Of a stretch of 64,000 nucleotides of DNA, positions 1 through 64,000 are shown one piece after another (position 1 is the stretch's first letter; every line of letters begins with the position of its first letter). This DNA comes from Acinetobacter pittii (GTDB taxonomy: Bacteria > Pseudomonadota > Gammaproteobacteria > Pseudomonadales > Moraxellaceae): the NCBI RefSeq assembly GCF_034067285.1, contig NZ_CP139286.1, positions 2,108,001 through 2,172,000 on the forward strand, read 5' to 3'. The translations under genes and the position numbers were made by a program. The notes under the pieces are model-generated. The model saw only the letters and a list, made by a program, of their open reading frames with translations, had not been told where the DNA came from and ran no database searches.

Positions 1-707
1 ATTGCCTGCTTCGCTAACGAAAGATCAGCGGTTGTCGGTTGTTCAGCGTTTTCAACAGATAACAGTTCAGATAACAAACCAAGCGTGGCATAGCTTTCAA
101 TGTCATAAGCCATTGGCGGAATGCTTGAGGCCAATTGCTCTAACTCATCAACCGAGCGTAAGGTAACGCGTGCAGCAGATTCCTTACCCATTGCATGCAC
201 CATAACACCTGAATCTTTTAAGGCAATAATACGATTGGCTTGGTATCCATGCGCCAAGAAAGCTCCCGACATCGACTTACCTACCAATAAACTGACAACA
301 GGATGGCCTGCCAATCTGGCTCTGGCATAACTATCTACTGCACCCGCTAAAGCTTGATGAATACCTAATAATTCTTCACGGCGCCCATAGGCCTGACTTG
401 GCACATCAACCAAACATAAAATAGCGCGTTTAGTTTCAGCCTGTGCATCGGCTTGAATCACTTCATCAACCGCTTTTGCTAAACTCCAGCCTTCCAAGAG
501 TCCAACTTCTCCTTGTTTTGCCCGTGGGAACAGATTATTGCTGTCTTGCACAACTGCAACCACACGTACCGCTTGCTGATCAATTTGACCATCAGCTACC
601 CAAACTGAAGCTGGAAAACCTTCAACTGTCTTAAAGCCCTGTGTAAATGCTTTAAACCAATGTGCACCACGTGTAGATGCTTTTAATGTATCAACGGCGA
701 TATTCAT
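1..707 (-). CDS. mdcE: Malonate decarboxylase gamma subunit, partial
   Basis: The gene starts at 707 and runs off the left edge, leaving about 235 N-terminal residues. It begins MNIAVDTLKASTRGAHWF, and the carboxyltransferase-like fold shows in VVSLLVGKSMSGAFLAHGYQ. In this enzyme family the gamma and beta subunits together decarboxylate malonyl-S-ACP to acetyl-S-ACP in the cytoplasm. Its ATG overlaps the TGA of mdcD by 4 bp (ATGA), so the two are translationally coupled. It is the fifth visible gene of the mdc operon. The missing genes for ACP prosthetic-group transfer and malonyl loading (mdcG, mdcH) would be expected further left. Confidence 0.9.
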   Translation of the reverse strand, partial: MNIAVDTLKASTRGAHWFKAFTQGFKTVEGFPASVWVADGQIDQQAVRVVAVVQDSNNLFPRAKQGEVGLLEGWSLAKAVDEVIQADAQAETKRAILCLVDVPSQAYGRREELLGIHQALAGAVDSYARARLAGHPVVSLLVGKSMSGAFLAHGYQANRIIALKDSGVMVHAMGKESAARVTLRSVDELEQLASSIPPMAYDIESYATLGLLSELLSVENAEQPTTADLSLAKQA

Positions 708-1555
708 ACTTGCTCTCCTTGATACAAAGCTTGAACCTGTGCTGGGGTAATCTGCTCAGCCGTATCAACTTGTTGTAACTTTTCTAAATAGAATGAGTAA
801 TTTGAACTACGATGCTGATGAGGCACGCCTTGAGTTAAATAATCGATGACTTGCTGCCGAATTTTCTGGCGATCATCGTCAACATAAGCATCTGCCAAAC
901 CACTAGCGAAACGCTGATTACCACCAGTAATACTCCATATAAATGGACGATCTTTGGCGTTATATTCTTGTACACCAGCTTCTTGTTCTATCACCTGTGG
1001 GCCATTTAGACCTAAACGTCCTTCTTGTGTCATTACAATATAGCTACATAGTCCAGCTGCAATTGACATACCGCCGAAGCACCCTACACTACCTGCAACC
1101 ACAGCAATCACGGGTTGATACTGACGTAAGTTCACTATTGCAGCCTGAATTTCAGCAATGGCTGCCAAACCCAGATTTGCTTCTTGTAAGCGAACGCCGC
1201 CCGTTTCCAGTAGTAAAATTGCTGCTGTTGGAATACCTTTTAAATTATCTTCAACCGCAAGTTCTAAGGCACCTGCAATTTTGGCACCACCCACCTCACC
1301 TAAACTGCCACCTTGAAATAAACCTTCAATTGAAATTAAAACCACTGGCTGTTCTTGAATAGTTCCCTTTGCAATCACTACCCCATCATCGGCTTGCGGC
1401 ACAATATTCTGTTTAACGAGCCAAGGCGACATAACACGGGCAAATGGGTCGAGTAACTCTCGAAACGTCCCTTCATCTAATAATGCTTTGGCACGTTCTC
1501 TTGCACTCAGCTCAATAAAATCCTGTTTATTTAACAAGCTCTCGATATCAGTCAT
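704..1555 (-). CDS. mdcD: Malonate decarboxylase beta subunit
   Basis: This 283-residue carboxyltransferase-type subunit pairs with MdcE to decarboxylate malonyl-S-ACP. The glycine-rich core (GVRLQEANLGLAAIAEIQ and VAGSVGCFGGMSIAAGL) is typical of biotin-independent malonate decarboxylase beta chains. The longest open frame starts at a TTG at 1561, but the ATG at 1555 (MTDIESLL) has a good AGGAG 7 bp upstream and is preferred. It overlaps the 3' end of mdcC by 8 bp and mdcE by 4 bp, as expected for a tightly coupled operon. Confidence 0.92.
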   Translation of the reverse strand: MTDIESLLNKQDFIELSARERAKALLDEGTFRELLDPFARVMSPWLVKQNIVPQADDGVVIAKGTIQEQPVVLISIEGLFQGGSLGEVGGAKIAGALELAVEDNLKGIPTAAILLLETGGVRLQEANLGLAAIAEIQAAIVNLRQYQPVIAVVAGSVGCFGGMSIAAGLCSYIVMTQEGRLGLNGPQVIEQEAGVQEYNAKDRPFIWSITGGNQRFASGLADAYVDDDRQKIRQQVIDYLTQGVPHQHRSSNYSFYLEKLQQVDTAEQITPAQVQALYQGEQV

Positions 1556-1847
1556 GAGCAATCTCCTCTAATGCTTGTTCCAGACGTAAGCGAACAACAC
1601 CGGGAGTTGCACCAAAGTCATGAATATCAATATTGACGGCAGGTGGTATCTGAGCAGTAAAAATTCGTTCAAAAAGATTGTGCCAACGTGCTGCACTGCC
1701 ATCTACGGAGGTGACAACATGAATAGAGGCTTTTCCCTTTTCACCAGGTTCCATCAAAATTTCTAAATCGCCCGAGCCGACACATCCTACCAATGCTTTT
1801 TTTACAGGTGGCTCTGTCGCCACAAATTCAAAATGAATTGTTTCCAT
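1548..1847 (-). CDS. mdcC: Malonate decarboxylase acyl carrier protein (delta subunit)
   Basis: This 99-residue carrier protein holds the acyl chain on a 2'-(5''-phosphoribosyl)-3'-dephospho-CoA arm. The attachment motif VGSGDLE places the modified serine at Ser25, the family position. Length and sequence match MdcC/MadE-type carriers rather than ordinary 4'-phosphopantetheine ACPs. It lies 2 bp after mdcB and overlaps mdcD, so it is made at the same time as the synthase of its prosthetic-group precursor and its decarboxylase partners. Confidence 0.93.
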   Translation of the reverse strand: METIHFEFVATEPPVKKALVGCVGSGDLEILMEPGEKGKASIHVVTSVDGSAARWHNLFERIFTAQIPPAVNIDIHDFGATPGVVRLRLEQALEEIAHD

Positions 1848-1849
1848 TA

Positions 1850-2734
1850 TTAAAATCCCTCTTTATTTTTTAAAGATGACTGCTGAACACGATCTATAAA
1901 CAATGTTGCTGCCAACAAATCTGCGGCACCACCAGCGGAGGCTTTCATCCGAAGTAGATCAATCTCTAAAAGATGCAAAGCGCGACGACCTTCTAAGCTT
2001 GAGCTACCGCCCAAATCCAGTACTTGCTGAGCACCTTGTTGCATACGCTTTAAGCCATTTGTTCCAGATCGATAAAGCACACAGGTATCGGTTAGATCAG
2101 TCATCATGGCAAGTAAGGCATCTAAGCGTGCGAACTCTTCTTTCATGGGTTTACTACGGCTTTGATAAAGCTGCTTTAAACCAAAGTTCACAACGGTTGG
2201 AAAACCTTGCTGAGCTTGTTCTTTTGCACCTAAGATGCCTAATTTCTTTTGTACTTGCTGACCATGACTTAAAGCCTGCTTTGGAATAAAACGATCTTCA
2301 AGCTGGGCAATCTGACCTGCTAACTGACATAGCTCAACAGCCGATAAATATTGTTGATTGGTGCGTGCTACTGCCGCCGCCGTCACCATTAAACCTAAGG
2401 CCCAAATTGCACCGCGGTGTGTATTGATGCCCTCTGTCGCCAACATCATGGTGTTTTCGCCTTGCCGACCAATTTCACCAATGTCTTCACGCAGGGCTAA
2501 ACAAACTTCACCATGGTGCATGGCTGCTTGAGCCATTTCCTTAAACATGGGTCCTAAACTTTTCGCAGAGCGTTCCATTAATTCCAAAGTCAGGTCATCA
2601 TGGGCACCGCTACCACGGCGATCTACCAAGGCGGGCTTTGGTGTTAAATTAACTTCATCAATTAAAGCCTCGACCGCTAAACTTGCCAAAAGCCGACTAT
2701 CGCTGAGCGTTTGATATTGAACTTGTGCCATCAT
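1850..2734 (-). CDS. mdcB: Triphosphoribosyl-dephospho-CoA synthase
   Basis: This CitG/MdcB-family enzyme joins ATP and dephospho-CoA to form the precursor of the MdcC prosthetic group. Family signatures include TPKPALVDRRGSGAHDDL near the N-terminus and GENTMMLATEGINTHRGAI in the middle. About 294 residues is normal. The open frame extends to a TTG at 2740, but AGGAG sits 6 bp before the ATG at 2734. That ATG shares one base with the mdcA stop (TAATG), arguing for translational coupling to mdcA. Confidence 0.93.
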   Translation of the reverse strand: MMAQVQYQTLSDSRLLASLAVEALIDEVNLTPKPALVDRRGSGAHDDLTLELMERSAKSLGPMFKEMAQAAMHHGEVCLALREDIGEIGRQGENTMMLATEGINTHRGAIWALGLMVTAAAVARTNQQYLSAVELCQLAGQIAQLEDRFIPKQALSHGQQVQKKLGILGAKEQAQQGFPTVVNFGLKQLYQSRSKPMKEEFARLDALLAMMTDLTDTCVLYRSGTNGLKRMQQGAQQVLDLGGSSSLEGRRALHLLEIDLLRMKASAGGAADLLAATLFIDRVQQSSLKNKEGF

Positions 2735-4413
2735 TACCAACTCCTAAATTTTGCAGGGGGGTGATATAAACCATCAGACCATGTCACCAAGTCGGCAATA
2801 TTTTTTGCAGCTAAGAGCTCACGTGTTGCATCGGTACGGCGAATACCCAAATCTTCAGGGAATACCACCAAACCCTCACGTCTTAAACGTGCTGTCGTTT
2901 TAGGGTCTTGACTTAAACCAATACTGGTCACACCCGCTACCGCAGCAATCATGGCTTGACGCTCTTCTTGGCTGCTTGCTTTATATAGATAAGCAATGCC
3001 TTCTTCGGTCAGTAAATGAGTCACATCATCACCATAAATCATGATCGGGGCTAAAGGTAAGCCTGCGTTTTTGGCGACATCAATCGCATCAAGACGTTCC
3101 ACAAAAGTTGGCTTACCACCCTCTTGGAAGGTTTCCACCATTTGTACAACTAACTTTTTACCACGTGCCAAATACGTTTCAGTTTCACTGGCACCTTGTA
3201 AACGCATATCTAGCCATGCTGGCGTATCGTGACGACGACCACGCGGGTCGTGTCCCATGTTTGGTGCACCACCAAAACCAGCTAAACGTCCTTTGGTAAC
3301 AGTCGAAGAATGTCCCATTCCATCGACTTGCAAAGTTGCACCAATAAATAGATCAACAGCGTACTGACCCGCGAGCTGACACATCATACGGTTGGAACGT
3401 AAAGCACCATCACGACCTGTAAAGAACACATCAGGACGAGCTGCAACATATTTTTCCATACCGAGTTCAGTACCAAAACAATGCACGCTTTCAACCCAAC
3501 CTGTTTCAATAGCAGGAATTAAGGTTGGATGCGGATTTAGTGTCCAGTTCCGGCAAATTTTTCCTTTTAAACCTAAAGACTCACCATAGGTCGGTAAAAT
3601 CAGTTCAATTGCCGCAGTGTTAAAACCAATCCCATGATTTAACGATTGCACATTATGCTTTTCATAAATTCCGCGAATTGCCATCATCGCCATAAGCACA
3701 TGCACTGGCTTGATATGTTTCGGGTCACGAGTAAATAATGGTTCGATATAAAAAGGCTGGTCTGCCACAACTACATAATCCACCCAAGAAGCAGGAATAT
3801 CGACACGTGGCAAATCAGAGACATCATCGACCAGTTCATTCACCTGTACAATCACAATACCGTCGCTAAAAGCCGCAGGTTCAATAAGTGCAGGAGAATC
3901 TTCGGTACTTGGGCCTGTATAGATATTTCCTTGACGGTCTGCCATAAAACCTGCCGAAAGCACTACATTTGGAATAAGGTCAACCACCAAACGTGAATAC
4001 AACTCAATATAGGTATGAATTGCACCAATCTCTAATAATCCATCTTCAATGAGCTGGCTAATACGTAAACTCTGTGGGCCAGCAAAAGAAAAATCGAGTT
4101 TACGTGCAATACCTTTTTCAAACAGATCGAGATGTTCCGAACGTCCCACGCTCGGCATGATCATATGTAAATCATGCAAAATATCAGGGTTGGTTTGAGC
4201 CAAAGAGCGCGATAAAAAATCTGCCTGCTTTTGGTTATTCCCTTCGAGTACAACTCTGTCGCCCGGAGTAATCAGGGTTTCTAAAACTTTAATAATGTCT
4301 TGAGTTGGAATGACCACACCATCGGTATATTGGTTTGCCATCTCTAGTTTTAGTTGTTTGGCATGACGCCGCTTTGTCCATAACCGTTCTTTATTCTGAA
4401 CTGAGCCTTCCAT
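2734..4413 (-). CDS. mdcA: Malonate decarboxylase alpha subunit
   Basis: This 559-residue CoA-transferase-like subunit exchanges acetyl for malonyl on the MdcC carrier, closing the catalytic cycle. Recognisable blocks are GDRVVLEGNNQKQADFLS near residue 50, FGTELGMEKYVAARPDVFF in the middle and GFGGAPNMGHDPRGRRHD. Length is standard. It is first in the mdcABCDE operon; the 109 bp upstream, between it and the LysR gene, should hold the promoter unless both are cotranscribed. The gene order resembles the Pseudomonas type, with mdcB inside the operon between mdcA and mdcC. Confidence 0.95.
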   Translation of the reverse strand: MEGSVQNKERLWTKRRHAKQLKLEMANQYTDGVVIPTQDIIKVLETLITPGDRVVLEGNNQKQADFLSRSLAQTNPDILHDLHMIMPSVGRSEHLDLFEKGIARKLDFSFAGPQSLRISQLIEDGLLEIGAIHTYIELYSRLVVDLIPNVVLSAGFMADRQGNIYTGPSTEDSPALIEPAAFSDGIVIVQVNELVDDVSDLPRVDIPASWVDYVVVADQPFYIEPLFTRDPKHIKPVHVLMAMMAIRGIYEKHNVQSLNHGIGFNTAAIELILPTYGESLGLKGKICRNWTLNPHPTLIPAIETGWVESVHCFGTELGMEKYVAARPDVFFTGRDGALRSNRMMCQLAGQYAVDLFIGATLQVDGMGHSSTVTKGRLAGFGGAPNMGHDPRGRRHDTPAWLDMRLQGASETETYLARGKKLVVQMVETFQEGGKPTFVERLDAIDVAKNAGLPLAPIMIYGDDVTHLLTEEGIAYLYKASSQEERQAMIAAVAGVTSIGLSQDPKTTARLRREGLVVFPEDLGIRRTDATRELLAAKNIADLVTWSDGLYHPPAKFRSW

Positions 4414-4498
4414 GTGTTTACCTATAGATCGCAGTTTTGTTCTGAATCTATAAAAACGCTTTATGGACTTTCAATCAATCAACCTAGATGAGTCGTTA

Positions 4499-4513
4499 TT
4501 AACCTCAGGTTAA
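4499..4513. repeat. Short palindrome upstream of mdcA
   Basis: The 15-base sequence ttaacctcaggttaa has two perfect 7-bp arms around one base. It lies between the LysR stop and mdcA, about 85 bp before the mdcA start. It could be part of a regulator site for the mdc promoter. No poly-T tract follows on the minus strand, so it is not an obvious terminator. Function is unproven. Confidence 0.3.
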
Positions 4514-4522
4514 CGATTAATT

Positions 4523-5437
4523 TTATATTCGATGAATTTCTTCAAAAAACCAATCTAGACAGATTTTGACTTTAGGCAAATTTGCGTATTCCGGTCGGTA
4601 CACCAAATAATAAGAAAAGGGCGATGAGAAGTGAATTTGAGGAAATAATCGTACCAAACGCCCGGTTTGTATATCTTTTTGCACCATAACACTACGTGCT
4701 AATGCAACACCATGTCCTTCCATTGCAGCCTGTAAAACTGCAGATGAACTGTTGATTTGCATACCACGACTGATATTGATGTCATTCAAACCTACACTTT
4801 TTAGCCAAGATTGCCACCCCGGAAATTGTTGATGTTTTTCCATAGAAAGATCATGAATTAAAGTGATATTTCTCAGATCATTTGGGGTTAAGAGAGATGA
4901 ATGTTCATTTAAAAATGCAGGTGAACATACAGGATAAACCTCTTCATCCATAAGTTTAACTGCTTCTAGACCTTGCCATTGGCCTTGACCATATCTCACC
5001 CCTACATCAACTTTTTGTTCTAAAAAATCTACGGTTTTCAAGTTAATGTCTAAACGAATATCAATATCTGGATATTGTTTTTGAAAATGATCAATTCTTG
5101 GTAATAGCCATTTTTCAGCAAATGCTGGACTTACCGCAATATTAAGCACACCTGATAGAGAATCTTGCTTTAATTTTTCCAAAGCCAAAGTCAGCTTATC
5201 AAAACCCGCCCGAATATCCGGTAAAACCGATTCGGCCATTTCAGTAGCGACCAGCCGATTTTTACCGTTAGTTTGCCGATGAAACAACGGAAAGCCTAGC
5301 CAATCTTCGAGTGTGCGCACCAATTGCCCCACTGCAGCCGGAGTAACATTTAACTCTTTTGCCGCCGCAGAAAAACTTTTGTGGCGTGCACTGGCTTCAA
5401 AAGCACGGAGGGCATTCAAATAAACTGGTGAATTCAT
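4523..5437 (-). CDS. LysR-type regulator, GcvA-like
   Basis: This 304-residue regulator has an N-terminal winged HTH (ALRAFEASARHKSFSAAAKE at 9-28) and an effector domain of the GcvA type, seen in ISRGMQINSSSAVLQAAMEG. It is divergent from the cupin/MFS pair, with 184 bp between, and lies upstream of mdcA in the same direction. LysR proteins usually control the divergent gene, so the cupin/MFS pair is the likelier target. Control of the mdc operon is the alternative, since Klebsiella and other species use a LysR (MdcR) for malonate. Confidence 0.85.
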   Translation of the reverse strand: MNSPVYLNALRAFEASARHKSFSAAAKELNVTPAAVGQLVRTLEDWLGFPLFHRQTNGKNRLVATEMAESVLPDIRAGFDKLTLALEKLKQDSLSGVLNIAVSPAFAEKWLLPRIDHFQKQYPDIDIRLDINLKTVDFLEQKVDVGVRYGQGQWQGLEAVKLMDEEVYPVCSPAFLNEHSSLLTPNDLRNITLIHDLSMEKHQQFPGWQSWLKSVGLNDINISRGMQINSSSAVLQAAMEGHGVALARSVMVQKDIQTGRLVRLFPQIHFSSPFSYYLVYRPEYANLPKVKICLDWFFEEIHRI

Positions 5438-5621
5438 AACGCTAAAGATTTTCTTTACTGTAGAAATAGATTATCTCATTTGTACTTATAAATCTTTATT
5501 TCTAAAATGTTCTGTAATCTATTCATAATGATTAAATTTTTACATCTTAAATGGGCTTGCTCATTCATTCTATTTATTTTGTTATTGAATAAAGAGAATT
5601 TAGTTTACGAGGAGAGTATTC

Positions 5622-6296
5622 ATGTTGATCCATGCCGATTTTTCACAGGCTGTGATTGTCAAACCTGAAGACTATCACTGGGCGAAATCTCCCCACGGGG
5701 AAGTTGATCGTGTCATGCTTGATCGTGTTGGTGATGAAGTAGCCCGTGCGACTAGTTTGGTGAAATATGCTCCCCATACAATCTTCCCTGAACATCGACA
5801 TCATCATGGTGAAGAAATCCTCGTACTTTCAGGCGTATTTACTGAAAATCAAAATCAGCACTACCCCGCTGGATGGTATTTACGGAGTCCCCATCAGTCG
5901 GTACATCAACCGTCGAGCGAAGAAGGTGCATTGATTTTTGTCAAACTTATGCAAATTCCTACGTCAGAAAATCAAACTTTACGAATCAACACCAACGATC
6001 CAACACAATGGCAAGAAATAGGTTCGCGTTTAATTTGCATATTGGTTGATGCAAGTTATGAGCACACCTATTTAGAAAAACTCAAACCGCAGCAACTTTT
6101 TATGGAAGATGCTGAGGGTGGAATCGAAATTTTGATCACCCAAGGTCAGTTGGTCGATAAAGAAATAGTTTATGACGCTGGAACATGGATACGCCTACCT
6201 CCGAAAACACATGCCCATTTTCAAGCGGGTTTGTCTGGCGCTTCTATTTATGTAAAAACCGGACACCTAGCCTCAGCTATTGCTGAATATAATTAA
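5622..6296 (+). CDS. ChrR-type double-cupin protein
   Basis: This 224-residue protein contains two cupin modules. The first, about residues 45-110, carries the metal-binding pattern PEHRHHHGEEILVLSG and a second-half motif SPHQSVHQPS, as in the ChrR anti-sigma cupin family. The second module (about 145-215) is divergent. No anti-sigma N-terminal helices are present, so this is a stand-alone cupin that may bind a metal or a small molecule. A GAGGAG ribosome site precedes the ATG at 5622. Only 9 bp separate it from the MFS gene, implying one operon under the divergent LysR. Substrate unknown. Confidence 0.75.
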   Translation: MLIHADFSQAVIVKPEDYHWAKSPHGEVDRVMLDRVGDEVARATSLVKYAPHTIFPEHRHHHGEEILVLSGVFTENQNQHYPAGWYLRSPHQSVHQPSSEEGALIFVKLMQIPTSENQTLRINTNDPTQWQEIGSRLICILVDASYEHTYLEKLKPQQLFMEDAEGGIEILITQGQLVDKEIVYDAGTWIRLPPKTHAHFQAGLSGASIYVKTGHLASAIAEYN

Positions 6297-6305
6297 AGGC
6301 TCGTT

Positions 6306-7493
6306 ATGCTTCAAAATACCATGCACCGCCAAGTATTAATTCTGGCGAGTTCTCAATCACTTTTCCAAACCGTTTCCGTCATGGTCATGACCATTGGTGG
6401 CTTGGCTGGCGCTAATATTGCAAACACCCCAACACTTGCAACGCTACCCATCGCATCTATGTTTTTGGGGACAGCCTTAATGATGTTTCCGGCCTCAATG
6501 CTCATGGCACGTGTAGGACGACGTAATGGTTTTCTATTCGGCGCTTTCTTAGGTGTACTCGGCGGCATTATTGCATCAATCGGTATTTTTTATAGTTCAC
6601 TCATGCTTCTGGCTTTGGGTACGCTATGTGTCGGGGCCTATCAGTCCTTTGCTCAGTTTTACCGTTTTGCTGCCAGTGAAGTGGCAACTGACGCGTTTCG
6701 CTCACGTGCTATTTCTTGGGTGATGGCAGGTGGAATTGTTGCAGCACTGATTGGTCCGACTTTAGCCCGTTTTGGTGGCCCATTATTTCAACATTTAGAA
6801 TATATCGGTTCATTTTTAATTATTAGTATTATCTCATTTGTGGCAATGGGAATTTTATCTAGCCTACATATTGCCGATACAGTTGAGCAAAAGTCTGACT
6901 TTACTGCTGGTCGCCCATGGCAACAGATTGTCTTTCAACCGACCTATTTGGTTGCGTTATTTGGCGCAGTAACAGGCTATGGCATCATGATTTTAGGTAT
7001 GACCGCCACACCAATTGCTATGCGACATTCACACCATGAACTTGGATCAATTACCACCGTCATTCAGCTACATGTGCTTGGTATGTTCCTACCTTCATTC
7101 TTTACTGGAAATTTAATTGCACGTTTTGGGGTAATTAAAATCATGTTTGCAGGTCTTTTATTATTTGCTTGCTACATTGGATTTGCTCTCTCAGGTATTG
7201 AGTTCGCATCTTTTGCTATCTCGCTCATTTTATTAGGCGTGGGTTGGAACTTTTTATTTATTGGCAGTACTTCTTTACTCACAGGAACCTATTCCGTAGC
7301 TGAAAAAGCCAAAGCCCAGGCGATTAATGATATGACCGTTTTTGTTGTGGGATTGATTTGTTCGTTTAGTGCAGGTGCTTTACTGGATTTATTTGGCTGG
7401 AAAGCAATGAATATGGCGTTAATACCATGGTTGGTGATTGCCGCAGCTTCTCTCTTCTGGCTAAGCCAAAAAAGAGAAAAGCAGTTTGTTTAA
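6306..7493 (+). CDS. MFS transporter
   Basis: This 395-residue protein has about twelve hydrophobic segments and the MFS loop 2-3 motif (MARVGRRNGFLFGAFLG, near residues 68-84). Repeated small-residue helices and a short cytoplasmic C-terminus fit a single-component exporter. It closely resembles the family in which QSLFQTVSVMVMTIGGLAG forms helix 1. It follows the cupin gene by 9 bp and is probably cotranscribed. Substrate cannot be read from sequence. It ends 8 bp before the stop codon of a convergent GNAT gene, without a visible terminator between. Confidence 0.82.
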   Translation: MLQNTMHRQVLILASSQSLFQTVSVMVMTIGGLAGANIANTPTLATLPIASMFLGTALMMFPASMLMARVGRRNGFLFGAFLGVLGGIIASIGIFYSSLMLLALGTLCVGAYQSFAQFYRFAASEVATDAFRSRAISWVMAGGIVAALIGPTLARFGGPLFQHLEYIGSFLIISIISFVAMGILSSLHIADTVEQKSDFTAGRPWQQIVFQPTYLVALFGAVTGYGIMILGMTATPIAMRHSHHELGSITTVIQLHVLGMFLPSFFTGNLIARFGVIKIMFAGLLLFACYIGFALSGIEFASFAISLILLGVGWNFLFIGSTSLLTGTYSVAEKAKAQAINDMTVFVVGLICSFSAGALLDLFGWKAMNMALIPWLVIAAASLFWLSQKREKQFV

Positions 7494-7500
7494 ATTCTTT

Positions 7501-8094
7501 TTAACGCGGTTTGCTCAATAGCCATTCTAGATTTTGACGGACCGCAGGCCACTCATGTTTCAAAATGCTATAAACATGTGTGTCCCGTAAAATATCATCT
7601 TTCACAATTTGATGGCTTCTTAGCACACCATCGAGCTTTGCACCTAAACGTACAATCGCGGCTTGACTTTGAACATTTAAAGAAGATGTGCGTAATTCAA
7701 CCGCAATACAGTTTAAAGTCTCAAATGCATGAGCCAATAGGAGCTTTTTACATTCAGTATTTACAGGCGTACGCTGTGCAGACTTGCGATACCACGTCGA
7801 ACCAATTTCTACACGGCGATGAGCTTCTTCAATATGCATGAGAGTTGTCATGCCCAGCGCTCGCCCCGTTTTTCGGTCTTCAATATAAAAAGGCAACATA
7901 GAACCAGATTTTTGCAAATCAAGACGTCTTTCAATTTCAGCAGTCATCTGTTCAGGTCTTGGCACACGGGTATACCAAAGATTATAGAGTTCCCCATCGC
8001 AAACGGCCTCTTTGAGCGCTTCAGCTTGAGTTACATCGAGCGGCTTTAAAATAACGTGTTCACCCACTAACTCAACAGGTGTAGTCAAAGACAT
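7501..8094 (-). CDS. GNAT acetyltransferase, RimJ/RimL-like
   Basis: This 197-residue protein matches the RimJ/RimL branch of GNAT N-acetyltransferases: an N-terminal LVGEHVILKPLD strand, the central RRVEIGSTWYRKSAQRTPVN acetyl-CoA region and RTSSLNVQSQAAIVRLGAK before the C-terminal strand. Such proteins acetylate protein N-termini, antibiotics or small amines; the substrate is unknown. It follows paiB by 36 bp on the same strand, so the two probably form an operon. This recalls the Bacillus paiAB pairing of an acetyltransferase with an FMN-binding protein, although this acetyltransferase is not close to PaiA. Confidence 0.85.
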   Translation of the reverse strand: MSLTTPVELVGEHVILKPLDVTQAEALKEAVCDGELYNLWYTRVPRPEQMTAEIERRLDLQKSGSMLPFYIEDRKTGRALGMTTLMHIEEAHRRVEIGSTWYRKSAQRTPVNTECKKLLLAHAFETLNCIAVELRTSSLNVQSQAAIVRLGAKLDGVLRSHQIVKDDILRDTHVYSILKHEWPAVRQNLEWLLSKPR

Positions 8095-8130
8095 CTTTAT
8101 CTCCTCAATTGATATTAAAATTTTATATTT

Positions 8131-8772
8131 TCAAAATTGTTTATTTAACTCAGCCACACTGTACATGGCATTCGCTATAGTTTGATGACCAGACGTCGAT
8201 AGGCCATCTGCCGCGCCTAAAATGTCTCGGCGTTCTTTATTTTGCCCAAGTTTTGATTTTCCTTGCAGCTTAGTAATTTCAATTTCTATTCCCACAATCG
8301 CCTTTAACATTGGTTCAAGATAGTCTTTTGGTGCATCGGACATTTTCCATGGTTCAGGTTGAGATGCTTCATGGGTACGGGTTAAACGAGCCACTACACC
8401 ACGAACATAGCGTTCATCATCTCGAATCGTCACCTTGCCATATGCATGCACAACCCTATAGTTCCAAGTAGGCACTTGTCTGTGCTGTTCATGTTTGGAT
8501 GGGTACCAATTTGGTGAAATATACGCATCGCCAGCTTGAAACACGACGAGTACCTCATCTCCATTTTTAATGTCCTGCCAAACAGAATTATTTCGAGACA
8601 CATGCGCATGTAGCATGCCAAATTTCCCTTCATTTGCCTGTAACTCGAATGGAAGATGATTTGCATCTAAGCCATTACTTCCATGTGTGAAAAGCACCCC
8701 AAATGGATATTCTGTAATAAGAGAATGCAACACATCCAACCTGTTTTCTGCAAAATCATCAGGGATATACAT
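8131..8772 (-). CDS. FMN-binding negative transcriptional regulator, PaiB family
   Basis: This 213-residue PaiB-family protein starts MYIPDDFAENRLDVLHSLI and carries the split-barrel flavin-binding core. Typical blocks are HLPFELQANEG, GDEVLVVFQAGDAYISPNWY and PTWNYRVVHAYGKV, ending in KLGQNKERRDILG. In Bacillus PaiB represses sporulation and protease genes, but the biochemical role in Gram-negatives is unclear. It is divergent from the MocR-type regulator with 115 bp between, making it a likely target of that regulator, followed by the GNAT gene. Confidence 0.88.
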   Translation of the reverse strand: MYIPDDFAENRLDVLHSLITEYPFGVLFTHGSNGLDANHLPFELQANEGKFGMLHAHVSRNNSVWQDIKNGDEVLVVFQAGDAYISPNWYPSKHEQHRQVPTWNYRVVHAYGKVTIRDDERYVRGVVARLTRTHEASQPEPWKMSDAPKDYLEPMLKAIVGIEIEITKLQGKSKLGQNKERRDILGAADGLSTSGHQTIANAMYSVAELNKQF

Positions 8773-8887
8773 GACTCAAGACCTCGCTGTAAATATTAGG
8801 GTTATTTATATTATGTGTTGTAAATTTTCTGGTTTATGTGGTTTATTAAAAAGAACCACTTTGTATTTTTTTAAGTAGACCAGAATT

Positions 8888-10402
8888 ATGGCAAGAATGG
8901 CAAAAGTTGTTGAACTTCCGTCTATTGCAAAGATTGATAAAAGCCAAGGAAAGATTAGTGCTCAGCTGACCCAAGCTTTACGTGAAGCTGTACAAAGTGG
9001 TGATTTACAACCCGGTGATCCATTGCCTTCTTCCCGTGAACTGGCTTTAACCTTAGGTGTCGCTCGCGGAACCATTATTGAAGCTTATGATCAGCTTTTA
9101 GCTGAAGGTGTGTTTGACTCTCAACCACGAACGGGCACTTATGTGTCTCATGCTTTAACTAAAAAAACTACACCGCAACATTCTCAAAAAGAAAATAAAC
9201 CTAACTCGATATCTTTGACCAAATCGGCACGTTCTTATGCCAAAGTGCTTAAAGAATTTAAACCACTTCCTCATGTTCCTTTTGCGGTATCTGTCCCCGT
9301 CGGTCGTACTCAACCAAGTGATATCTGGCGTAAGTTTGGCAATAAATTTAGATCACGAGGTGCAGGTGCTCCTTCGGGTTATGGCGAGCCGCAAGGTGTG
9401 TTATCACTCAGAGTTGCTATAGCAGACTATGTACGCCGATCACGCTCTGTACACTGCGAACCTGACCAAATTGTGATTACTCCTGGCATTCAACAGTCAC
9501 TTTATATTTGCAGCCAGATTTTATTTGAAGCAAAAGATGAAGTTTGGGTTGAAGATCCGGCTTATCGGGGGACCACAGCCATTTTTGAGCATACCGTACA
9601 AAACATTCGTATGGTTCGTGTTCCTATCGATGAAGAAGGCATTCAGGTTGAAACTGGCATTAAGCTTGCAAAATATGCACGTGCTGCTTTTGTGACGCCA
9701 TCTCATCAATACCCACTTGGTATGCCAATGAGTCTAGCAAGACGTACGGCTTTATTGGCTTGGGCAAAACAGCAAAATGCATGGATCATTGAAGATGATT
9801 ATGACAGCGAACTTCGCTATAACGGTCAACCTTTCCCATCTTTACAAGGCATGGCACCCGACCAAGTGATTTATTTGGGTACTTTCAGCAAAGTGTTATT
9901 TCCATCCCTTAGACTTGGCTATGCAGTGTTGCCTAAAGAACTGGTAGCTCCTTTTTGTGGGCTTAGAGTCTTAATTGATAGGCACCCGCCTGCTGCCGAC
10001 CAGCATGTTTTAGCTGCTTTTATTCAAGAGGGTTATTTAGAGCGACATATTCGACGGACTCGAAATGTCTATGCAGAAGTTCGAGAATACATTATTGGCT
10101 TGATTGAAAAATACATCCCTCAAGAACTGGCTTGGTTACAGCCGGGCGATCAAGGCATGCATATGGTGTTATGGCTTGCTCATCATATTAATGATATTGA
10201 CGTTGCAAGCTCGGCAGTCGATGCAGGTATTGCCATTAAAGCAATTTCACCGACATTTTCAAAAGAACAGCAACGTCCGGGTCTGATTGTCGGTTTAGGA
10301 GATTTTGAACCTGAGCTGATGAAACAAGCCATTAAAAAACTATCAAACATTATTCAACAACATGCCAAGCCCACATCGGAAAACCTACAGCACCAACCAT
10401 AG
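8888..10402 (+). CDS. MocR/PdxR-type regulator (GntR HTH plus aminotransferase fold)
   Basis: This 504-residue fusion has a GntR winged HTH at about 20-90 (LPSSRELALTLGVARGT) and a class I aminotransferase-like domain from about 130. The PLP-binding block GTFSKVLFPSLRLGY puts the Schiff-base lysine at Lys335, and EDDYDSELRYNGQP supplies the usual ligand aspartate. Such proteins use PLP as a cofactor or effector and often control vitamin B6 or amine genes. No pdx gene is visible nearby; the divergent neighbours are paiB and a GNAT. The 3' end overlaps the convergent lrgB-like gene by 18 bp. Confidence 0.9.
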   Translation: MARMAKVVELPSIAKIDKSQGKISAQLTQALREAVQSGDLQPGDPLPSSRELALTLGVARGTIIEAYDQLLAEGVFDSQPRTGTYVSHALTKKTTPQHSQKENKPNSISLTKSARSYAKVLKEFKPLPHVPFAVSVPVGRTQPSDIWRKFGNKFRSRGAGAPSGYGEPQGVLSLRVAIADYVRRSRSVHCEPDQIVITPGIQQSLYICSQILFEAKDEVWVEDPAYRGTTAIFEHTVQNIRMVRVPIDEEGIQVETGIKLAKYARAAFVTPSHQYPLGMPMSLARRTALLAWAKQQNAWIIEDDYDSELRYNGQPFPSLQGMAPDQVIYLGTFSKVLFPSLRLGYAVLPKELVAPFCGLRVLIDRHPPAADQHVLAAFIQEGYLERHIRRTRNVYAEVREYIIGLIEKYIPQELAWLQPGDQGMHMVLWLAHHINDIDVASSAVDAGIAIKAISPTFSKEQQRPGLIVGLGDFEPELMKQAIKKLSNIIQQHAKPTSENLQHQP

Positions 10403-11074
10403 ATGAATCGCAAATGGTCCAATTAATACCATTAAAATACCGGCAATAACCATAGTCAAACTAGCAATTACACCTTCTTCACTATTGCGCTGCTGTGCTC
10501 TAACTGTACCAAAACCATGGGCTGCATTACCGAAGGCTGCCCCATTGGCTACATTAGAACGGATTTTAGTAATCGCTAAAATTGCATCGCCGCAGATCAT
10601 ACCAACCAAACCCGTAATAACCGTAAATAAAGAAACCAATGCTGCCGAACCATGAATATCTTCCGCTAAAATCATGGCAAATGGTGTTGAAATAGAACGG
10701 GCCATTAAACTGTTGGTCACTTCAGGGCTAAAATGGAACCACTGTGCCATTTCATAGGCAGACATCACACCTACACTCATGCCGACAATAATCGCAATCG
10801 AGAGAACCCCGAGGTTTTTACGAATCGTTTCCCGATAGCGATAAATCGGTACAGCAAAAGCAACCGTTGCAGGCCCTAATAAATTCACAATCCACTGGGT
10901 ATCTTCTGCATAAGTTTGATATGAAATTCCAAAAATCGTCATCAAAATAATGGTGAGTACAGGCACACTAATTGCGGGTGATAACCAAAGTTTTGGATTT
11001 TTCTGATAGATCCGCTTTGCCACAACATAGGCTACCAAAGTCCAGATCAGACAAAGAATTGACCAAATATTCAT
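10385..11074 (-). CDS. lrgB: LrgB/CidB-family membrane protein
   Basis: This 229-residue protein has about six or seven membrane segments and the conserved LrgB block MARSISTPFAMILAEDIHGS and NAAHGFGTVRAQQR. LrgB works with the holin-like LrgA and has been tied to murein hydrolase control, and in some bacteria to export of small organic acids. The gene follows the lrgA-like gene by 12 bp and overlaps the end of the convergent MocR gene. The divergent LysR upstream resembles CidR in context. Confidence 0.88.
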   Translation of the reverse strand: MNIWSILCLIWTLVAYVVAKRIYQKNPKLWLSPAISVPVLTIILMTIFGISYQTYAEDTQWIVNLLGPATVAFAVPIYRYRETIRKNLGVLSIAIIVGMSVGVMSAYEMAQWFHFSPEVTNSLMARSISTPFAMILAEDIHGSAALVSLFTVITGLVGMICGDAILAITKIRSNVANGAAFGNAAHGFGTVRAQQRNSEEGVIASLTMVIAGILMVLIGPFAIHLWLVL

Positions 11075-11086
11075 GTCGTTTGCTCT

Positions 11087-11518
11087 TTAGATATGCTTAT
11101 GTTGAAGACGTTTTCGAGCCTGTAAATAAGCTTTCAAACGATTGTAATAGTGAATCGTCAGGCACGTACTGAGCATGACCGAAATAGTCCCAACTGCAAT
11201 GCTCAAGACAATTTGCCACCCTTCAGTCATAAACAAGGTTTTATACTGAACTACGGCGACCACAACAGGCACAAAAAACAGCAACAGTTCACCTAAAACA
11301 ACAGTTGCTCCCATTGCCACCTGATCCATTTTGATAATTTTAAAGAACAGGCATAAAAGCAATAAAAACATCCCTAAAATGCCTGCCGAGACAGGTACAC
11401 CAAGTTTTTGATGTAATAGATATCCTACCCACCAAAATCCAGCCAAAATCAAAATTTGTTTAACTAAAATTAAAAATGAAGGTTGTGTGGGTGTTCCCGA
11501 AGCAGATTCAGTACTCAT
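11087..11518 (-). CDS. lrgA: LrgA/CidA-family holin-like protein
   Basis: This 143-residue membrane protein has four predicted membrane helices and the family pattern LGVPVSAGILGMFLLLLCLF, followed by LGELLLFFVPVVVAVVQY. It is the first gene of a two-gene lrgAB-type operon. The N-terminal twenty residues are polar and less conserved. The LysR gene starts 110 bp away in the opposite direction, the classical layout of a LysR regulator with its target. Confidence 0.88.
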   Translation of the reverse strand: MSTESASGTPTQPSFLILVKQILILAGFWWVGYLLHQKLGVPVSAGILGMFLLLLCLFFKIIKMDQVAMGATVVLGELLLFFVPVVVAVVQYKTLFMTEGWQIVLSIAVGTISVMLSTCLTIHYYNRLKAYLQARKRLQHKHI

Positions 11519-11628
11519 TTTGCGAAATTAAATGGTTAACTACACTATTATGCTATCTTGGTTAAAGCTGCTAAATATGAATTATTCATGTTAAAATTAT
11601 TCAAAAATGGAATAATCTATTCTTTATT

Positions 11629-12534
11629 ATGCTTTCTCTAAAATCATTACAATGCTTCGTTACACTGGTAAAAACTAAAAGCTTTACCCGTGCTGCTGAC
11701 GAGTTATATCTGACTCAGCCCACCATTAGTAAAATAATACAACAGCTTGAAGAACAGCTTCAGGTCCAACTTTTGGTCAAACCTGAGCACGGCCGAAAAA
11801 GACAAATTGAATTAACCCAAATTGGAGAACGCATTTATCAACATGCAGTCGAGCTTCTTCAGGCAGAACAGAACATCTTTCTTGAGATAGAAAATTATCA
11901 ACAATTAAAAACAGGGACTTTAAAACTTGGCGTTCCGCCTTTAGGTTCACAGCTCTTAACGACTGCCCTGTTTGATTATCACCAACAGTGGCCTGATATT
12001 GAATTGGCTTTTATGGAAGTGGGTTCACGCGGTATTGAACAAGCTTTACTTAATAACGAGTTAGATGTTGGTGTTTTATTGCAGCCTTTTGATACGCAAA
12101 TTTTCAATAGCATTGAGCTATGTAACTACCCTTTAATGGTTCTTTTACGTCGTGATGCCACGTGGGCAACCCGTAAAAAAATAAATCTAGAAGAGCTACA
12201 ACACCAATCATTTTTAATGTTTCCTGAAAATTTCTCTTTAAACAGTATTATTCTCGATGCATGTAAACAGCATGGTTTTTACCCAACCATTGCTTGCCGT
12301 ACCAGCCAATGGCATCTTCTGGCAGACATGGTGTTACAACGTATGGGGATCGCACTTCTTCCTCAATATTATACCGATATGCTTGACCCTAGTTTATTTG
12401 CAGCAGTGCCACTCGAAAAACCAAATATTCAATGGCACTTAGTCATGGCTTGGAAAAAGAATCTTCCTGCCTCACCAGCAGTTCAAGCTTGGCTGAGCAT
12501 TATTCGCCAACATTTTCAGCACATTAAAGCTTAA
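11629..12534 (+). CDS. LysR-type regulator, CidR-like context
   Basis: This 301-residue LysR protein begins MLSLKSLQCFVTLVKTKSF and has an HTH with ELYLTQPTISKIIQQLE near residues 25-41. The effector domain follows from about residue 90 (LKLGVPPLGSQLL). Divergent orientation to lrgAB suggests it controls that operon, as CidR does for cidABC in Gram-positives. The ATG is preceded by AT-rich sequence with no strong ribosome site. A 79-bp gap separates it from the next gene on the same strand. Confidence 0.87.
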   Translation: MLSLKSLQCFVTLVKTKSFTRAADELYLTQPTISKIIQQLEEQLQVQLLVKPEHGRKRQIELTQIGERIYQHAVELLQAEQNIFLEIENYQQLKTGTLKLGVPPLGSQLLTTALFDYHQQWPDIELAFMEVGSRGIEQALLNNELDVGVLLQPFDTQIFNSIELCNYPLMVLLRRDATWATRKKINLEELQHQSFLMFPENFSLNSIILDACKQHGFYPTIACRTSQWHLLADMVLQRMGIALLPQYYTDMLDPSLFAAVPLEKPNIQWHLVMAWKKNLPASPAVQAWLSIIRQHFQHIKA

Positions 12535-12613
12535 TTTAAAAACCGATAAAGCTTTTCCACAAAAAAGCTACCCAATCTTGGATCAGCTCACTTAGACTAG
12601 ATCCGATTGTTTT

Positions 12614-13258
12614 ATGACATGGACAATAACAATGAATAATGAACGTTTTAAGCTCTACACAGATTCACAATTTCTAAGTCCCTATGCGTTTACAGTTTTT
12701 GTAGGGCTACATGAAAAACAAATTCCATTTGAAATAGCAACCATCAACTTAGGTCAGCAAGGCCAGTTTGAAAAATCTTATGTCGAAAAGTCATTAACAG
12801 CCAAAGTGCCTGTACTTGAGCATAACGATTTTGCTTTATCAGAATCATCTGCCATTTTGGAATATCTTGAAGATCTCTATCCAGACACAGCTATCTATCC
12901 AAAAGATATCCAAGCGCGTGCAAGAGCACGACAAATTCAAGCATGGCTCCGATCAGACCTAGTGGCTCTAAGAACTGAACGACCAACCGATGTTATTTTT
13001 ATTCAGCCCACATCTAAACCACTTTCTGAACAAGGTCTAAAAGCAGCCGAGAAACTGTTCTTTGTTGTAGAAAAACTTCTTGCCCCGAACGCCGAATTTC
13101 TTTTTGGTTCATGGAGCATTGTGGATGCTGAACTTGCATTAATATTGCAACGTCTTATTCAAAACAGTGATGCTGTACCAGAACGCTTAAAGAACTATGC
13201 ATTACAGCAGTGGCAACGCCCGAGCGTAAGAAAATGGCTTGCCTTACGACATAAATAA
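12614..13258 (+). CDS. Glutathione S-transferase, YfcF-like
   Basis: This 214-residue (or 208) protein has an N-terminal thioredoxin-like GST domain (KLYTDSQFLSPYAFTVFVGL) with the glutathione-contact segment AKVPVLEHND and SESSAILEYLEDLYP. An all-helical C-terminal domain follows. It most resembles YfcF-type transferases linked to oxidative-stress protection. The in-frame ATG at 12632 (MNNERFKL) is an equally plausible start because neither has a clear ribosome site. It lies 33 bp upstream of a second GST gene on the same strand, so the two are probably cotranscribed. Confidence 0.88.
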   Translation: MTWTITMNNERFKLYTDSQFLSPYAFTVFVGLHEKQIPFEIATINLGQQGQFEKSYVEKSLTAKVPVLEHNDFALSESSAILEYLEDLYPDTAIYPKDIQARARARQIQAWLRSDLVALRTERPTDVIFIQPTSKPLSEQGLKAAEKLFFVVEKLLAPNAEFLFGSWSIVDAELALILQRLIQNSDAVPERLKNYALQQWQRPSVRKWLALRHK

Positions 13259-13291
13259 ATCCTTATATTTACACCAAACACGAGATAAAAA

Positions 13292-14140
13292 ATGAGTGAT
13301 TCAAACTATATTCCTCCACAAGTTTGGCAATGGACTGGAGAAAAAACCGATTTAAACCAACCTACTTCAGGCTCGCGTTATGAACATACACTTCCGGTAG
13401 GGAAACATCCGCTCCAGCTCTACTCTTTAGCAACGCCTAATGGTCAAAAAGTCACGATTTTGCTAGAAGAGCTTTTAGCATTAGGACATCAAGATGCTGA
13501 ATATGATGCTTGGCTCATCAAAATTGGTGAAGGACAGCAATTTGGCAGCGGTTTTGTAGAAATTAATCCAAACTCTAAAATTCCAGCATTGGTTGACCAT
13601 AGCCAGAACCCGCCATTAAGAGTGTTTGAGTCTGGTTCAATTTTGCTTTACTTGGCTGAAAAGTTTAAAGCTTTCATTCCAACTGATATTGCTGCACGTA
13701 CCGAATGTCTCAATTGGCTATTTTGGCAAATGGGTAGCGCACCATATTTAGGTGGTGGTTTTGGGCATTTTTATGCCTATGCCCCTGTTAAAATTGAATA
13801 TGCGGTTAATCGCTTCGCCATGGAAACAAAACGTTTGCTTGATGTGTTAGATCAACATTTAGCAAAGCATGAATATTTGGCTGGTTCTGAATATACCATT
13901 GCAGATATTGCTGCATTCCCTTGGTATGGTGGTCTTGTTAAAAACTGGGTCTATAACGGCGCAGAGTTTTTAGGTGTCGATCAATATAAAAATGTTCAGC
14001 GTTGGGCAGATGCGATTTTAGCGCGCCCTGCGGTACAACGTGGTCGAATGGTCAACCGTACTTTTGGCGATTTAGCTACACAGTTACATGAACGCCATGA
14101 TGCCAGCGACTTTGAAACCAAAACCCAAGATAAAGTTTAA
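13292..14140 (+). CDS. yghU: Glutathione-dependent disulfide-bond oxidoreductase, YghU-like
   Basis: This 282-residue GST-family enzyme shows the YghU hallmarks: the N-terminal extension (YIPPQVWQWTGEKT), the active-site stretch YSLATPNGQKVTILLEEL, the GSH motif NPNSKIPALVDH and ESGSILLYLAEKF. YghU binds two glutathiones and reduces disulfides. The helical domain ends with IADIAAFPWYGGLVKNWVY. It follows the YfcF-like gene and precedes a strong terminator at 14157. Full family length. Confidence 0.93.
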   Translation: MSDSNYIPPQVWQWTGEKTDLNQPTSGSRYEHTLPVGKHPLQLYSLATPNGQKVTILLEELLALGHQDAEYDAWLIKIGEGQQFGSGFVEINPNSKIPALVDHSQNPPLRVFESGSILLYLAEKFKAFIPTDIAARTECLNWLFWQMGSAPYLGGGFGHFYAYAPVKIEYAVNRFAMETKRLLDVLDQHLAKHEYLAGSEYTIADIAAFPWYGGLVKNWVYNGAEFLGVDQYKNVQRWADAILARPAVQRGRMVNRTFGDLATQLHERHDASDFETKTQDKV

Positions 14141-14156
14141 TTTTCATTGTTAAAAT

Positions 14157-14187
14157 AAAACCCACTTTTGCTCAAACAGTGGGTTTT
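14157..14187. terminator. Intrinsic terminator between yghU and the DUF2000 gene
   Basis: A stem aaaacccact / agtgggtttt encloses an 11-nt loop. With flanking A and T runs it can work in both directions, fitting the convergent genes on either side. Confidence 0.85.
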
Positions 14188-14215
14188 ATCGTTCTTCCAA
14201 TAAAAATCTTATTTC

Positions 14216-14623
14216 TTATTGATGCAAAGAAAGCCCCTTAATTGCTTTATCGACCAATTTTTTAGGACCTCTTAACGCCACTCCGACCAAATTTAATTGA
14301 TTCGCATCTTCAGCTAAAAAAACCGCCCGATTATCCTCATCATTTCCTGTAGAAAACATGGCGTGTACATAGGGAATTATCGTTAAATCTTGTTCAATTG
14401 CTTTGCGATGCGCTTTTTGTAGTCCTGATAAATCCCCTTCAAATACCAACATTGGCTGCCCTAACATATTGCCATACTCATAGCCATTCGCATCGATATA
14501 AGGTTTTCCCAACATTTCAGGTACAGCAGAGGCAATTCCCGTTGCCAAAAAAGCCACCACATTTAGCCTTTGCCACGTCGTAAGATCATTACGGACAATC
14601 AGCGCAATTTTTGTGTCAAACAT
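14216..14623 (-). CDS. DUF2000 family protein
   Basis: This 135-residue protein begins MFDTKIALIVRNDLTTWQRLNVVAFLATG, the signature of DUF2000, a small peptidyl-tRNA-hydrolase-like fold of unknown activity. The conserved block QPMLVFEGDLSGLQKAHRKA is present. In related genomes DUF2000 genes often sit beside an AraC regulator and a LysE exporter. Here the LysE gene is intact and divergent, while only an AraC fragment remains (15429-15560). A perfect palindrome lies in the divergent promoter region. Confidence 0.8.
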   Translation of the reverse strand: MFDTKIALIVRNDLTTWQRLNVVAFLATGIASAVPEMLGKPYIDANGYEYGNMLGQPMLVFEGDLSGLQKAHRKAIEQDLTIIPYVHAMFSTGNDEDNRAVFLAEDANQLNLVGVALRGPKKLVDKAIKGLSLHQ

Positions 14624-14683
14624 AAACCCCTATCCTGAGTCATAACTTTAGGTCGCTCATCATGACTCTTCAGATTTTTCTCG

Positions 14684-14723
14684 TCTTGTACGTTTGTGCA
14701 GGAGCCATCACAAACGTACAAGA
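14684..14723. repeat. Perfect 15-bp inverted repeat between DUF2000 and LysE genes
   Basis: The arms tcttgtacgtttgtg (14684-14698) and cacaaacgtacaaga (14709-14723) match without error around a 10-nt loop. No T-run follows on either strand, so it is unlikely to be a terminator. It lies about 60 bp from the DUF2000 start and about 20-55 bp from the possible LysE starts. An operator or an attenuating hairpin is therefore more likely. Confidence 0.85.
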
Positions 14724-14743
14724 TTCTAAATTTGCGAGTCACT

Positions 14744-15379
14744 ATGCTGGGTTGTTTTGTTTTAGTAGATGCGTTTATGGAAATCTTTTTTTATACCTTG
14801 AGTGTGATGTATAGCCCCGGTCCAGTAAATTTTATGGGTCTAAATGCTGGGCTAACAGGACAATTCAAAAAAACGATTTATTTTTTTATAGGTGTTGGTT
14901 GTGCAATGCTGATGTTATTCATGATTTTTGGATATATTGGCGCAGCGATCATTCCAAGAAATGCTTTGCACTATATTGCTTTGTTCGGTGCACTTTATAC
15001 GTTTTATCTTTCATACCAAATGTTAAAGGCGGACATTGATATTCGTGATGAAACCACTGGAGTTCAGACTTTGTCTTTCTGGAATGGCTTTTGGATACAA
15101 GCCTTAAATCCAAAAGGGATATTAGTGATTTTGCCTGTAACCACGATTATGTATCCAACTGCACATATTACTGGCATTCAAATCTTTTTAGTGTCATTGC
15201 TCATTTCACTGGGTGCAGCTGGTGCGCCCTGCCTTTACTCTTGGGCAGGTACAGTATTAGGTAAAAAAATTAAAAATAAAAACTGGTTTAACCGCCTAAA
15301 CAAAGCCATGGGAATAATGCTGATCATTTCCGGCATATTCATGCTTTATGATTTCTTAAAAGGCATACATCTAATTTAA
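14744..15379 (+). CDS. LysE/RhtB-family exporter
   Basis: This protein of about 211 residues has six hydrophobic segments, the family motif SPGPVNFMGLNAGLTGQF and the second conserved block NGFWIQALNPKGILVILPV. It probably exports an amino acid or related compound. Start choice is uncertain: a GTG at 14696 would place coding sequence inside the palindrome, ATG 14744 has a weak GAG upstream, and ATG 14777 (MEIFFYTLSV) matches the usual family N-terminus best. It is divergent from the DUF2000 gene. Confidence 0.82.
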   Translation: MLGCFVLVDAFMEIFFYTLSVMYSPGPVNFMGLNAGLTGQFKKTIYFFIGVGCAMLMLFMIFGYIGAAIIPRNALHYIALFGALYTFYLSYQMLKADIDIRDETTGVQTLSFWNGFWIQALNPKGILVILPVTTIMYPTAHITGIQIFLVSLLISLGAAGAPCLYSWAGTVLGKKIKNKNWFNRLNKAMGIMLIISGIFMLYDFLKGIHLI

Positions 15380-15428
15380 AACAAAGTTGAGGTCGGTCTA
15401 TACACAGGCTGGCTTTTAAATAACTTGT

Positions 15429-15560
15429 TTAAGAAGAGAGCTTATTGATCATCCGCCATATGGCTGTAGTCAAACCGAAGGCTTTTAGAAAATGACGTGT
15501 CATATGACTTTGATCAAAAAAACCTGCAATTCGTTCCAGATTATTAGAGTCGGTATCGTT
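15429..15560 (-). pseudogene. AraC-family regulator, C-terminal remnant
   Basis: Reading the minus strand gives an open stretch ending at the TAA at 15429-15431. It includes NNLERIAGFFDQSHMTRHF followed by LKAFGLTTAIWRM. This is the second HTH of an AraC/XylS activator (compare DQSHMTRHF-KAFG-TP). No N-terminal ligand domain or first HTH is present, and upstream the frame soon meets a stop inside the LysR 3' end. It is best read as the residue of a deleted regulator that once accompanied the DUF2000/LysE pair. Confidence 0.75.
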
Positions 15561-16461
15561 ATTTTGAAAAATAGCCTGTATATAAGTCACTCAACCAAGC
15601 TACAAATGCCCGCACCCGTGGCGAAAGTTGTCGATGTTGCGGGTACAATGCAGAAACCGACATGGCGGGGCTTTTCCAGTCAGACAAAACCTCAACCAAT
15701 TGCCCATCTTTTAAATGTTCGGCCACATGGTAGCGTGGCACCTGAATTAACCCTGCCCCACGTAAAGCACCTAATACATAGTTTTCAGCGTCATTTACCG
15801 CTATCCAGCTTTTCAAAAAATAATCTTGTTTTTTGCCATTAACCATCAATTCAATTGGATAGTTTCGTCCACCTGTAGTTGAGAAGAAATTAACACAATA
15901 ATGTAATAACAATTCTTCTGGCTGCAAAGGTGTTCCATACTTATTTAAATAGTCAGGACTCGCACAAATGACTTGCGGCATATCGACCAAATGCCGAGCA
16001 ATTAAAGATGAATCATCCAGACGTCCTGCTCTCACCACACAGTCTATTCCCTCTCTAATAAGATCAACTAAACGGTCACCCGTACTAATTACCAGTTCAA
16101 TATCGGGATATAACTCGTGAAATTGATCAATACTGGGTAAAACAATTTTAGTCGCATGTGCACCAGATAAATCAATACGTAATAAGCCGCGTGGCTGTGC
16201 CACGACATTGCGCAAAGACGATTCGGCATCATCGAGTTCCGATAATATTTGTGTGCAGCGCTCATAAAATGCCTGCCCATCGAGTGATGGTCTAACATGC
16301 CGCGTAGTTCGCTCTAGTAAACGGCACTGTAAATTATTTTCTAACTCTTTAATGGCATTACTTGCTGTAGCGCGTGGGATATTCAATTGGTCGGCTGCCT
16401 GACTAAAGCTACCCAACTCTACGATGCGGGTAAAAAGCTGTAAGGTATCAAATTTATCCAT
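15559..16461 (-). CDS. LysR-type regulator
   Basis: This 300-residue LysR protein begins MDKFDTLQLFTRIVELGSF, with HTH residues about 17-40 (ADQLNIPRATASNAIKELE). It belongs to the large CrgA/DhaR-like branch with a short effector domain (LLRIDLSGAHATKIVLPSID). It is divergent from an SDR gene with 127 bp between, so that dehydrogenase is the natural target. Its last codons overlap the AraC remnant, suggesting that the deletion junction set this gene's 3' end. Confidence 0.87.
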   Translation of the reverse strand: MDKFDTLQLFTRIVELGSFSQAADQLNIPRATASNAIKELENNLQCRLLERTTRHVRPSLDGQAFYERCTQILSELDDAESSLRNVVAQPRGLLRIDLSGAHATKIVLPSIDQFHELYPDIELVISTGDRLVDLIREGIDCVVRAGRLDDSSLIARHLVDMPQVICASPDYLNKYGTPLQPEELLLHYCVNFFSTTGGRNYPIELMVNGKKQDYFLKSWIAVNDAENYVLGALRGAGLIQVPRYHVAEHLKDGQLVEVLSDWKSPAMSVSALYPQHRQLSPRVRAFVAWLSDLYTGYFSK

Positions 16462-16588
16462 AATGCTCTCTTTTTAGCCAACCACATTATTAATGTATTT
16501 GGAATTATCTTATCCAATTATGAGACTTTATCCCATATTTCTACATTATTAAAATAAACCATACTTACTCGAACAGGCTAGTTAAACA

Positions 16589-17326
16589 ATGAATATTTCG
16601 AAAAAAACAGCTCTTGTCACTGGTGCATCTCGTGGTATTGGCCGTGCTATTGCCGAACGTCTAGCTCAAGATGGTTTTTATGTGATCATTAATTATGCTG
16701 GCAATGCAAATCATGCCCAAGCAGCTGTAGATCATATTATTGAGCAAGGTGGTCAAGCCTCTGCCATTCAAGCCGATGTTGCAAATGAACATGATGTTAG
16801 CCGTTTATTTCAGCAGGCAAAAGCCATTAATGGTCAATTAGATGTCGTGGTTCATAGCGCAGGCATTATGCCTATGGCAAAAATTACACCTGAAGCTCTG
16901 CCTGATTTCGATAAAGTGATTCATACCAATTTACGGGGTGCATTTTTAATATTGGCTCATGCGGCCGAAACAGTACCAGATGGTGGCCGAATTATTACGC
17001 TTTCAACCAGTGTAATTGCTAAATCTTTTCCGGCATATGGTCCCTATATTGCATCCAAAGCAGGTGTAGAAGGTTTGGTACATGTGTTAGCAAATGAGTT
17101 ACGCGGCCGAAATATTACTGTAAATGCAGTTGCGCCCGGCCCGACAGGTACTGACCTTTTTTACAATGGAAAAACTGACGAGCAGGTTTCGGCTATTGCA
17201 AAACTTGCCCCATTGGAAAGAATTGGAACACCTGAAGAAATTGCCAGTGTAGTTGCCATGCTAGCTGGCCCAGATGGGCGTTGGGTAAATTCACAAGTCA
17301 TTCGAGTAAATGGTGGATTTGCTTAA
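16589..17326 (+). CDS. Short-chain dehydrogenase/reductase
   Basis: This 245-residue classical SDR has the cofactor motif TGASRGIGRAI (residues 11-21), the VVHSAGIMP strand-4 motif and the catalytic Ser...Tyr-x-x-x-Lys in STSVIAKSFPAYGPYIASK. Asn/Ala at the end of strand 2 (INYAGNAN) fits NADP(H) preference. The substrate is unknown; it most resembles FabG-like or 3-ketoacyl reductases. It is divergent from a LysR regulator and followed by a strong hairpin at 17347. Confidence 0.9.
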   Translation: MNISKKTALVTGASRGIGRAIAERLAQDGFYVIINYAGNANHAQAAVDHIIEQGGQASAIQADVANEHDVSRLFQQAKAINGQLDVVVHSAGIMPMAKITPEALPDFDKVIHTNLRGAFLILAHAAETVPDGGRIITLSTSVIAKSFPAYGPYIASKAGVEGLVHVLANELRGRNITVNAVAPGPTGTDLFYNGKTDEQVSAIAKLAPLERIGTPEEIASVVAMLAGPDGRWVNSQVIRVNGGFA

Positions 17327-17346
17327 TTTTTAAATTATATTTAATC

Positions 17347-17381
17347 TAAGTTTGGAATATGTAAAGTATATTCCAAACTTA
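17347..17381. terminator. Convergent terminator hairpin
   Basis: A perfect 14-bp stem (taagtttggaatat / atattccaaactta) surrounds a 7-nt loop. It lies between the convergent SDR and RhtB genes. The stem is AT-rich and the T-run is weak, so efficiency is uncertain. Confidence 0.65.
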
Positions 17382-17416
17382 TAAATGGCTATGCTGTGAA
17401 ACGTAACAAGTCTAAA

Positions 17417-18055
17417 TTAAAGAAATAATTCCCAAATCAATCTCAATGCAATCCCAATTAATAAAACTCCCATTACCCGCTCAAAATAAACTCCAAACTC
17501 TAAAAATCGTTTACGTACAATAGGCTGTGCAAACAGCACACTCACCACCATAAACCAAATAGCATTAACCATACACATCCACACTCCATAAAAAACCTGA
17601 ACTTTCATCGGTGTGGTGGTACTTACAATCGTCGTAAAAATTGCCAGAAAAAAGATGGTGGCTTTTGGGTTTAATGCATTGGTGAGAAAACCCATCGTAA
17701 AAGCTTTAAACAAACTTGGAGCATCACTATCAGTTTGGCTATTGATCTCAAGATTTGTATTCGGCTGACTACGTAAACATTGCCATCCTAAATACACTAA
17801 GTAAGCTGCCCCCGCTGTTCTGATCAGTGACATGAGCCATTCGCTTTGTTGAATCAAAAAGCCAATACCAACAAGTGTATAAAATACATGCACTGAAATT
17901 CCTACACCAATACCAATTGCGGTTAGACATCCAATTAAGTAGCCGTAACGCACACTTTGTCTTACGGTAATCACAAAATCTGGCCCAGGTAAAATCACCG
18001 CCATAAAGTGAATGAGCGCTAGCGTTAAAAACTCATGTCCATACAACTGCCACAT
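17417..18055 (-). CDS. LysE/RhtB-family exporter
   Basis: This 212-residue membrane protein carries the family signature LPGPDFVITVRQSVRYGYLI and the second motif FLTNALNPKATIFFLAIF. Six hydrophobic helices are visible. RhtB-type proteins export homoserine, threonine, leucine or analogues. It is divergent from the LysR gene at 18147 with 91 bp between, the usual layout for effector-induced export. It is one of three LysE-superfamily genes in this window. Confidence 0.88.
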   Translation of the reverse strand: MWQLYGHEFLTLALIHFMAVILPGPDFVITVRQSVRYGYLIGCLTAIGIGVGISVHVFYTLVGIGFLIQQSEWLMSLIRTAGAAYLVYLGWQCLRSQPNTNLEINSQTDSDAPSLFKAFTMGFLTNALNPKATIFFLAIFTTIVSTTTPMKVQVFYGVWMCMVNAIWFMVVSVLFAQPIVRKRFLEFGVYFERVMGVLLIGIALRLIWELFL

Positions 18056-18146
18056 AACAATTTAATTTCCTGAAAATCACCTAAAAGATTGTATTGCGAT
18101 TTTTTAGACGCGATAATCCAATCAAAATCCAAATAACTTTTGCCTC

Positions 18147-19082
18147 ATGAGCACAAATCAAAGTCTGGTTCTGTTAAATGAAATGGCGACTTTCGTTAAG
18201 GTTGTCGAGTCGGAAAGTTTTTCTGAAACTGCAAGGCAACTTGGTACAACACCTTCTGCTGTTAGTCGCGCGATTGCCCGTTTAGAACGCGCTTTAGGCA
18301 CCCGCTTACTCTATCGGACCACCCGGAAACTTCGTTTAAGTGAAAGTGGACAGCAGGTTTATCAACGTTGTCTAGATATGGTGAATGCGGCACAAGCAGT
18401 GATGGAAAGTTCAGGCCAATTTCATGTCGAACCAGAAGGTATTATTCGCATGAGTGTTCCGAAAGCTGTGGGACATTTTATGATTCATCCGCATTTACCC
18501 GAATTTTTAGAACGCTACCCGAAAATTGATATTCAAATGCTTTTAGAAGATCGCTATGTAGACCTGATTGATGATGGGGTTGATTTAGCACTTCGAATTA
18601 CAGAGCAACCACCAGGTGGCCTTATGGGTCGAAAACTTATTGATATTGATCACTTGGTTTGTGCAACACCTGAGTATTTGGCAAAGCATGGCACACCGAG
18701 TCATCCTCATGATTTAAAGCAGCATGAATGTATTTACTTGGGGGAACAAGCGAGTGACTCAAAATGGAAATTTCAACAAGGAAATAAATCGATAAGTGTG
18801 GCTGTGCGTGGGCGTTATGCTGCAAACCATACGGGTGTACGTTTAAGTGCCGCATTACAGCACTTAGGTATTGCGAGCTTGCCGTACTTCGTTGCACGCC
18901 ATGCTCTACAGCAAGGGACCTTAGTTCAGGTTTTACCAGATTGGTATTTTAAGACTTATTATAGCGGTGGGCTGTGGTTACTTTACCCACCGACACGGCA
19001 TGTCCCGCCTAAATTGAGTGTATTGATTCAATATCTGGCTGATAAATTAGCAGCAGAGCCGACTTTATTTAAGTTAAAGTAA
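18147..19082 (+). CDS. LysR-type regulator
   Basis: This 311-residue regulator has an HTH at about 25-50 (ARQLGTTPSAVSRAIARLE) and a CrgA-like effector domain with DRYVDLIDDGVDLALRI. Divergent placement suggests it controls the RhtB exporter at 17417. The ATG lies in cctcATGAGCACAAAT with no strong ribosome site. The 250 bp after it hold only a repeat at 19149. Confidence 0.87.
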   Translation: MSTNQSLVLLNEMATFVKVVESESFSETARQLGTTPSAVSRAIARLERALGTRLLYRTTRKLRLSESGQQVYQRCLDMVNAAQAVMESSGQFHVEPEGIIRMSVPKAVGHFMIHPHLPEFLERYPKIDIQMLLEDRYVDLIDDGVDLALRITEQPPGGLMGRKLIDIDHLVCATPEYLAKHGTPSHPHDLKQHECIYLGEQASDSKWKFQQGNKSISVAVRGRYAANHTGVRLSAALQHLGIASLPYFVARHALQQGTLVQVLPDWYFKTYYSGGLWLLYPPTRHVPPKLSVLIQYLADKLAAEPTLFKLK

Positions 19083-19148
19083 TATAAAGTCAAGGAGTTA
19101 GCACGATATAATCCTACCTTTTAACCTCTAAAGCACTCAGCTAATTCT

Positions 19149-19172
19149 GTTACTTTTTTTGAAAAAAGTAAC
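19149..19172. repeat. Inverted repeat gttactttttt / aaaaaagtaac
   Basis: Perfect 11-bp arms flank two bases, followed by caaaaaac. Similar GTTACTTT-type hairpins recur between genes in many proteobacteria. A terminator role for the LysR gene upstream is possible, but a G/C-poor stem with an internal T-run is not a classical one. Confidence 0.5.
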
Positions 19173-19331
19173 CAAAAAACTTTCTCATCTACAGAACCTG
19201 ACCACTGTTTACATCTATAAAAAATATTGCCAAAACATTATCTTTATAAATTATGGGCAGGCTGTAGATGAATCCTAGCTCGAGCAAATACTATTTAGAA
19301 GGCTCTTAATCTTTAGAAATTATGAGTATGA

Positions 19332-20198
19332 TTACTCAACTAATAGATCTTTTGGATTAATCGTATCGCCATAGACTGGTTTTAAAGTCTTTTCATAAGC
19401 TTGATGAATTACCCCTTCTTTAGCCAGTTTCTCTAAATCTTGATTCAACCAGTCCAATAACTCTTTATCACCTTTTTTCACTGCTGGAGCAATTAAGTCC
19501 TGCTCACCTAAATTGGTAATGCCAACAGTGTAATTTGGATTTTCTTTAGCCCACGCTAAAACCAGCAAGTTATCATGGGCAAGCGCAGCGCCACGACCAT
19601 CTTTTAAAGCATCAAAAGTTTCAGTGTTTTGCTCATACTTTTGTAGTTTAATTTCAGGATGAGTCTTGGTGAAAAATGAATCAGCCGTTGTCCCTTTGTT
19701 TACCAACAAAGTTTTGTCTTTCAGTTGAGCAACATCTGTAATTGGATGGCTTTTAGGAGAAACCACGCCCAAAGCAACTTTTAAATAAGGCTTAGCAAAA
19801 TCGACCACTTCTTTACGTTCTGGCGTAACGGTAAAGTTTGCAAAAATAATATCCACTTTATTGGCTTTTAAATATTCGACACGGTTAGCCGCTTCAGTTA
19901 AAACAAACTCAACTTTGTTTTCATCACCGAGCAGATCTTTAGCAACATGCTTGGCAATCTCTACATCAAAGCCCTGATTTTTCCCTTGGGCATCTAAATA
20001 TCCAAACGGCGGTTTATCGCTAAATACACCAATTCGTACTACGCCATTCTTTTTGATCTGTTCAATACTCGACACAGTTTGTGTGGTATCTGCCGTTTTT
20101 TCAGTAGACTGAGTTCCTTTGTCACATGCAACTAAACCTAAACTCAGTAAAGATGCCGCCAAAATATACTTCACGTTTTGAAATGTTAATGTTGTCAT
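19332..20198 (-). CDS. Polar amino-acid ABC transporter binding lipoprotein (copy 2)
   Basis: This 288-residue family 3 solute-binding protein has a lipoprotein signal (SLLSLGLVAC, Cys25). Family motifs are VRIGVFSDKPPFGYLDAQG, GFDVEIAKHVAKDLLG and ANFTVTPERKEVVDFAKPY. It is close to cyst(e)ine/glutamate-type binding proteins and about as long as its neighbour at 20281, with which it aligns along its entire length. It is the last gene of the five-gene importer cluster, 82 bp after the first binding protein. Confidence 0.9.
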   Translation of the reverse strand: MTTLTFQNVKYILAASLLSLGLVACDKGTQSTEKTADTTQTVSSIEQIKKNGVVRIGVFSDKPPFGYLDAQGKNQGFDVEIAKHVAKDLLGDENKVEFVLTEAANRVEYLKANKVDIIFANFTVTPERKEVVDFAKPYLKVALGVVSPKSHPITDVAQLKDKTLLVNKGTTADSFFTKTHPEIKLQKYEQNTETFDALKDGRGAALAHDNLLVLAWAKENPNYTVGITNLGEQDLIAPAVKKGDKELLDWLNQDLEKLAKEGVIHQAYEKTLKPVYGDTINPKDLLVE

Positions 20199-20280
20199 TA
20201 TTTCACCCTATCGTTCTTGTAAAAGTCGTATTTAAAATAGCAGCGCCTAGTTTTAGGCACTGCTTCAGCGATATTAAAAA

Positions 20281-21141
20281 TTATTGGCCTACATCTAAAA
20301 ACACATTCGGATTGACCGAGTCACCGTAAATTGGTTTCAAGGTTTCATCATAAATTTTCTTAATTTCACCACTTGTTCTGAGCTGCTTGATTTCAGTATT
20401 GAGCCAATTCAATAGTTGGGTATTGCCCTTTTTAACTGCTGGTGCAATAAACTCTTGATCACCAATAGACTGAATACCTGCCACATAACTTGGGTTCTTT
20501 GCGGCCCACGCTAAAGCATAGGTACTATCTTGTGAAATCGCGTCGCCACGACCGTCGGTTAAGGCTTTAAAGGCATCCGAATTTCTTTCAAACTTGAGTA
20601 AATTCACTTTAGGATAATGCTTGGTAAAGTAGGTATCTGAACTGGTGCCTTTATTTACAATTAAGGTCTTACCTTCTAATTGGGCAATATCTGTAATTGG
20701 CTTGGCTTTAGGAGAGACTATGCCGAAAGCACCTTTTAAATAAGGTTCGGCAAAATCGACAACCTCTTTGCGTTCAGGGGTTACCGTAAATGTCGCGAAC
20801 ACCATATCGGCACGATTTGATTTTAAAAACTCCACCCGATTTGAAGCTTCAGTCACAATAAACTCAACTTTTTTTTCATCACCGAGCAAATCTTTAGTCA
20901 CCCGTTTTGCTAAAGCGACATCAAAGCCCTGATTATTCCCCGCGCTATCTACATAACCAAACGGCGGATCATCGGCAAAAACAGCAACTCGTAGAACTCC
21001 ATTTTTTTTGACTTGTTCTAAAGAATGGTCTTCTTGAACATTACTTGGCTGTTCAGTGGATGGCGTTTTACTACATGCAGTGAGTAACACCCCAGCAACG
21101 GCAAGACTGCTTAATATTTTTATTGAATTACGTTCAAACAT
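20281..21141 (-). CDS. Polar amino-acid ABC transporter binding lipoprotein (copy 1)
   Basis: This 286-residue periplasmic binding lipoprotein has a lipobox VLLTACS (Cys23), then VLRVAVFADDPPFGYVDSAG and ATFTVTPERKEVVDFAEPY. It is a tandem paralogue of the gene at 19332. The two differ mostly in the signal region and in scattered surface residues, so they may deliver related amino acids to one membrane complex. It follows the ATPase gene by 30 bp. Confidence 0.9.
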   Translation of the reverse strand: MFERNSIKILSSLAVAGVLLTACSKTPSTEQPSNVQEDHSLEQVKKNGVLRVAVFADDPPFGYVDSAGNNQGFDVALAKRVTKDLLGDEKKVEFIVTEASNRVEFLKSNRADMVFATFTVTPERKEVVDFAEPYLKGAFGIVSPKAKPITDIAQLEGKTLIVNKGTSSDTYFTKHYPKVNLLKFERNSDAFKALTDGRGDAISQDSTYALAWAAKNPSYVAGIQSIGDQEFIAPAVKKGNTQLLNWLNTEIKQLRTSGEIKKIYDETLKPIYGDSVNPNVFLDVGQ

Positions 21142-21171
21142 TCACTTCCTCATGATTCAAATAATAAAAAT

Positions 21172-21903
21172 TTAGTACGACAAAATATTTAAGAAGGCTT
21201 TCGCTCGTTCTGTTTTTGGCTGTTCAAAAAATTCTTCTGGTGAAGCCTGTTCAATAATTTTGCCCTTATCCATAAAAATAATGCGGTCGGCAACCTTACG
21301 TGCAAAGGACATCTCATGTGTCACAATCAACATGGTCATTCCTTCATTCGCCAATTTAAGGACTACATCAAGCACTTCTCTGACCATTTCTGGGTCAAGC
21401 GCAGCGGTAACTTCATCAAGTAAAATGACTTTAGGTTGCATGACCAGTGAACGCACAATAGCGATACGTTGTTTTTGTCCGCCAGACAGTTGGCGTGGAT
21501 AATCAAGTTTTCGCTCAAACAGTCCAACTCGCTTTAACAACTCATCTGCTACTTGTTCAGCTTCATCGCGGTGGCGTTTTTGTACTTTAAGTGGCCCGAG
21601 CAAAATATTGTCAATAACGTTCATATGCCCAAATAGCTCATAGTTCTGAAAAACCATGCCGATTTTTTGACGAGCATTAGTCCAGTCCACATCTTTACCC
21701 AAAACACCTGAACCAGTTAAACGGATTTCACCACCCTGAATCGGTTCTAAACCATTAATACAACGCAGTAAGGTACTTTTACCACAGCCCGATGGGCCTA
21801 AAATAACAACTACCTCTCCTTGTTCTACATCCAGATCAATGCCCTGTAAAATATGACTTTGTGCAAATGATTTCTGTAATTGTTTTATCGATAACAAAGG
21901 CAT
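21172..21903 (-). CDS. Polar amino-acid ABC transporter ATPase
   Basis: This 243-residue ATPase begins [19 protein letters not shown]. Walker A is [12 protein letters not shown], the signature LSGGQKQR and Walker [13 protein letters not shown], typical of GlnQ/GltL proteins. The open frame extends upstream to 21996, but that extra part overlaps the permease. The ATG at 21903 follows GGGAG and starts 3 bp past the permease stop, so it is the correct start. It energises the two permeases upstream. Confidence 0.93.
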
Positions 21904-21905
21904 AA

Positions 21906-22571
21906 TTACTCCCAGACCTTTTCTAAATGTGCCGCCAAACGAGATAAGGGATAGCAAATCAGAAAATACAAAATAAAAATAAAGCCATAAATCCAAAGAG
22001 AAGCGCTCGGCACGGTCAACAGCGAATTTTCAATAATTTGCTGGCCAACTTTAATGACCTCAACCACACCAATAAGCACTGCCAAAGAGCTGGTTTTCAC
22101 CATTCGGGTAAATAAGTTAATCGCGCCTGGTGTTACTCGTTTTAGACTTTGCGGAAAAATGACGTAGATCAAAGTTTGAACATGATTAAGCCCGAGCGCA
22201 TAAGCTGAATCTCGTTGATGCTGATCAATTGAAGTAATGGCTGCACGCACCAAATCGCCCATTTCAGCCGTACCCCATAAAACAAATACAACAACGCACA
22301 CCCACATTGCGGAAAACTGCCAGTTAAACCATGTCGCAAAGCCGAAATAAAACACAAACAGCAAAACTAAAATTGGAATGATTCGAATGGCTTCTAAGTA
22401 CAGGCGGCACAGCGCTTTAACGACTATATTTTTAGAGGTCATAATGACGCCGAAAACTGTGCCGAAAATTGCAGAGAAAAACACCGAAATAAATGCAATT
22501 TTTGCAGTTGCCCAAAGTCCCCACATTAAACGTTCGAGGTGATTCGCTTGAAATAGATAATCAAGTTCCAT
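21906..22571 (-). CDS. Polar amino-acid ABC transporter permease
   Basis: This 221-residue HisM/GlnP-type permease has about five membrane helices and the EAA loop with [20 protein letters not shown], then [20 protein letters not shown]. It overlaps the upstream permease gene by 11 bp and abuts the ATPase. The two permeases probably form a heterodimer, as in glutamate/aspartate importers. Confidence 0.9.
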
Positions 22572-23232
22572 GGCTCACCTTCCGACTTCTGTGCTCCAGA
22601 TAGCTGGTTAAAATAGACACGGGCAATAAAATAATGAGATAAGCCATGATGAGTAAGAACAACGCTTCTGTGGTTTTATAGTCCATGCCAATTAAGTCTT
22701 TGGTGACAAAAAGCAGCTCAACCACAGCAATGGCACTGACCACAGAACTTTCTTTAATCAGAAATAGACAATTTGCCCCGATTGCCGGGATTGAAATAGC
22801 CAGTGCTTGAGGAAAAATGACATATCTAAAAATTTGACTCGGTTGTAGACCAATACTTTTTGCAGAATCAATCTGCCCTTTTGCAACAGACTGCAAACCT
22901 GCTCGGAAGGCTTCTGCCATATAGCTTCCGCCTAAAAAGGTCAGTCCGATCACACCACAAGCGAAACCATCGATTTTGATACCGAGTTTTGGCAAACCGT
23001 AATACAAAAAGAACAATTGAATTAATAAAGGGGTATTTCGAGATAACTCAATATAGAACTGGGCAATTCTATTTAGCACCCGCACGCGATATGTGATTAA
23101 AATGCTGCAAATCAGCCCTACAATAATCGCCAAAATAATGCTGATAATTGAGATTTTCAGCGTGGTCAAAGTTGCAGAGAAAAATTGCGGCAACACACTA
23201 TGGATATACTGCCAGTTCAAGGAAAATTCCAA
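22561..23232 (-). CDS. Polar amino-acid ABC transporter permease
   Basis: This 223-residue permease is first in the importer operon. The N-terminal MEFSLNWQYIHSVLPQFF, the FYIELSRNTPLLIQLFFLYY block and the EAA loop SAKSIGLQPSQIFRYVIFP are hallmarks of the HisQ/GltJ family. The 272-bp region upstream contains the promoter but no recognised operator. Confidence 0.9.
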   Translation of the reverse strand: MEFSLNWQYIHSVLPQFFSATLTTLKISIISIILAIIVGLICSILITYRVRVLNRIAQFYIELSRNTPLLIQLFFLYYGLPKLGIKIDGFACGVIGLTFLGGSYMAEAFRAGLQSVAKGQIDSAKSIGLQPSQIFRYVIFPQALAISIPAIGANCLFLIKESSVVSAIAVVELLFVTKDLIGMDYKTTEALFLLIMAYLIILLPVSILTSYLEHRSRKVSHGT

Positions 23233-23452
23233 AAAATAATATTAAAACGTTATAAATATTTAGCTTGATTCAGCCATTAAATATTTGTGTAACGAGTTTA
23301 TTTTTTTCCCAATTGGTCTAAAACTATTTTTATTAGATAAGCTTTTCTATAAGTTTGATAAATGCGATTTGGCAATCGAAATCTTTCAAATCAGCTGAAT
23401 ACAACTGTTTAAAACATATTCACTAAAACAAAGATGACTGATAAAACCAATA

Positions 23453-23480
23453 AAAAATCGGACACTCAGGCCCGATTTTT
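23453..23480 (-). terminator. Intrinsic terminator after the small GNAT gene
   Basis: The stem aaaaatcgg / ccgattttt with a 10-nt loop lies 25 bp after the GNAT stop. Read on the minus strand it ends in a T-run. Confidence 0.8.
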
Positions 23481-23504
23481 ATTTAATTATTTTTAATCTA
23501 TTGC

Positions 23505-23789
23505 TTACTTTCTAAGAACATCACCAATACTTGGGTCTTTATCAAAAACCGATTTAGCATATGGGCAAAGCGGAATTACTTTTACTTCTTTTTCACGGAC
23601 AAAGGCAACTAACGCATCAAGTAATTGGCGGCCTACGCCTTGTCCGCGATAATTTTCATTTACATCTGTGGCATCAATAATTAGCATACCTTCGCCTGCC
23701 CATGTATAAGTCATTTCACCAGCAACGGTTTCACCATCAAGTAAGCTAAAGCTGCCGTGTTTTGTATCATCTTTTTGTTGAATATTCAC
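23505..23789 (-). CDS. Small GNAT-family acetyltransferase (YidJ-like)
   Basis: This 94-residue protein is a minimal acetyltransferase of the COG2388 type. The acetyl-CoA-binding loop is in NYRGQGVGRQLLDALVAFVR and the C-terminal motif VIPLCPYAKSVFDK is characteristic. Substrate unknown. It is monocistronic, between the importer and the two-component genes, with its own terminator. Confidence 0.87.
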   Translation of the reverse strand: MNIQQKDDTKHGSFSLLDGETVAGEMTYTWAGEGMLIIDATDVNENYRGQGVGRQLLDALVAFVREKEVKVIPLCPYAKSVFDKDPSIGDVLRK

Positions 23790-23932
23790 AATGAATTCCT
23801 CGTATTACGACTCATATTTATTTAGAAATGACTTTGTATAATCTTTATCTATAAGAACAAATTTATGTGTAAAAAAATAGCCTGTTTTTAGCAGCGAGTC
23901 TGTATGCTTTTTAAATACAATCTTCAATTAAC

Positions 23933-24892
23933 TTAATGAAATTCTTGCACCAAACTATTAATGTGCGCCACAGCAGCAGTTCGGTTTTCAACGCAAAGTT
24001 TTTCAAAAACATGTTCTAAATGTTTATTCACAGTTCTTGGACTAAGCTCCAAAATTTCTGCAATATCTTTATTGGTTTTCCCTAACAACAACCAGTGCAT
24101 GACTTCTGCCTCACGTTGAGTCAACTGCGGACAGTATTTCAAAATATCAGCCATTTCCAACGCAGGCGTAGAAGTCTTGATCTGGATCAGATAATTTTTT
24201 GCTATGCTCGTTTCAGATTGCCACGGCGTAAGCAATAAAAGCTGTAATTGCTGAGATGGTGTCGAATAAGAACAGCTGGTTAATTTTTTTGGGTCTTTTT
24301 CATGCTCTAAGTCTGAAAACCAAGCTTTTAAGCCTGCTTCAAAACCTTCTAATTCGGGTAAATATTGATTTAGTAGATCACTAGCTTTTTGGGTTTTCCA
24401 CACAATTTTACCCTGAACATCTAGCGCGAGAATGGCTGTTTCCGTTGCATCAATCACCTGCTTTTGTTGCTGCAATAGTTTGGCATGTGCCAAATGTGTT
24501 TTTACCCTTGCTAATACTTCTTCAATATTCAGTGGTTTTGTTACATAGTCCACTCCTCCGACCTGAAAACCACGCACAATATGCTCTGTCTCAGACAAGC
24601 CCGTCATAAAAATGACGGGAATAAACTGCGTAATTGGGCTCGCTTTAAGCTGTATACAACTTTCAAAACCGTCCATATGTGGCATATTGCCATCAAGCAA
24701 AATCATATCTGGTAAGCATCGGTGGGCTATTTCAATAGCACTTAACCCATCGGTTGTGACAAGCACGCGATAACCAGCTTGATCCAGACTTTCATGTAGC
24801 AAGCCCAGATTTTCTGGCACATCATCCACAATCAGAATAACAGCCTGCTCGTTTGGAGAAGCTTGCTGAAAAGAAACATGTTGCGCACTCAT
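23933..24892 (-). CDS. Response regulator: receiver, PAS-like linker, LuxR HTH
   Basis: This 319-residue protein has a receiver domain (residues about 17-135) with the acidic pair in LIVDDVPEN and phosphoacceptor Asp67 (MILLDGNMPHMDG). A PAS-like segment follows (about 145-235, ATETAILALDVQGKIVWKT), then a LuxR/NarL HTH (about 250-312, LTQREAEVMHWLLLGKTNKD). Its ATG overlaps the kinase stop by 4 bp (ATGA), so the two are coupled and form a cognate pair. Its target is probably the divergent NCS1 transporter at 28549, but no binding site can be assigned by eye. Confidence 0.92.
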   Translation of the reverse strand: MSAQHVSFQQASPNEQAVILIVDDVPENLGLLHESLDQAGYRVLVTTDGLSAIEIAHRCLPDMILLDGNMPHMDGFESCIQLKASPITQFIPVIFMTGLSETEHIVRGFQVGGVDYVTKPLNIEEVLARVKTHLAHAKLLQQQKQVIDATETAILALDVQGKIVWKTQKASDLLNQYLPELEGFEAGLKAWFSDLEHEKDPKKLTSCSYSTPSQQLQLLLLTPWQSETSIAKNYLIQIKTSTPALEMADILKYCPQLTQREAEVMHWLLLGKTNKDIAEILELSPRTVNKHLEHVFEKLCVENRTAAVAHINSLVQEFH

Positions 24893-27800
24893 TGCTTATC
24901 CTGAATTAATCGTTGGGCTTGTTTTAAATCAAATTTTTGAATAGCCTGTTCAAGCTGTTCCCATAACTCGTTATGCTCCGGAAAATTTTGACGACATTGC
25001 ATTAAAGTCTGTTGAATTCCACGAATATAGCCCTGTCCAATCAAATCATTTAACTGTTGCAAGCTTTGCGGTAAATCGAGTAGATCATTATTTTCCGATT
25101 GTGTAATTGATGTATGAACAACGACTTGCTCCTGCTTAAACACCTTTACATCAAGTGATTGAGCTTCATTATTTTCAAGTAGTGCATCTGATTTAGAATC
25201 AATCCACACCAAGCCTAACTTGTCTCCAATTTTACTCAGCAACAAATTGAGATCGATTGGTTTTAGCATAAAGTCTTCACTTAAGACGGCATCTTGTGGA
25301 TTGACCTCACGTTCGCCTGCATTCGCTGAAATAATTAAAATCGGCACATTGGTAATATTATTCTGACGCAATAACCGCGCTGTTTCCCACCCGCCCATCA
25401 AAGGCATATTTAAATCCATCAAAATCAGATTAGGCTGGAAAATAGGTACATGTCTTAAACAGTCAATGCCCGACTCGGCTTCTTCAATCATAAATCCTAA
25501 AGGTTTTAGAAAATTAGCGACTAAGCCTCGGTCCACCGCTTCATTATCGACGACCAAAATTCGTTTTCGCTCGCCTTGATAACCCGTAATTTGGTTGGAG
25601 TAAACATTAGAAATTGGATGAACTACTTCTTTTGAAGGTAAGTAAAACTTAATCTTAAACTGTGACCCCTGATTGAGCTGACTACTCACAGATAGCTGGC
25701 CACCAAGTAAATCGACCAACAATTTGACAATGGGTAGTCCGAGCCCTGTTCCGGTAAATCCGCCTTGAACCACATTACTGCCCCGTTCAAACGGATTAAA
25801 TATTCGTTCTAAATCCGCTTCGGCGATACCACAGCCTGTATCTCTAATTTCAAAGTAAGCCGTTTGAAAACGGTACTCAACCTTCAAAGTAATTGTACCG
25901 CTCGTCGTAAACTTTAAAGCATTGCCTAGTAAATTGATGAGTACTTGTTCTAAGCGTTTTTTATCAGTACGAACATAGTGCGGCAGGTTCTCTCCAATTT
26001 CATAAACAAACTGTAAATTCTTCTGTTCAAACTGTGGCTGAAACATTTGAATAATTTGTTCTATAAAATTTGGGAAATGTACATCCACTACATTTAAAGA
26101 AATCTTGCCCGTTTCAATTCGGGCTAAATCTAGTAAACCGTCAATGAGTGAAGTCAAATGCTGCCCACTGCGACTAATCACCCCGAGCGCCATTTTGCCT
26201 TGCTCTGAAAGCTGTTCTTGTTTTTGAAGCAATTGGCTATAGCCCAAAATACTATTTAGAGGTGTTCTTAGTTCGTGGCTAATACCAATGACATAACGGC
26301 TTTTTGCATCATTTGCTCGCTCTGCTGAAATTCTGGCATCTTGCAGGTCCTTTGAAGTGACTTCATGGGCAGCAATTTCATCAAACAATAATGCCGTTTG
26401 TTGGTGTGTCTCGATTTCGGCATTCCGACGGCTTTCATCGTTTAACACTAACCACCATGCAGCAACGCTCATCAATAAAAATAAAATGGTGTAAATTTTG
26501 ACAAACAGTGTAAAGAGCTGTGGAACCGCTGCCGCATTAATGGTTTCTAAATAGGTTTTTTCCTGAATATAAACCAGACTTAAACTCACTGCCAGAACAA
26601 TAGACAACCCCAGAGTCAGTAATAAATACAAACTGACCCTGCTATTTAAACGGCTGGCCCAACGTTCGGGTAAATAGTGCCAGATGGCTTTTTTGAGCTG
26701 TACTGACCAACGCGCGTCAGGTTTGCATAAGTCGTGGCAGCGTGCTTCAAGTGAACAGCATAATGAGCAAATCGTACCATTATAGGCTGGACAGCCCGCC
26801 ATATCAGCAAGTTCATAGTCCCGTTCACATACCACGCAGTTAGCAACCGAAGTCGCCTGAATTTTTTCAGGCTGGCGTGCAATGTAATATTTGCCTTTGG
26901 TTAAGTAAGCAATAACAGGAACACATAACACCGCACTCCCCAAAGCAATAAAACTCGCCAAGCCTTTTGCCATCAGTCCGAAAAAGCCCAAATAACTCAG
27001 CATTGATAACACTGAAGCGATGAGTAAGGCACCCACGCCTACGGGATTAATGTCATATAAATAAGCACGGCGAAATTCAATTCCCTTTGGGCTTAAACCT
27101 AAAGGTTTACAGATAATTAAATCGGCAACCACGGCACCGATCCATGCCAAAGCAATATTGCTATATAGCCCCAAAATACGTTCAACCGCGTGGCTAATGC
27201 CCATTTCCATCAAAACAATGGCAATAAACACGTTAAAAAGAAGCCAGACAATTCGCCCCGGATGGCTATGCGTCAGACGAGCAAAAAAGTTTGACCATGC
27301 CAATGAGCCAGCGTAGGCATTGGTCATATTAATTTTAATTTGCGCCAAGCAAACCAGTGCTAATGTGAGAATTAAAGCAAGCTGAGTATTTGGAATAAAT
27401 TGTTGATAGGCAACCCAATACAAATAAGTCGGATTGTCTAGTTCAGAGACAGGAATAAACAGCTGAAAAGCCAACACCATCAGCAGCATGCCCATCAAAA
27501 CTTTTAGAAATCCGAAAATAATCCAAGATGGGCCACCTAAAAAAACGGCAAAACGCCATGCAGTTCTGTTCTTTTCTTTTTGCGGTAAAAAACGTAAATA
27601 GTCGGCCTGCTCACCAATTTGGATCACAAATGAAAAAATAAGAGTGCACGCCGCACCAAAGTAATACAGATTGAAATCGGTTGAGTTTGAAACCGCCCCA
27701 ACAAAATGCAAACTACTGCTTAAAATTTGCGGCTGTTTCCAAAGTACAAAAAACCACGGTAATAACAGCAATAATAGCCAGATTGGTTGTGTGATCGCCT

Positions 27801-28353
27801 GAACCTTATTAATAAAACCAATACCTTTGACCACTAAAGGTAAAATGACTAAGGCAGAAATTAAGTACCCGATAACTTGCGGAATACCTAAAGCAAGCTC
27901 AAGTGCCATCGCCATAATTGCGGCTTCAAACGCAAGCAAAATAAAGGTAAAGCTGGCATAAATTAGAGATGTAATGGTCGAGCCAATGTAGCCAAAACCT
28001 GCACCACGAGTAAGCAGATCAACATCTACATTATATTTTGCAGCGTAGTAACTAATCGGCCAACTGGTCAAAAATATGATGGTGCATACGACAATTGCTG
28101 CCCATAACGCATTGCTAAAGCCATACTGCCAAAGCATGGTCGCCCCAATGGCTTCCATAGCCAAAAAGCTAACGGTCGAAATTGCGGTGTTGGTCACCGT
28201 CCAAGGCGACCATTTACGTACTGAGGTAGGTGCATAGCGGAGTGCATAATCTTCGATACTTTCATCTGCCACCCAAATATTATATTCACGGCGTGTTTTG
28301 ATCACACGTTGTGGCGCTTGTTGGGGGCGGGAAGAATCTGGCATAACACTCAT
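24889..28353 (-). CDS. NCS1 transporter-domain hybrid histidine kinase
   Basis: This is a 1154-residue chimera. Residues about 25-490 form a complete NCS1 nucleobase-permease-like domain with 12 or so helices (DLLTRGAGFGYIGS, AQIKINMTNAYAGSLAW). Residues 506-543 are Cys-rich (CVVC, NGTICSLCC, CHDLC). Two further helices lie at about 573-635. HisKA has phosphorylatable His693 (ISHELRTPLN), the HATPase shows NALKF, DTGCG and GTGLGL, and a receiver at about 930-1045 has Asp980. The C-terminal 100 residues look helical but show no HPt histidine. The transporter part probably senses a substrate, as the SSS domain of CbrA is thought to. It is coupled to the response regulator downstream and divergent from a separate NCS1 transporter. 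Confidence 0.92.
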   Translation of the reverse strand: MSVMPDSSRPQQAPQRVIKTRREYNIWVADESIEDYALRYAPTSVRKWSPWTVTNTAISTVSFLAMEAIGATMLWQYGFSNALWAAIVVCTIIFLTSWPISYYAAKYNVDVDLLTRGAGFGYIGSTITSLIYASFTFILLAFEAAIMAMALELALGIPQVIGYLISALVILPLVVKGIGFINKVQAITQPIWLLLLLLPWFFVLWKQPQILSSSLHFVGAVSNSTDFNLYYFGAACTLIFSFVIQIGEQADYLRFLPQKEKNRTAWRFAVFLGGPSWIIFGFLKVLMGMLLMVLAFQLFIPVSELDNPTYLYWVAYQQFIPNTQLALILTLALVCLAQIKINMTNAYAGSLAWSNFFARLTHSHPGRIVWLLFNVFIAIVLMEMGISHAVERILGLYSNIALAWIGAVVADLIICKPLGLSPKGIEFRRAYLYDINPVGVGALLIASVLSMLSYLGFFGLMAKGLASFIALGSAVLCVPVIAYLTKGKYYIARQPEKIQATSVANCVVCERDYELADMAGCPAYNGTICSLCCSLEARCHDLCKPDARWSVQLKKAIWHYLPERWASRLNSRVSLYLLLTLGLSIVLAVSLSLVYIQEKTYLETINAAAVPQLFTLFVKIYTILFLLMSVAAWWLVLNDESRRNAEIETHQQTALLFDEIAAHEVTSKDLQDARISAERANDAKSRYVIGISHELRTPLNSILGYSQLLQKQEQLSEQGKMALGVISRSGQHLTSLIDGLLDLARIETGKISLNVVDVHFPNFIEQIIQMFQPQFEQKNLQFVYEIGENLPHYVRTDKKRLEQVLINLLGNALKFTTSGTITLKVEYRFQTAYFEIRDTGCGIAEADLERIFNPFERGSNVVQGGFTGTGLGLPIVKLLVDLLGGQLSVSSQLNQGSQFKIKFYLPSKEVVHPISNVYSNQITGYQGERKRILVVDNEAVDRGLVANFLKPLGFMIEEAESGIDCLRHVPIFQPNLILMDLNMPLMGGWETARLLRQNNITNVPILIISANAGEREVNPQDAVLSEDFMLKPIDLNLLLSKIGDKLGLVWIDSKSDALLENNEAQSLDVKVFKQEQVVVHTSITQSENNDLLDLPQSLQQLNDLIGQGYIRGIQQTLMQCRQNFPEHNELWEQLEQAIQKFDLKQAQRLIQDKQ

Positions 28354-28548
28354 GTTTCGGATGTGGCTGCATTAAACTTAGCAATCCTTATGCCAAAAGT
28401 CATTTATCATGGCGATTTTCTCGAATACGCACATATACGCAAAATAACGTATTTTCAATTTTTCCCAAAAATCACACACTCAAAACCATCAAAAAACAAT
28501 GATCAATATTTGTGTTGATTGACCGAAAATGATTGGGAGATTGATGTT

Positions 28549-30165
28549 ATGAGTGTATCTGAACATCCAAATCTGGACACTGTGCAAGGTACAGATTCAC
28601 AAAAAGCAGTGAATGAAACCTTAGAAGATTATACTTTACGTTATGCTCCACACAGCTTTCGGCGCTGGAGTCCCAAAGTTGTCGCTATTACTGCTCTTGG
28701 TGGTATTGCCTATCTTGCTGACTTTTCTATTGGCGCCAGTATTGGTATGTCTTACGGAACAACCAATGCTGTTTTCTCCATTTTATTTGCAGCGATTATT
28801 ATCTTCTTAACCGGCATTCCTTTAGCCTACTACGCAGCGCGCTATAACATCGATCTTGACTTGATTACCCGTGGCGCAGGTTTCGGTTATATCGGCTCAG
28901 TCCTGACCAGTATCATTTTCGCCAGTTTTACCTTTATTTTCTTTGCCCTTGAAGGTTCAATCATGGCGCAAGGGTTATTGCTCGGTTTAGGCATTCCGCT
29001 TTGGGCAGGTTACCTCATCTCAACAGTTATGGTCATACCGCTGGTGATTTACGGCATGAAAGCCTTAAGTAAATTACAAGTCTGGACTACCCCGCTTTGG
29101 CTCGTTCTGATGATTGGTCCTGTGGCCTATCTGATTTATCAAGAGCCTACTTTAGTCAGCCAGTTTGCAACTTTTACTGGTAACGAAGGTTTCGCAACTG
29201 TAGACATGGCAGCAATCATGTTAGGTGCTGGTATATGTTTATCGCTAATCATGCAAATTGGTGAGCAAATTGATTACTTACGTTTCATGCCTGCTAAAAC
29301 AAAAGAAAATAGCAAAGCATGGTGGGCTGCGGTTATTTCAGCGGGTCCGGGTTGGGTGATTTTAGGGGCAATTAAACAAATTATTGGGGCATTTCTAGGG
29401 TTCTATTTACTTACTAAAATTCCGGGCGTAAACAGCACTGAACCTGTTCAACAGTTTAATGCAGCGTTTCATGACATGCTTCCGGGCTGGGCAGCTTTAA
29501 CACTTGCAGTGATTTTGGTAGTTATTTCTCAAATTAAAATTAATGTGACCAATGCTTACTCTGGTTCCCTTGCATGGACAAGTGCCTACACACGTATTAG
29601 CAAACATTATCCTGGTCGTATTGTGTTTGTGATGGTGAACTTGGCAATTGCGCTTGCTTTAATGGAAGGCAACATGTTCGCGGTACTGGGTAAAATCTTA
29701 GGGTTCTATTCAAACTTTGCAATTGCTTGGGTTGTGGTTGTTGCAACAGATATTTCAATTAATAAATATGTATTAAAACTTTCACCGAAAGAACCGGAAT
29801 ACCGCCGTGACATGCTCTACAATGTAAACCCTGTCGGTATGGTTGCGTTCCTTGTATCAGCAGGCTTATCAATTGCAGCGTTCTTCGGCTTACTCGGTAG
29901 TTTCTTGGCACCTTACTCTCCGCTTATCGCGCTTGTACTTGCTTTTGTATTAACGCCAATCATGGGCTTATTAACCAAAGGAAAATACTACATCAAGTCA
30001 CATGATGACGGTATTAAAGAACCACGTTACGATGTTGAAGGTACACCAGTTGCAACGGTTTACCACTGCCGCGTATGTGAGCAAGGTTACGAGCGCCCAG
30101 ATATTATGTTCTCTCACAAACATAACGGCACGATCTGCTCTTTGTGTAAAACACTCGACGCTTAA
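28549..30165 (+). CDS. NCS1 nucleobase (purine/cytosine) transporter with Cys-rich tail
   Basis: This 538-residue permease aligns with the first 535 residues of the divergent kinase. Shared blocks include TRGAGFGYIGS, IGEQIDYLRFMP, QIKINVTNAYSGSLAW, VNPVGM and LTKGKYYIKS. The tail ends in CRVC...NGTICSLC, the same putative zinc-ribbon-like motif found in the kinase. The open frame begins at TTG 28519, but ATG 28549 with GGGAG upstream is the better start. NCS1 proteins import purines, cytosine, hydantoins or thiamine precursors; the exact substrate is unknown. Likely regulated by the kinase/regulator pair. Confidence 0.9.
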   Translation: MSVSEHPNLDTVQGTDSQKAVNETLEDYTLRYAPHSFRRWSPKVVAITALGGIAYLADFSIGASIGMSYGTTNAVFSILFAAIIIFLTGIPLAYYAARYNIDLDLITRGAGFGYIGSVLTSIIFASFTFIFFALEGSIMAQGLLLGLGIPLWAGYLISTVMVIPLVIYGMKALSKLQVWTTPLWLVLMIGPVAYLIYQEPTLVSQFATFTGNEGFATVDMAAIMLGAGICLSLIMQIGEQIDYLRFMPAKTKENSKAWWAAVISAGPGWVILGAIKQIIGAFLGFYLLTKIPGVNSTEPVQQFNAAFHDMLPGWAALTLAVILVVISQIKINVTNAYSGSLAWTSAYTRISKHYPGRIVFVMVNLAIALALMEGNMFAVLGKILGFYSNFAIAWVVVVATDISINKYVLKLSPKEPEYRRDMLYNVNPVGMVAFLVSAGLSIAAFFGLLGSFLAPYSPLIALVLAFVLTPIMGLLTKGKYYIKSHDDGIKEPRYDVEGTPVATVYHCRVCEQGYERPDIMFSHKHNGTICSLCKTLDA

Positions 30166-30179
30166 ATACTCTCGAAACT

Positions 30180-30208
30180 AAAAAAGAAGCTTTAAAGCTT
30201 CTTTTTTT
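30180..30208. terminator. Bidirectional terminator after the NCS1 transporter
   Basis: A long palindrome aaaaaagaagcttt / aaagcttctttttt with A and T runs lies between the convergent NCS1 and Lrp genes. Confidence 0.85.
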
Positions 30209-30221
30209 ATATCTGATGATT

Positions 30222-30677
30222 TTAGCCAATCGGAAATAAGCGTTCAGGCACTACATCTTTCATCACAATAGTTGAGATGAGCCGTTGCACACTCGGTATA
30301 GCAGATAGCTTTTCATCATATAGCCGTTGAAAAGCCGGCAAATCTTTAGCCACCACATGCAGCAAATAGTCTGGCTCACCAAACAAACGCTGTGCCTGAA
30401 TAATTTGCGGAATCTCAATCACGGCATTTTCAAACTTCTCGACTGCCTGTTTATCACCTTCTTTAAGCGTAATAAAAACAATCGCTGAAAATTCAAATCC
30501 CACTAAATTGGGGTCGAGTTCTGCCCGATAACCTTTAATCGCTCCCGACTCCTCTAAAGCCTTCACCCGTCTGTGACAAGGTGAAATACTCAAACCGACT
30601 TTTTCTGCCAACTCAGTAATAGATAATCGGCCATTTAATTGCAATTCAGCAAGAATCTTTTTATCTGTGCGATCCAT
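30222..30677 (-). CDS. Lrp/AsnC-family regulator
   Basis: This 151-residue protein begins MDRTDKKILAELQLNGRLSI with an AsnC-type HTH (ELAEKVGLSISPCHRRVKALE), followed by the RAM ligand-binding domain (RLFGEPDYLLHVVAKDLPAF). Such proteins sense amino acids. It is divergent from the LysE/RhtB exporter at 30835 with 157 bp between. It therefore probably induces export when an amino acid accumulates. Confidence 0.92.
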   Translation of the reverse strand: MDRTDKKILAELQLNGRLSITELAEKVGLSISPCHRRVKALEESGAIKGYRAELDPNLVGFEFSAIVFITLKEGDKQAVEKFENAVIEIPQIIQAQRLFGEPDYLLHVVAKDLPAFQRLYDEKLSAIPSVQRLISTIVMKDVVPERLFPIG

Positions 30678-30834
30678 TTAGAAAAATTTACCCCAAATGT
30701 GTGTGATATGAGCAAACATTTAAAAGCACATTCTAAATACATGAGCATATTATTTTCAACAAGTTCGAATGAATAGGAATTTTTTCTAAACCGCGAGCGA
30801 AACCTTTGGAAAAATAATTTGCCGAGATAAGCAT

Positions 30835-31446
30835 ATGGCTTTTAATATTTTTATTACATTTTGGAGCGTCTCTATTCTTTTTATTATTACGCCAGGGGCA
30901 GACTGGGCCTATGCCATTTCGGCAGGAATTAAAGGCAAAGTCGTCGTACCCGCTGTTGCAGGTATGCTATTTGGACACTTTATTACGATTTTATTGGTAG
31001 CGGCTGGTGTTGGCTTGCTTGTAGCAAATCATCCAACTGCCCTCATGATTCTCACGGTGGCGGGTTCTGCTTATTTATTATGGATGGGAATAAATTTACT
31101 CATTACCCCTCCTACCCCGAATCAGTCCGATTCTGAAAAAGCGCAGTCATGGTTAAGTTGGGCAACTAAAGGCGTTTATGTGAGTGGCTTAAACCCGAAA
31201 GTTTTTTTGCTCTTTTTAGCCCTGCTTCCTCAATTTATTGACACCACTGCTTCATGGTCAGTGACGACACAAATTCTTGCCTTTGGTGTTGTACACATGA
31301 TTAGCTGCGCGATTATTTACTTAATGGTGGGTTATGGTTCAGAGGCCATTTTAAAAACCAGACCGCAGGCAGCACAGTTAGTGGGCCGTTTTTCGGGCGG
31401 TTTGATGGTTGCTATCGCTACATGTTTATTGATTGGGCAAATTTAA
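30835..31446 (+). CDS. LysE/RhtB-family exporter
   Basis: This 203-residue protein has six membrane helices, the motif TPGADWAYAISAGIKGK near residue 19 and GVYVSGLNPKVFLLFLALLP. The adjacent divergent Lrp regulator supports amino-acid export. The downstream 70 bp contain an inverted repeat (ttactggctcac / cacgggtcagtaa, imperfect) that may serve as a terminator before the convergent umuDAb gene. Confidence 0.88.
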   Translation: MAFNIFITFWSVSILFIITPGADWAYAISAGIKGKVVVPAVAGMLFGHFITILLVAAGVGLLVANHPTALMILTVAGSAYLLWMGINLLITPPTPNQSDSEKAQSWLSWATKGVYVSGLNPKVFLLFLALLPQFIDTTASWSVTTQILAFGVVHMISCAIIYLMVGYGSEAILKTRPQAAQLVGRFSGGLMVAIATCLLIGQI

Positions 31447-31519
31447 GAAGTTATTTAGCAAAAAGTTACTGGCTCACTTCACGGGTCAGTAACTTAAGTA
31501 AAAAAAATACAAGAAAAAT

Positions 31520-32131
31520 TTATCTCATTCGTTTGAGGTTATACGTCACAACTCCCCAAATCACCAGTTCTTGCCCCTCTTCAATATAAATATTCTGATA
31601 ATCAGGATTTTCTGCTTTTAGCCAAACTTTAGGTGGCTGAAATTGTGTATCAATCATTAAGCGCTTAACGGTGAAATCATTGTCGATGAGTGCAATTACA
31701 ATATCACCCGATTTAGCGGGAATACTACGATCCACAATAAGCGGATCATTAATATCAATTCCAGCATCTAACATTGATAAAGAATTAGCTTTGACAATAA
31801 ACGTGGCATTTTCATTTCTAATTAAATATTCATTTAAATCGAGTGCTTGCTCAATATCATCTTGTGCAGGTGAAGGAAAACCTGCTGCAACACGTTCTGT
31901 TGCCAAAGGAATGTGATAAATTTTATCGTTATTCGGATGCACTGGTTGAACGTTAAGTTTTGAGTTAAAGTCGGTCAAGTTATTGGTTTTGACATTATTC
32001 AATAACCAATTTTTGATAAAGTTAACTTGGGACTCGGGAACACGAATAACTTTGGTGGGTTCATTGAACTGTGCTTTACGTCCGGCATTTTCTCGTGCAC
32101 CACCATGCTCGAACTCTTTTTTCTTGGGCAT
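31520..32131 (-). CDS. umuDAb: UmuDAb, LexA-like self-cleaving SOS repressor
   Basis: This 203-residue S24-family protein starts MPKKKEFEHGGARENAGRKA. The cleavage site Ala83-Gly84 (VAAGF), the catalytic Ser119 (NSLSM) and Lys156 (TVKRL) fall exactly at the positions reported for Acinetobacter UmuDAb. The extended N-terminus provides DNA binding. In Acinetobacter, which lacks LexA, UmuDAb represses error-prone polymerase genes until RecA-stimulated cleavage. The frame opens further to 32155, but GGAGG 4 bp before ATG 32131 fixes the start. No umuC follows. It is divergent from ddrR. Confidence 0.95.
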   Translation of the reverse strand: MPKKKEFEHGGARENAGRKAQFNEPTKVIRVPESQVNFIKNWLLNNVKTNNLTDFNSKLNVQPVHPNNDKIYHIPLATERVAAGFPSPAQDDIEQALDLNEYLIRNENATFIVKANSLSMLDAGIDINDPLIVDRSIPAKSGDIVIALIDNDFTVKRLMIDTQFQPPKVWLKAENPDYQNIYIEEGQELVIWGVVTYNLKRMR

Positions 32132-32168
32132 ATCGCCTCCCTTATCACCGTTCAAATCCTACACAAAC

Positions 32169-32200
32169 AATGTAACTTGAAAAAGTTACATTTTCAAGTT
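32169..32200 (-). promoter_or_regulatory. umuDAb promoter overlapped by two nested palindromic operators
   Basis: On the minus strand a -35 (TTGAAA, 32192-32197) and a -10 (TACATT, 32169-32174) are 17 bp apart. Two perfect palindromes overlap them: tgtaactt-N4-aagttaca (32171-32190) and aacttgaaaa-N7-ttttcaagtt (32174-32200). The second agrees with my memory of the A. baumannii UmuDAb SOS box. Autorepression is the obvious role, probably with control of ddrR. Confidence 0.8.
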
Positions 32201-32417
32201 GACGAAATATTTTTTTTGCATAACAATAAATCTCATGATCAGATTTTAATCCATTTTGTTTTTAACAGGGATGTTTTGAGCGAAATGGCAATTTGAAGAA
32301 AATCAAAACCTATTTTGAAATAGTCTTTATCGCTGACTGTTTTTGATTTTTATCAAATGAGATTCTGAACACTTAACATTCTGGTTAAATTCAGTTTTTG
32401 GTATGGAGACATGCGAA

Positions 32418-32651
32418 ATGAAAAATCAACGTGATGCGGTTTTAGGTTATGCAAATGAGCAACATGCTTATTATATCCGCCTCATTGAAAATGATGCGGT
32501 TTTAGGTGAAAGCTATGGATTATTCTGTGAAAATCCAGATAGCGAAGCAGCCGAAAGTATTATGACGACACTATTCTTAAAAAAATCTTTTTGGTTAAAC
32601 GGGTCTGAATATCTTGATATTGTAAAAGGCCTACAACCTCTCCCTCAGTAA
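32418..32651 (+). CDS. ddrR: DdrR, DNA-damage co-regulator
   Basis: This 77-residue Acinetobacter-specific protein begins MKNQRDAVLGYANEQHAYYI. It contains an internal echo (DAVLGYANEQ / DAVLGESYGL). DdrR is known to be strongly induced by DNA damage and to act with UmuDAb in repression. The open frame starts at ATG 32403, but GGAG at 32405 lies 9 bp before ATG 32418, the better start. It is divergent from umuDAb and ends before a strong bidirectional terminator. Confidence 0.92.
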   Translation: MKNQRDAVLGYANEQHAYYIRLIENDAVLGESYGLFCENPDSEAAESIMTTLFLKKSFWLNGSEYLDIVKGLQPLPQ

Positions 32652-32666
32652 ATACAGTAAGTAAGC

Positions 32667-32702
32667 TAACAACAAAGGAGGCAAAAGCCTCCTTTGTTGT
32701 TA
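32667..32702. terminator. Bidirectional terminator between ddrR and the KGG gene
   Basis: A perfect 16-bp stem (taacaacaaaggaggc / gcctcctttgttgtta) has an aaaa loop. It separates the convergent ddrR and KGG-repeat genes. Confidence 0.85.
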
Positions 32703-32713
32703 AAACATTCTGC

Positions 32714-34036
32714 TTAAGACGTAAAACGTCCGTAGGCATCACGTTTTTGATTACGAGAGTTTTGACCACGGCCATCATAATCATCGTCGTCATCACGGCT
32801 GCGACCACGACCTCGTCCACCTGAGCGACCACCGCGATCATCATCGTCGTCGTCATCACGGCTGCGACCACGACCTCGTCCGCCTGAACGGCCACCGCGA
32901 TCGTCATCATCGTCGTCATCACGGCTGCGGCCACGACCTCGTCCGCCTGAACGGCCACCGCGATCGTCATCATCATCGTCATCACGGCTGCGGCCACGAC
33001 CTCGTCCACCTGAGCGACCACCGCGATCGTCATCATCATCGTCATCACGGCTGCGGCCACGACCTCGTCCGCCTGAACGGCCACCGCGATCGTCATCATC
33101 ATCGTCGTCATCACGGCTGCGGCCACGACCTCGTCCGCCTGAACGGCCACCGCGATCGTCATCATCATCGTCGTCATCACGGCTGCGGCCACGACCTCGT
33201 CCGCCTGAGCGGCCACCGCGATCGTCATCATCATCGTCATCACGGCTGCGGCCACGACCTCGTCCACCTGAACGGCCACCGCGATCATCATCATCGTCGT
33301 CATCACGGCTGCGGCCACGACCTCGTCCGCCTGAACGGCCACCGCGATCGTCATCATCATCGTCGTCATCACGGCTGCGGCCACGACCTCGACCACCTGA
33401 ACGGCCACTGCGATCGTCATCATCATCGTCATCACGGCTGCGGCCACGACCTCGACCACCTGAACGGCCACCGCGATCGTCATCATCATCGTCGTCATCA
33501 CGGCTGCGACCACGACCTCGCCCGCCTGAACGGCCACCGCGATCGTCATCATCGTCGTCATCACGGCTGCGGCCTCGGCCTCGTCCGCCTGAGCGGCCAC
33601 CGCGATCATCATCGTCATCGTCGTCATCACGGCTACGACCTCGGCCTCGACCACCTGAACGGCCACCGCGATCGTCATCATCGTCATCATCATAACGGCT
33701 GCGACCACGGCCACTTGAGCGGCTACCGCGATCGTCATCATCATCGTCATCATCACGACTGCGGCCACGACCATTACGGTCATTTTTATGACTTAAAGCA
33801 CCCGCTTCACGTGCTTCTTCAGACGTAAATTCATGAGCGTTACCACTTGCATGGGCTGCTCGGCCAGCTTCACGAGCTTCTTCAGAAGTAAACTCATGTG
33901 CATTACCACTCGCGTGAGCTGCTCGCCCACCTTTGCTGGCTATTTCTCGTACTCTTTCAGGATCCATACTTGCAAATCCACGATTTGAAGTACCTGTTCT
34001 ATTGTTATCATCATCTTCATATCTAGTATTAGCCAT
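32714..34036 (-). CDS. KGG-motif protein with about 16 Asp-rich/RGR repeats
   Basis: This 440-residue, extremely hydrophilic protein begins with a short N-terminal part and a KGG stress-motif region (EIASKGGRAAHASGNAHEFT, then a second copy EEAREAGRAAHASGNAHEFT). From about residue 90 it is an array of roughly 16 units of the type RGRGRSR-D7/8-RGGRSGG. It closes with NQKRDAYGRFTS. It has no signal peptide and no hydrophobic core, so it should be disordered with alternating charge. KGG proteins (YciG/con-10 type) are stress-induced. Disordered hydrophilins have been linked to desiccation survival in Acinetobacter, but I cannot tell whether this is one of those. A ribosome site (aggaag) precedes the ATG. 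Confidence 0.85.
   Translation of the reverse strand: MANTRYEDDDNNRTGTSNRGFASMDPERVREIASKGGRAAHASGNAHEFTSEEAREAGRAAHASGNAHEFTSEEAREAGALSHKNDRNGRGRSRDDDDDDDDRGSRSSGRGRSRYDDDDDDDRGGRSGGRGRGRSRDDDDDDDDRGGRSGGRGRGRSRDDDDDDDRGGRSGGRGRGRSRDDDDDDDDRGGRSGGRGRGRSRDDDDDDDRSGRSGGRGRGRSRDDDDDDDDRGGRSGGRGRGRSRDDDDDDDRGGRSGGRGRGRSRDDDDDDDRGGRSGGRGRGRSRDDDDDDDDRGGRSGGRGRGRSRDDDDDDDDRGGRSGGRGRGRSRDDDDDDDRGGRSGGRGRGRSRDDDDDDDRGGRSGGRGRGRSRDDDDDDDRGGRSGGRGRGRSRDDDDDDDRGGRSGGRGRGRSRDDDDDYDGRGQNSRNQKRDAYGRFTS
32765..33772. repeat. Tandem array of about 16 units of 60-69 bp
   Basis: The coding strand repeats a unit encoding RGRGRSRDDDDDDDRGGRSG. Units differ by whole codons, mainly seven versus eight Asp, plus mostly silent changes. 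Rare variants are RSG for RGG, a Tyr-for-Asp change and a shortened first and last unit. The array should expand and contract by slippage or recombination. Confidence 0.9.
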
Positions 34037-34507
34037 AGTTATATCTTCCTATATTTAATTATAGTCACTACCGCTTTTGGTTAACGGATTTAATTAAGAT
34101 AGAAGATCTGTAATATTTTCCCACCTAGGCTCTGTATCAATCGATTTAAATGTATATAAAATTAAAATTTTAATTTTTTATAACTATATTATTTAAATAA
34201 GAATTTATATATTCCAACTTTTATTCAACTTTACCTTTTATATAATTATTCACTCATTATTACTCAAGCGCACATTAAAATATATTCTTACAATCGGTTT
34301 TAAAACTATCATATAAATAACAAAACAGTTTAAATAAAAACAAAAAGTAAAACTATGAAACATCCCCACCTAAAAAAATACAAATGAAAAACAAATAATT
34401 TTATTAAAAAACAGAAACATATATCATTACATTTCTTTAAAATCTTTACTTGAGTAATAAAAAATACTATTTAAAAATTAATTTAAGATATTTTGAGTGA
34501 GTTAGCC
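34037..34507. other. AT-rich intergenic region
   Basis: These 471 bp separate the KGG gene from a divergent hypothetical gene. The sequence is very AT-rich with long A/T runs. It must carry promoters for both sides, but I find no convincing paired -35/-10, palindrome or RNA fold. Confidence 0.6.
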
Positions 34508-34909
34508 ATGAAAGTAGATCAACAATCATCACTTCCACAATATATTCATATTTCTATTCCAGAAATTCTATTAAGTCATATTAAGTCTAAGAATTCATGG
34601 CAAAATTATGATCAAGAATGGAGTTATAGATTAGATCCCCCACATGCAAGCCACCCCTTCCAAAGAGACTTATACATTATTAAATCAAAAGATATGAAAC
34701 AAGAAGATATAAAATTATTGCTCGATAATATAGTGCATCAAGATAATAAAGCTCCACAGAATATAGAGGGAGCAAAAAAAGTTATTCAGGAAATATTAGA
34801 CTTATCTAACAATATACCGATAGAAAATTGGTTAGAAGATACAGGAAACCGCTCTATTATTGAGAGCATGATTGATAAAAATAAAATTAAATTAATGGAT
34901 ATTATGTAA
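34508..34909 (+). CDS. Hypothetical protein
   Basis: I do not recognise this 133-residue protein. It starts MKVDQQSSLPQYIHISIPEIL and is soluble, mixed-charge and helical toward the C-terminus (EGAKKVIQEILDLSNNIPIE), with no signal peptide or cysteine. The open frame reaches a TTG at 34493, but ATG 34508 is the more likely start. The base composition is more AT-rich than its neighbours, which may point to acquisition. It precedes the stress-type SDR by 140 bp on the same strand. Confidence 0.65.
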   Translation: MKVDQQSSLPQYIHISIPEILLSHIKSKNSWQNYDQEWSYRLDPPHASHPFQRDLYIIKSKDMKQEDIKLLLDNIVHQDNKAPQNIEGAKKVIQEILDLSNNIPIENWLEDTGNRSIIESMIDKNKIKLMDIM

Positions 34910-35049
34910 TTCTCAAATCTAAAATATTTTTTTACATCCTTATATATAAAATAACAAAGACAACTTATTAAAAAATTCATTTTACTTATATTTACGCAAC
35001 AACAGTTCACCCTATGAAAATTAGATATTCATACAGAGGTATTTAAAAC

Positions 35050-35928
35050 ATGGAAAATTCAACAAATCAGTATCCGACGTCTGCTCCAGCACAAGTTCAA
35101 TCTCATCAACCAGGCGACCAAGAAAAAATGCATCCTGAACCAGAGATTATAAAAAGCTCCCATAAAGGTAGCGAGAAGTTAAAAGGTAAAGTTGCCGTTA
35201 TTAGTGGTGGTGATAGTGGTATAGGCCGTTCTGTCGCTGTATTGTTTGCCCGTGAAGGAGCCGATATTGCCATCCTTTATCTTGAAGAAGATCAAGATGC
35301 CGAAATTACCAAACAGCTCGTGGAAAGAGAAGGACAACATTGCCTTTTATTAAAAGGTGATATTTCTGATCCAGATGTTGCAAAACTAGATATTGATAAA
35401 GTTCTACAACAGTACGGCAAAATTAATATTTTAGTGAATAATGCTGGTGTGCAATATCAACAAAAGGAAATTGAGAGCATTAGTAATGAGCAGTTAGAAA
35501 AGACATTTAAAACCAATATTTTTCCAATGTTTTATCTTACTAAAGAAGCCATTCCTTATATGGAAGAAGGCGACAGTATTATTAATACGACCAGTATTAC
35601 CAGCTATCAAGGTCATGATGAGCTAATCGATTACGCAAGTACTAAAGGTGCTATTACTACTTTTACGCGCAGCTTATCGAACAATTTAATGAAACAGAAA
35701 AAAGGTATACGAGTGAATGGTGTGGCACCTGGCCCTATCTGGACTCCCCTCATTCCAAGTAGTTTCGATGCAGAAACCGTTGCAGAATTTGGTAAAGATA
35801 CGCCAATGGGAAGAATGGGACAACCAAGTGAAGTTGCTCCTGCTTATCTTTTCCTTGCCTCAGATGATGCAAGTTATATTACAGGTCAGGTGATTCATGT
35901 AAACGGTGGTCAAATCGTTAATGGCTAA
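35050..35928 (+). CDS. General-stress short-chain dehydrogenase
   Basis: This 292-residue SDR has an N-terminal extension of about 45 residues (QPGDQEKMHPEPEIIKSSHK), typical of the GSP39/YdaD/YhdF stress group. The cofactor motif GGDSGIGRSVAVLFAREGAD, NNAGVQYQ and the catalytic Ser/Tyr-x-x-x-Lys (SITSYQ...DYASTKGA) are present. It ends with the usual YITGQVIHVNGGQ. The substrate is unknown. The AGAGG ribosome site is clear. It is convergent with katE and separated from it by a strong terminator, and membership of the stress cluster fits its family. Confidence 0.9.
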   Translation: MENSTNQYPTSAPAQVQSHQPGDQEKMHPEPEIIKSSHKGSEKLKGKVAVISGGDSGIGRSVAVLFAREGADIAILYLEEDQDAEITKQLVEREGQHCLLLKGDISDPDVAKLDIDKVLQQYGKINILVNNAGVQYQQKEIESISNEQLEKTFKTNIFPMFYLTKEAIPYMEEGDSIINTTSITSYQGHDELIDYASTKGAITTFTRSLSNNLMKQKKGIRVNGVAPGPIWTPLIPSSFDAETVAEFGKDTPMGRMGQPSEVAPAYLFLASDDASYITGQVIHVNGGQIVNG

Positions 35929-35940
35929 TCATTAAGATAT

Positions 35941-35979
35941 AAAAAAGCCCTGAAAGTTAAAGCTTTCAGGGCTTTTTTT
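35941..35979. terminator. Bidirectional terminator between the SDR gene and katE
   Basis: The stem gccctgaaag / ctttcagggc is flanked by aaaaaa and ttttttt, a textbook terminator on both strands. Confidence 0.92.
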
Positions 35980-35984
35980 ATTTG

Positions 35985-38129
35985 TTAAGCTGGTACGTGA
36001 GCAGCTATTTGTTCTCGTGACCAAACACGATGAGCCATAATCAAGTTTTTGAATTTTTCAGCAATTTGCTGGAATTCATCTTCAACTAGCGTACCTTCAT
36101 CGGCGACTAAACCTAGCGGTTCAAGTAAATCAGATTTATTTCCTAAAAATGCAATTGGCTTTAAATGTTTATAAGCTTCGAGTACATAGTGGCGCGCTAC
36201 GCCATCTTGCATAACAGCATTTAAATTATCGCCATCAGGAATAATCACCGCATCATAAGCGATTGAAGGTTCAGCCATTTGCATGCCATCAGCCACAATA
36301 ATGTTGTCTTTATGGTCTTTTACTGGAGCCAAGCTCGGCGCTAGTAAATGAACAACCGCACCTTCTTTAATCGCCCAATTTTTAATAGCTTCAAGTGTAT
36401 CTGACTTCACAAGGTTATGAATAAGCACAGCAACTTTTCGGCCTTGAATATCTTCTGGAGGGAAAGCCAAGAAAGATAATTTAGCCGATTTTTCAACTGC
36501 GGTTTTCTTATAATCTAGCGTTAAATCAGGAACTTCGATTCCTAAATTAGCACCCACTTGTCGAGCCAAGTCTAGATCAATATTTGCCAAAATTTGTTGA
36601 ACTTGGCGCTCACGGATGTGTTTTCTTTGCACTTTACTTAATTCAAAAGTATAGGCATCGACCACATGCTTTTGCTCATGAGGCGCAAGGCTCTTGTAGT
36701 AAAGGCGCGGTTGTGAAAAATGGTCGGAAAAGGTTTCACTTCTTTGACGAAGTTTATGTCCACTAATATTTTCAGGATAGCTTTCGAAACCACCATTTGA
36801 AGCCGCAGGTGGTGTTTCTGCTGGCCAATCATTATCAATTGAGTTTGGTTGATAGGCAGCCTGCCCTTTGTGAATCGTATGTTGGTGAAGACCATCACGT
36901 TGATTATTATGGAATGGACATACAGGTTTATTGATCGGAATTTGATGGAAGTTTGGTCCGCCTAAACGGCTTAACTGCGTATCGGTGTAAGAGAATAGAC
37001 GTGCTTGTAAAAGTGGGTCATTTGTAAAATCAATTCCTGGCACGATATGGCCTGGACAGAAAGCCACCTGCTCTGTTTCTGCAAAGAAATTATCTACATT
37101 GCGGTTCAAAACAAATCGGCCAATTGGTGTTACTGGAACCAACTCTTCAGGAATAATTTTTGTTGGATCTAACAAATCGAAGTCAAAGTTCATTTCATCA
37201 TCTTCTTCGACAATTTGTACACCCAATTCCCATTCTGGATAAACACCATTCTCAATCGCTTCATAGAGATCTCGACGGTGGAAATCCGGATCTTTACCTG
37301 CAAGCTTTTGAGCTTCATCCCATACTAAAGCACTTAAACCTTGTTTAGGCGTCCAGTGGAATTTCACGAAATGAGATTTGCCTTGAGCATTAATAAGACG
37401 GAATGTATGTACCCCAAAGCCCTGTATTGAGCGTAGGTTACGTGGAATAGCACGGTCCGACATCGCCCAAATGACTGCATGTGCTGACTCAGGCACTAAA
37501 GATACAAAATCCCAGAAAGTATCGTGAGCAGTTGCGCCTGTTGGCATTTCTGTATCTGGTTCAGGTTTTACGGCATGCACGAAGTCTGGAAATTTAATAC
37601 CATCTTGTACAAAAAATACGGGTGCATTGTTACCCACTAAATCGAAATTACCTTCTTGGGTATAAAACTTAATTGCGAAGCCGCGAATATCACGCACAGT
37701 ATCGGCAGAACCACGTGGTCCTTGCACAGTTGAGAAGCGTACAAAAATTGGCGTTTGAATACTTGGATCGGTTAAAAATCCCGCCTTTGTAAAACGCTCA
37801 TTTCCTTCATAGGCCTGAAAGTAACCATGTGCACCTACACCACGCGCATGCACGATACGTTCAGGAATCCGTTCATGGTCAAAATGAGTAATCTTCTCTC
37901 TTAAAATAAAATCTTCTAGTAGTGTCGAACCACGGATGCCCGCTCTTAAACTATTTTGGTTATCCGCTATTTTAACCCCTTGGTTTGTGGTTAATGCCTC
38001 ATTGGTTGCATCATCTCTGACTGAGTCTAATTGTTCAGTTTTTTGGGTAGTATTGGCTTTATTTGCAGCGTCCGCACCAGCCATTTCACTTGTTTTATTT
38101 GTTGATTTAACATTATCAGTCATGTTCAT
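35985..38129 (-). CDS. katE: Large-subunit catalase HPII
   Basis: This 714-residue monofunctional catalase has an N-terminal hydrophilic arm rich in Lys, Asn and Thr. The catalytic His94 lies in RIVHARGVGAHGYF, the distal Asn in FDLVGNNAPVFFVQDG and the haem-ligand Tyr in RLFSYTDTQLSRLGGPNF. A C-terminal DJ-1/PfpI-like domain (about 560-714, GRKVAVLIHNLVKSDTLEAI) marks the HPII type. It degrades hydrogen peroxide in the cytoplasm. The gene belongs to the stress cluster and KatE has been tied to desiccation and peroxide resistance in Acinetobacter. Confidence 0.96.
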   Translation of the reverse strand: MNMTDNVKSTNKTSEMAGADAANKANTTQKTEQLDSVRDDATNEALTTNQGVKIADNQNSLRAGIRGSTLLEDFILREKITHFDHERIPERIVHARGVGAHGYFQAYEGNERFTKAGFLTDPSIQTPIFVRFSTVQGPRGSADTVRDIRGFAIKFYTQEGNFDLVGNNAPVFFVQDGIKFPDFVHAVKPEPDTEMPTGATAHDTFWDFVSLVPESAHAVIWAMSDRAIPRNLRSIQGFGVHTFRLINAQGKSHFVKFHWTPKQGLSALVWDEAQKLAGKDPDFHRRDLYEAIENGVYPEWELGVQIVEEDDEMNFDFDLLDPTKIIPEELVPVTPIGRFVLNRNVDNFFAETEQVAFCPGHIVPGIDFTNDPLLQARLFSYTDTQLSRLGGPNFHQIPINKPVCPFHNNQRDGLHQHTIHKGQAAYQPNSIDNDWPAETPPAASNGGFESYPENISGHKLRQRSETFSDHFSQPRLYYKSLAPHEQKHVVDAYTFELSKVQRKHIRERQVQQILANIDLDLARQVGANLGIEVPDLTLDYKKTAVEKSAKLSFLAFPPEDIQGRKVAVLIHNLVKSDTLEAIKNWAIKEGAVVHLLAPSLAPVKDHKDNIIVADGMQMAEPSIAYDAVIIPDGDNLNAVMQDGVARHYVLEAYKHLKPIAFLGNKSDLLEPLGLVADEGTLVEDEFQQIAEKFKNLIMAHRVWSREQIAAHVPA

Positions 38130-38178
38130 TACCTATGTTTTAAAGTTAAACGTGGGGTGAATTAAAAAACTCCAAGAG

Positions 38179-39591
38179 TTAGTTTTTGTTAAAGGAACTT
38201 AAATATGGAAAAAGGAGCTCAACATATTTACGTGTGCTCCATAGACCAATGCTTTTATGATGTGAATCTGGGGCCAAAAACGGGATCAGCTTACATATCT
38301 TTATGGCAAGATCAGGTGTTTGACGTATACGTTCCTGAAGTGCATCGAGTTCGCCATCAGATATATAGCTAAAGAGATAATCTTGAATACGTTGACTATT
38401 TTTTAGTTCTCTGCTGTAAGCCAAAAAGTTAGAAGAATGGTCATTACCAGCAATCCAGTCATGAATAATTTGTCGTTCTACAGGGTTAAATACCCCAAAC
38501 ATTTTTCCATTTTCTTCATTAATCATTCGCCAGAACACGCTCTGTTCGGGGTCAGTATTAAATTTAATCCATTTATGATCAATGAGATGTGTAACCAGGC
38601 CTTTAACGTCTTCAGGTTTTGATAACCATTGGTTAATGGTTTTACATCCAAACTGTCTTTTTTCGTTATGAATGAGCTGACCCACAAGCGCTTTTCTTTT
38701 TAAAATTTTAAGAACTAAATCTTCAAGATTTAAATTTTTAATAATTTTAGAAGATGATACGCCATGGCTATTAAGAGCAAAACCGCGCTTCAATTTATTA
38801 AAGAAGTGTTCTTTGTCTCTATATTTATCGTAAATATTTTCTATAACTTTAATTGCTTTATCTGCATGGCCGTTATCAATGTTATCGATAGTGATATGCA
38901 AATTAAAATATTTAGAATCAATACCAAGTTCCGCAAGCTCATAATTACTGATGAGCAGATGAAGTGGCAGTTGCTCATAGCCTAAATTAAAGCCAACAAT
39001 TTCAGGAATAAACTCAGATGGAGCATAACCAAGCGCCAGCTGAATCACAGCATTATGATAATATTCATCTTCTAAGAGTAGATCAAAACTATCGAGCCCA
39101 AGACTACGTAATAAGTCATCATAGATACACACATGATTTGCTTTCGGCTCACCTAGCCCCAGCTCTTCCAAATAGGTAATAATAAGGTCATGAAAAACCG
39201 GATCATTCCAGTAATGAACTGAACTATATAGCCATGCACCGTCTACTTTTTTAGTGGGTGAAACTTTAATTAAAAACTCAAATGCCTGACCGACATTTTT
39301 AAAGTACTCTCTCTCACCTCCACTTTGTCTACGATTCAAATAGGTCTGAAATAGCTCACAATTTTCTTTATTGTCTTTTTCACACCATTCTTTAACCATA
39401 TTTATAGAGGAAGGAAAATCAATTTCATTTTGATCTATTTTATCTATTTCCTTAATAAGAAATTCTCTTGCTGTCTTTTCTTTTTCAAAACTAGAAATAT
39501 CAGGATCAAGGAAAAAAACAAATAATTCGTAATAGTTCTGTTGATTATCTTGTAATAAGTCTAATAATCTTTTTTTCACTACAACAGGCAT
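38179..39591 (-). CDS. Haem-oxygenase-like iron-dependent enzyme (HDO superfamily)
   Basis: This 470-residue protein appears to contain a haem-oxygenase-like diiron domain, about residues 120-290. LGEPKANHVCIYDDLLRSLG corresponds to the first ligand helix (E148, H153). PEIVGFNLGYE (E197, E206) and LHITIDNIDNGHADKAI (H232, D236 or D239, H242) correspond to the others. This spacing matches the iron-containing redox enzyme family. The final 180 residues are unlike anything I know. Upstream of katE on the same strand with a 49-bp gap, it may be cotranscribed with it. The substrate is unknown. Confidence 0.7.
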   Translation of the reverse strand: MPVVVKKRLLDLLQDNQQNYYELFVFFLDPDISSFEKEKTAREFLIKEIDKIDQNEIDFPSSINMVKEWCEKDNKENCELFQTYLNRRQSGGEREYFKNVGQAFEFLIKVSPTKKVDGAWLYSSVHYWNDPVFHDLIITYLEELGLGEPKANHVCIYDDLLRSLGLDSFDLLLEDEYYHNAVIQLALGYAPSEFIPEIVGFNLGYEQLPLHLLISNYELAELGIDSKYFNLHITIDNIDNGHADKAIKVIENIYDKYRDKEHFFNKLKRGFALNSHGVSSSKIIKNLNLEDLVLKILKRKALVGQLIHNEKRQFGCKTINQWLSKPEDVKGLVTHLIDHKWIKFNTDPEQSVFWRMINEENGKMFGVFNPVERQIIHDWIAGNDHSSNFLAYSRELKNSQRIQDYLFSYISDGELDALQERIRQTPDLAIKICKLIPFLAPDSHHKSIGLWSTRKYVELLFPYLSSFNKN

Positions 39592-39907
39592 TTCTATTCT
39601 CCTTTAGTGAGATATAAATTACCATACTTCAGCTAAACCATAATCCCAGCGTAACTTTGTTAGGTTACGTTATCAAGAAACAACTTATAAATTTAAAAAC
39701 ATTAAAATTCAATAAGATAAAAAATAACACAAACTTACATTCTCACTTTTAGAATAATTTAACAGTTTGTTTTTATAAAAAATAAATAAATTATAAATTT
39801 TATTTACATTTAACCTACCTTTAAAATTATAAAGACCTAAAAATTAACAAAAAGAAATTAAAAATAATCTTATAACTAAATTAAAAACAGTTGTAAGGAG
39901 AAAATAA
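39592..39907. other. AT-rich intergenic region between divergent genes
   Basis: These 316 bp lie between the divergent HDO and CinA-like genes. It is strongly AT-rich. A near-palindromic gttaggttac stretch at about 39659 is the only feature I see. No clear promoter or terminator. Confidence 0.5.
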
Positions 39908-40396
39908 ATGTTTAACTCATGTTGCAAATTACTTGCACAAGAAAAAATTAAAATCGCATTTTTTGAAAGTGCTTCGGCTGGTTATCTGGCTTACCGCTTC
40001 TCTTTAAGCCCTTATTCAGGTGACATTCTTATTGGGAGTTTAGTCAGCTATGACTTACGTGTTAAAGAAAATACTCTTCATATTTCACCTGAACTTATTG
40101 AAAAATATACGCCTGAGTCTATGCAAGTCACTGTAGAGATGATCAAAAAAGGCAAAGAACTCTTGCGTGCCGACCTGTATGTTGCCTGTACCGGATTGCT
40201 AAAAAAGGGGGGCTCAGAAACTGCTGAAAAACCTGTAGGCACTTTCTTTTATTCTATTTATTATCAGAATAATTTTTATAACTTTAGAAGAGTATTTAAA
40301 GGTTTACCGTGCCTTAAACTTAGACAACTTCTTTATTACATTACCCAAGATATTGAATATATAATATTAGATAATAAAAATAGCTTTTCTTTATAA
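39908..40396 (+). CDS. Stand-alone CinA C-terminal domain protein (PncC-like)
   Basis: This 162-residue protein matches the CinA C-terminal NMN-amidohydrolase fold: KIAFFESASAGYLAYRFSLS, GDILIGSLVSYDLRVKENTL and VACTGLLKKGGSETAEKPVG. Classical members read AESCTGG where this one has FESASAGY, and CTGxAGPGG where it has CTGLLKKGG. Two glycine-rich loops are therefore altered, and deamidase activity is uncertain. An AAGGAG ribosome site precedes the ATG. In Acinetobacter similar short paralogues sit among stress genes. Confidence 0.8.
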   Translation: MFNSCCKLLAQEKIKIAFFESASAGYLAYRFSLSPYSGDILIGSLVSYDLRVKENTLHISPELIEKYTPESMQVTVEMIKKGKELLRADLYVACTGLLKKGGSETAEKPVGTFFYSIYYQNNFYNFRRVFKGLPCLKLRQLLYYITQDIEYIILDNKNSFSL

Positions 40397-40608
40397 AAGA
40401 TAACAAATACATATTTGGAAATGATCATAGTGTTTGCTTAATTCCAATGTACCTAAATGTAATTTTATCCATCTTCATATTAATTATGTTTATTGATTAA
40501 AATTACATTTTATAGAAATCAAGGTTTTATTAAATAATCATAGTTACAGTTAAATATAGGGTAACACCCCAAGGCTACACAATAAAAATTTTCATGTTTT
40601 AATGAACC

Positions 40609-40627
40609 TATCTGAAGCTCTCAGATA
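40609..40627. repeat. Palindrome upstream of the Gln-rich gene
   Basis: The 7-bp arms tatctga / tcagata enclose agctc. It lies 36 bp before the start codon, possibly in the leader or at the promoter. Confidence 0.4.
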
Positions 40628-40662
40628 AAACACACATCATAAATGATATGAGGTAATTAAAG

Positions 40663-40890
40663 ATGAGCACTACTAATAATCAAAGCAATCAACGCGATAA
40701 TCAACAGCAACAACAACAGCAAAATGACAACCGTAACAACCAGCAGCAACAAGGCAACCAACAGCAAAACGATCAACAGCAACAAAACAACCAGCAACAA
40801 CAGCAAAATGACAACCGCCGCCAACAACAAGGCTCTAATCAAAAAGATTCAGGCCAACAAAACTCAAATAACAATAATCAGCAACGTTAA
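40663..40890 (+). CDS. Gln/Asn-rich low-complexity small protein
   Basis: This 75-residue protein is mostly Gln and Asn with a few Arg, Asp and Ser and no hydrophobic residues apart from Met1. A GAGG ribosome site sits 9 bp before ATG 40663 and a clean hairpin terminator follows, so it is a real gene. It should be wholly disordered and has prion-like composition. Its position between CinA and other small stress-type genes suggests a hydrophilin-like role. Not similar to any enzyme. Confidence 0.75.
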   Translation: MSTTNNQSNQRDNQQQQQQQNDNRNNQQQQGNQQQNDQQQQNNQQQQQNDNRRQQQGSNQKDSGQQNSNNNNQQR

Positions 40891-40934
40891 TTCGTTGCTG
40901 ACTTAAATGTCATTTGATGCGGTCATTCATTTTA

Positions 40935-40962
40935 TTTAGGAAGGTGCCCTCACCTTCCTAAA
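40935..40962 (+). terminator. Hairpin terminator after the Gln-rich gene
   Basis: A perfect 12-bp stem tttaggaaggtg / caccttcctaaa has a ccct loop. It ends with weak T content, so termination efficiency is uncertain. Confidence 0.7.
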
Positions 40963-41006
40963 TTTACCATAAGCATAAAATTAAATAATAGATGAGGAAA
41001 AAACTG

Positions 41007-41312
41007 ATGACAGATCAAAATAGCGATCACGCACGACTGCCAGCTGGCGACCATAATTATTGGCGCGAAAGTTACGTTACTCGTCCTTATTATCAAGAAG
41101 CTCAGCTCACTACCCCAGACCTCGATTATGACCGAGACTTTTCGACAGCCTATGAATTAGGTCATCGTGCACGTGCTGAATCGGAACAAGGCACCCAATT
41201 CGAAGATGTCGAAGGCGGTTTAGAACAAAAATGGGAAGAATTAAAAGCTGAATCTCGTTTAAAATGGGAACATGCTAAACAAGCCATTAAAGACGCATGG
41301 AATGGAAGATAA
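41007..41312 (+). CDS. Hypothetical stress-type protein
   Basis: This is a 101-residue soluble protein. It begins MTDQNSDHARLPAGDHNYWR and has YYQEAQLTTPDLDYDRDFSTA, YELGHRARAESEQGTQFEDV and a helical tail SRLKWEHAKQAIKDAWNG. This layout (W/Y-rich start, tyrosine-glycine middle, acidic linker and W...W helix) recurs in small proteobacterial proteins near stress genes. I know no biochemical role. The frame opens at ATG 40992, but GAGG before ATG 41007 supports the shorter form. It ends 37 bp before a terminator. Confidence 0.72.
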   Translation: MTDQNSDHARLPAGDHNYWRESYVTRPYYQEAQLTTPDLDYDRDFSTAYELGHRARAESEQGTQFEDVEGGLEQKWEELKAESRLKWEHAKQAIKDAWNGR

Positions 41313-41349
41313 CTTCTTCTAATCACATTCTCTATTGGTCCAAAGCCAT

Positions 41350-41389
41350 GAGCTTATTTCCTATTGGCCCTCGGAAATAAGCTCTTTTT
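41350..41389 (+). terminator. Intrinsic terminator
   Basis: A perfect 12-bp stem gagcttatttcc / ggaaataagctc with an 11-nt loop is followed by ttttt. Confidence 0.9.
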
Positions 41390-41430
41390 ATTGCTAAAAT
41401 TTCTTAAAAACTTCAGTTTAGAACCCCTCT

Positions 41431-41649
41431 TTAGAAGAAAGGCGGCATATTAAAATTATTATTTAAATATTGATTGGCTAATTGAGCATTATCAAAGACT
41501 TCTTTCTTAAACTGTACACTCGATGCCGATAATGTATGAGTCGGTTTAATGGTTACTTCAACTACATACTTATTTTGCTCATATTTGGCTTTTACCCCAT
41601 AGATTTCAGACTCATTAATACACGTCCCATCCGTAAAGTATACAAACAT
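41431..41649 (-). CDS. Hypothetical small protein
   Basis: This 72-residue protein starts MFVYFTDGTCINESEIYGVK and shows alternating strands (KYVVEVTIKPTHTL) and a C-terminal MPPFF. I do not recognise it. There is no signal peptide. A plausible ribosome site (aggtgg, on the minus strand) precedes the ATG. It may be a small beta-rich cytoplasmic protein. It lies downstream of the 41751 gene on the same strand, with a hairpin between. Confidence 0.6.
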   Translation of the reverse strand: MFVYFTDGTCINESEIYGVKAKYEQNKYVVEVTIKPTHTLSASSVQFKKEVFDNAQLANQYLNNNFNMPPFF

Positions 41650-41707
41650 GCTTAACCACCTTAAGTATTCATTTGAGCATCATCGTAATAAAGTTCTAAT
41701 ATTATTT

Positions 41708-41736
41708 AAGCCTGATCTAGTGTTCACATCAGGCTT
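41708..41736 (-). terminator. Hairpin between two hypothetical genes
   Basis: Perfect arms aagcctgat / atcaggctt enclose 11 nt, 15 bp after the stop of the 41751 gene. The T-run on the minus strand is poor, so it may be a weak terminator or processing site. Confidence 0.55.
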
Positions 41737-41750
41737 GTCTGAAAATTGAT

Positions 41751-42104
41751 TTAATTTTCTTTTTTCTTAAAGTATTCAATAATTTCTTCCCCGTTATTTA
41801 CGGGGCTTCCCGTAGAGGGATATGTTTCTTCATATGCATAGGCAGGCAAAGCAACTTTTGCGCGGATGGGAGGTAATTTTTCTTGACCGCCCGTCGTAAT
41901 TCGTTCGATAAAACCTGCAAGCCACAGCACAAATTCCTGTGTATTCTTACTTTTAGGAATAATACTTAAATCTAATTTAATTTTAGATTCCTGAAGAGGT
42001 TTAATCAGTAATTCAGCGAAATCAATATAATTGTATAAAAGTTTAAGCTTTGTCCCCTTAATCTCGTGTCTGAGCTCAATCATCAAATTGTTAAGGTCTT
42101 CCAT
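41751..42104 (-). CDS. Hypothetical protein
   Basis: This 117-residue protein begins MEDLNNLMIELRHEIKGTKL, with an N-terminal helix, an amphipathic segment and a Gly/Pro-rich C-terminal half (YEETYPSTGSPVNNGEE). I recognise no family. It has no signal or membrane segment. A GATCC-rich ribosome region precedes the ATG. Conservation across Acinetobacter would have to be tested before assigning a role. Confidence 0.55.
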   Translation of the reverse strand: MEDLNNLMIELRHEIKGTKLKLLYNYIDFAELLIKPLQESKIKLDLSIIPKSKNTQEFVLWLAGFIERITTGGQEKLPPIRAKVALPAYAYEETYPSTGSPVNNGEEIIEYFKKKEN

Positions 42105-42404
42105 AGGATCATCTGTAAATCCTTTTTTTTCTTTAACATTTTGATAGATTTTCTCAGCTATCCTTAATTACTGGGGCATATCCTTACCTTTAAAAAATTG
42201 TTTTCACTAAAATGAATTTTGGATGAATATAAGTAATTTATTGTGTTTATTTTATTAATTTTTTGAAACTATAATTTATGTTAGACACAATTCAATAACA
42301 ACAAATTTATATAAACATAATAACCCACTAATTTATTGATTAATTTTATATTTTCATATAATTGCTTTTTTTATTATGTTACATATTTTATAGAAATAAA
42401 CGAT
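42105..42404. other. AT-rich intergenic region
   Basis: This 300-bp stretch is more than 75 percent A/T by eye. It holds no ORF with a ribosome site and no palindrome. It probably contains the promoter of the 41751 gene. Confidence 0.5.
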
Positions 42405-42434
42405 AAGAAAACCCACATAACAGTGAGTTTTCTT
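42405..42434 (-). terminator. Terminator after the small lipoprotein gene
   Basis: The stem aagaaaac-c-cac / gtg-a-gttttctt with a 6-nt loop lies 12 bp after the 42446 stop, ending in a T-rich run on the minus strand. Confidence 0.7.
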
Positions 42435-42445
42435 AAGCACAATCA

Positions 42446-42589
42446 TTATGAGTTTTTATCCATTTGTTGAGGAGTAGTTGGGTCATTAGCGCCATGGGTC
42501 CCATTATCTCGCGGATCCCGATCTTGACATGCACTCATACCAACTGCAATTGTCACTACCATACTCACTGCACAAAATATTCTTAACAT
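42446..42589 (-). CDS. Small lipoprotein
   Basis: This 47-residue ORF begins MLRIFCAVSMVVTIAVGMSAC, with a lysine-free but hydrophobic signal region and a lipobox MSAC (Cys21). The mature peptide is short and polar (QDRDPRDNGTHGANDPTTPQ). It has a ribosome site (GGGTGA) and a downstream terminator. This matches the small stress-linked lipoproteins common in Acinetobacter. Probably anchored in a membrane, function unknown. Confidence 0.75.
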   Translation of the reverse strand: MLRIFCAVSMVVTIAVGMSACQDRDPRDNGTHGANDPTTPQQMDKNS

Positions 42590-42624
42590 TGAGGTCACCC
42601 TTTTAAATCTTAAGATGTAGCTTT

Positions 42625-42783
42625 ATGAATAACATTTTCTTATGTTTACCTATCGCTATCGTTCTCTTAAGTTTTGTAGGTTATGCAAGCTTTTGTAAAA
42701 AGCTAAATAAAATAAATCTAAAAAAATTTACTATTCTTGCAATTGATATTTTGATTATTTTTTGGCAACAGCTAATTATTTAA
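42625..42783 (+). CDS. Possible small membrane protein
   Basis: This 52-residue ORF begins MNNIFLCLPIAIVLLSFVGY and carries two hydrophobic stretches (residues 3-22 and 36-52) separated by a lysine-rich loop KKLNKINLKK. It is divergent from the small lipoprotein gene. The ribosome site is weak, so this is a tentative gene. Confidence 0.4.
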   Translation: MNNIFLCLPIAIVLLSFVGYASFCKKLNKINLKKFTILAIDILIIFWQQLII

Positions 42784-43030
42784 TTACATCATATTTATAA
42801 AATTAAAAATTCTTACCCTTTTTAGACTTATGCCTTATTAAGTTAATAGCCCTCTACACTATACAAATACACAATTAATAAATATTTGATATATAAACAT
42901 TAAAACTCATTTCTTAAATTTGATTGAATGTTTATTCAATACTTCAAATTCTAAATAACTCCTTATTTTATTAATAAAAATTTAAAAATATTAATATTTG
43001 TTTATATAAACCAATCTTTTATTTTTGCAA

Positions 43031-43059
43031 TTGACCCGCTTTAAGGCTCAGCTTATGAT
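43031..43059 (+). promoter_or_regulatory. Near-consensus sigma-70 promoter of the structured RNA
   Basis: TTGACC (43031-43036) and TATGAT (43054-43059) are separated by exactly 17 bp. Transcription should start near 43066, just before the first hairpin of the folded RNA. It is one of the better promoter matches I noticed in the window. Confidence 0.75.
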
Positions 43060-43065
43060 GCTCCC

Positions 43066-43216
43066 GCTGACCTATTTTGTCAGTCGGTTTTAGCAGATCG
43101 TCTACCTAAGTGCACTAAAAACAAGTTTTTTGGTGTGGAGCCCCTCGTGCCTTTGACGGAGGAACGGGAGTGGGACACCTTCGGGTGTGCTGGTTTCTTA
43201 GGTATCAGTCTGCTAA
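43066..43216 (+). ncRNA. Structured RNA leader, family unknown
   Basis: The RNA starts with a hairpin (ctgac / gtcag) and then a long closing stem: ttagcaga (43090-43097) pairs with tctgctaa (43209-43216), and after an internal loop tacctaag (43103-43110) pairs with cttaggta (43197-43204). Enclosed branches include an A/T-rich hairpin (43113-43135), a cctcgt / acggagg hairpin (near 43143-43162) and a C(uucg)G tetraloop hairpin (acacc / ggtgt, 43175-43188). The UUCG loop fixes the plus strand. It is more GC-rich than its surroundings. The small membrane peptide starts 70 bp after the fold, so it may be a cis-acting leader. I do not recognise the family. Confidence 0.7.
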
Positions 43217-43286
43217 CCCTCTTTCGTTTCACCACCATAATTAATAGCAGTGATTGGGCGCAACTTCTTTTATCAAGGAGTCTCTA

Positions 43287-43436
43287 ATGACTATTATTTT
43301 ATATTATTTTATTTTTCTTACTCTTCACTACCCTTTTATTTGGCTTAAAACAGTTTTAAAAAACTTTTTGTATTTCTTTGCCCATACACACACTCTTCTC
43401 TCTCGACAAAAGATCTCAATATTTAACGCATGTTAA
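43287..43436 (+). CDS. 49-residue membrane peptide downstream of the structured RNA
   Basis: The ATG at 43287 has an ideal ribosome site (AAGGAG, 6-bp spacing). The peptide begins MTIILYYFIFLTLHYPFIWL, a single hydrophobic helix followed by a lysine and aromatic patch (KTVLKNFLYFFAHTH). A longer frame from 43254 lacks a ribosome site. Position after a folded leader recalls small membrane peptides such as MgtS or leader-controlled regulators, but no homology is claimed. Confidence 0.6.
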   Translation: MTIILYYFIFLTLHYPFIWLKTVLKNFLYFFAHTHTLLSRQKISIFNAC

Positions 43437-43493
43437 AGATTAAGACATCTTCAAACCCAACTGAACGATAACAACAACCAACAAAGAGCAATA

Positions 43494-43796
43494 ATGATGT
43501 TTTTTTTATATCGTATTGTTTTAACGTGCATCCTATTAATAAGTTCTATAAGTTTAATAGGTTGCAGATCTATTAGTAAAAATGAATTTAATACACATTG
43601 TGTTTGGGCAGGTCGTGCACTTTCACAATGCAACTGTATTTATAACTCTTTAGAAAAACATTATTCGCCACAGTTTGTAGAAAACTTACCAAAAGTAAGC
43701 TTACAAAATATTGATGCGGATATGCACTTTGTGGAAACAATGAATGAAACCATGGATCAATGTCGGTTAAGTGCCAGAAAAAAACCAATTAACTAA
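43494..43796 (+). CDS. Small lipoprotein
   Basis: This 100-residue protein has a lipoprotein signal peptide, LISSISLIGCRS, with the lipidated Cys24. Its mature part has five more cysteines (HCVWAG, QCNCIYNSL and a late DQCRLS), suggesting disulfides in the periplasm. Function unknown. The ATG at 43494 or 43497 follows AAAGAG. Its 3' end overlaps the convergent LysR gene by 8 bp. Confidence 0.72.
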   Translation: MMFFLYRIVLTCILLISSISLIGCRSISKNEFNTHCVWAGRALSQCNCIYNSLEKHYSPQFVENLPKVSLQNIDADMHFVETMNETMDQCRLSARKKPIN

Positions 43797-44694
43797 TGTT
43801 TGCATGCTCGACCAAGAAATCTAAAAAAGCCCTGACACGTTTAGGAACATATTTATCATGTCCAATCCAGACGGCATGAAATTCTTCAGAAGCATTGGTA
43901 TTCCAGTCTTCAAGAATTTTGACCAATAGTTTTTGCTCTACAGCTTTTTGGATTTGGAATTCATTAAGCTGTGCAACGCCCACATCTGCAAGTGCTAACT
44001 GTAAGATCGCTTCTCCATGATTTACTCTTAATACTTTAGTGGGGACAAGCGTGATTTCTTGATCGTCTTTTTTAAAGAACCATGTTTTATTCTGGCGTTG
44101 ATAACTTACATCTAAAAGCTGATGTCCATATAAGTCTTCTGGGTGCTGCGGACAGCCATACTTTTCAATATAGGCTGGTGAACATACATAATGTTTCTGC
44201 GTGCTCCCGAGTGTACGAGCAATCAAGTTTGAGCTTTTTAAAGGCCCTGTACGAATTGCAACATCTATTCTTTGCTCAACCAAATTAATCACTTCATCGC
44301 TTAAATGAGCTTCTAATTCTATTTGTGGGTAGCGTTGATTAAATAGAGAAATACAAGGCAATAAAAAATGCGTCCAATATGAAAGACTAGTATGAATTCT
44401 AATTCGCCCTTGCGGCATATGGTTTGCAGTAACAGATTGTTCAAGTTCGTCTAGATCGTTCAGGATTTGAATACCTTGCTCATAAAACTGGCATCCTTCA
44501 CTGGTGAGTTGGAATTGACGTGTTGAACGGTTCAGTAGTCTGACGCCAAGTCTTTTTTCCAACCGAGAAATTAACTTACTAACCGCAGATGGCGTCATGT
44601 CGCAAGCTCTTGCGGCTGCCGAAAAGCTTCCTAATTCAACTACACGAATAAAAATTGCCAACTCGCCAGACCGATTAATATCAAAATAGGACAT
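43789..44694 (-). CDS. LysR-type regulator
   Basis: This 301-residue regulator begins MSYFDINRSGELAIFIRVVE, with the HTH in ARACDMTPSAVSKLISRLEK and a CrgA-like effector domain (LSYWTHFLLPCISLFNQRYP). It is divergent from a secreted SGNH hydrolase with 111 bp between, which is its likely target. Confidence 0.87.
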   Translation of the reverse strand: MSYFDINRSGELAIFIRVVELGSFSAAARACDMTPSAVSKLISRLEKRLGVRLLNRSTRQFQLTSEGCQFYEQGIQILNDLDELEQSVTANHMPQGRIRIHTSLSYWTHFLLPCISLFNQRYPQIELEAHLSDEVINLVEQRIDVAIRTGPLKSSNLIARTLGSTQKHYVCSPAYIEKYGCPQHPEDLYGHQLLDVSYQRQNKTWFFKKDDQEITLVPTKVLRVNHGEAILQLALADVGVAQLNEFQIQKAVEQKLLVKILEDWNTNASEEFHAVWIGHDKYVPKRVRAFLDFLVEHANIS

Positions 44695-44805
44695 AACAAA
44701 AGCTATTTATGAATTTCATTCACAAATCTTATTCCGCTTATGTCGCTATAACAAGCCAGCAATTTGTTTCAAGATAACTTTAATTTATTTTAAAGAGTTC
44801 ACGAG

Positions 44806-46044
44806 ATGAAACTTTATCAATCTGCCCTATTTTCTCTTGTTTTATCATCTACTGTAGCGCAAGCAGAAGTACAAAATAGCCAATGGATTACCACTTGGGC
44901 AGCTAGTCCACAAAAAGTTTGGAATAAAGATTTCGTTTTTCCGACTCTAATTCCAGATCAAATATCTAATCAGACCATCAAACAAATTAGTCAAATTAGT
45001 TTAGGTGGTGAAGCTGTTAGGCTTATTTTTACCAATCAATATGGGGATCAACCGATCTATATTGATAAAACTACCGTGGGACTAATCAAAGGACAAAGCC
45101 TTAAATCAAAGAGTGCTTATCCAGTTTATTTTTCTGGAAAGCTTAAAGCACAAATTTTACCTGGCAAACAGCTAATGAGTGATCCAATCCAGCTACCTGT
45201 TCCCAATCATGGGCAATTAATGGTTAATACCTTTATTCAAAAGCCAACTACATTTAAAACTTTTCATTGGGACGCCAAACAAACCAGTTGGCTAATTACA
45301 GGCAACCAGACCGCCAACTTAAATACGCCTAGCAATGCCAAAACTACCACTGCGCGATTATTATTGTCAGCTGTGGAAGTAAAACCGAAGCGTAAAGCAC
45401 ATGTTATTGCAGTCATTGGAGATTCAATTACCGATGGTGCAACTGCAACTTTAGATGCAAATACCAGATGGACCGACTTTTTAGCTAAGCGCTTATCACC
45501 ACATCAAGTAGCGGTCATTAATAGTGGAATTTCAGGAAATCGGTTACTTAACGACGGTATGGGCGACAGTGCTTTAGAACGCTTGAAAAAAGAAGTATTT
45601 CAATATTCTGGAGTGAAAACATTAATTGTTCTGGTGGGTATTAATGATATCTCATGGCCGGGTACCGCATTTGCACCTAAACAACCAATACCGACTTTTG
45701 AAGCATTAACCCAAGGCTATAAACGTGTGGTAGATGAAGCACATCGCCAAGGTATTCAAGTGATTGGGGCAACGTTACTTCCATTTTCAGGTGCCTTACC
45801 CAACACTCCTTTAGATAATTACTATCAACCGAATAAAGATGAATTACGTCAGCGCATTAATCACTGGATGAGAACCAGCCATACATTTGACGGCGTACTT
45901 GATCTTGATCAAGGCTTAAAAGACCCTAAACATCCTGATCGATTAAATCCAATTTATGATTCGGGAGATCATTTACATCCTAATGACCGTGGTAATCAGC
46001 AAATGGCAAATCTGGTCGATGTAAACCAGTTACTTCATAAATAA
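44806..46044 (+). CDS. Secreted SGNH/GDSL hydrolase
   Basis: This 412-residue protein has a signal peptide (MKLYQSALFSLVLSSTVAQA, cleavage near residue 20). An N-terminal beta domain (ITTWAASPQKVW) precedes the SGNH core: block I GDSITDG (nucleophile Ser), block II GISGNRLL, block III VGINDI and block V SGDHLHPND with the catalytic Asp and His. Such proteins hydrolyse esters, often acetyl or feruloyl groups on plant polymers. Divergent LysR control and a nearby aromatic-acid transporter suggest release of an aromatic acid outside the cell. Confidence 0.88.
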   Translation: MKLYQSALFSLVLSSTVAQAEVQNSQWITTWAASPQKVWNKDFVFPTLIPDQISNQTIKQISQISLGGEAVRLIFTNQYGDQPIYIDKTTVGLIKGQSLKSKSAYPVYFSGKLKAQILPGKQLMSDPIQLPVPNHGQLMVNTFIQKPTTFKTFHWDAKQTSWLITGNQTANLNTPSNAKTTTARLLLSAVEVKPKRKAHVIAVIGDSITDGATATLDANTRWTDFLAKRLSPHQVAVINSGISGNRLLNDGMGDSALERLKKEVFQYSGVKTLIVLVGINDISWPGTAFAPKQPIPTFEALTQGYKRVVDEAHRQGIQVIGATLLPFSGALPNTPLDNYYQPNKDELRQRINHWMRTSHTFDGVLDLDQGLKDPKHPDRLNPIYDSGDHLHPNDRGNQQMANLVDVNQLLHK

Positions 46045-46052
46045 AACGTCCA

Positions 46053-46085
46053 GATACAGGTAGGAATTTGCTCCCTACCTGTATC
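46053..46085. terminator. Hairpin between convergent genes
   Basis: Perfect 12-bp arms gatacaggtagg / cctacctgtatc enclose 9 nt. It lies between the SGNH hydrolase and the AAHS transporter. Flanking T-runs are poor. Confidence 0.65.
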
Positions 46086-46093
46086 AATATTGA

Positions 46094-47449
46094 TTAATTA
46101 CCTTCTAACTCGACGTTAAGTTTTGGTGTAATGGACTGTTTTTCAGCTACATGTCTTCGAAGTACCATGACAGCAAAAAGTCCTAAAATTGCAGGGATTG
46201 CGATCATCACAAAATTCATCTTATGGGGAAGTTCAAAACCTAATAACAGACCCGTTAAGATAGGCCCAACAATTGCCCCAATACGACCAACACCAGAGGC
46301 ACAGCCAATTCCAGTAGAACGCACACTTAATGGATAATATTGCGCCACATAGCTATAAAGCAAAATTGAGGTACCAATCGTTGCCGCTCCTGCCACAGTC
46401 ACCAAACCATATAAAACATAAGCTGGTGAGTTAAAACCTAAGCCAACCAGTGCCAGAACACCCGATAGCAGCATTCCCATAATTACAGGTTTTAAGTGGA
46501 ATTTATCAGACAAAATCCCACCACCGATTGAACCGATCATTGCACCAACATTTAAGGCAAGCAAGAATAAAATACTCTTTCCGAGCGAGTACCCTGCTGC
46601 CAGCATGAGTTTTGGTAACCAGCTACTTAAGGCATATACCATGAGTAAGCACATAAAGAATACGAGCCAGAACATGAGTGTATTAAATGCACGGCCCTGT
46701 TGAAATAATCCTTTTACAGAGCTACCTGTTGGCACATTATCTTCATTAAGCATTAAGTGCGTGTTGATGGTTAAGGTTTGTTCAGGTGAAATTTTTTGAA
46801 TAATTTTATGTGCCTGTTCAGTTTTACCTGTTTTAACTAAAAAGGTTAAAGACTCAGGTAAAAACTTCCAAATGACAGGTAATAAAAGTAATGGAATACC
46901 AGCAATTAAAAACATAATTTGCCACCCCTGACTTTCAACCAAATAACTACCAATTAAGGCTGAAAGAATTCCCCCAATCGCATAACCACTAAACATGGTC
47001 CCCACCAGCGTACTGCGTATACGTTTAGGTGCGTACTCCGAGGTAAGTGCCACTAAATTTGGCATGACCCCACCAATGCCTAGTCCCGCCAAGAACCGAA
47101 GTACCCCAAACTCAAGTGGGCTTGATGCAAAAGCACCTAAGAAGGTAAAACCACTAAAAAGAGTTACACAAATTAAAATTACATTTTTACGGCCTATTTT
47201 GTCTGCCAAAGTTCCAAAGAACATTGCTCCAAACATCATTCCGCACAGTGCTGTACTTGCTAACATCCCCGCTTGTACTGCTGTTAACGACCACTCTTGC
47301 ATCAGCAAAGGCAGTACAACGCCATAAATCACCAGATCATAACCGTCAAAAATAATAATTAATAAACACCAAAGCAAAATACTCCAGTGAAAAGGGGTAA
47401 ATTTGGCCTGATCAATAACTTCATTTACATTTAATTTAGATGTTGTCAT
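46094..47449 (-). CDS. AAHS-type aromatic acid:proton symporter (MFS)
   Basis: This 451-residue MFS protein has twelve helices and the aromatic-acid signature DGYDLVIYGVVLPLLMQEW in helix 1, GTLADKIGRKNVILICV in loop 2-3 and LAGLGIGGVMPNLVALTSEY. It belongs with PcaK/BenK/VanK. It imports an aromatic acid across the inner membrane. It is preceded on the same strand by a DcaP-like porin, 100 bp upstream, giving a two-membrane uptake pair. Confidence 0.9.
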   Translation of the reverse strand: MTTSKLNVNEVIDQAKFTPFHWSILLWCLLIIIFDGYDLVIYGVVLPLLMQEWSLTAVQAGMLASTALCGMMFGAMFFGTLADKIGRKNVILICVTLFSGFTFLGAFASSPLEFGVLRFLAGLGIGGVMPNLVALTSEYAPKRIRSTLVGTMFSGYAIGGILSALIGSYLVESQGWQIMFLIAGIPLLLLPVIWKFLPESLTFLVKTGKTEQAHKIIQKISPEQTLTINTHLMLNEDNVPTGSSVKGLFQQGRAFNTLMFWLVFFMCLLMVYALSSWLPKLMLAAGYSLGKSILFLLALNVGAMIGSIGGGILSDKFHLKPVIMGMLLSGVLALVGLGFNSPAYVLYGLVTVAGAATIGTSILLYSYVAQYYPLSVRSTGIGCASGVGRIGAIVGPILTGLLLGFELPHKMNFVMIAIPAILGLFAVMVLRRHVAEKQSITPKLNVELEGN

Positions 47450-47549
47450 TTACTCACCTCCTCTGTGAGATAAATTCATATTCAATTTTTTAAAACGACA
47501 TATTGCACCCTAAAGAAAAAACAGATTATTCAAGGTTTTGCTGAATAAA

Positions 47550-48836
47550 TTAAAAGTCATAACTCGCCATCATATTGAAGCGGCTATCAATCCCGTTACG
47601 GCCATCAAAAGTTTCTCGTTCGCCATAAACATATTCGACGCCCAAGGTAATTGGTTTGTAAGGGTTATAAAGTGCATTCACCCAGCCCTGCCAAAGCTCT
47701 TTATTTTGAGTGGTGCTATTACGTTGTAATTCAGCAAAACGGTTATCATCTTTGGCTTTCATATAGCCATAACCCAAGGTTGAACGAATTTGTGGCGTAA
47801 ATTGATGAGTGATACCCAAAGAAACGGTATCAAATTCATTGCTGTGTATATTGTTTTGATCATCTATTGCATAGCCGCTATTACTCCATAGTAGGAAACG
47901 CCCATCTCCTTTGACATGGTAATAATCGGCTTTAAGTAATGTATCGGACGTAACCTGATATTTACCGCCGAAGCCAACACCCCAAGACATTTCCTCATCA
48001 TTATTGGTTCTCTTTTCGGCAACAAAACTACGCCCCGATAGCATCGAACCATTGGCAAATTTATGATTTAAACGCCCTACCAAAGCTGGTAAACGCATTT
48101 TGTTATCGGGGTCTGATGCAGCGGTATATTTCGGGTCTTCAACCGATACAGCAAAACTTGTATTGGCAGTTAAGTTATCGCTATAACGAACCAGTGGCGA
48201 TCTTAATAATGCACTTCCTACAAATGTGCCTGCATCGATCGTTTCCGGATAATATTCTGGAGCAATAAAAGTTGACCATGTTTGACCGACGAGCCATTTG
48301 TTAAAGGTTAAATAAGCATGGCGTATCCGAAACTGATCACGAGTGGCTGCCCCAAAGAAGTCCATTTCCAGTTTCCCGCCTACCTCACCCGCAGCAGTTG
48401 GGGTTTTAAAATTCAGCCCAAACCGTGTCACATTAACGGTGCTGTGCAACTGGTCTTTTTGTGCGGACTCTTCTGGCGTATTTTCGAGCGGTACTCCACT
48501 AATATTGTTATACATAGTAGAGGCCCCCTTCATTTGATAAGAAGCATCTGCCCGTATATAACCGTATAAGTTAAATTCTGCACCAGACTTGGTTAAACCT
48601 TGCTGTATTGGCGATACGGCTTGAGGAGTTATTGAATTTGCTAGTTCCACTCGCCCTTGCGATAAAGATTTTTGCGCCTCCATGTTAGCTTGTAACATAG
48701 CCCGTAACTCTTTCACTTCTTGGCGAAGTTGTGCTATTTCAAGATCTGTTTGGCCTGCAAAAGCAGAAGACACATATAGAGTGATCGAAACAGCCAACAG
48801 GCTTTTTTGAACCGTTGTATTTAAAACTTTCATCAT
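47550..48836 (-). CDS. DcaP-like trimeric outer-membrane porin
   Basis: This 428-residue protein has a signal peptide ending in SSAFAG, then a short coiled-coil (LEIAQLRQEVKELRAMLQAN) and a beta-barrel that begins FNLYGYIRADASYQMKG and ends NMMASYDF. The terminal Phe and the coiled coil are typical of DcaP, which transports negatively charged compounds such as dicarboxylates. The frame extends to 48881, but AAAGGAAAA precedes ATG 48836. Together with the AAHS symporter it probably takes up an organic acid. Confidence 0.88.
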   Translation of the reverse strand: MMKVLNTTVQKSLLAVSITLYVSSAFAGQTDLEIAQLRQEVKELRAMLQANMEAQKSLSQGRVELANSITPQAVSPIQQGLTKSGAEFNLYGYIRADASYQMKGASTMYNNISGVPLENTPEESAQKDQLHSTVNVTRFGLNFKTPTAAGEVGGKLEMDFFGAATRDQFRIRHAYLTFNKWLVGQTWSTFIAPEYYPETIDAGTFVGSALLRSPLVRYSDNLTANTSFAVSVEDPKYTAASDPDNKMRLPALVGRLNHKFANGSMLSGRSFVAEKRTNNDEEMSWGVGFGGKYQVTSDTLLKADYYHVKGDGRFLLWSNSGYAIDDQNNIHSNEFDTVSLGITHQFTPQIRSTLGYGYMKAKDDNRFAELQRNSTTQNKELWQGWVNALYNPYKPITLGVEYVYGERETFDGRNGIDSRFNMMASYDF

Positions 48837-49111
48837 GAAATTTTCCTTTTGATCTTTAATTAGACTTAAAGATCTCGACATCCCTTTTGTTAGGTACCTA
48901 CCTAAAATAGGTGCTTAAAAATTTGTATTTCTTTTACAAGAAAGACTTCGATCATATTTTTTTAGACAAAACCTCCCTAAAGCGGCCTAAAAGCCACTTT
49001 TTAATTTGTTTTAAGTAAAGCTAAATCTTTTAATTTTTTTCAGTTTTTATATTCTCTTCCTCATTGAGAATATGTAAGTTTTACATCCGTATTAACGCTT
49101 TCCCAAACCCA

Positions 49112-49783
49112 TTATTTTTTTGCAATAAATCCCTGATACGTCAAAATTTGCGTATAAGATTGCACACTTTCAAAACCAGCTTTTTCTAAAAGTTTTATAT
49201 ATCCTTCAGTAGTTAGGCTAAAAAAGTCTTGGTCCATACGCTCTAACATTTTTTGACATTGCTCTTCCGTTAAACCTTGAGCCAAGCATAAATAACGTAG
49301 TGCTTGAAGCTGCTGTGGGTTTACACAAGTCATTAAATCGTAGGTCAGCAAAACTGCTTTTTCTTTTAAACGATCATAAATATTCTTAAAAAAAACAGGT
49401 TTTATCTCATCTGAAATAAAATGAGCCACCAGTATAGAAAGTGCAGCATCAAAGCAATTCTCAAGAGATAAATCTGACGTTTCACCGTGAACAAAGCTGA
49501 CTTGGGAAGGCTTACCTAAAAGTTCAACCTGTTCCTGAGCTTTTTGCAGCATAGTCAAAGATGGATCAACTGCTGTAAATTTCCAGTCGGGATGTCGTTT
49601 AAGTAAATATTCGAGTTCATAACCCGTCCCACAGCCCACAATTAAAATATGAGCATTTGGTGGCAATACCGACTGCAAAATGGCATCCACCTGTAGATGG
49701 ATCACTTCATAGCCCGGAATCAATTTACGAATATGTTGGTCATACCCGTCGACTACCTTTGGGCTATTAAAGTCTTTTGCCAT
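49112..49783 (-). CDS. Class I SAM-dependent methyltransferase
   Basis: This 223-residue enzyme has SAM-binding motif I LIVGCGTGYELEYLLKRHPD (near residue 48), the acidic FTAVDPSLTML and motif IV region FDAALSILVAHFIS. The substrate is unknown; resemblance is to generic UbiE-like enzymes. It lies between the porin and the acyl-CoA synthetase. No operon link is evident. Confidence 0.85.
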   Translation of the reverse strand: MAKDFNSPKVVDGYDQHIRKLIPGYEVIHLQVDAILQSVLPPNAHILIVGCGTGYELEYLLKRHPDWKFTAVDPSLTMLQKAQEQVELLGKPSQVSFVHGETSDLSLENCFDAALSILVAHFISDEIKPVFFKNIYDRLKEKAVLLTYDLMTCVNPQQLQALRYLCLAQGLTEEQCQKMLERMDQDFFSLTTEGYIKLLEKAGFESVQSYTQILTYQGFIAKK

Positions 49784-49854
49784 TTTGTTTTCCCTCTATT
49801 TAAACTGCCTTTACATTTATAGTTCGCTGCACTTTGACTGGACTCTTGACTTCT

Positions 49855-51549
49855 TTAGTCAAAGACATTGCCTGTTAAATTAAGTTCAGCTCGCATAATT
49901 TCCTGCAATTTAAACTTTTGCGCTTTGCCTGAAGCAGTCATTGGAAACTCATTAAAGAATCGGACATAGCGCGGCACTTTATTATGAGAGATATGCTCTT
50001 TACAGAATTGGCGAATACTGTCTTCATCAATTTGATGATGTTCGTGCAAAATAATACAAGCACAGAGTTCTTCACCATATTTCGCATCTGGGAGCCCAAT
50101 GACCTGTACGTCACTCACATCTGGATGAGTATATAAAAAGTCTTCAATTTCTTTTGGAAAGAGATTTTCCCCACCACGAATCACGACATCTTTAATACGG
50201 CCTTTAATTTTAATAAAACCGTCTTGATCCATTTCGGCAATATCACCGGTATGCATCCAACCAGCAGCATCAATCACTTCTCGAGTCTTTTCTTCTTCGC
50301 CCCAATAACCCGCCATCACTGAATAACCGCGAACACATAGCTCACCTAAAGTACCTTGCGGAACAATTTGCCCTTCTAAATCGACAATTTTAATTTCAAC
50401 ATGCGGATGAACATGTCCAACTGTGCTTACTCGTTTATCAATCGAGTCATTTACCGAGCTTTGTACACTTACTGGCGAGGTTTCAGTCATACCGTAACAA
50501 ATCGTGATTTCAGACATATGCATACGGTCTATAACTCGCTGCATAATTTCACGTGGGCAAGGACTACCTGCCATAATGCCCGTTCTTAAGCTCGATAGAT
50601 CAAACTCATTAAACTGTTCATGTTCTAAGGTGGCAATAAACATAGTTGGCACGCCATAAGCTGCCGTACAACGTTCTTGATGAATCGCTTTTAAAGTTTC
50701 TAAAGGATTAAACACTGCCGATGGATAGACCATGGTTGAACCATGCGTAACGCAGGCTAGATTCCCCATGACCATGCCAAAACAATGAAATAACGGCACA
50801 GATATACACACTTTATCTTGAGGGGTTAAACGAATGCCTTCACCGACAAAATAACCATTATTTAAAATATTATGATGGGTCAACATTGTCCCTTTAGGAT
50901 TACCTGTTGTACCTGAAGTAAATTGAATATTAATGGTTTCATCAAACTGGAGCTGTTTGGTTAACTGTTTTAACTCTTCTAGTTGTTCTGATGTTGGTGT
51001 AATGACTAAATCACTAAAGCGATGGATACCCGTATGTTGCTGATCATCAATTTTAATGACAAAGTTTAAATGTGGCAGTCGCGCTGAACTGAGCACTTTG
51101 TCTCCACAGTTAGTTAATTCTGGGGCAATTTTTGTCAGTAATTCTTGGTAATCAGTCGTTTTGAATTGAGAAGCAATCACCAATCCTTTGCATGAGACTT
51201 TATTCAACACATATTCAAGTTCATGGCTTTTATAAGCTGTATTCAGATTAACTAAAATAATCCCTGCTTTAAAAGCTGCAAATTGGGTAACTGTCCATTC
51301 CACACAGTTGGGCGACCAGATGGCTAACCGATCTCCTTTTTTTAATCCCAATTTTAAAAGGCTACAAGCAAAGGCATTTACTTCATCCTGCAAAGCTTTA
51401 TAGGTTAATCGTCTGTTTTGATGAAAACTAACGATTGCTTCCTTTTCAGCATATTGCCGACAGGCCTGATCAAATTGTTCACCAATGGTCATACCCAATA
51501 AGGGCTGCGTGCTTGGTCCCGAGGCGTAGCTTAACCGTTCTTGTTGCAT
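49855..51549 (-). CDS. Acyl-CoA synthetase (AMP-binding)
   Basis: This 564-residue ANL-family ligase has the P-loop FTSGTTGNPKGTMLTHHN, YGMTETSPVSVQSS, the hinge GRIKDVVIRGGENLFPKEIE and the catalytic lysine in TASGKAQKF. It activates a medium or branched acid as CoA ester. It precedes the TetR gene in the same direction and is divergent from the liu operon, fitting activation of a leucine- or terpene-derived acid. AAGGAG precedes the ATG. Confidence 0.9.
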   Translation of the reverse strand: MQQERLSYASGPSTQPLLGMTIGEQFDQACRQYAEKEAIVSFHQNRRLTYKALQDEVNAFACSLLKLGLKKGDRLAIWSPNCVEWTVTQFAAFKAGIILVNLNTAYKSHELEYVLNKVSCKGLVIASQFKTTDYQELLTKIAPELTNCGDKVLSSARLPHLNFVIKIDDQQHTGIHRFSDLVITPTSEQLEELKQLTKQLQFDETINIQFTSGTTGNPKGTMLTHHNILNNGYFVGEGIRLTPQDKVCISVPLFHCFGMVMGNLACVTHGSTMVYPSAVFNPLETLKAIHQERCTAAYGVPTMFIATLEHEQFNEFDLSSLRTGIMAGSPCPREIMQRVIDRMHMSEITICYGMTETSPVSVQSSVNDSIDKRVSTVGHVHPHVEIKIVDLEGQIVPQGTLGELCVRGYSVMAGYWGEEEKTREVIDAAGWMHTGDIAEMDQDGFIKIKGRIKDVVIRGGENLFPKEIEDFLYTHPDVSDVQVIGLPDAKYGEELCACIILHEHHQIDEDSIRQFCKEHISHNKVPRYVRFFNEFPMTASGKAQKFKLQEIMRAELNLTGNVFD

Positions 51550-51658
51550 TGAATCATTCTCCTTGATTCTTTTATTCTCTTCTTACCTGATCTAATTTTT
51601 GTTACTGCAACTACTTTTCCAAACTACTTATTTTGTGTTGTTTTATCCTTTATCTGCC

Positions 51659-52276
51659 CTATTTCCTCTGCACAGCATCTACACAAAAGTCAGCAATCTG
51701 TTTTGAAAAATAGTCTTTGTGGGCATGATCAAACTTTGTATTTTGAGCTGGATCTAGAGGTTCAACCACCACATAGGTCATGGCGCCTACAACACAAAGT
51801 GCTGCTGTGTTTAAATCATCCAAGACAAACTCACCACTTGCATTTCCATCTGCTAGTATTTTTTTAATACTTTGTTTAATCAATTGCTTCACACGAAAAC
51901 GCTCATGCTCAACCGTTGAATCGACGGGTTCAAACATGAGTGAATATGCAAGCTGAGGACTATTCAGTGCCCGTTTTACAAAGGTCGCCACCGCCTTATG
52001 TAATTTCTGTTTTGCCGATAACTCACTTTCGGTAATCGAATCGATGACCAATAACTCTGTATTAATAGCCTCAGACAAAACTTCAATCAGCACTTGGCTT
52101 TTATTATCAAAGTAGCGATAAACCAGTCCACTTGATACACCCGCTTGCTCTGCAATTGTTTGTATTTGCGCGTCTTTAAACCCTCCCTCTGAAATTAATT
52201 TTCTGGCTGAACTCAAAATCGACTTACGATTTTGCTCCATCCGCTCCTGCATTAAAGATGATCGTTTATAGCTCAT
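51659..52276 (-). CDS. TetR-family regulator of the liu/acyl-CoA region
   Basis: This 205-residue protein has an N-terminal TetR HTH (GGFKDAQIQTIAEQAGVSSG then LVYRYFDNKSQVLIEVL) and a helical ligand domain. It sits between the acyl-CoA synthetase and the divergent liuA-like gene, 144 bp away. A palindrome at 52294 lies in that gap. In many pseudomonads the liu genes are controlled by a MerR protein; here a TetR takes that position, probably sensing an acyl-CoA. Confidence 0.87.
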   Translation of the reverse strand: MSYKRSSLMQERMEQNRKSILSSARKLISEGGFKDAQIQTIAEQAGVSSGLVYRYFDNKSQVLIEVLSEAINTELLVIDSITESELSAKQKLHKAVATFVKRALNSPQLAYSLMFEPVDSTVEHERFRVKQLIKQSIKKILADGNASGEFVLDDLNTAALCVVGAMTYVVVEPLDPAQNTKFDHAHKDYFSKQIADFCVDAVQRK

Positions 52277-52293
52277 AATTTATTCTCTAACAA

Positions 52294-52319
52294 ATAAAAT
52301 GAATTGTAAATCATTTTAT
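52294..52319. promoter_or_regulatory. Candidate TetR operator
   Basis: Perfect 9-bp arms ataaaatga / tcattttat enclose 8 bp, 18 bp upstream of the TetR start and 102 bp before the liu start. Size and position fit a TetR-family operator controlling both directions. Confidence 0.65.
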
Positions 52320-52420
52320 GAATCTGTATTCACTTTTTTAAAAAATCATTGTATGGTACATATCAGATATCCACAAAATATTTTATGGACAACAAATATA
52401 ACCAATAGGATGAAAACATC

Positions 52421-53593
52421 ATGAACCTACGCAGCTTGAATTTCGGTCTAGATGAAACTTTAATTGCGCTTCAAGATTCAGTAGCCGCATTTTGTGCAAA
52501 GGAAATTGCACCGATTGCCCAACAAGTTGATCAAGACAATAAATTCCCTGCACATCTCTGGAAGAAATTCGGAGATATGGGCCTTTTAGGTATGACAGTT
52601 TCTGAAGAATACGGCGGTGCCAATATGGGTTATTTAGCTCATATTATTGCCTTACAAGAAATTTCTCGTGCTTCGGCAGCTATTGGTTTGTCTTACGGTG
52701 CTCATTCTAATTTATGTGTAAACCAAATTAACCGTAACGGTAACGAACAGCAAAAACAAAAGTATTTACCAAAATTGATTTCCGGTGAATATGTAGGTGC
52801 CCTTGCGATGTCTGAGCCAAATGCAGGTTCTGATGTGGTCAGCATGAAATTACGTGCTGAGCAAAAAGGAGATCACTTCGTTTTAAATGGTTCAAAAATG
52901 TGGATCACCAACGGCGGGGATGCAGACGTATTAGTGGTATATGCCAAAACTGATCCGCAAGCTGGAGCGAAAGGTATGACTGCTTTTTTAGTTGAAAAAG
53001 GCATGAAAGGCTTTAGCCATGGTAATCATTTAGACAAACTCGGCATGCGTGGCTCTAACACTTACCCACTGTTTTTTGACAATGTAGAAGTACCTGCTGA
53101 AAACGTACTCGGTGGTGTGGGTAACGGTACAAAAGTACTGATGAGCGGTTTGGACTATGAACGAGCAGTTTTAAGTGCCGGGCCTTTAGGTATTATGGAT
53201 GCCTGTTTAGATGTGGTCATTCCATATTTACATCAACGCGAACAGTTTGGCCAAGCTTTAGGTGAATTCCAGCTTATGCAAGGTAAACTTGCCGATATGT
53301 ATTCAACTTGGTTGGCATGTAAAGCTCTCGTCTATGCCGTTGGTGCTGCATGTGATAAAGCTGACCATGACCGCAGTCTACGTAAAGATGCGGCAAGCGC
53401 CATTTTATATGCTGCTGAAAAAGCGACATGGATGGCTGGTGAGGCAATTCAAACTTTAGGCGGCAACGGTTATATCAATGAGTTCCCTGCTGGCCGTTTA
53501 TGGCGTGATGCAAAACTTTATGAAATTGGTGCCGGAACTTCTGAAATTCGCCGTATGTTAATTGGCCGCGAACTCTTCAATGAAACCAAATAA
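52421..53593 (+). CDS. liuA: Isovaleryl-CoA dehydrogenase
   Basis: This 390-residue acyl-CoA dehydrogenase begins [23 protein letters not shown]- and substrate-binding blocks are [39 protein letters not shown] and the C-terminal [20 protein letters not shown] with [14 protein letters not shown]. The catalytic glutamate lies in the [14 protein letters not shown] stretch, the IVD position. It oxidises isovaleryl-CoA to 3-methylcrotonyl-CoA in leucine breakdown and is first in the liu operon. Confidence 0.93.
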
Positions 53594-53617
53594 TAATTAT
53601 AAATAAGGATGCATCTT

Positions 53618-55219
53618 ATGAACCAATTACAAAGCAAGATTAATGTTCGAAGTGAAGACTTCAAAACAAACCAGCAAGCCATGCAAACATTGGTCACAGA
53701 TCTAAAACAAGTTGCCCAGCGTATTGCGTTAGGCGGCGGTGAAAATGCCCGTCAAAAACATCTGGCTCGAGGTAAACTTTTACCCCGTGAACGTATTGAT
53801 CAATTGATTGATGTGGGCACGGCATTTTTAGAAATTGGACAGTTGGCAGCGTATAACGTTTATGAAGATGATGTTCCTGCCGCAGGTGTGATTGCGGGTA
53901 TTGGTCAAGTCAACGGTATCACTTGCATGATCGTTGCCAACGATGCAACGGTTAAAGGCGGAACCTATTACCCACTTACAGTTAAAAAGCATTTACGCGC
54001 ACAAGAAATTGCCGAACAAAATCACTTGCCTTGTATTTATTTGGTGGATTCAGGTGGTGCTTATTTGCCAATGCAAGATGAGGTTTTCCCAGACCGCGAT
54101 CATTTCGGGCGTATTTTCTATAACCAAGCACGCATGTCGAGCCTAGGTATTGCTCAAATTGCTGTGGTGATGGGGAGCTGTACCGCTGGCGGTGCGTATG
54201 TTCCTGCCATGTCTGATGAAACGATTATTGTCCGTAACCAAGGTACGATTTTCTTAGGCGGCCCTCCTCTAGTAAAAGCTGCAACTGGCGAAGTGGTGAG
54301 CAGTGAAGACTTAGGCGGTGGCGATGTACACACACGTCTTTCGGGTGTAGCTGACCATTTAGCTGAAAATGATGAACATGCCATTGCGATTGCGCGGAAC
54401 ATTGTTGCTAACTTAAATAAAAAGCCAAATGACTTAAATAAACAAGTTGATGAACCGCTATTTGATGCTTCAGAACTCTATGGCGTGGTGCCAAGCGATG
54501 CGCGTAAACCTTTTGATGTTCGTGAAGTGATTGCACGTATTGTAGACGGCTCTCGTTTTGATGAGTTCAAAGCACGTTTTGGTTCAACATTGATTACGGG
54601 TTTTGCTTCACTTTACGGTATGCCAGTCGGCATTATTGCCAATAACGGAATTTTATTTTCTGAGTCTGCACAAAAAGGTGCGCACTTTATTGAGCTATGC
54701 ACGCAGCGCAATATTCCATTGTTATTCCTACAAAACATTACGGGCTTTATGGTTGGTCGCCAGTATGAAAATGAAGGGATCGCAAAAAACGGCGCCAAAC
54801 TGGTGATGGCAGTTGCTACCGCAAATGTACCAAAACTCACCCTGATTATTGGTGGTTCATTTGGTGCGGGTAACTACGGTATGTGCGGACGTGCTTATTC
54901 ACCACGCTTTTTATGGACTTGGCCGAACTCTCGTATTTCAGTAATGGGCGGCGAACAAGCAGCAAGCGTACTTTCAACTTTAAAACGAGACCAGATTGAG
55001 CAAAAAGGTGCCGAGTGGTCAGCGCAAGAAGAAGACGAGTTTAAACAACCAATTCGCGAACAATACGAGCGTCAGGGTCATCCGTACTATGCTTCTGCGC
55101 GCCTTTGGGATGACGGTGTCATTGACCCAGCTCAAACTCGCCAAGTACTTGGTTTAAGTCTTGCTGCTGCAATGAATGCCCCAATCCAGCCAACCAAATT
55201 TGGCGTGTTCCGCATGTAA
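53618..55219 (+). CDS. liuB: 3-Methylcrotonyl-CoA carboxylase beta subunit
   Basis: This 533-residue carboxyltransferase subunit has the [16 protein letters not shown] start region, [35 protein letters not shown] and [18 protein letters not shown]. It transfers CO2 from biotin to 3-methylcrotonyl-CoA to give 3-methylglutaconyl-CoA. The frame opens at ATG 53609; ATG 53618 is better spaced from AAGGA. It partners the biotin-bearing LiuD encoded two genes downstream. Confidence 0.93.
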
Positions 55220-55228
55220 GAGGTGTAT

Positions 55229-56032
55229 ATGAGCTATCAATTTTTACAACTCGAACAACAAGGTCAGGTTGCCTATGTTTGGCTGAATCGTCCTGAATTG
55301 CACAATGCTTTTAATACGACAGTCATTGAAGAGCTACATGCCTGCTTTAAGCAAATCAATACCCGTGATGATATTCGTGTTGTAGTTTTAGCGGGTCGCG
55401 GCAAAAGCTTTTCGGCAGGTGCCGACCTGAACTGGATGAAACAGGCAGGTCAGGCATCTTCAGCAGAAAATGAAGCAGATGCATTAAAACTTGCACAAAT
55501 GCTTGATGCACTTGCAACACTTAAGCAACCGACCATTGCCCGAGTACATGGCATTGCCTTTGGTGGCGGCATGGGCTTAGCGTCAGCATGTGATATTTGC
55601 ATTGCCAGTACGGATGCCAAGTTTGCAACGTCTGAGGTTCGTTTAGGGCTTGCTCCATCTACCATTAGTCCCTATGTAATTCGTGCAATTGGCGCAAGAC
55701 AAGCCTCTCGTTACTTCTTAACTGCCGAGCGAATTTCAGCACGTGAAGCCAAACAAATCGGTTTGGCCCACGAAGTTGCAGATGCCGAAGACTTAGATAA
55801 AAAAGTTCAAGAAATTATTGATGCTCTATTACTCGGTGGTCCGCATGCTCAAGCGGCATCAAAACAACTCATTCAAATGGTGAGCAACCAGACCATGAGC
55901 AATGACTTGCTGCAACAGACAGCACATCATATTGCTCAAGTTCGTCAAGGCAGCGAGGCAAAAGAAGGTCTGAGTGCCTTTTTAAATAAACAGCAGCCTG
56001 CTTGGGTTTCTAACTCGAATAACAACAATTAA
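55229..56032 (+). CDS. liuC: 3-Methylglutaconyl-CoA hydratase
   Basis: This 267-residue crotonase-family enzyme shows AGRGKSFSAGADLNWMKQAG and HGIAFGGGMGLASACDICIA, the oxyanion-hole and acid/base blocks. It hydrates 3-methylglutaconyl-CoA to HMG-CoA, the fourth step of the pathway. A GTG at 55223 opens the frame, but AGAGG lies 7 bp before ATG 55229. It sits between the two carboxylase subunits, the usual liu order. Confidence 0.92.
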   Translation: MSYQFLQLEQQGQVAYVWLNRPELHNAFNTTVIEELHACFKQINTRDDIRVVVLAGRGKSFSAGADLNWMKQAGQASSAENEADALKLAQMLDALATLKQPTIARVHGIAFGGGMGLASACDICIASTDAKFATSEVRLGLAPSTISPYVIRAIGARQASRYFLTAERISAREAKQIGLAHEVADAEDLDKKVQEIIDALLLGGPHAQAASKQLIQMVSNQTMSNDLLQQTAHHIAQVRQGSEAKEGLSAFLNKQQPAWVSNSNNNN

Positions 56033-56043
56033 GGACGATCATC

Positions 56044-58035
56044 ATGTTTGAAAAGATTTTAATTGCGAACCGTGGCGAAATTGCCTGCCGTGTAATTCGC
56101 ACAGCTAAAAAATTAGGTATTGCAACAGTTGCCGTCTACTCCGATGCAGATGCAAATGCACAACATGTCAAACTTGCCGATGAAGCGGTTTATATTGGTC
56201 AGTCCCCTGCAACTCAGAGTTATTTACAGGTTGACCGTATTATTCAAGCAGCAATTGATACAGGCAGCCAAGCGGTTCATCCAGGCTACGGCTTCCTTTC
56301 AGAAAATGACCAGTTCGCACTCGCTTGCCAACAGCACAATATTTGCTTTATTGGCCCACCAGTTGATGCCATTTTGGCAATGGGCTTAAAAGCGACCTCT
56401 AAAGCTTTAATGGAAAAAGCAGGTGTTCCTTTAACACCGGGTTATCACGGAACCAACCAAGATGCCGACTTTTTAAAGCAACAGGCAGACCGAATTGGTT
56501 ATCCTGTTTTAATTAAAGCCAGTGCTGGCGGTGGTGGTAAAGGCATGAGTCTGGTTGAACGCAGTGAAGACTTTCTGCATGCCTTAGCTTCTTGTAAGCG
56601 TGAAGCCAAATCGAGCTTTGGTAATGATGATGTCTTGATTGAGCGTTATGTGATTCAACCGCGCCATATTGAAGTTCAAGTGTTTGGTGACACACATGGC
56701 AACTATGTACATTTGTTTGAACGCGACTGCTCTGTACAACGTCGCCACCAAAAAGTGCTAGAAGAAGCCCCTGCTCCACAAATGCCAAGCGAAAAACTCG
56801 ATGCAATGCGCCAAGCTGCAATTGATGCGGCACGTGCGGTAAATTATGTTGGTGCTGGTACGGTTGAGTTTATTGTGGAACAAGACGGTACGGCGTATTT
56901 CATGGAAATGAATACTCGTCTACAAGTCGAACACCCAGTCACTGAAATGATTACAGGTGAAGACTTGGTTGAATGGCAACTTCGTGTGGCTTATGGCGAA
57001 CCTTTGCCTAAACTACAAAACGAATTAAAAATTCACGGACATGCGCTCGAGGCACGTATTTACGCTGAAGAACCTGAAAAAGGCTTTTTACCTGCAATTG
57101 GTAAAATTGACTATCTGCATTACCCAACTCAAAACCAATATGTGCGTGTAGACAGCGGTATTGTTGAAGGCGATGAAATCACGACCTATTACGACCCAAT
57201 GATTGCCAAACTGATCGTATGGGGTAAAAACCGTGAAGCTGCGCTCATTCAAATGCAACATGCCCTAAGCCAATTCCATGTCGATGGTTTAGGCAACAAT
57301 ATTGCTTTCCTTGAAAAAATCGTTCGTAGCGAATCGTTTAAACAAGCCAAGCTTGATACCAATCTGATTCAGCGTGAACAAAACTTCTTGTTTAGTCCTG
57401 AAGAAATCAAACCAGAACTTGTAGTAGCAGCGGCATTCATTGAGTTTCTAAGCAAACTTAATAACAACAGTTCAAGCCAAAAACAGCTTTGGCAGGCTCA
57501 ACCACTTTGGCGCTTAAATATTGCTTATCAGCACAGTATCAAACTGAACTATTTAAACCAAAATATTCAAATTAAATTTGCTTCAAATGACGATGGCTTC
57601 ACCGCAGAATATAACGGTCAAAGCTACCCGATTTCCGGGCAATTGATTGATGCACATACGGCGTCTGTTCAAATTAATGGAACTCAGCAAAAGCTATCTT
57701 TTAACCAAAGTCAGCAAGGCATTACCTTGTTCCAAAATGGACAAAGCTATAAGTTTGCTTATATTCGCCAAGACTTTAATCAGGCAGATAGCCAAGCCGA
57801 TGAAGGTCACTTAAAAGCACCAATGCCGGGTGTGGTCACTCAAGTGCTAGTCAGTGCAAATCACAGCGTGAAGAAAGACGATATTTTAATGACGCTTGAA
57901 GCCATGAAAATGGAATATACCATCCGCGCTCCTAAAGACGGCGTAATTGTAGACTCCTACTTCCAAGTCGGCGATCAGGTCAAAGCTGGCGATGAGCTTG
58001 TGGAATTTCAGCCTGCGCAGGAGGAAGTTGCATGA
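56044..58035 (+). CDS. liuD: 3-Methylcrotonyl-CoA carboxylase alpha (biotin) subunit
   Basis: This 663-residue subunit has the biotin carboxylase domain (ILIANRGEIACRVIRTAKKL at the start, ATP-grasp KASAGGGGKGMSLVE, MNTRLQVEHPVTE). A linker domain follows, then a C-terminal biotinyl domain with EAMKMEY, placing biotinyl Lys at 622. It is activated by BirA-type ligase. GGACGATC precedes the ATG. The liuE start overlaps its stop by 4 bp. Confidence 0.94.
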   Translation: MFEKILIANRGEIACRVIRTAKKLGIATVAVYSDADANAQHVKLADEAVYIGQSPATQSYLQVDRIIQAAIDTGSQAVHPGYGFLSENDQFALACQQHNICFIGPPVDAILAMGLKATSKALMEKAGVPLTPGYHGTNQDADFLKQQADRIGYPVLIKASAGGGGKGMSLVERSEDFLHALASCKREAKSSFGNDDVLIERYVIQPRHIEVQVFGDTHGNYVHLFERDCSVQRRHQKVLEEAPAPQMPSEKLDAMRQAAIDAARAVNYVGAGTVEFIVEQDGTAYFMEMNTRLQVEHPVTEMITGEDLVEWQLRVAYGEPLPKLQNELKIHGHALEARIYAEEPEKGFLPAIGKIDYLHYPTQNQYVRVDSGIVEGDEITTYYDPMIAKLIVWGKNREAALIQMQHALSQFHVDGLGNNIAFLEKIVRSESFKQAKLDTNLIQREQNFLFSPEEIKPELVVAAAFIEFLSKLNNNSSSQKQLWQAQPLWRLNIAYQHSIKLNYLNQNIQIKFASNDDGFTAEYNGQSYPISGQLIDAHTASVQINGTQQKLSFNQSQQGITLFQNGQSYKFAYIRQDFNQADSQADEGHLKAPMPGVVTQVLVSANHSVKKDDILMTLEAMKMEYTIRAPKDGVIVDSYFQVGDQVKAGDELVEFQPAQEEVA

Positions 58036-58934
58036 GTGAATTTGTCAAAATCGTGGAGGTCGGTCCCAGAGACGGCCTCCAAAACGAAAAGCAGGCTTTA
58101 ACTGTTGAACAACGCTTAAACTTCATTAATGACCTGATTAATGCAGGCCTGAAATCAATTGAAGTGGGTTCATGCGTCTCGGCAAAATGGGTACCACAAA
58201 TGGCTCAAAGTGATGAGCTATTTAAGCTGTTACCTCAAACAACAGATGTGCAATTTAGCCTGCTCACTCCAAATATTAAAGGTTTTGAAACTGCTCAAGC
58301 GGTAGGATGCAAAGAAGTTGCGGTGTTTACTGCAGCTTCTGAAAGCTTTACACGTAAAAACATTAACTGCTCAATCGACGAAAGCTTTGAGAAGTTTAGC
58401 GATGTCATGGCTGCTGCAAAAGCACATAACATCCGTGTGCGCGGTTATGTCTCTTGTATAGTCGATTGTCCTTATGAAGGCGCAATTGCTCCTGAGCAAG
58501 TGGTGAAAGTTGTTAAACGACTTTATGACATAGGCTGCTATGAAGTATCTTTAGGTGAAACTATTGGCACAGCTACTCCAGATCGCGTTCAAAAGGTGTG
58601 GCAAGCTTGCCTTGCTGAACTCGACAGCAAGGTTTTGGCTGGGCATTTCCACAACACCTACGGCATGGCAATTGCCAATATTTATCAGTCTTTACAGCAA
58701 GGCATTCGTGTTTTTGACTCGTCTCTTGCAGGACTGGGCGGTTGCCCTTATGCCAAAGGAGCTTCGGGCAATGTATCGACCGAAGATCTGTTCTATTTGC
58801 TGTCTCACATGGGTTTTGAAACTGGCATTGATTTAGAAAAACTGATGCAGGCCAGCCAAAATATTAGCAATGTGTTAAACCGAAAAAACTTGTCGAACTA
58901 TGCAAATGCTTATTGGCAAACCAAGTGTGCATAG
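58032..58934 (+). CDS. liuE: Hydroxymethylglutaryl-CoA lyase
   Basis: This 300-residue TIM-barrel enzyme starts MSEFVKIVEVGPRDGLQNEK, with the metal and substrate residues in VGPRDGLQNEK, LGETIGTATPDRVQ, GHFHNTYGMA and GLGGCPYAKGASGN, whose Cys lies in the active site. It cleaves HMG-CoA into acetyl-CoA and acetoacetate, the last step of leucine breakdown. ATGA overlap with liuD indicates translational coupling. Confidence 0.94.
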   Translation: MSEFVKIVEVGPRDGLQNEKQALTVEQRLNFINDLINAGLKSIEVGSCVSAKWVPQMAQSDELFKLLPQTTDVQFSLLTPNIKGFETAQAVGCKEVAVFTAASESFTRKNINCSIDESFEKFSDVMAAAKAHNIRVRGYVSCIVDCPYEGAIAPEQVVKVVKRLYDIGCYEVSLGETIGTATPDRVQKVWQACLAELDSKVLAGHFHNTYGMAIANIYQSLQQGIRVFDSSLAGLGGCPYAKGASGNVSTEDLFYLLSHMGFETGIDLEKLMQASQNISNVLNRKNLSNYANAYWQTKCA

Positions 58935-58956
58935 TCATAAATTAAAATCACTTAGC

Positions 58957-58994
58957 ATCTGGTATAAGGCTGAATATTAGGCGAAGTACCAGAT
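58957..58994. repeat. Inverted repeat after the liu operon
   Basis: Arms atctggta / taccagat enclose 22 nt. No poly-T follows, so termination is only possible, not shown. The rest of the 250-bp gap up to the LysR gene holds nothing I recognise. Confidence 0.4.
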
Positions 58995-59186
58995 CATCCC
59001 ATCTCATCTTTATCTCATTTCGTTCAGGAATTGGGATTAAATATCTTTGCGCAATTTTTTTAAAATTTATCATTTATCTCTGTATCAAATGCCTCTGTCA
59101 AAAGAAGCATTTTCTACCCTATTTTTATTCTAATCTGTATTATTCTTCATCCTTATTCAATTGTAATCCTTAAAAAAATTACCTCA

Positions 59187-60128
59187 TTATTTATAAAAAT
59201 AAGATGCATCCATTTCGATTCTTGGAGAAATATATTCTTCCACCCAATCTAACCATGCACGTGTTTTGGCATCTATAAAATGGCGTGAAGGCAATAAGGT
59301 ATAAACTCCAATATCGGGCGAACGCCACTCAGGCAAAATATGACATAATCTTCCATTTTGAACCGCATCTAAAGCCGAGAACATCGGCAATAACGCGACT
59401 CCCATATCCTGTTGCACCACATCTAATAACAACTCTGGATTATCTGCAATGAGTTGCCCGCCAGTATCTATTTGATAAGACTCACCCTTTGCATTTAACA
59501 AGTGCCAATCTGGCGTAATAGACGGGTTTACCAAGCGTAAACAAGCATGATTTTTTAAGTCTTCTGGAGAAGACGGTACACCATGTTTCTCGAGATACGC
59601 AGGTGAAGCACATAAAACAGAAAAAATAGTGCCTATTCTACGTGCAACAAAACGAGAGTCTGTTAATGATTCAGTGAGATAAAGACTGACATCGACCCCT
59701 TTTGCCAACAGGTCTGGGACGTATTGTGAAGTCGTATATTCCACCGTTAATTCGGGGTAATGCTTACAAAACTCGGCCATCACTGGAAAGACATAATGAT
59801 GCCCAAAGCTTCCCATGCTTAATACACGTAAACGCCCTTTGGGTTTAGATGCCGTTCCTGTTACTTCTGACTCCGCTTCATCTACCATTGAAATGACTTG
59901 GCGACAGCGCTCAGCGTAAGTCGCACCAATGTCGGTGAGTGCCTGCTGGCGGGTTGAGCGTTGTATTAATTTTGTACCTAAGCGTGTTTCTAGCTCGCTG
60001 ATAAGACGTGAAACCTGTGCTGTGGTCAGATCCATCTGCTCAGCTGCTGCTGTGAAACTCCCGCTATCAATCACTTTCAGGAATGCATGCATCGCATGCA
60101 ATAGTCCACCATCGAGATTTTTGCGCAT
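59187..60128 (-). CDS. LysR-type regulator
   Basis: This 313-residue LysR protein has an HTH with AEQMDLTTAQVSRLISELE and a CrgA-like effector domain (LRVLSMGSFGHHYVFPVMAE). It is divergent from the large ferredoxin oxidoreductase gene with 206 bp between. The target is probably that gene, which degrades aromatic amino-acid keto acids. Confidence 0.87.
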   Translation of the reverse strand: MRKNLDGGLLHAMHAFLKVIDSGSFTAAAEQMDLTTAQVSRLISELETRLGTKLIQRSTRQQALTDIGATYAERCRQVISMVDEAESEVTGTASKPKGRLRVLSMGSFGHHYVFPVMAEFCKHYPELTVEYTTSQYVPDLLAKGVDVSLYLTESLTDSRFVARRIGTIFSVLCASPAYLEKHGVPSSPEDLKNHACLRLVNPSITPDWHLLNAKGESYQIDTGGQLIADNPELLLDVVQQDMGVALLPMFSALDAVQNGRLCHILPEWRSPDIGVYTLLPSRHFIDAKTRAWLDWVEEYISPRIEMDASYFYK

Positions 60129-60334
60129 AACGTAAATATCTTTTCCTAAATTACGGATTGTTGCACCAGTTTAGATCAACCACAATGACTAAATGTACAT
60201 ACATTGGCACTAATTCTTTTTTTAAGAAGAGGAACCGATCTTTTTTTATTTCGTATGTCACTTGCTCCAAATATTCAACTGGATGTTGAAAAAAGAAAGT
60301 AGTCCGAGCTACTAAAAATTCTAAGGAGATATAA

Positions 60335-63300
60335 ATGAATATAGCTACAAAAGTCACTCCAAATATTATTGCAACAAAGGATGTGTCACTTGAAGATAAA
60401 TATGTAAGTGATAACGGTACAGCATATATGACCGGTATTCAGGCACTTGTTCGGTTGCCTCTTGCCCAAACTCGCCGTGACGCGTTGAATGGTTATCATA
60501 CTGCTGGTTTTATTTCTGGTTATCGCGGTTCTCCTGTTGGTAACTATGATAGTTTCCTTTGGCAAGTTCAAGGATTACTTAAATCCCATAATGTTGTATT
60601 TCAACCTGGTGTAAACGAAGACTTGGCTGCTACCGCAATCTGGGGTACGCAACAAGTTAATCTTTCTGGCCAAGGCAAATATGATGGAGTGTCTTCATGG
60701 TGGTATGGTAAAGGCCCGGGTGTTGACCGTTCAGGCGATGTACTCCGCCATGCTAACTTAGCTGGTACCTCTGAACGTGGTGGTGTTGTTGCCTTATTTG
60801 GTGATGACCACTCATGTAAATCTTCTACAATCCCTCACCAGTCTGAACATGTCATGATTGGTTGTGGTATTCCAATTTTCTACCCAACATCCGTTCAACA
60901 AATTTTAGACTTTGGTGTTCACGCCATTGCCGTTTCACGTTTTTCTGGTCTATGGACTTCAATGAAGCTGGTCAGTGAAATTGTTGAAACTTCCGCGTCA
61001 GTTCATGTTGACTTAGACCGTGTTACTCCGGTTATCCCAGAAGATGTTAATTTCCCAGAGGGCGGCGTTAATATTCGTTGGCCAGATCATGGCATTCAGC
61101 AAGAAGAACGCCTTTATAAATATCGCTTACCTGCTGTTTTGGCCTATGCTCGCGCGAATAAAATCAACACCGTAACATGGCCTTGTGAAAATGCCCGTGT
61201 CGGTATTGCCGCAAGTGGTAAAGGTTATTTAGATACCATTGAAGCCTTACGTATTTTAGGTATTGAAGATGAAACTGCCCAACAGCTTGGGCTACGTGTT
61301 TATCAGGTTGGTCTGATTTGGCCTTTAGAACCACAAGGCATTCGTGAATTTGCCGAAGGTTTAGAAGAGCTCATCGTTATTGAAGAAAAACGACCAATTC
61401 TTGAGACGCAAATTAAAGACGAGCTGTACTCATTGCCTGATGGCAAACGTCCTCGTGTCATTGGTAAAGCAACTGATGGTAAAGGTGAATGGAGTACCAC
61501 TATTGAAGAAGCACCTCTCATTGGTCACTATGAGTACCAACCAGAACCAATTGCAAAAATGCTGGCTGCTCGCTTCTTAAAACTCGATATTCCAGAAAGC
61601 TTAAAAACACAAATCCAAAGCAGAATTGACTTACTGCTAAAAGCAGAACAAGAATCAAAACGTGTCATTGATCTTGCTGAACGTAAACCGTATTTCTGTA
61701 GTGGTTGCCCTCATAACTCTTCAACAGTCGTCCCTGAAGGTAGCCGCGCACTGGGCGGTATTGGTTGTCACTATATTGCTGTTTCACTTGACCGTGGTAC
61801 CGAAACATTCTCTCAAATGGGCGGTGAAGGCGTAAGTTGGGTTGGTGCATCACCATTTACCAATGAAAAACACATTTTTGCTAACCTTGGTGACGGAACC
61901 TACTTCCACTCAGGTTACTTAGCAATTCGCCAATCTATCGCTGCAAAAACGAATATTACCTACAAAATCCTCTACAACGATGCAGTCGCTATGACAGGTG
62001 GTCAGCATGTAGATGGGCATTTGAGTGTTGCGCAGTTAACTCGTCAGCTTGCTGCGGAAGGTATTAAAAAACAAGTCATCGTGACTGATGAAGTTAAATT
62101 ATTAAACGAAGAAGACGGCATTGCACCGGGCGTAGAAATTCGCCATCGTAATGAACTTGATGCAGTTCAACGCGAATTACGTGAAGTTTCAGGTGTAACC
62201 GCTTTAATTTATGTACAAACCTGTGCCAGTGAAAAACGTCGTCGCCGTAAACGTGATGTCTACCCTGACCCAGCTGAACGTTTATACATTAACAGTGATA
62301 TTTGTGAAGGTTGTGGCGACTGTTCGAAAAAATCAAACTGTTTATCTATTGAACCAGTAGAGACAGCTTTAGGTACTAAACGTCAAATTAACCAAAGTAG
62401 CTGTAATAAAGACTTCACTTGTGCTGAAGGTTTCTGCCCAAGTTTTGTGACTGTTCATACACGTGATATGAAACGTCCAGCTAAATTTGAAGGCATTGGC
62501 GCAGGCTGGCCAACATCACCAATTATTCCTCAATTATATGACGTTCCAAGTCGTATTATGGTCGGCGGTATTGGTGGTACGGGTGTTGTGACGATTGGTG
62601 CACTGCTTGGTATGGCAGCTCACCTAGAAGGCAAAGCAACACGTGTTATGGACATGGCTGGACTTGCCCAAAAAGGTGGTACGGTTTATTCATACGTACA
62701 ACTTGCAGCAAGTGATGAGCAAATTTCTTCTACTAAAATTCCAGCAGGTCAATGTGAATTACTCATCGGTGCTGATGCCGTAGTCGCTGGTGGTAGCGCT
62801 GCTCTCTCTCGCTTAAAAGATGATGCTTTAGTCATTGTGAATGAAGACAGTACTCCTACCTCTGAGTTTATTAAATCTCGTGACTGGTATGCGCCTATTA
62901 GCGATTTAATTGACCGCCTTCGTGGTCGTGTTCGTCAAGGTCAACTGGTTTCTCTGCCAGCAGCTCGCATTGCAACACTACTCTTAGGTGATTCAATTTA
63001 TACCAACCAGTTATTACTCGGTATGGCATGGCAATCTGGTCGTATTCCATTACTGCGCGAAAGTATTGAAAAAGCAATTCGCTTAAATGGTACGGCTGTT
63101 GAAAAGAACCTTGAGGCTTTCCGCGTGGGTTGTCATCTTGCAAGTGACCCAACTTTAGCTGCACGTTTACTTGCGGCAATGCCAAAAACCAAAACTCCGC
63201 AAACTTTAGCTGAACTTGTTGAAGACCGTTCTGCTCGTCTAACGGACTATTGGAATGAAGCTTACGCAACTAAATACCGTACACTTGTAGAACTGGCAGC

Positions 63301-63817
63301 TAAAAAGTTACCTGAAGAATTAACAGGTACGATTGCAACTCAGCTTTATAGAGTTATGGCATATAAAGATGAATATGAAGTTGCACGTCTGTTAACAGGT
63401 AAAAGTTTTAAAGAATCGATCGAAACCCAATTCGGTAAAGGCTTACGTTTAACGTATCATCTTGCTCCACCAGCGTTACTCGGTGGTCTGAAAAATGTTC
63501 GTAAACGTGCGTTTGGTTACTGGATGCGTTTCCCAATGATGATGCTTGCTCGCTTACAATGGCTTCGTGAAACTTTCCTTGACCCATTTGCGCGTCAAGA
63601 AGAGCGTCAACACGAACAAGCTTGGCGTGACCGTTACATCGCATTTGTTGAAGCACTTGTTGAAGCACCAGACAATCATAACTTGGCAGTTGCTGAACAA
63701 ATTGCAAAATTACCGGCAGAAGTTCGTGGTTATGGTCATATCAAAATGAAAGCAATGGATGCTGCAAAACAGCGTTGGGATGAACTTACACCAACACTCA
63801 TTAAAGTACGTAGCTAA
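60335..63817 (+). CDS. Indolepyruvate ferredoxin oxidoreductase (fused alpha/beta)
   Basis: This 1160-residue enzyme joins the TPP-dependent subunit and the gamma-like subunit. The N-terminal pyrimidine-type domain contains GFISGYRGSPVGNYDSFLW; the TPP site is GDGTYFHSGYLAIRQS with NDAVAMTGGQH. Iron-sulfur cysteines are in CEGCGDCSKKSNC and CNKDFTCAEGFCPSF. A Rossmann-like gamma domain follows (GGIGGTGVVTIGALLGMAAH). It oxidatively decarboxylates aryl-pyruvates to aryl-acetyl-CoA with ferredoxin. A good AAGGAG lies before the ATG, and a terminator follows at 63847. Confidence 0.92.
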   Translation: MNIATKVTPNIIATKDVSLEDKYVSDNGTAYMTGIQALVRLPLAQTRRDALNGYHTAGFISGYRGSPVGNYDSFLWQVQGLLKSHNVVFQPGVNEDLAATAIWGTQQVNLSGQGKYDGVSSWWYGKGPGVDRSGDVLRHANLAGTSERGGVVALFGDDHSCKSSTIPHQSEHVMIGCGIPIFYPTSVQQILDFGVHAIAVSRFSGLWTSMKLVSEIVETSASVHVDLDRVTPVIPEDVNFPEGGVNIRWPDHGIQQEERLYKYRLPAVLAYARANKINTVTWPCENARVGIAASGKGYLDTIEALRILGIEDETAQQLGLRVYQVGLIWPLEPQGIREFAEGLEELIVIEEKRPILETQIKDELYSLPDGKRPRVIGKATDGKGEWSTTIEEAPLIGHYEYQPEPIAKMLAARFLKLDIPESLKTQIQSRIDLLLKAEQESKRVIDLAERKPYFCSGCPHNSSTVVPEGSRALGGIGCHYIAVSLDRGTETFSQMGGEGVSWVGASPFTNEKHIFANLGDGTYFHSGYLAIRQSIAAKTNITYKILYNDAVAMTGGQHVDGHLSVAQLTRQLAAEGIKKQVIVTDEVKLLNEEDGIAPGVEIRHRNELDAVQRELREVSGVTALIYVQTCASEKRRRRKRDVYPDPAERLYINSDICEGCGDCSKKSNCLSIEPVETALGTKRQINQSSCNKDFTCAEGFCPSFVTVHTRDMKRPAKFEGIGAGWPTSPIIPQLYDVPSRIMVGGIGGTGVVTIGALLGMAAHLEGKATRVMDMAGLAQKGGTVYSYVQLAASDEQISSTKIPAGQCELLIGADAVVAGGSAALSRLKDDALVIVNEDSTPTSEFIKSRDWYAPISDLIDRLRGRVRQGQLVSLPAARIATLLLGDSIYTNQLLLGMAWQSGRIPLLRESIEKAIRLNGTAVEKNLEAFRVGCHLASDPTLAARLLAAMPKTKTPQTLAELVEDRSARLTDYWNEAYATKYRTLVELAAKKLPEELTGTIATQLYRVMAYKDEYEVARLLTGKSFKESIETQFGKGLRLTYHLAPPALLGGLKNVRKRAFGYWMRFPMMMLARLQWLRETFLDPFARQEERQHEQAWRDRYIAFVEALVEAPDNHNLAVAEQIAKLPAEVRGYGHIKMKAMDAAKQRWDELTPTLIKVRS

Positions 63818-63846
63818 GAAATTGCTTAAAATTTAAATCTCGAAAT

Positions 63847-63875
63847 AAAAAAGTCATCCTTAGGGATGACTTTTT
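63847..63875. terminator. Bidirectional terminator
   Basis: The stem aaaaaagtcatcc / ggatgacttttt with a ttag loop lies between the oxidoreductase and a convergent gene. Strong A/T flanks on both sides. Confidence 0.9.
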
Positions 63876-63889
63876 ATTGGCTCAAAAAT

Positions 63890-64000
63890 TTATTTAGCCA
63901 TTTTACGTAACGTCAAAATCTGCTCGCTTCGTCCAAATGGACCATACACATCATGTAAAACTGCACTAGTTAAACCAATACCATCAGCCCCATATTGCTG
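63890..64000 (-). CDS. Thioesterase-like protein, C-terminal fragment
   Basis: Only the last 36 residues fall in the window, ending at the TAA at 63890-63892. The visible end contains YGADGIGLTSAVLHDVYGPF and SEQILTLRKMAK. The pattern of a strand (GLTSAVLHD), a YGPFGRS turn and SEQILTLR recalls the end of hot-dog acyl-CoA thioesterases of the TesB-like type. Too short for certainty. Confidence 0.5.
   Translation of the reverse strand, partial: QQYGADGIGLTSAVLHDVYGPFGRSEQILTLRKMAK

Follow-up and report, generated by a model that had tools for sequence, protein, structure and literature searches.

The kinase and response regulator encoded at 23,933 to 28,353 of the analysed DNA are proposed to be a two-component system in which the kinase, AmsS, senses urea or short-chain amides and the regulator, AmsR, activates a divergent free permease and urease through the inverted repeat TACG-N8-CGTA. 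A probability of about 0.7 is given to this reading, for which gene content, gene neighbours, motif distribution, protein fold and a tree were computed. The pair is already in print as AmsSR or StkSR, in texts in which neither a permease domain nor a ligand was recognised. A known Acinetobacter regulator that had no signal would gain a likely one.

Locus organization and fold of the permease domain

The window, i.e. the whole analysed stretch of 64,000 nt, derives from a genome of the Acinetobacter calcoaceticus-baumannii complex; the features of the locus are collected in Table 1. An earlier note on this DNA had described a NCS1 permease joined to histidine kinase domains, coupled to a LuxR-type regulator and divergent from a free NCS1 permease, and this organization was borne out. 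The NCS1-type permease, HisKA, HATPase and receiver domains lie in one intact ORF, the kinase domains being recognized by Pfam and the permease by its AlphaFold2 fold. The ORF overlaps that of the regulator by 4 nt, and the divergent free permease is 42% identical to the N-terminus of the kinase over 552 positions.

Table 1. Features of the amsSR locus, with positions in the window
Feature	Position	Strand	Notes
AmsS/StkS-type hybrid histidine kinase with NCS1-type permease sensor domain	24889..28353	-	1154 aa
Kinase, NCS1-type permease domain	26884..28263	-	residues ~31-490
Kinase, CxxC...CSLCC element	26749..26847	-	residues ~503-535
Kinase, two extra membrane helices leading to a long helix to HisKA	26290..26640	-	residues 572-688; from the model
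Kinase, HisKA	26107..26304	-	residues 684-749; predicted phospho-acceptor His692 in SHELRTPLN
Kinase, HATPase_c	25642..25965	-	residues 797-904
Kinase, receiver	25228..25560	-	residues 932-1042; Asp976 in LILMDLNMP
Kinase, C-terminal helical segment	24895..25074	-	from the model and tails compared by eye
AmsR/StkR-type response regulator	23933..24892	-	receiver residues 19-131; LuxR/GerE HTH 256-309
Inverted repeat TACGCAAAATAACGTA, proposed AmsR site	28436..28451	.	divergent promoter region
Free NCS1-type permease, proposed urea (or small-amide) importer	28549..30165	+	538 aa

Similarity between the two permeases extends through the C-terminal CxxC...CSLCC element, which is common to both and which we would guess to be a zinc knuckle. 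In the AlphaFold2 model of the kinase, the extra helices correspond to residues 572-605 and to the start of 607-688, at low confidence from residue ~641 onwards (pLDDT mostly <50). The kinase has a receiver without Hpt; its C-terminal tail, compared by eye among 10 kinases, shows a LGY.RG-like motif, and no conserved His was seen in these 10 tails. In the middle of the regulator, the only PAS match is below threshold (E 0.022).

On the other side of the regulator, a tandem pair of amino-acid-type solute-binding proteins is encoded together with ABC permeases and an ATPase (19332-23232, minus strand). Further along the window, a 440-aa protein (32714-34036, minus strand) contains many GGRSGGRGRGRSRDDDDDDD-type repeats, and the long ORF at 32560-33783 is a reading of the same repeat DNA in another frame.

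PF02133 is matched by neither the kinase nor the free permease of the window; it is matched by two of 19 free permeases (best 1e-7) and by none of 22 sensor domains. Profile comparison against three PF02133 proteins of the source genome gave E 1.9e-4 with a probability of 48, and against two of these three E 0.0018 with a probability of 15. Models were obtained for the free permease (pLDDT 73, pTM 0.76) and for the whole kinase (pLDDT 62, pTM 0.49, from an alignment which included permease rows). The closest folds to both are CodB and Mhp1. Since the models match these two structures best, NCS1 appears to be the right class for both proteins, despite the Pfam misses. The SSS (SLC5) family is absent from the Pfam matches of the kinase and of the sensor domains, and SLC5-type entries rank below CodB and Mhp1 among the fold matches of the kinase model. 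No STAC match was reported by Pfam for the kinase, in a library which may not include STAC.

In a TM8-type segment, the motif Q-x-K-I-N-x-T-N-A-Y contains an invariant Lys (residue 340 of the kinase, 330 of the permease). This residue, we assume, sits about where Mhp1 has Na2-site residues, and it may be involved in proton coupling. Fifteen positions separate 22 aligned sensors from 18 aligned permeases, among them Glu67, found in 22/22 sensors, versus Phe59, found in 18/18 permeases.

Distribution, neighbourhood and history of the fusion

NCS1-kinase fusions were found in 35 of 149 Acinetobacter genomes and in 52 of the 398 genomes of a Pseudomonadota-wide sample, the source genome included. 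Among plasmid records, the kinase finds 506 matches at E 1e-100, and Klebsiella accounts for 338 of these. The one record inspected of those 338, from Klebsiella pneumoniae (L141), carries at 3897-14252 a fusion kinase and a regulator that are transcribed away from urtABCDE-amiF; an acetamidase gene is close by. Two loci (L191 and L192) encode shorter, non-hybrid fusions of 885 and 894 aa, with formamidase genes within the same stretch; neither the repeat nor an AmsR-type regulator was found in either stretch, and these proteins are possibly a second way to wire the same sensor.

Neighbouring genes were labelled by BLAST, for which 19 enzymes and transporters encoded at the plasmid loci served as references. 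The phylum sample contains 56 matches outside the source genome, 54 of which were fetched, G348 and G483 being omitted as their genera were already represented. Genes of urt, amidase or urease type are present near the fusion in 52 of these 54 loci (urt in 42, amidase-type in 35, urease in 12), and the other two are short contigs of 11.0 kb and 4.8 kb. In 48 of the 54 an AmsR-type regulator could be recognized. The same association holds for all 13 annotated plasmid loci, hand-picked among the matches listed, where the kinase-regulator pair lies near urtABCDE, formamidase, aliphatic amidase or urease, and for 11/11 Acinetobacter loci in which the kinase is not beside the permease, all carrying urt, amidase-type or urease genes. 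UrtA itself is not universal, as it scores above the family cut-off in 134 of the 398 phylum-sample genomes.

In Acinetobacter, the divergent slot is occupied by the free permease in 24 of the 35 kinase genomes, corresponding to the lineage of the window, and by urtABCDE in 9 of the remaining 11. The earlier note had proposed to search for fusions and for their co-occurrence with a divergent NCS1 gene: the usual divergent partner is urtABCDE, the permease taking this place in one Acinetobacter lineage. Free permeases without an adjacent kinase were collected from 73 loci, where some species occur twice and a few genomes have a kinase elsewhere. Urease genes lie near 26 of them, including loci of Kribbella, Salinisphaera and several Acinetobacter, and the other 47, in part short stretches, show no urease gene.

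In a tree of 171 rows, built by a quick method, with long outgroup branches and with the rows of 11 near-identical loci omitted, the free permeases group apart from the fused kinases, which likewise stay together except for two short non-hybrid members placed near the root. The Acinetobacter kinases are one clade, within which those with an adjacent permease form one sub-clade (8 rows); the adjacent permeases likewise group together (8 rows). Sensors and permeases therefore appear to be separate old groups, and the kinase does not seem to derive from the permease adjoining it. The idea of a receptor evolved from the very transporter under its control is not favoured by this topology, nor by urtABCDE being the usual divergent partner. 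The simplest history suggested by these sequences would be a single replacement of urtABCDE by a permease of the kind found beside urease in other Acinetobacter.

The inverted repeat and its link to urease

Alignment of the divergent gaps revealed a single conserved island, TACG-N8-CGTA. The survey was carried out on 76 loci having a divergent gap, cut under 1100 bp, for which a Markov model predicts the repeat in at most 0.6% of regions. It is present in 18/18 kinase-permease gaps (many of them near-copies), in 9/9 kinase-urtA gaps of Acinetobacter, in 29 of 40 other kinase-urtA gaps and in the one kinase-fmdA gap, from Methylovirgula; it is absent from the kinase-ureA/B gaps (0/7) and from the one kinase-urtB gap. 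A second copy is located at the start of amiE (identified at 691 bits, versus a cut-off of 427) in all nine Acinetobacter urt loci. The 67 fusion loci scanned contain 61 copies, of which 53 immediately precede kinase, urtA, fmdA or amiE, where 3.5 are expected, and 44 of the 67 loci have at least one copy so placed. By linkage, the repeat accompanies 34 of 41 amidase-linked loci versus 2 of 15 urease-linked ones.

Control regions gave no match, either in the urtA promoters of 20 top-scoring UrtA matches whose genomes lack the kinase or in the 73 free-permease loci, with no kinase in the stretch. Distant urtA promoters of kinase-containing genomes carry the repeat in 4 of 20 cases; in these four genomes (G167, G373, G527 and G537) the kinase lies at urease, with no site there, and two of them (G373 and G527) also have a second kinase beside urt genes, with the site present. 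From this distribution we infer that TACG-N8-CGTA is a probable AmsR operator.

The source genome contains ureC, and no UrtA, AmiE or FmdA match was found in it. The loose repeat alone means little, because 37 copies occur in this genome as compared to 79 for the reversed control pattern. By inspection, only two of the 37 read TACGCAAWWTAACGTA: the copy at 28436 and one located 98 bp before ureA. A matrix trained on kinase-gap sites only, ureA sites being excluded, detected the latter (at ~98 bp before ureA, score >=17.7) in 20 of 24 genomes having both kinase and permease, and in none of those having kinase only (0/7), permease only (0/11) or neither (0/23), the highest score among these 41 being 9.4. 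Of 1300 shuffled regions, 99% score 8.7 or less; their maximum, 19.1, is above the weakest accepted ureA sites (17.7 and 18.7). The 20 genomes do not represent 20 independent events, because they belong mainly to two lineages, the calcoaceticus-baumannii complex and the A. brisouii group. The site is missing from G122 (A. baylyi), G036 (A. soli), G098 (A. qingfengensis) and G040. The A. baylyi locus that corresponds to G122, L040, contains kinase, regulator, permease and the repeat.

Urease is found in 31 of 35 Acinetobacter genomes with the kinase versus 34 of 114 without it (Fisher p 5e-10, relatedness ignored), and in 35 of 44 with the permease versus 30 of 105 without it; ureC is missing in 4 of the 35 and 9 of the 44 (one, G111, is 64% complete). 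A separate block like TGAGCACATATTTTGCTTA is located ~40-60 bp before ureA, with small changes, in 12 aligned Acinetobacter genomes with or without the kinase (L238-L302). Its spacing resembles, as we take it, that of a sigma-54 promoter.

Proposed mechanism, alternatives and known systems

In the proposed mechanism, external urea or a small amide would bind the NCS1-type domain of the kinase, and the ligand state would pass through the two extra membrane helices to HisKA, leading to a presumed phosphorylation of AmsR by a phosphate route that may pass through the receiver of the kinase or bypass it. AmsR would then bind TACG-N8-CGTA and switch on uptake together with breakdown; in this genome, uptake would be served by the divergent free permease, and breakdown by urease, through the same repeat before ureA. 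For related Acinetobacter, the expected targets of this regulator are urtABCDE and the aliphatic amidase gene amiE, and elsewhere urtABCDE and formamidase. Urea is preferred for the lineage of the window, because urease is the only linked enzyme found in the genome, and small amides are preferred at loci with a linked amiE or fmdA, although within any one clade the two kinds of ligand are indistinguishable. Both the sensor role of the permease domain and the choice of the free permease as target, put forward in the earlier note, are indirectly supported, the latter by the operator-like repeat shared between the two genes.

The nucleobase ligand suggested there fares differently. The well-known NCS1 members carry nucleobases, hydantoins and allantoin (in part from the available text of PMC11633122), and CodB and Mhp1 are the nearest folds, as would suit a kinase sensing nucleobases or related heterocycles and controlling a nucleobase permease. 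However, substrates within NCS1 are hard to predict from sequence, according to the same text, the company kept by the fusion in the loci examined is urt, amidase and urease genes (labels from the 19 plasmid-locus references), and the repeat also occurs at ureA and amiE. Because neighbours, repeats and gene content of the genome point to urea and short-chain amides, nucleobases are probably the wrong ligand, and we regard this alternative as very unlikely.

A permease domain binding no ligand might instead read the flux or state of a partner, be it the free permease, an ABC transporter or membrane energetics. The invariant Lys may mean ion coupling, by comparison with Mhp1. The PamsSR promoter is induced by CCCP in the available text of Casella 2023 (PMC10112286), where depolarised membranes are reported as well. 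That reporter, however, reads expression rather than kinase activity; moreover, the divergent transporter is ABC in most sampled loci and a NCS1 permease in one clade, so that a conserved partner contact would be hard to keep, and we regard this explanation as unlikely. The same report describes 738 genes changing in an amsR mutant under CCCP; pmrCAB goes up when stkR is deleted, with colistin present, and amsS and amsR are up under lipoprotein stress. These responses would fit a global regulator of respiration, alternative metabolism or envelope state, with the permease as an incidental neighbour. Yet deletion of amsSR had no viability effect in lipoprotein depletion, the stkR mutants carried unintended mutations according to Casella et al. 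(PMC10112286, available text), and the phylum-wide motif and synteny tie the system to urea and amide genes, which makes such a role quite improbable.

If sensing of urea or amides by AmsS is true, a system with differing reported roles in an important hospital genus gains a ligand together with a regulon small enough to test, and the NCS1 class joins the few transporter-derived kinase sensors, providing a membrane urea sensor. At about even odds, AmsS-type kinases would be direct membrane receptors for urea or short-chain amides, built on a NCS1 permease, that have spread across Pseudomonadota and reached plasmids of Klebsiella. All of the output would then have been exchanged in one Acinetobacter lineage, the five-gene ABC importer urtABCDE giving way to a NCS1 permease encoded by one gene, and amidase to urease, the regulator retaining its operator among close relatives while its transporter and its enzyme were both replaced.

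The kinase and regulator match AmsSR (ABUW_2427/2426, A1S_1393/1394), alias StkSR, by description, size and gene order. A LexA/UmuD regulator encoded at 31520-32155 (minus strand), presumably UmuDAb-like as judged from locus order, helped to identify the kinase as amsS. By ORF count, the order from A1S_1388/1389 (ddrR-umuDAb) in the available text of PMC7273328 to A1S_1393/1394 fits the window, and the permease gene would be A1S_1392. The complementation fragments, of 3979 bp (500 bp upstream included) and 4945 bp, agree with ORF lengths of 3465 and 960 bp. In the available texts of PMC10112286 and PMC9146086, AmsSR/StkSR, like the window pair, consists of a 14-TM hybrid kinase without Hpt and a LuxR-type regulator overlapping by 4 nt (helices of the window kinase were counted from its AlphaFold2 model), and is sporadic in Acinetobacter with A. 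rudis most divergent, as is the fusion. The structure of AmsS, with its 14 membrane helices, was called unique (PMC10112286).

In the available text of these publications, the N-terminus is not called a transporter and no ligand is given, whereas the window kinase is of NCS1 type in a urea/amide context. In its main text, PMC10112286 makes no mention of permease, urea, urease, amide or nitrogen, and PMC9146086 none of permease, urea or transmembrane. Among the matches listed from open-licence PMC literature (subscription papers and supplements being outside its scope), none reports a histidine kinase with a NCS1-type domain, nor urea or amides as the signal of AmsSR; the references of PMC8399564 include the title of a thesis from 2010 that deals with NCS1 transporters and with sensor kinases.

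Other transporter-related sensors offer partial parallels, as described in the available texts. The SLC5/STAC kinases CbrA, CrbS and RpuS also fuse a solute-symporter domain to a kinase (PMC5715377, PMC7096432, PMC9100948), but with a SLC5 domain, a STAC linker and, for CrbS, acetate as signal. CrbS resembles the window kinase in being a hybrid with a partner regulator and an inverted-repeat operator, controlling an uptake gene, although the CrbR motif matches are unlike TACG-N8-CGTA (PMC5715377). The ammonium sensor kinase of Kuenenia likewise uses a transporter fold as sensor, of the Amt fold and of another family (PMC5764959). The UTS of Klebsiella CG307 (UrtABC/AmiF) is similar to the urtABCDE-amiF genes divergent from the plasmid fusion kinase, and we infer that it is the cluster of L141; it is treated as a transporter cluster, a histidine kinase not being mentioned in the main text (PMC13060141). 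Finally, AmiC/AmiR governs an amide-inducible amidase with transporter genes, by binding-protein and antiterminator control (PMC13209695) rather than by a membrane kinase, as proposed here.
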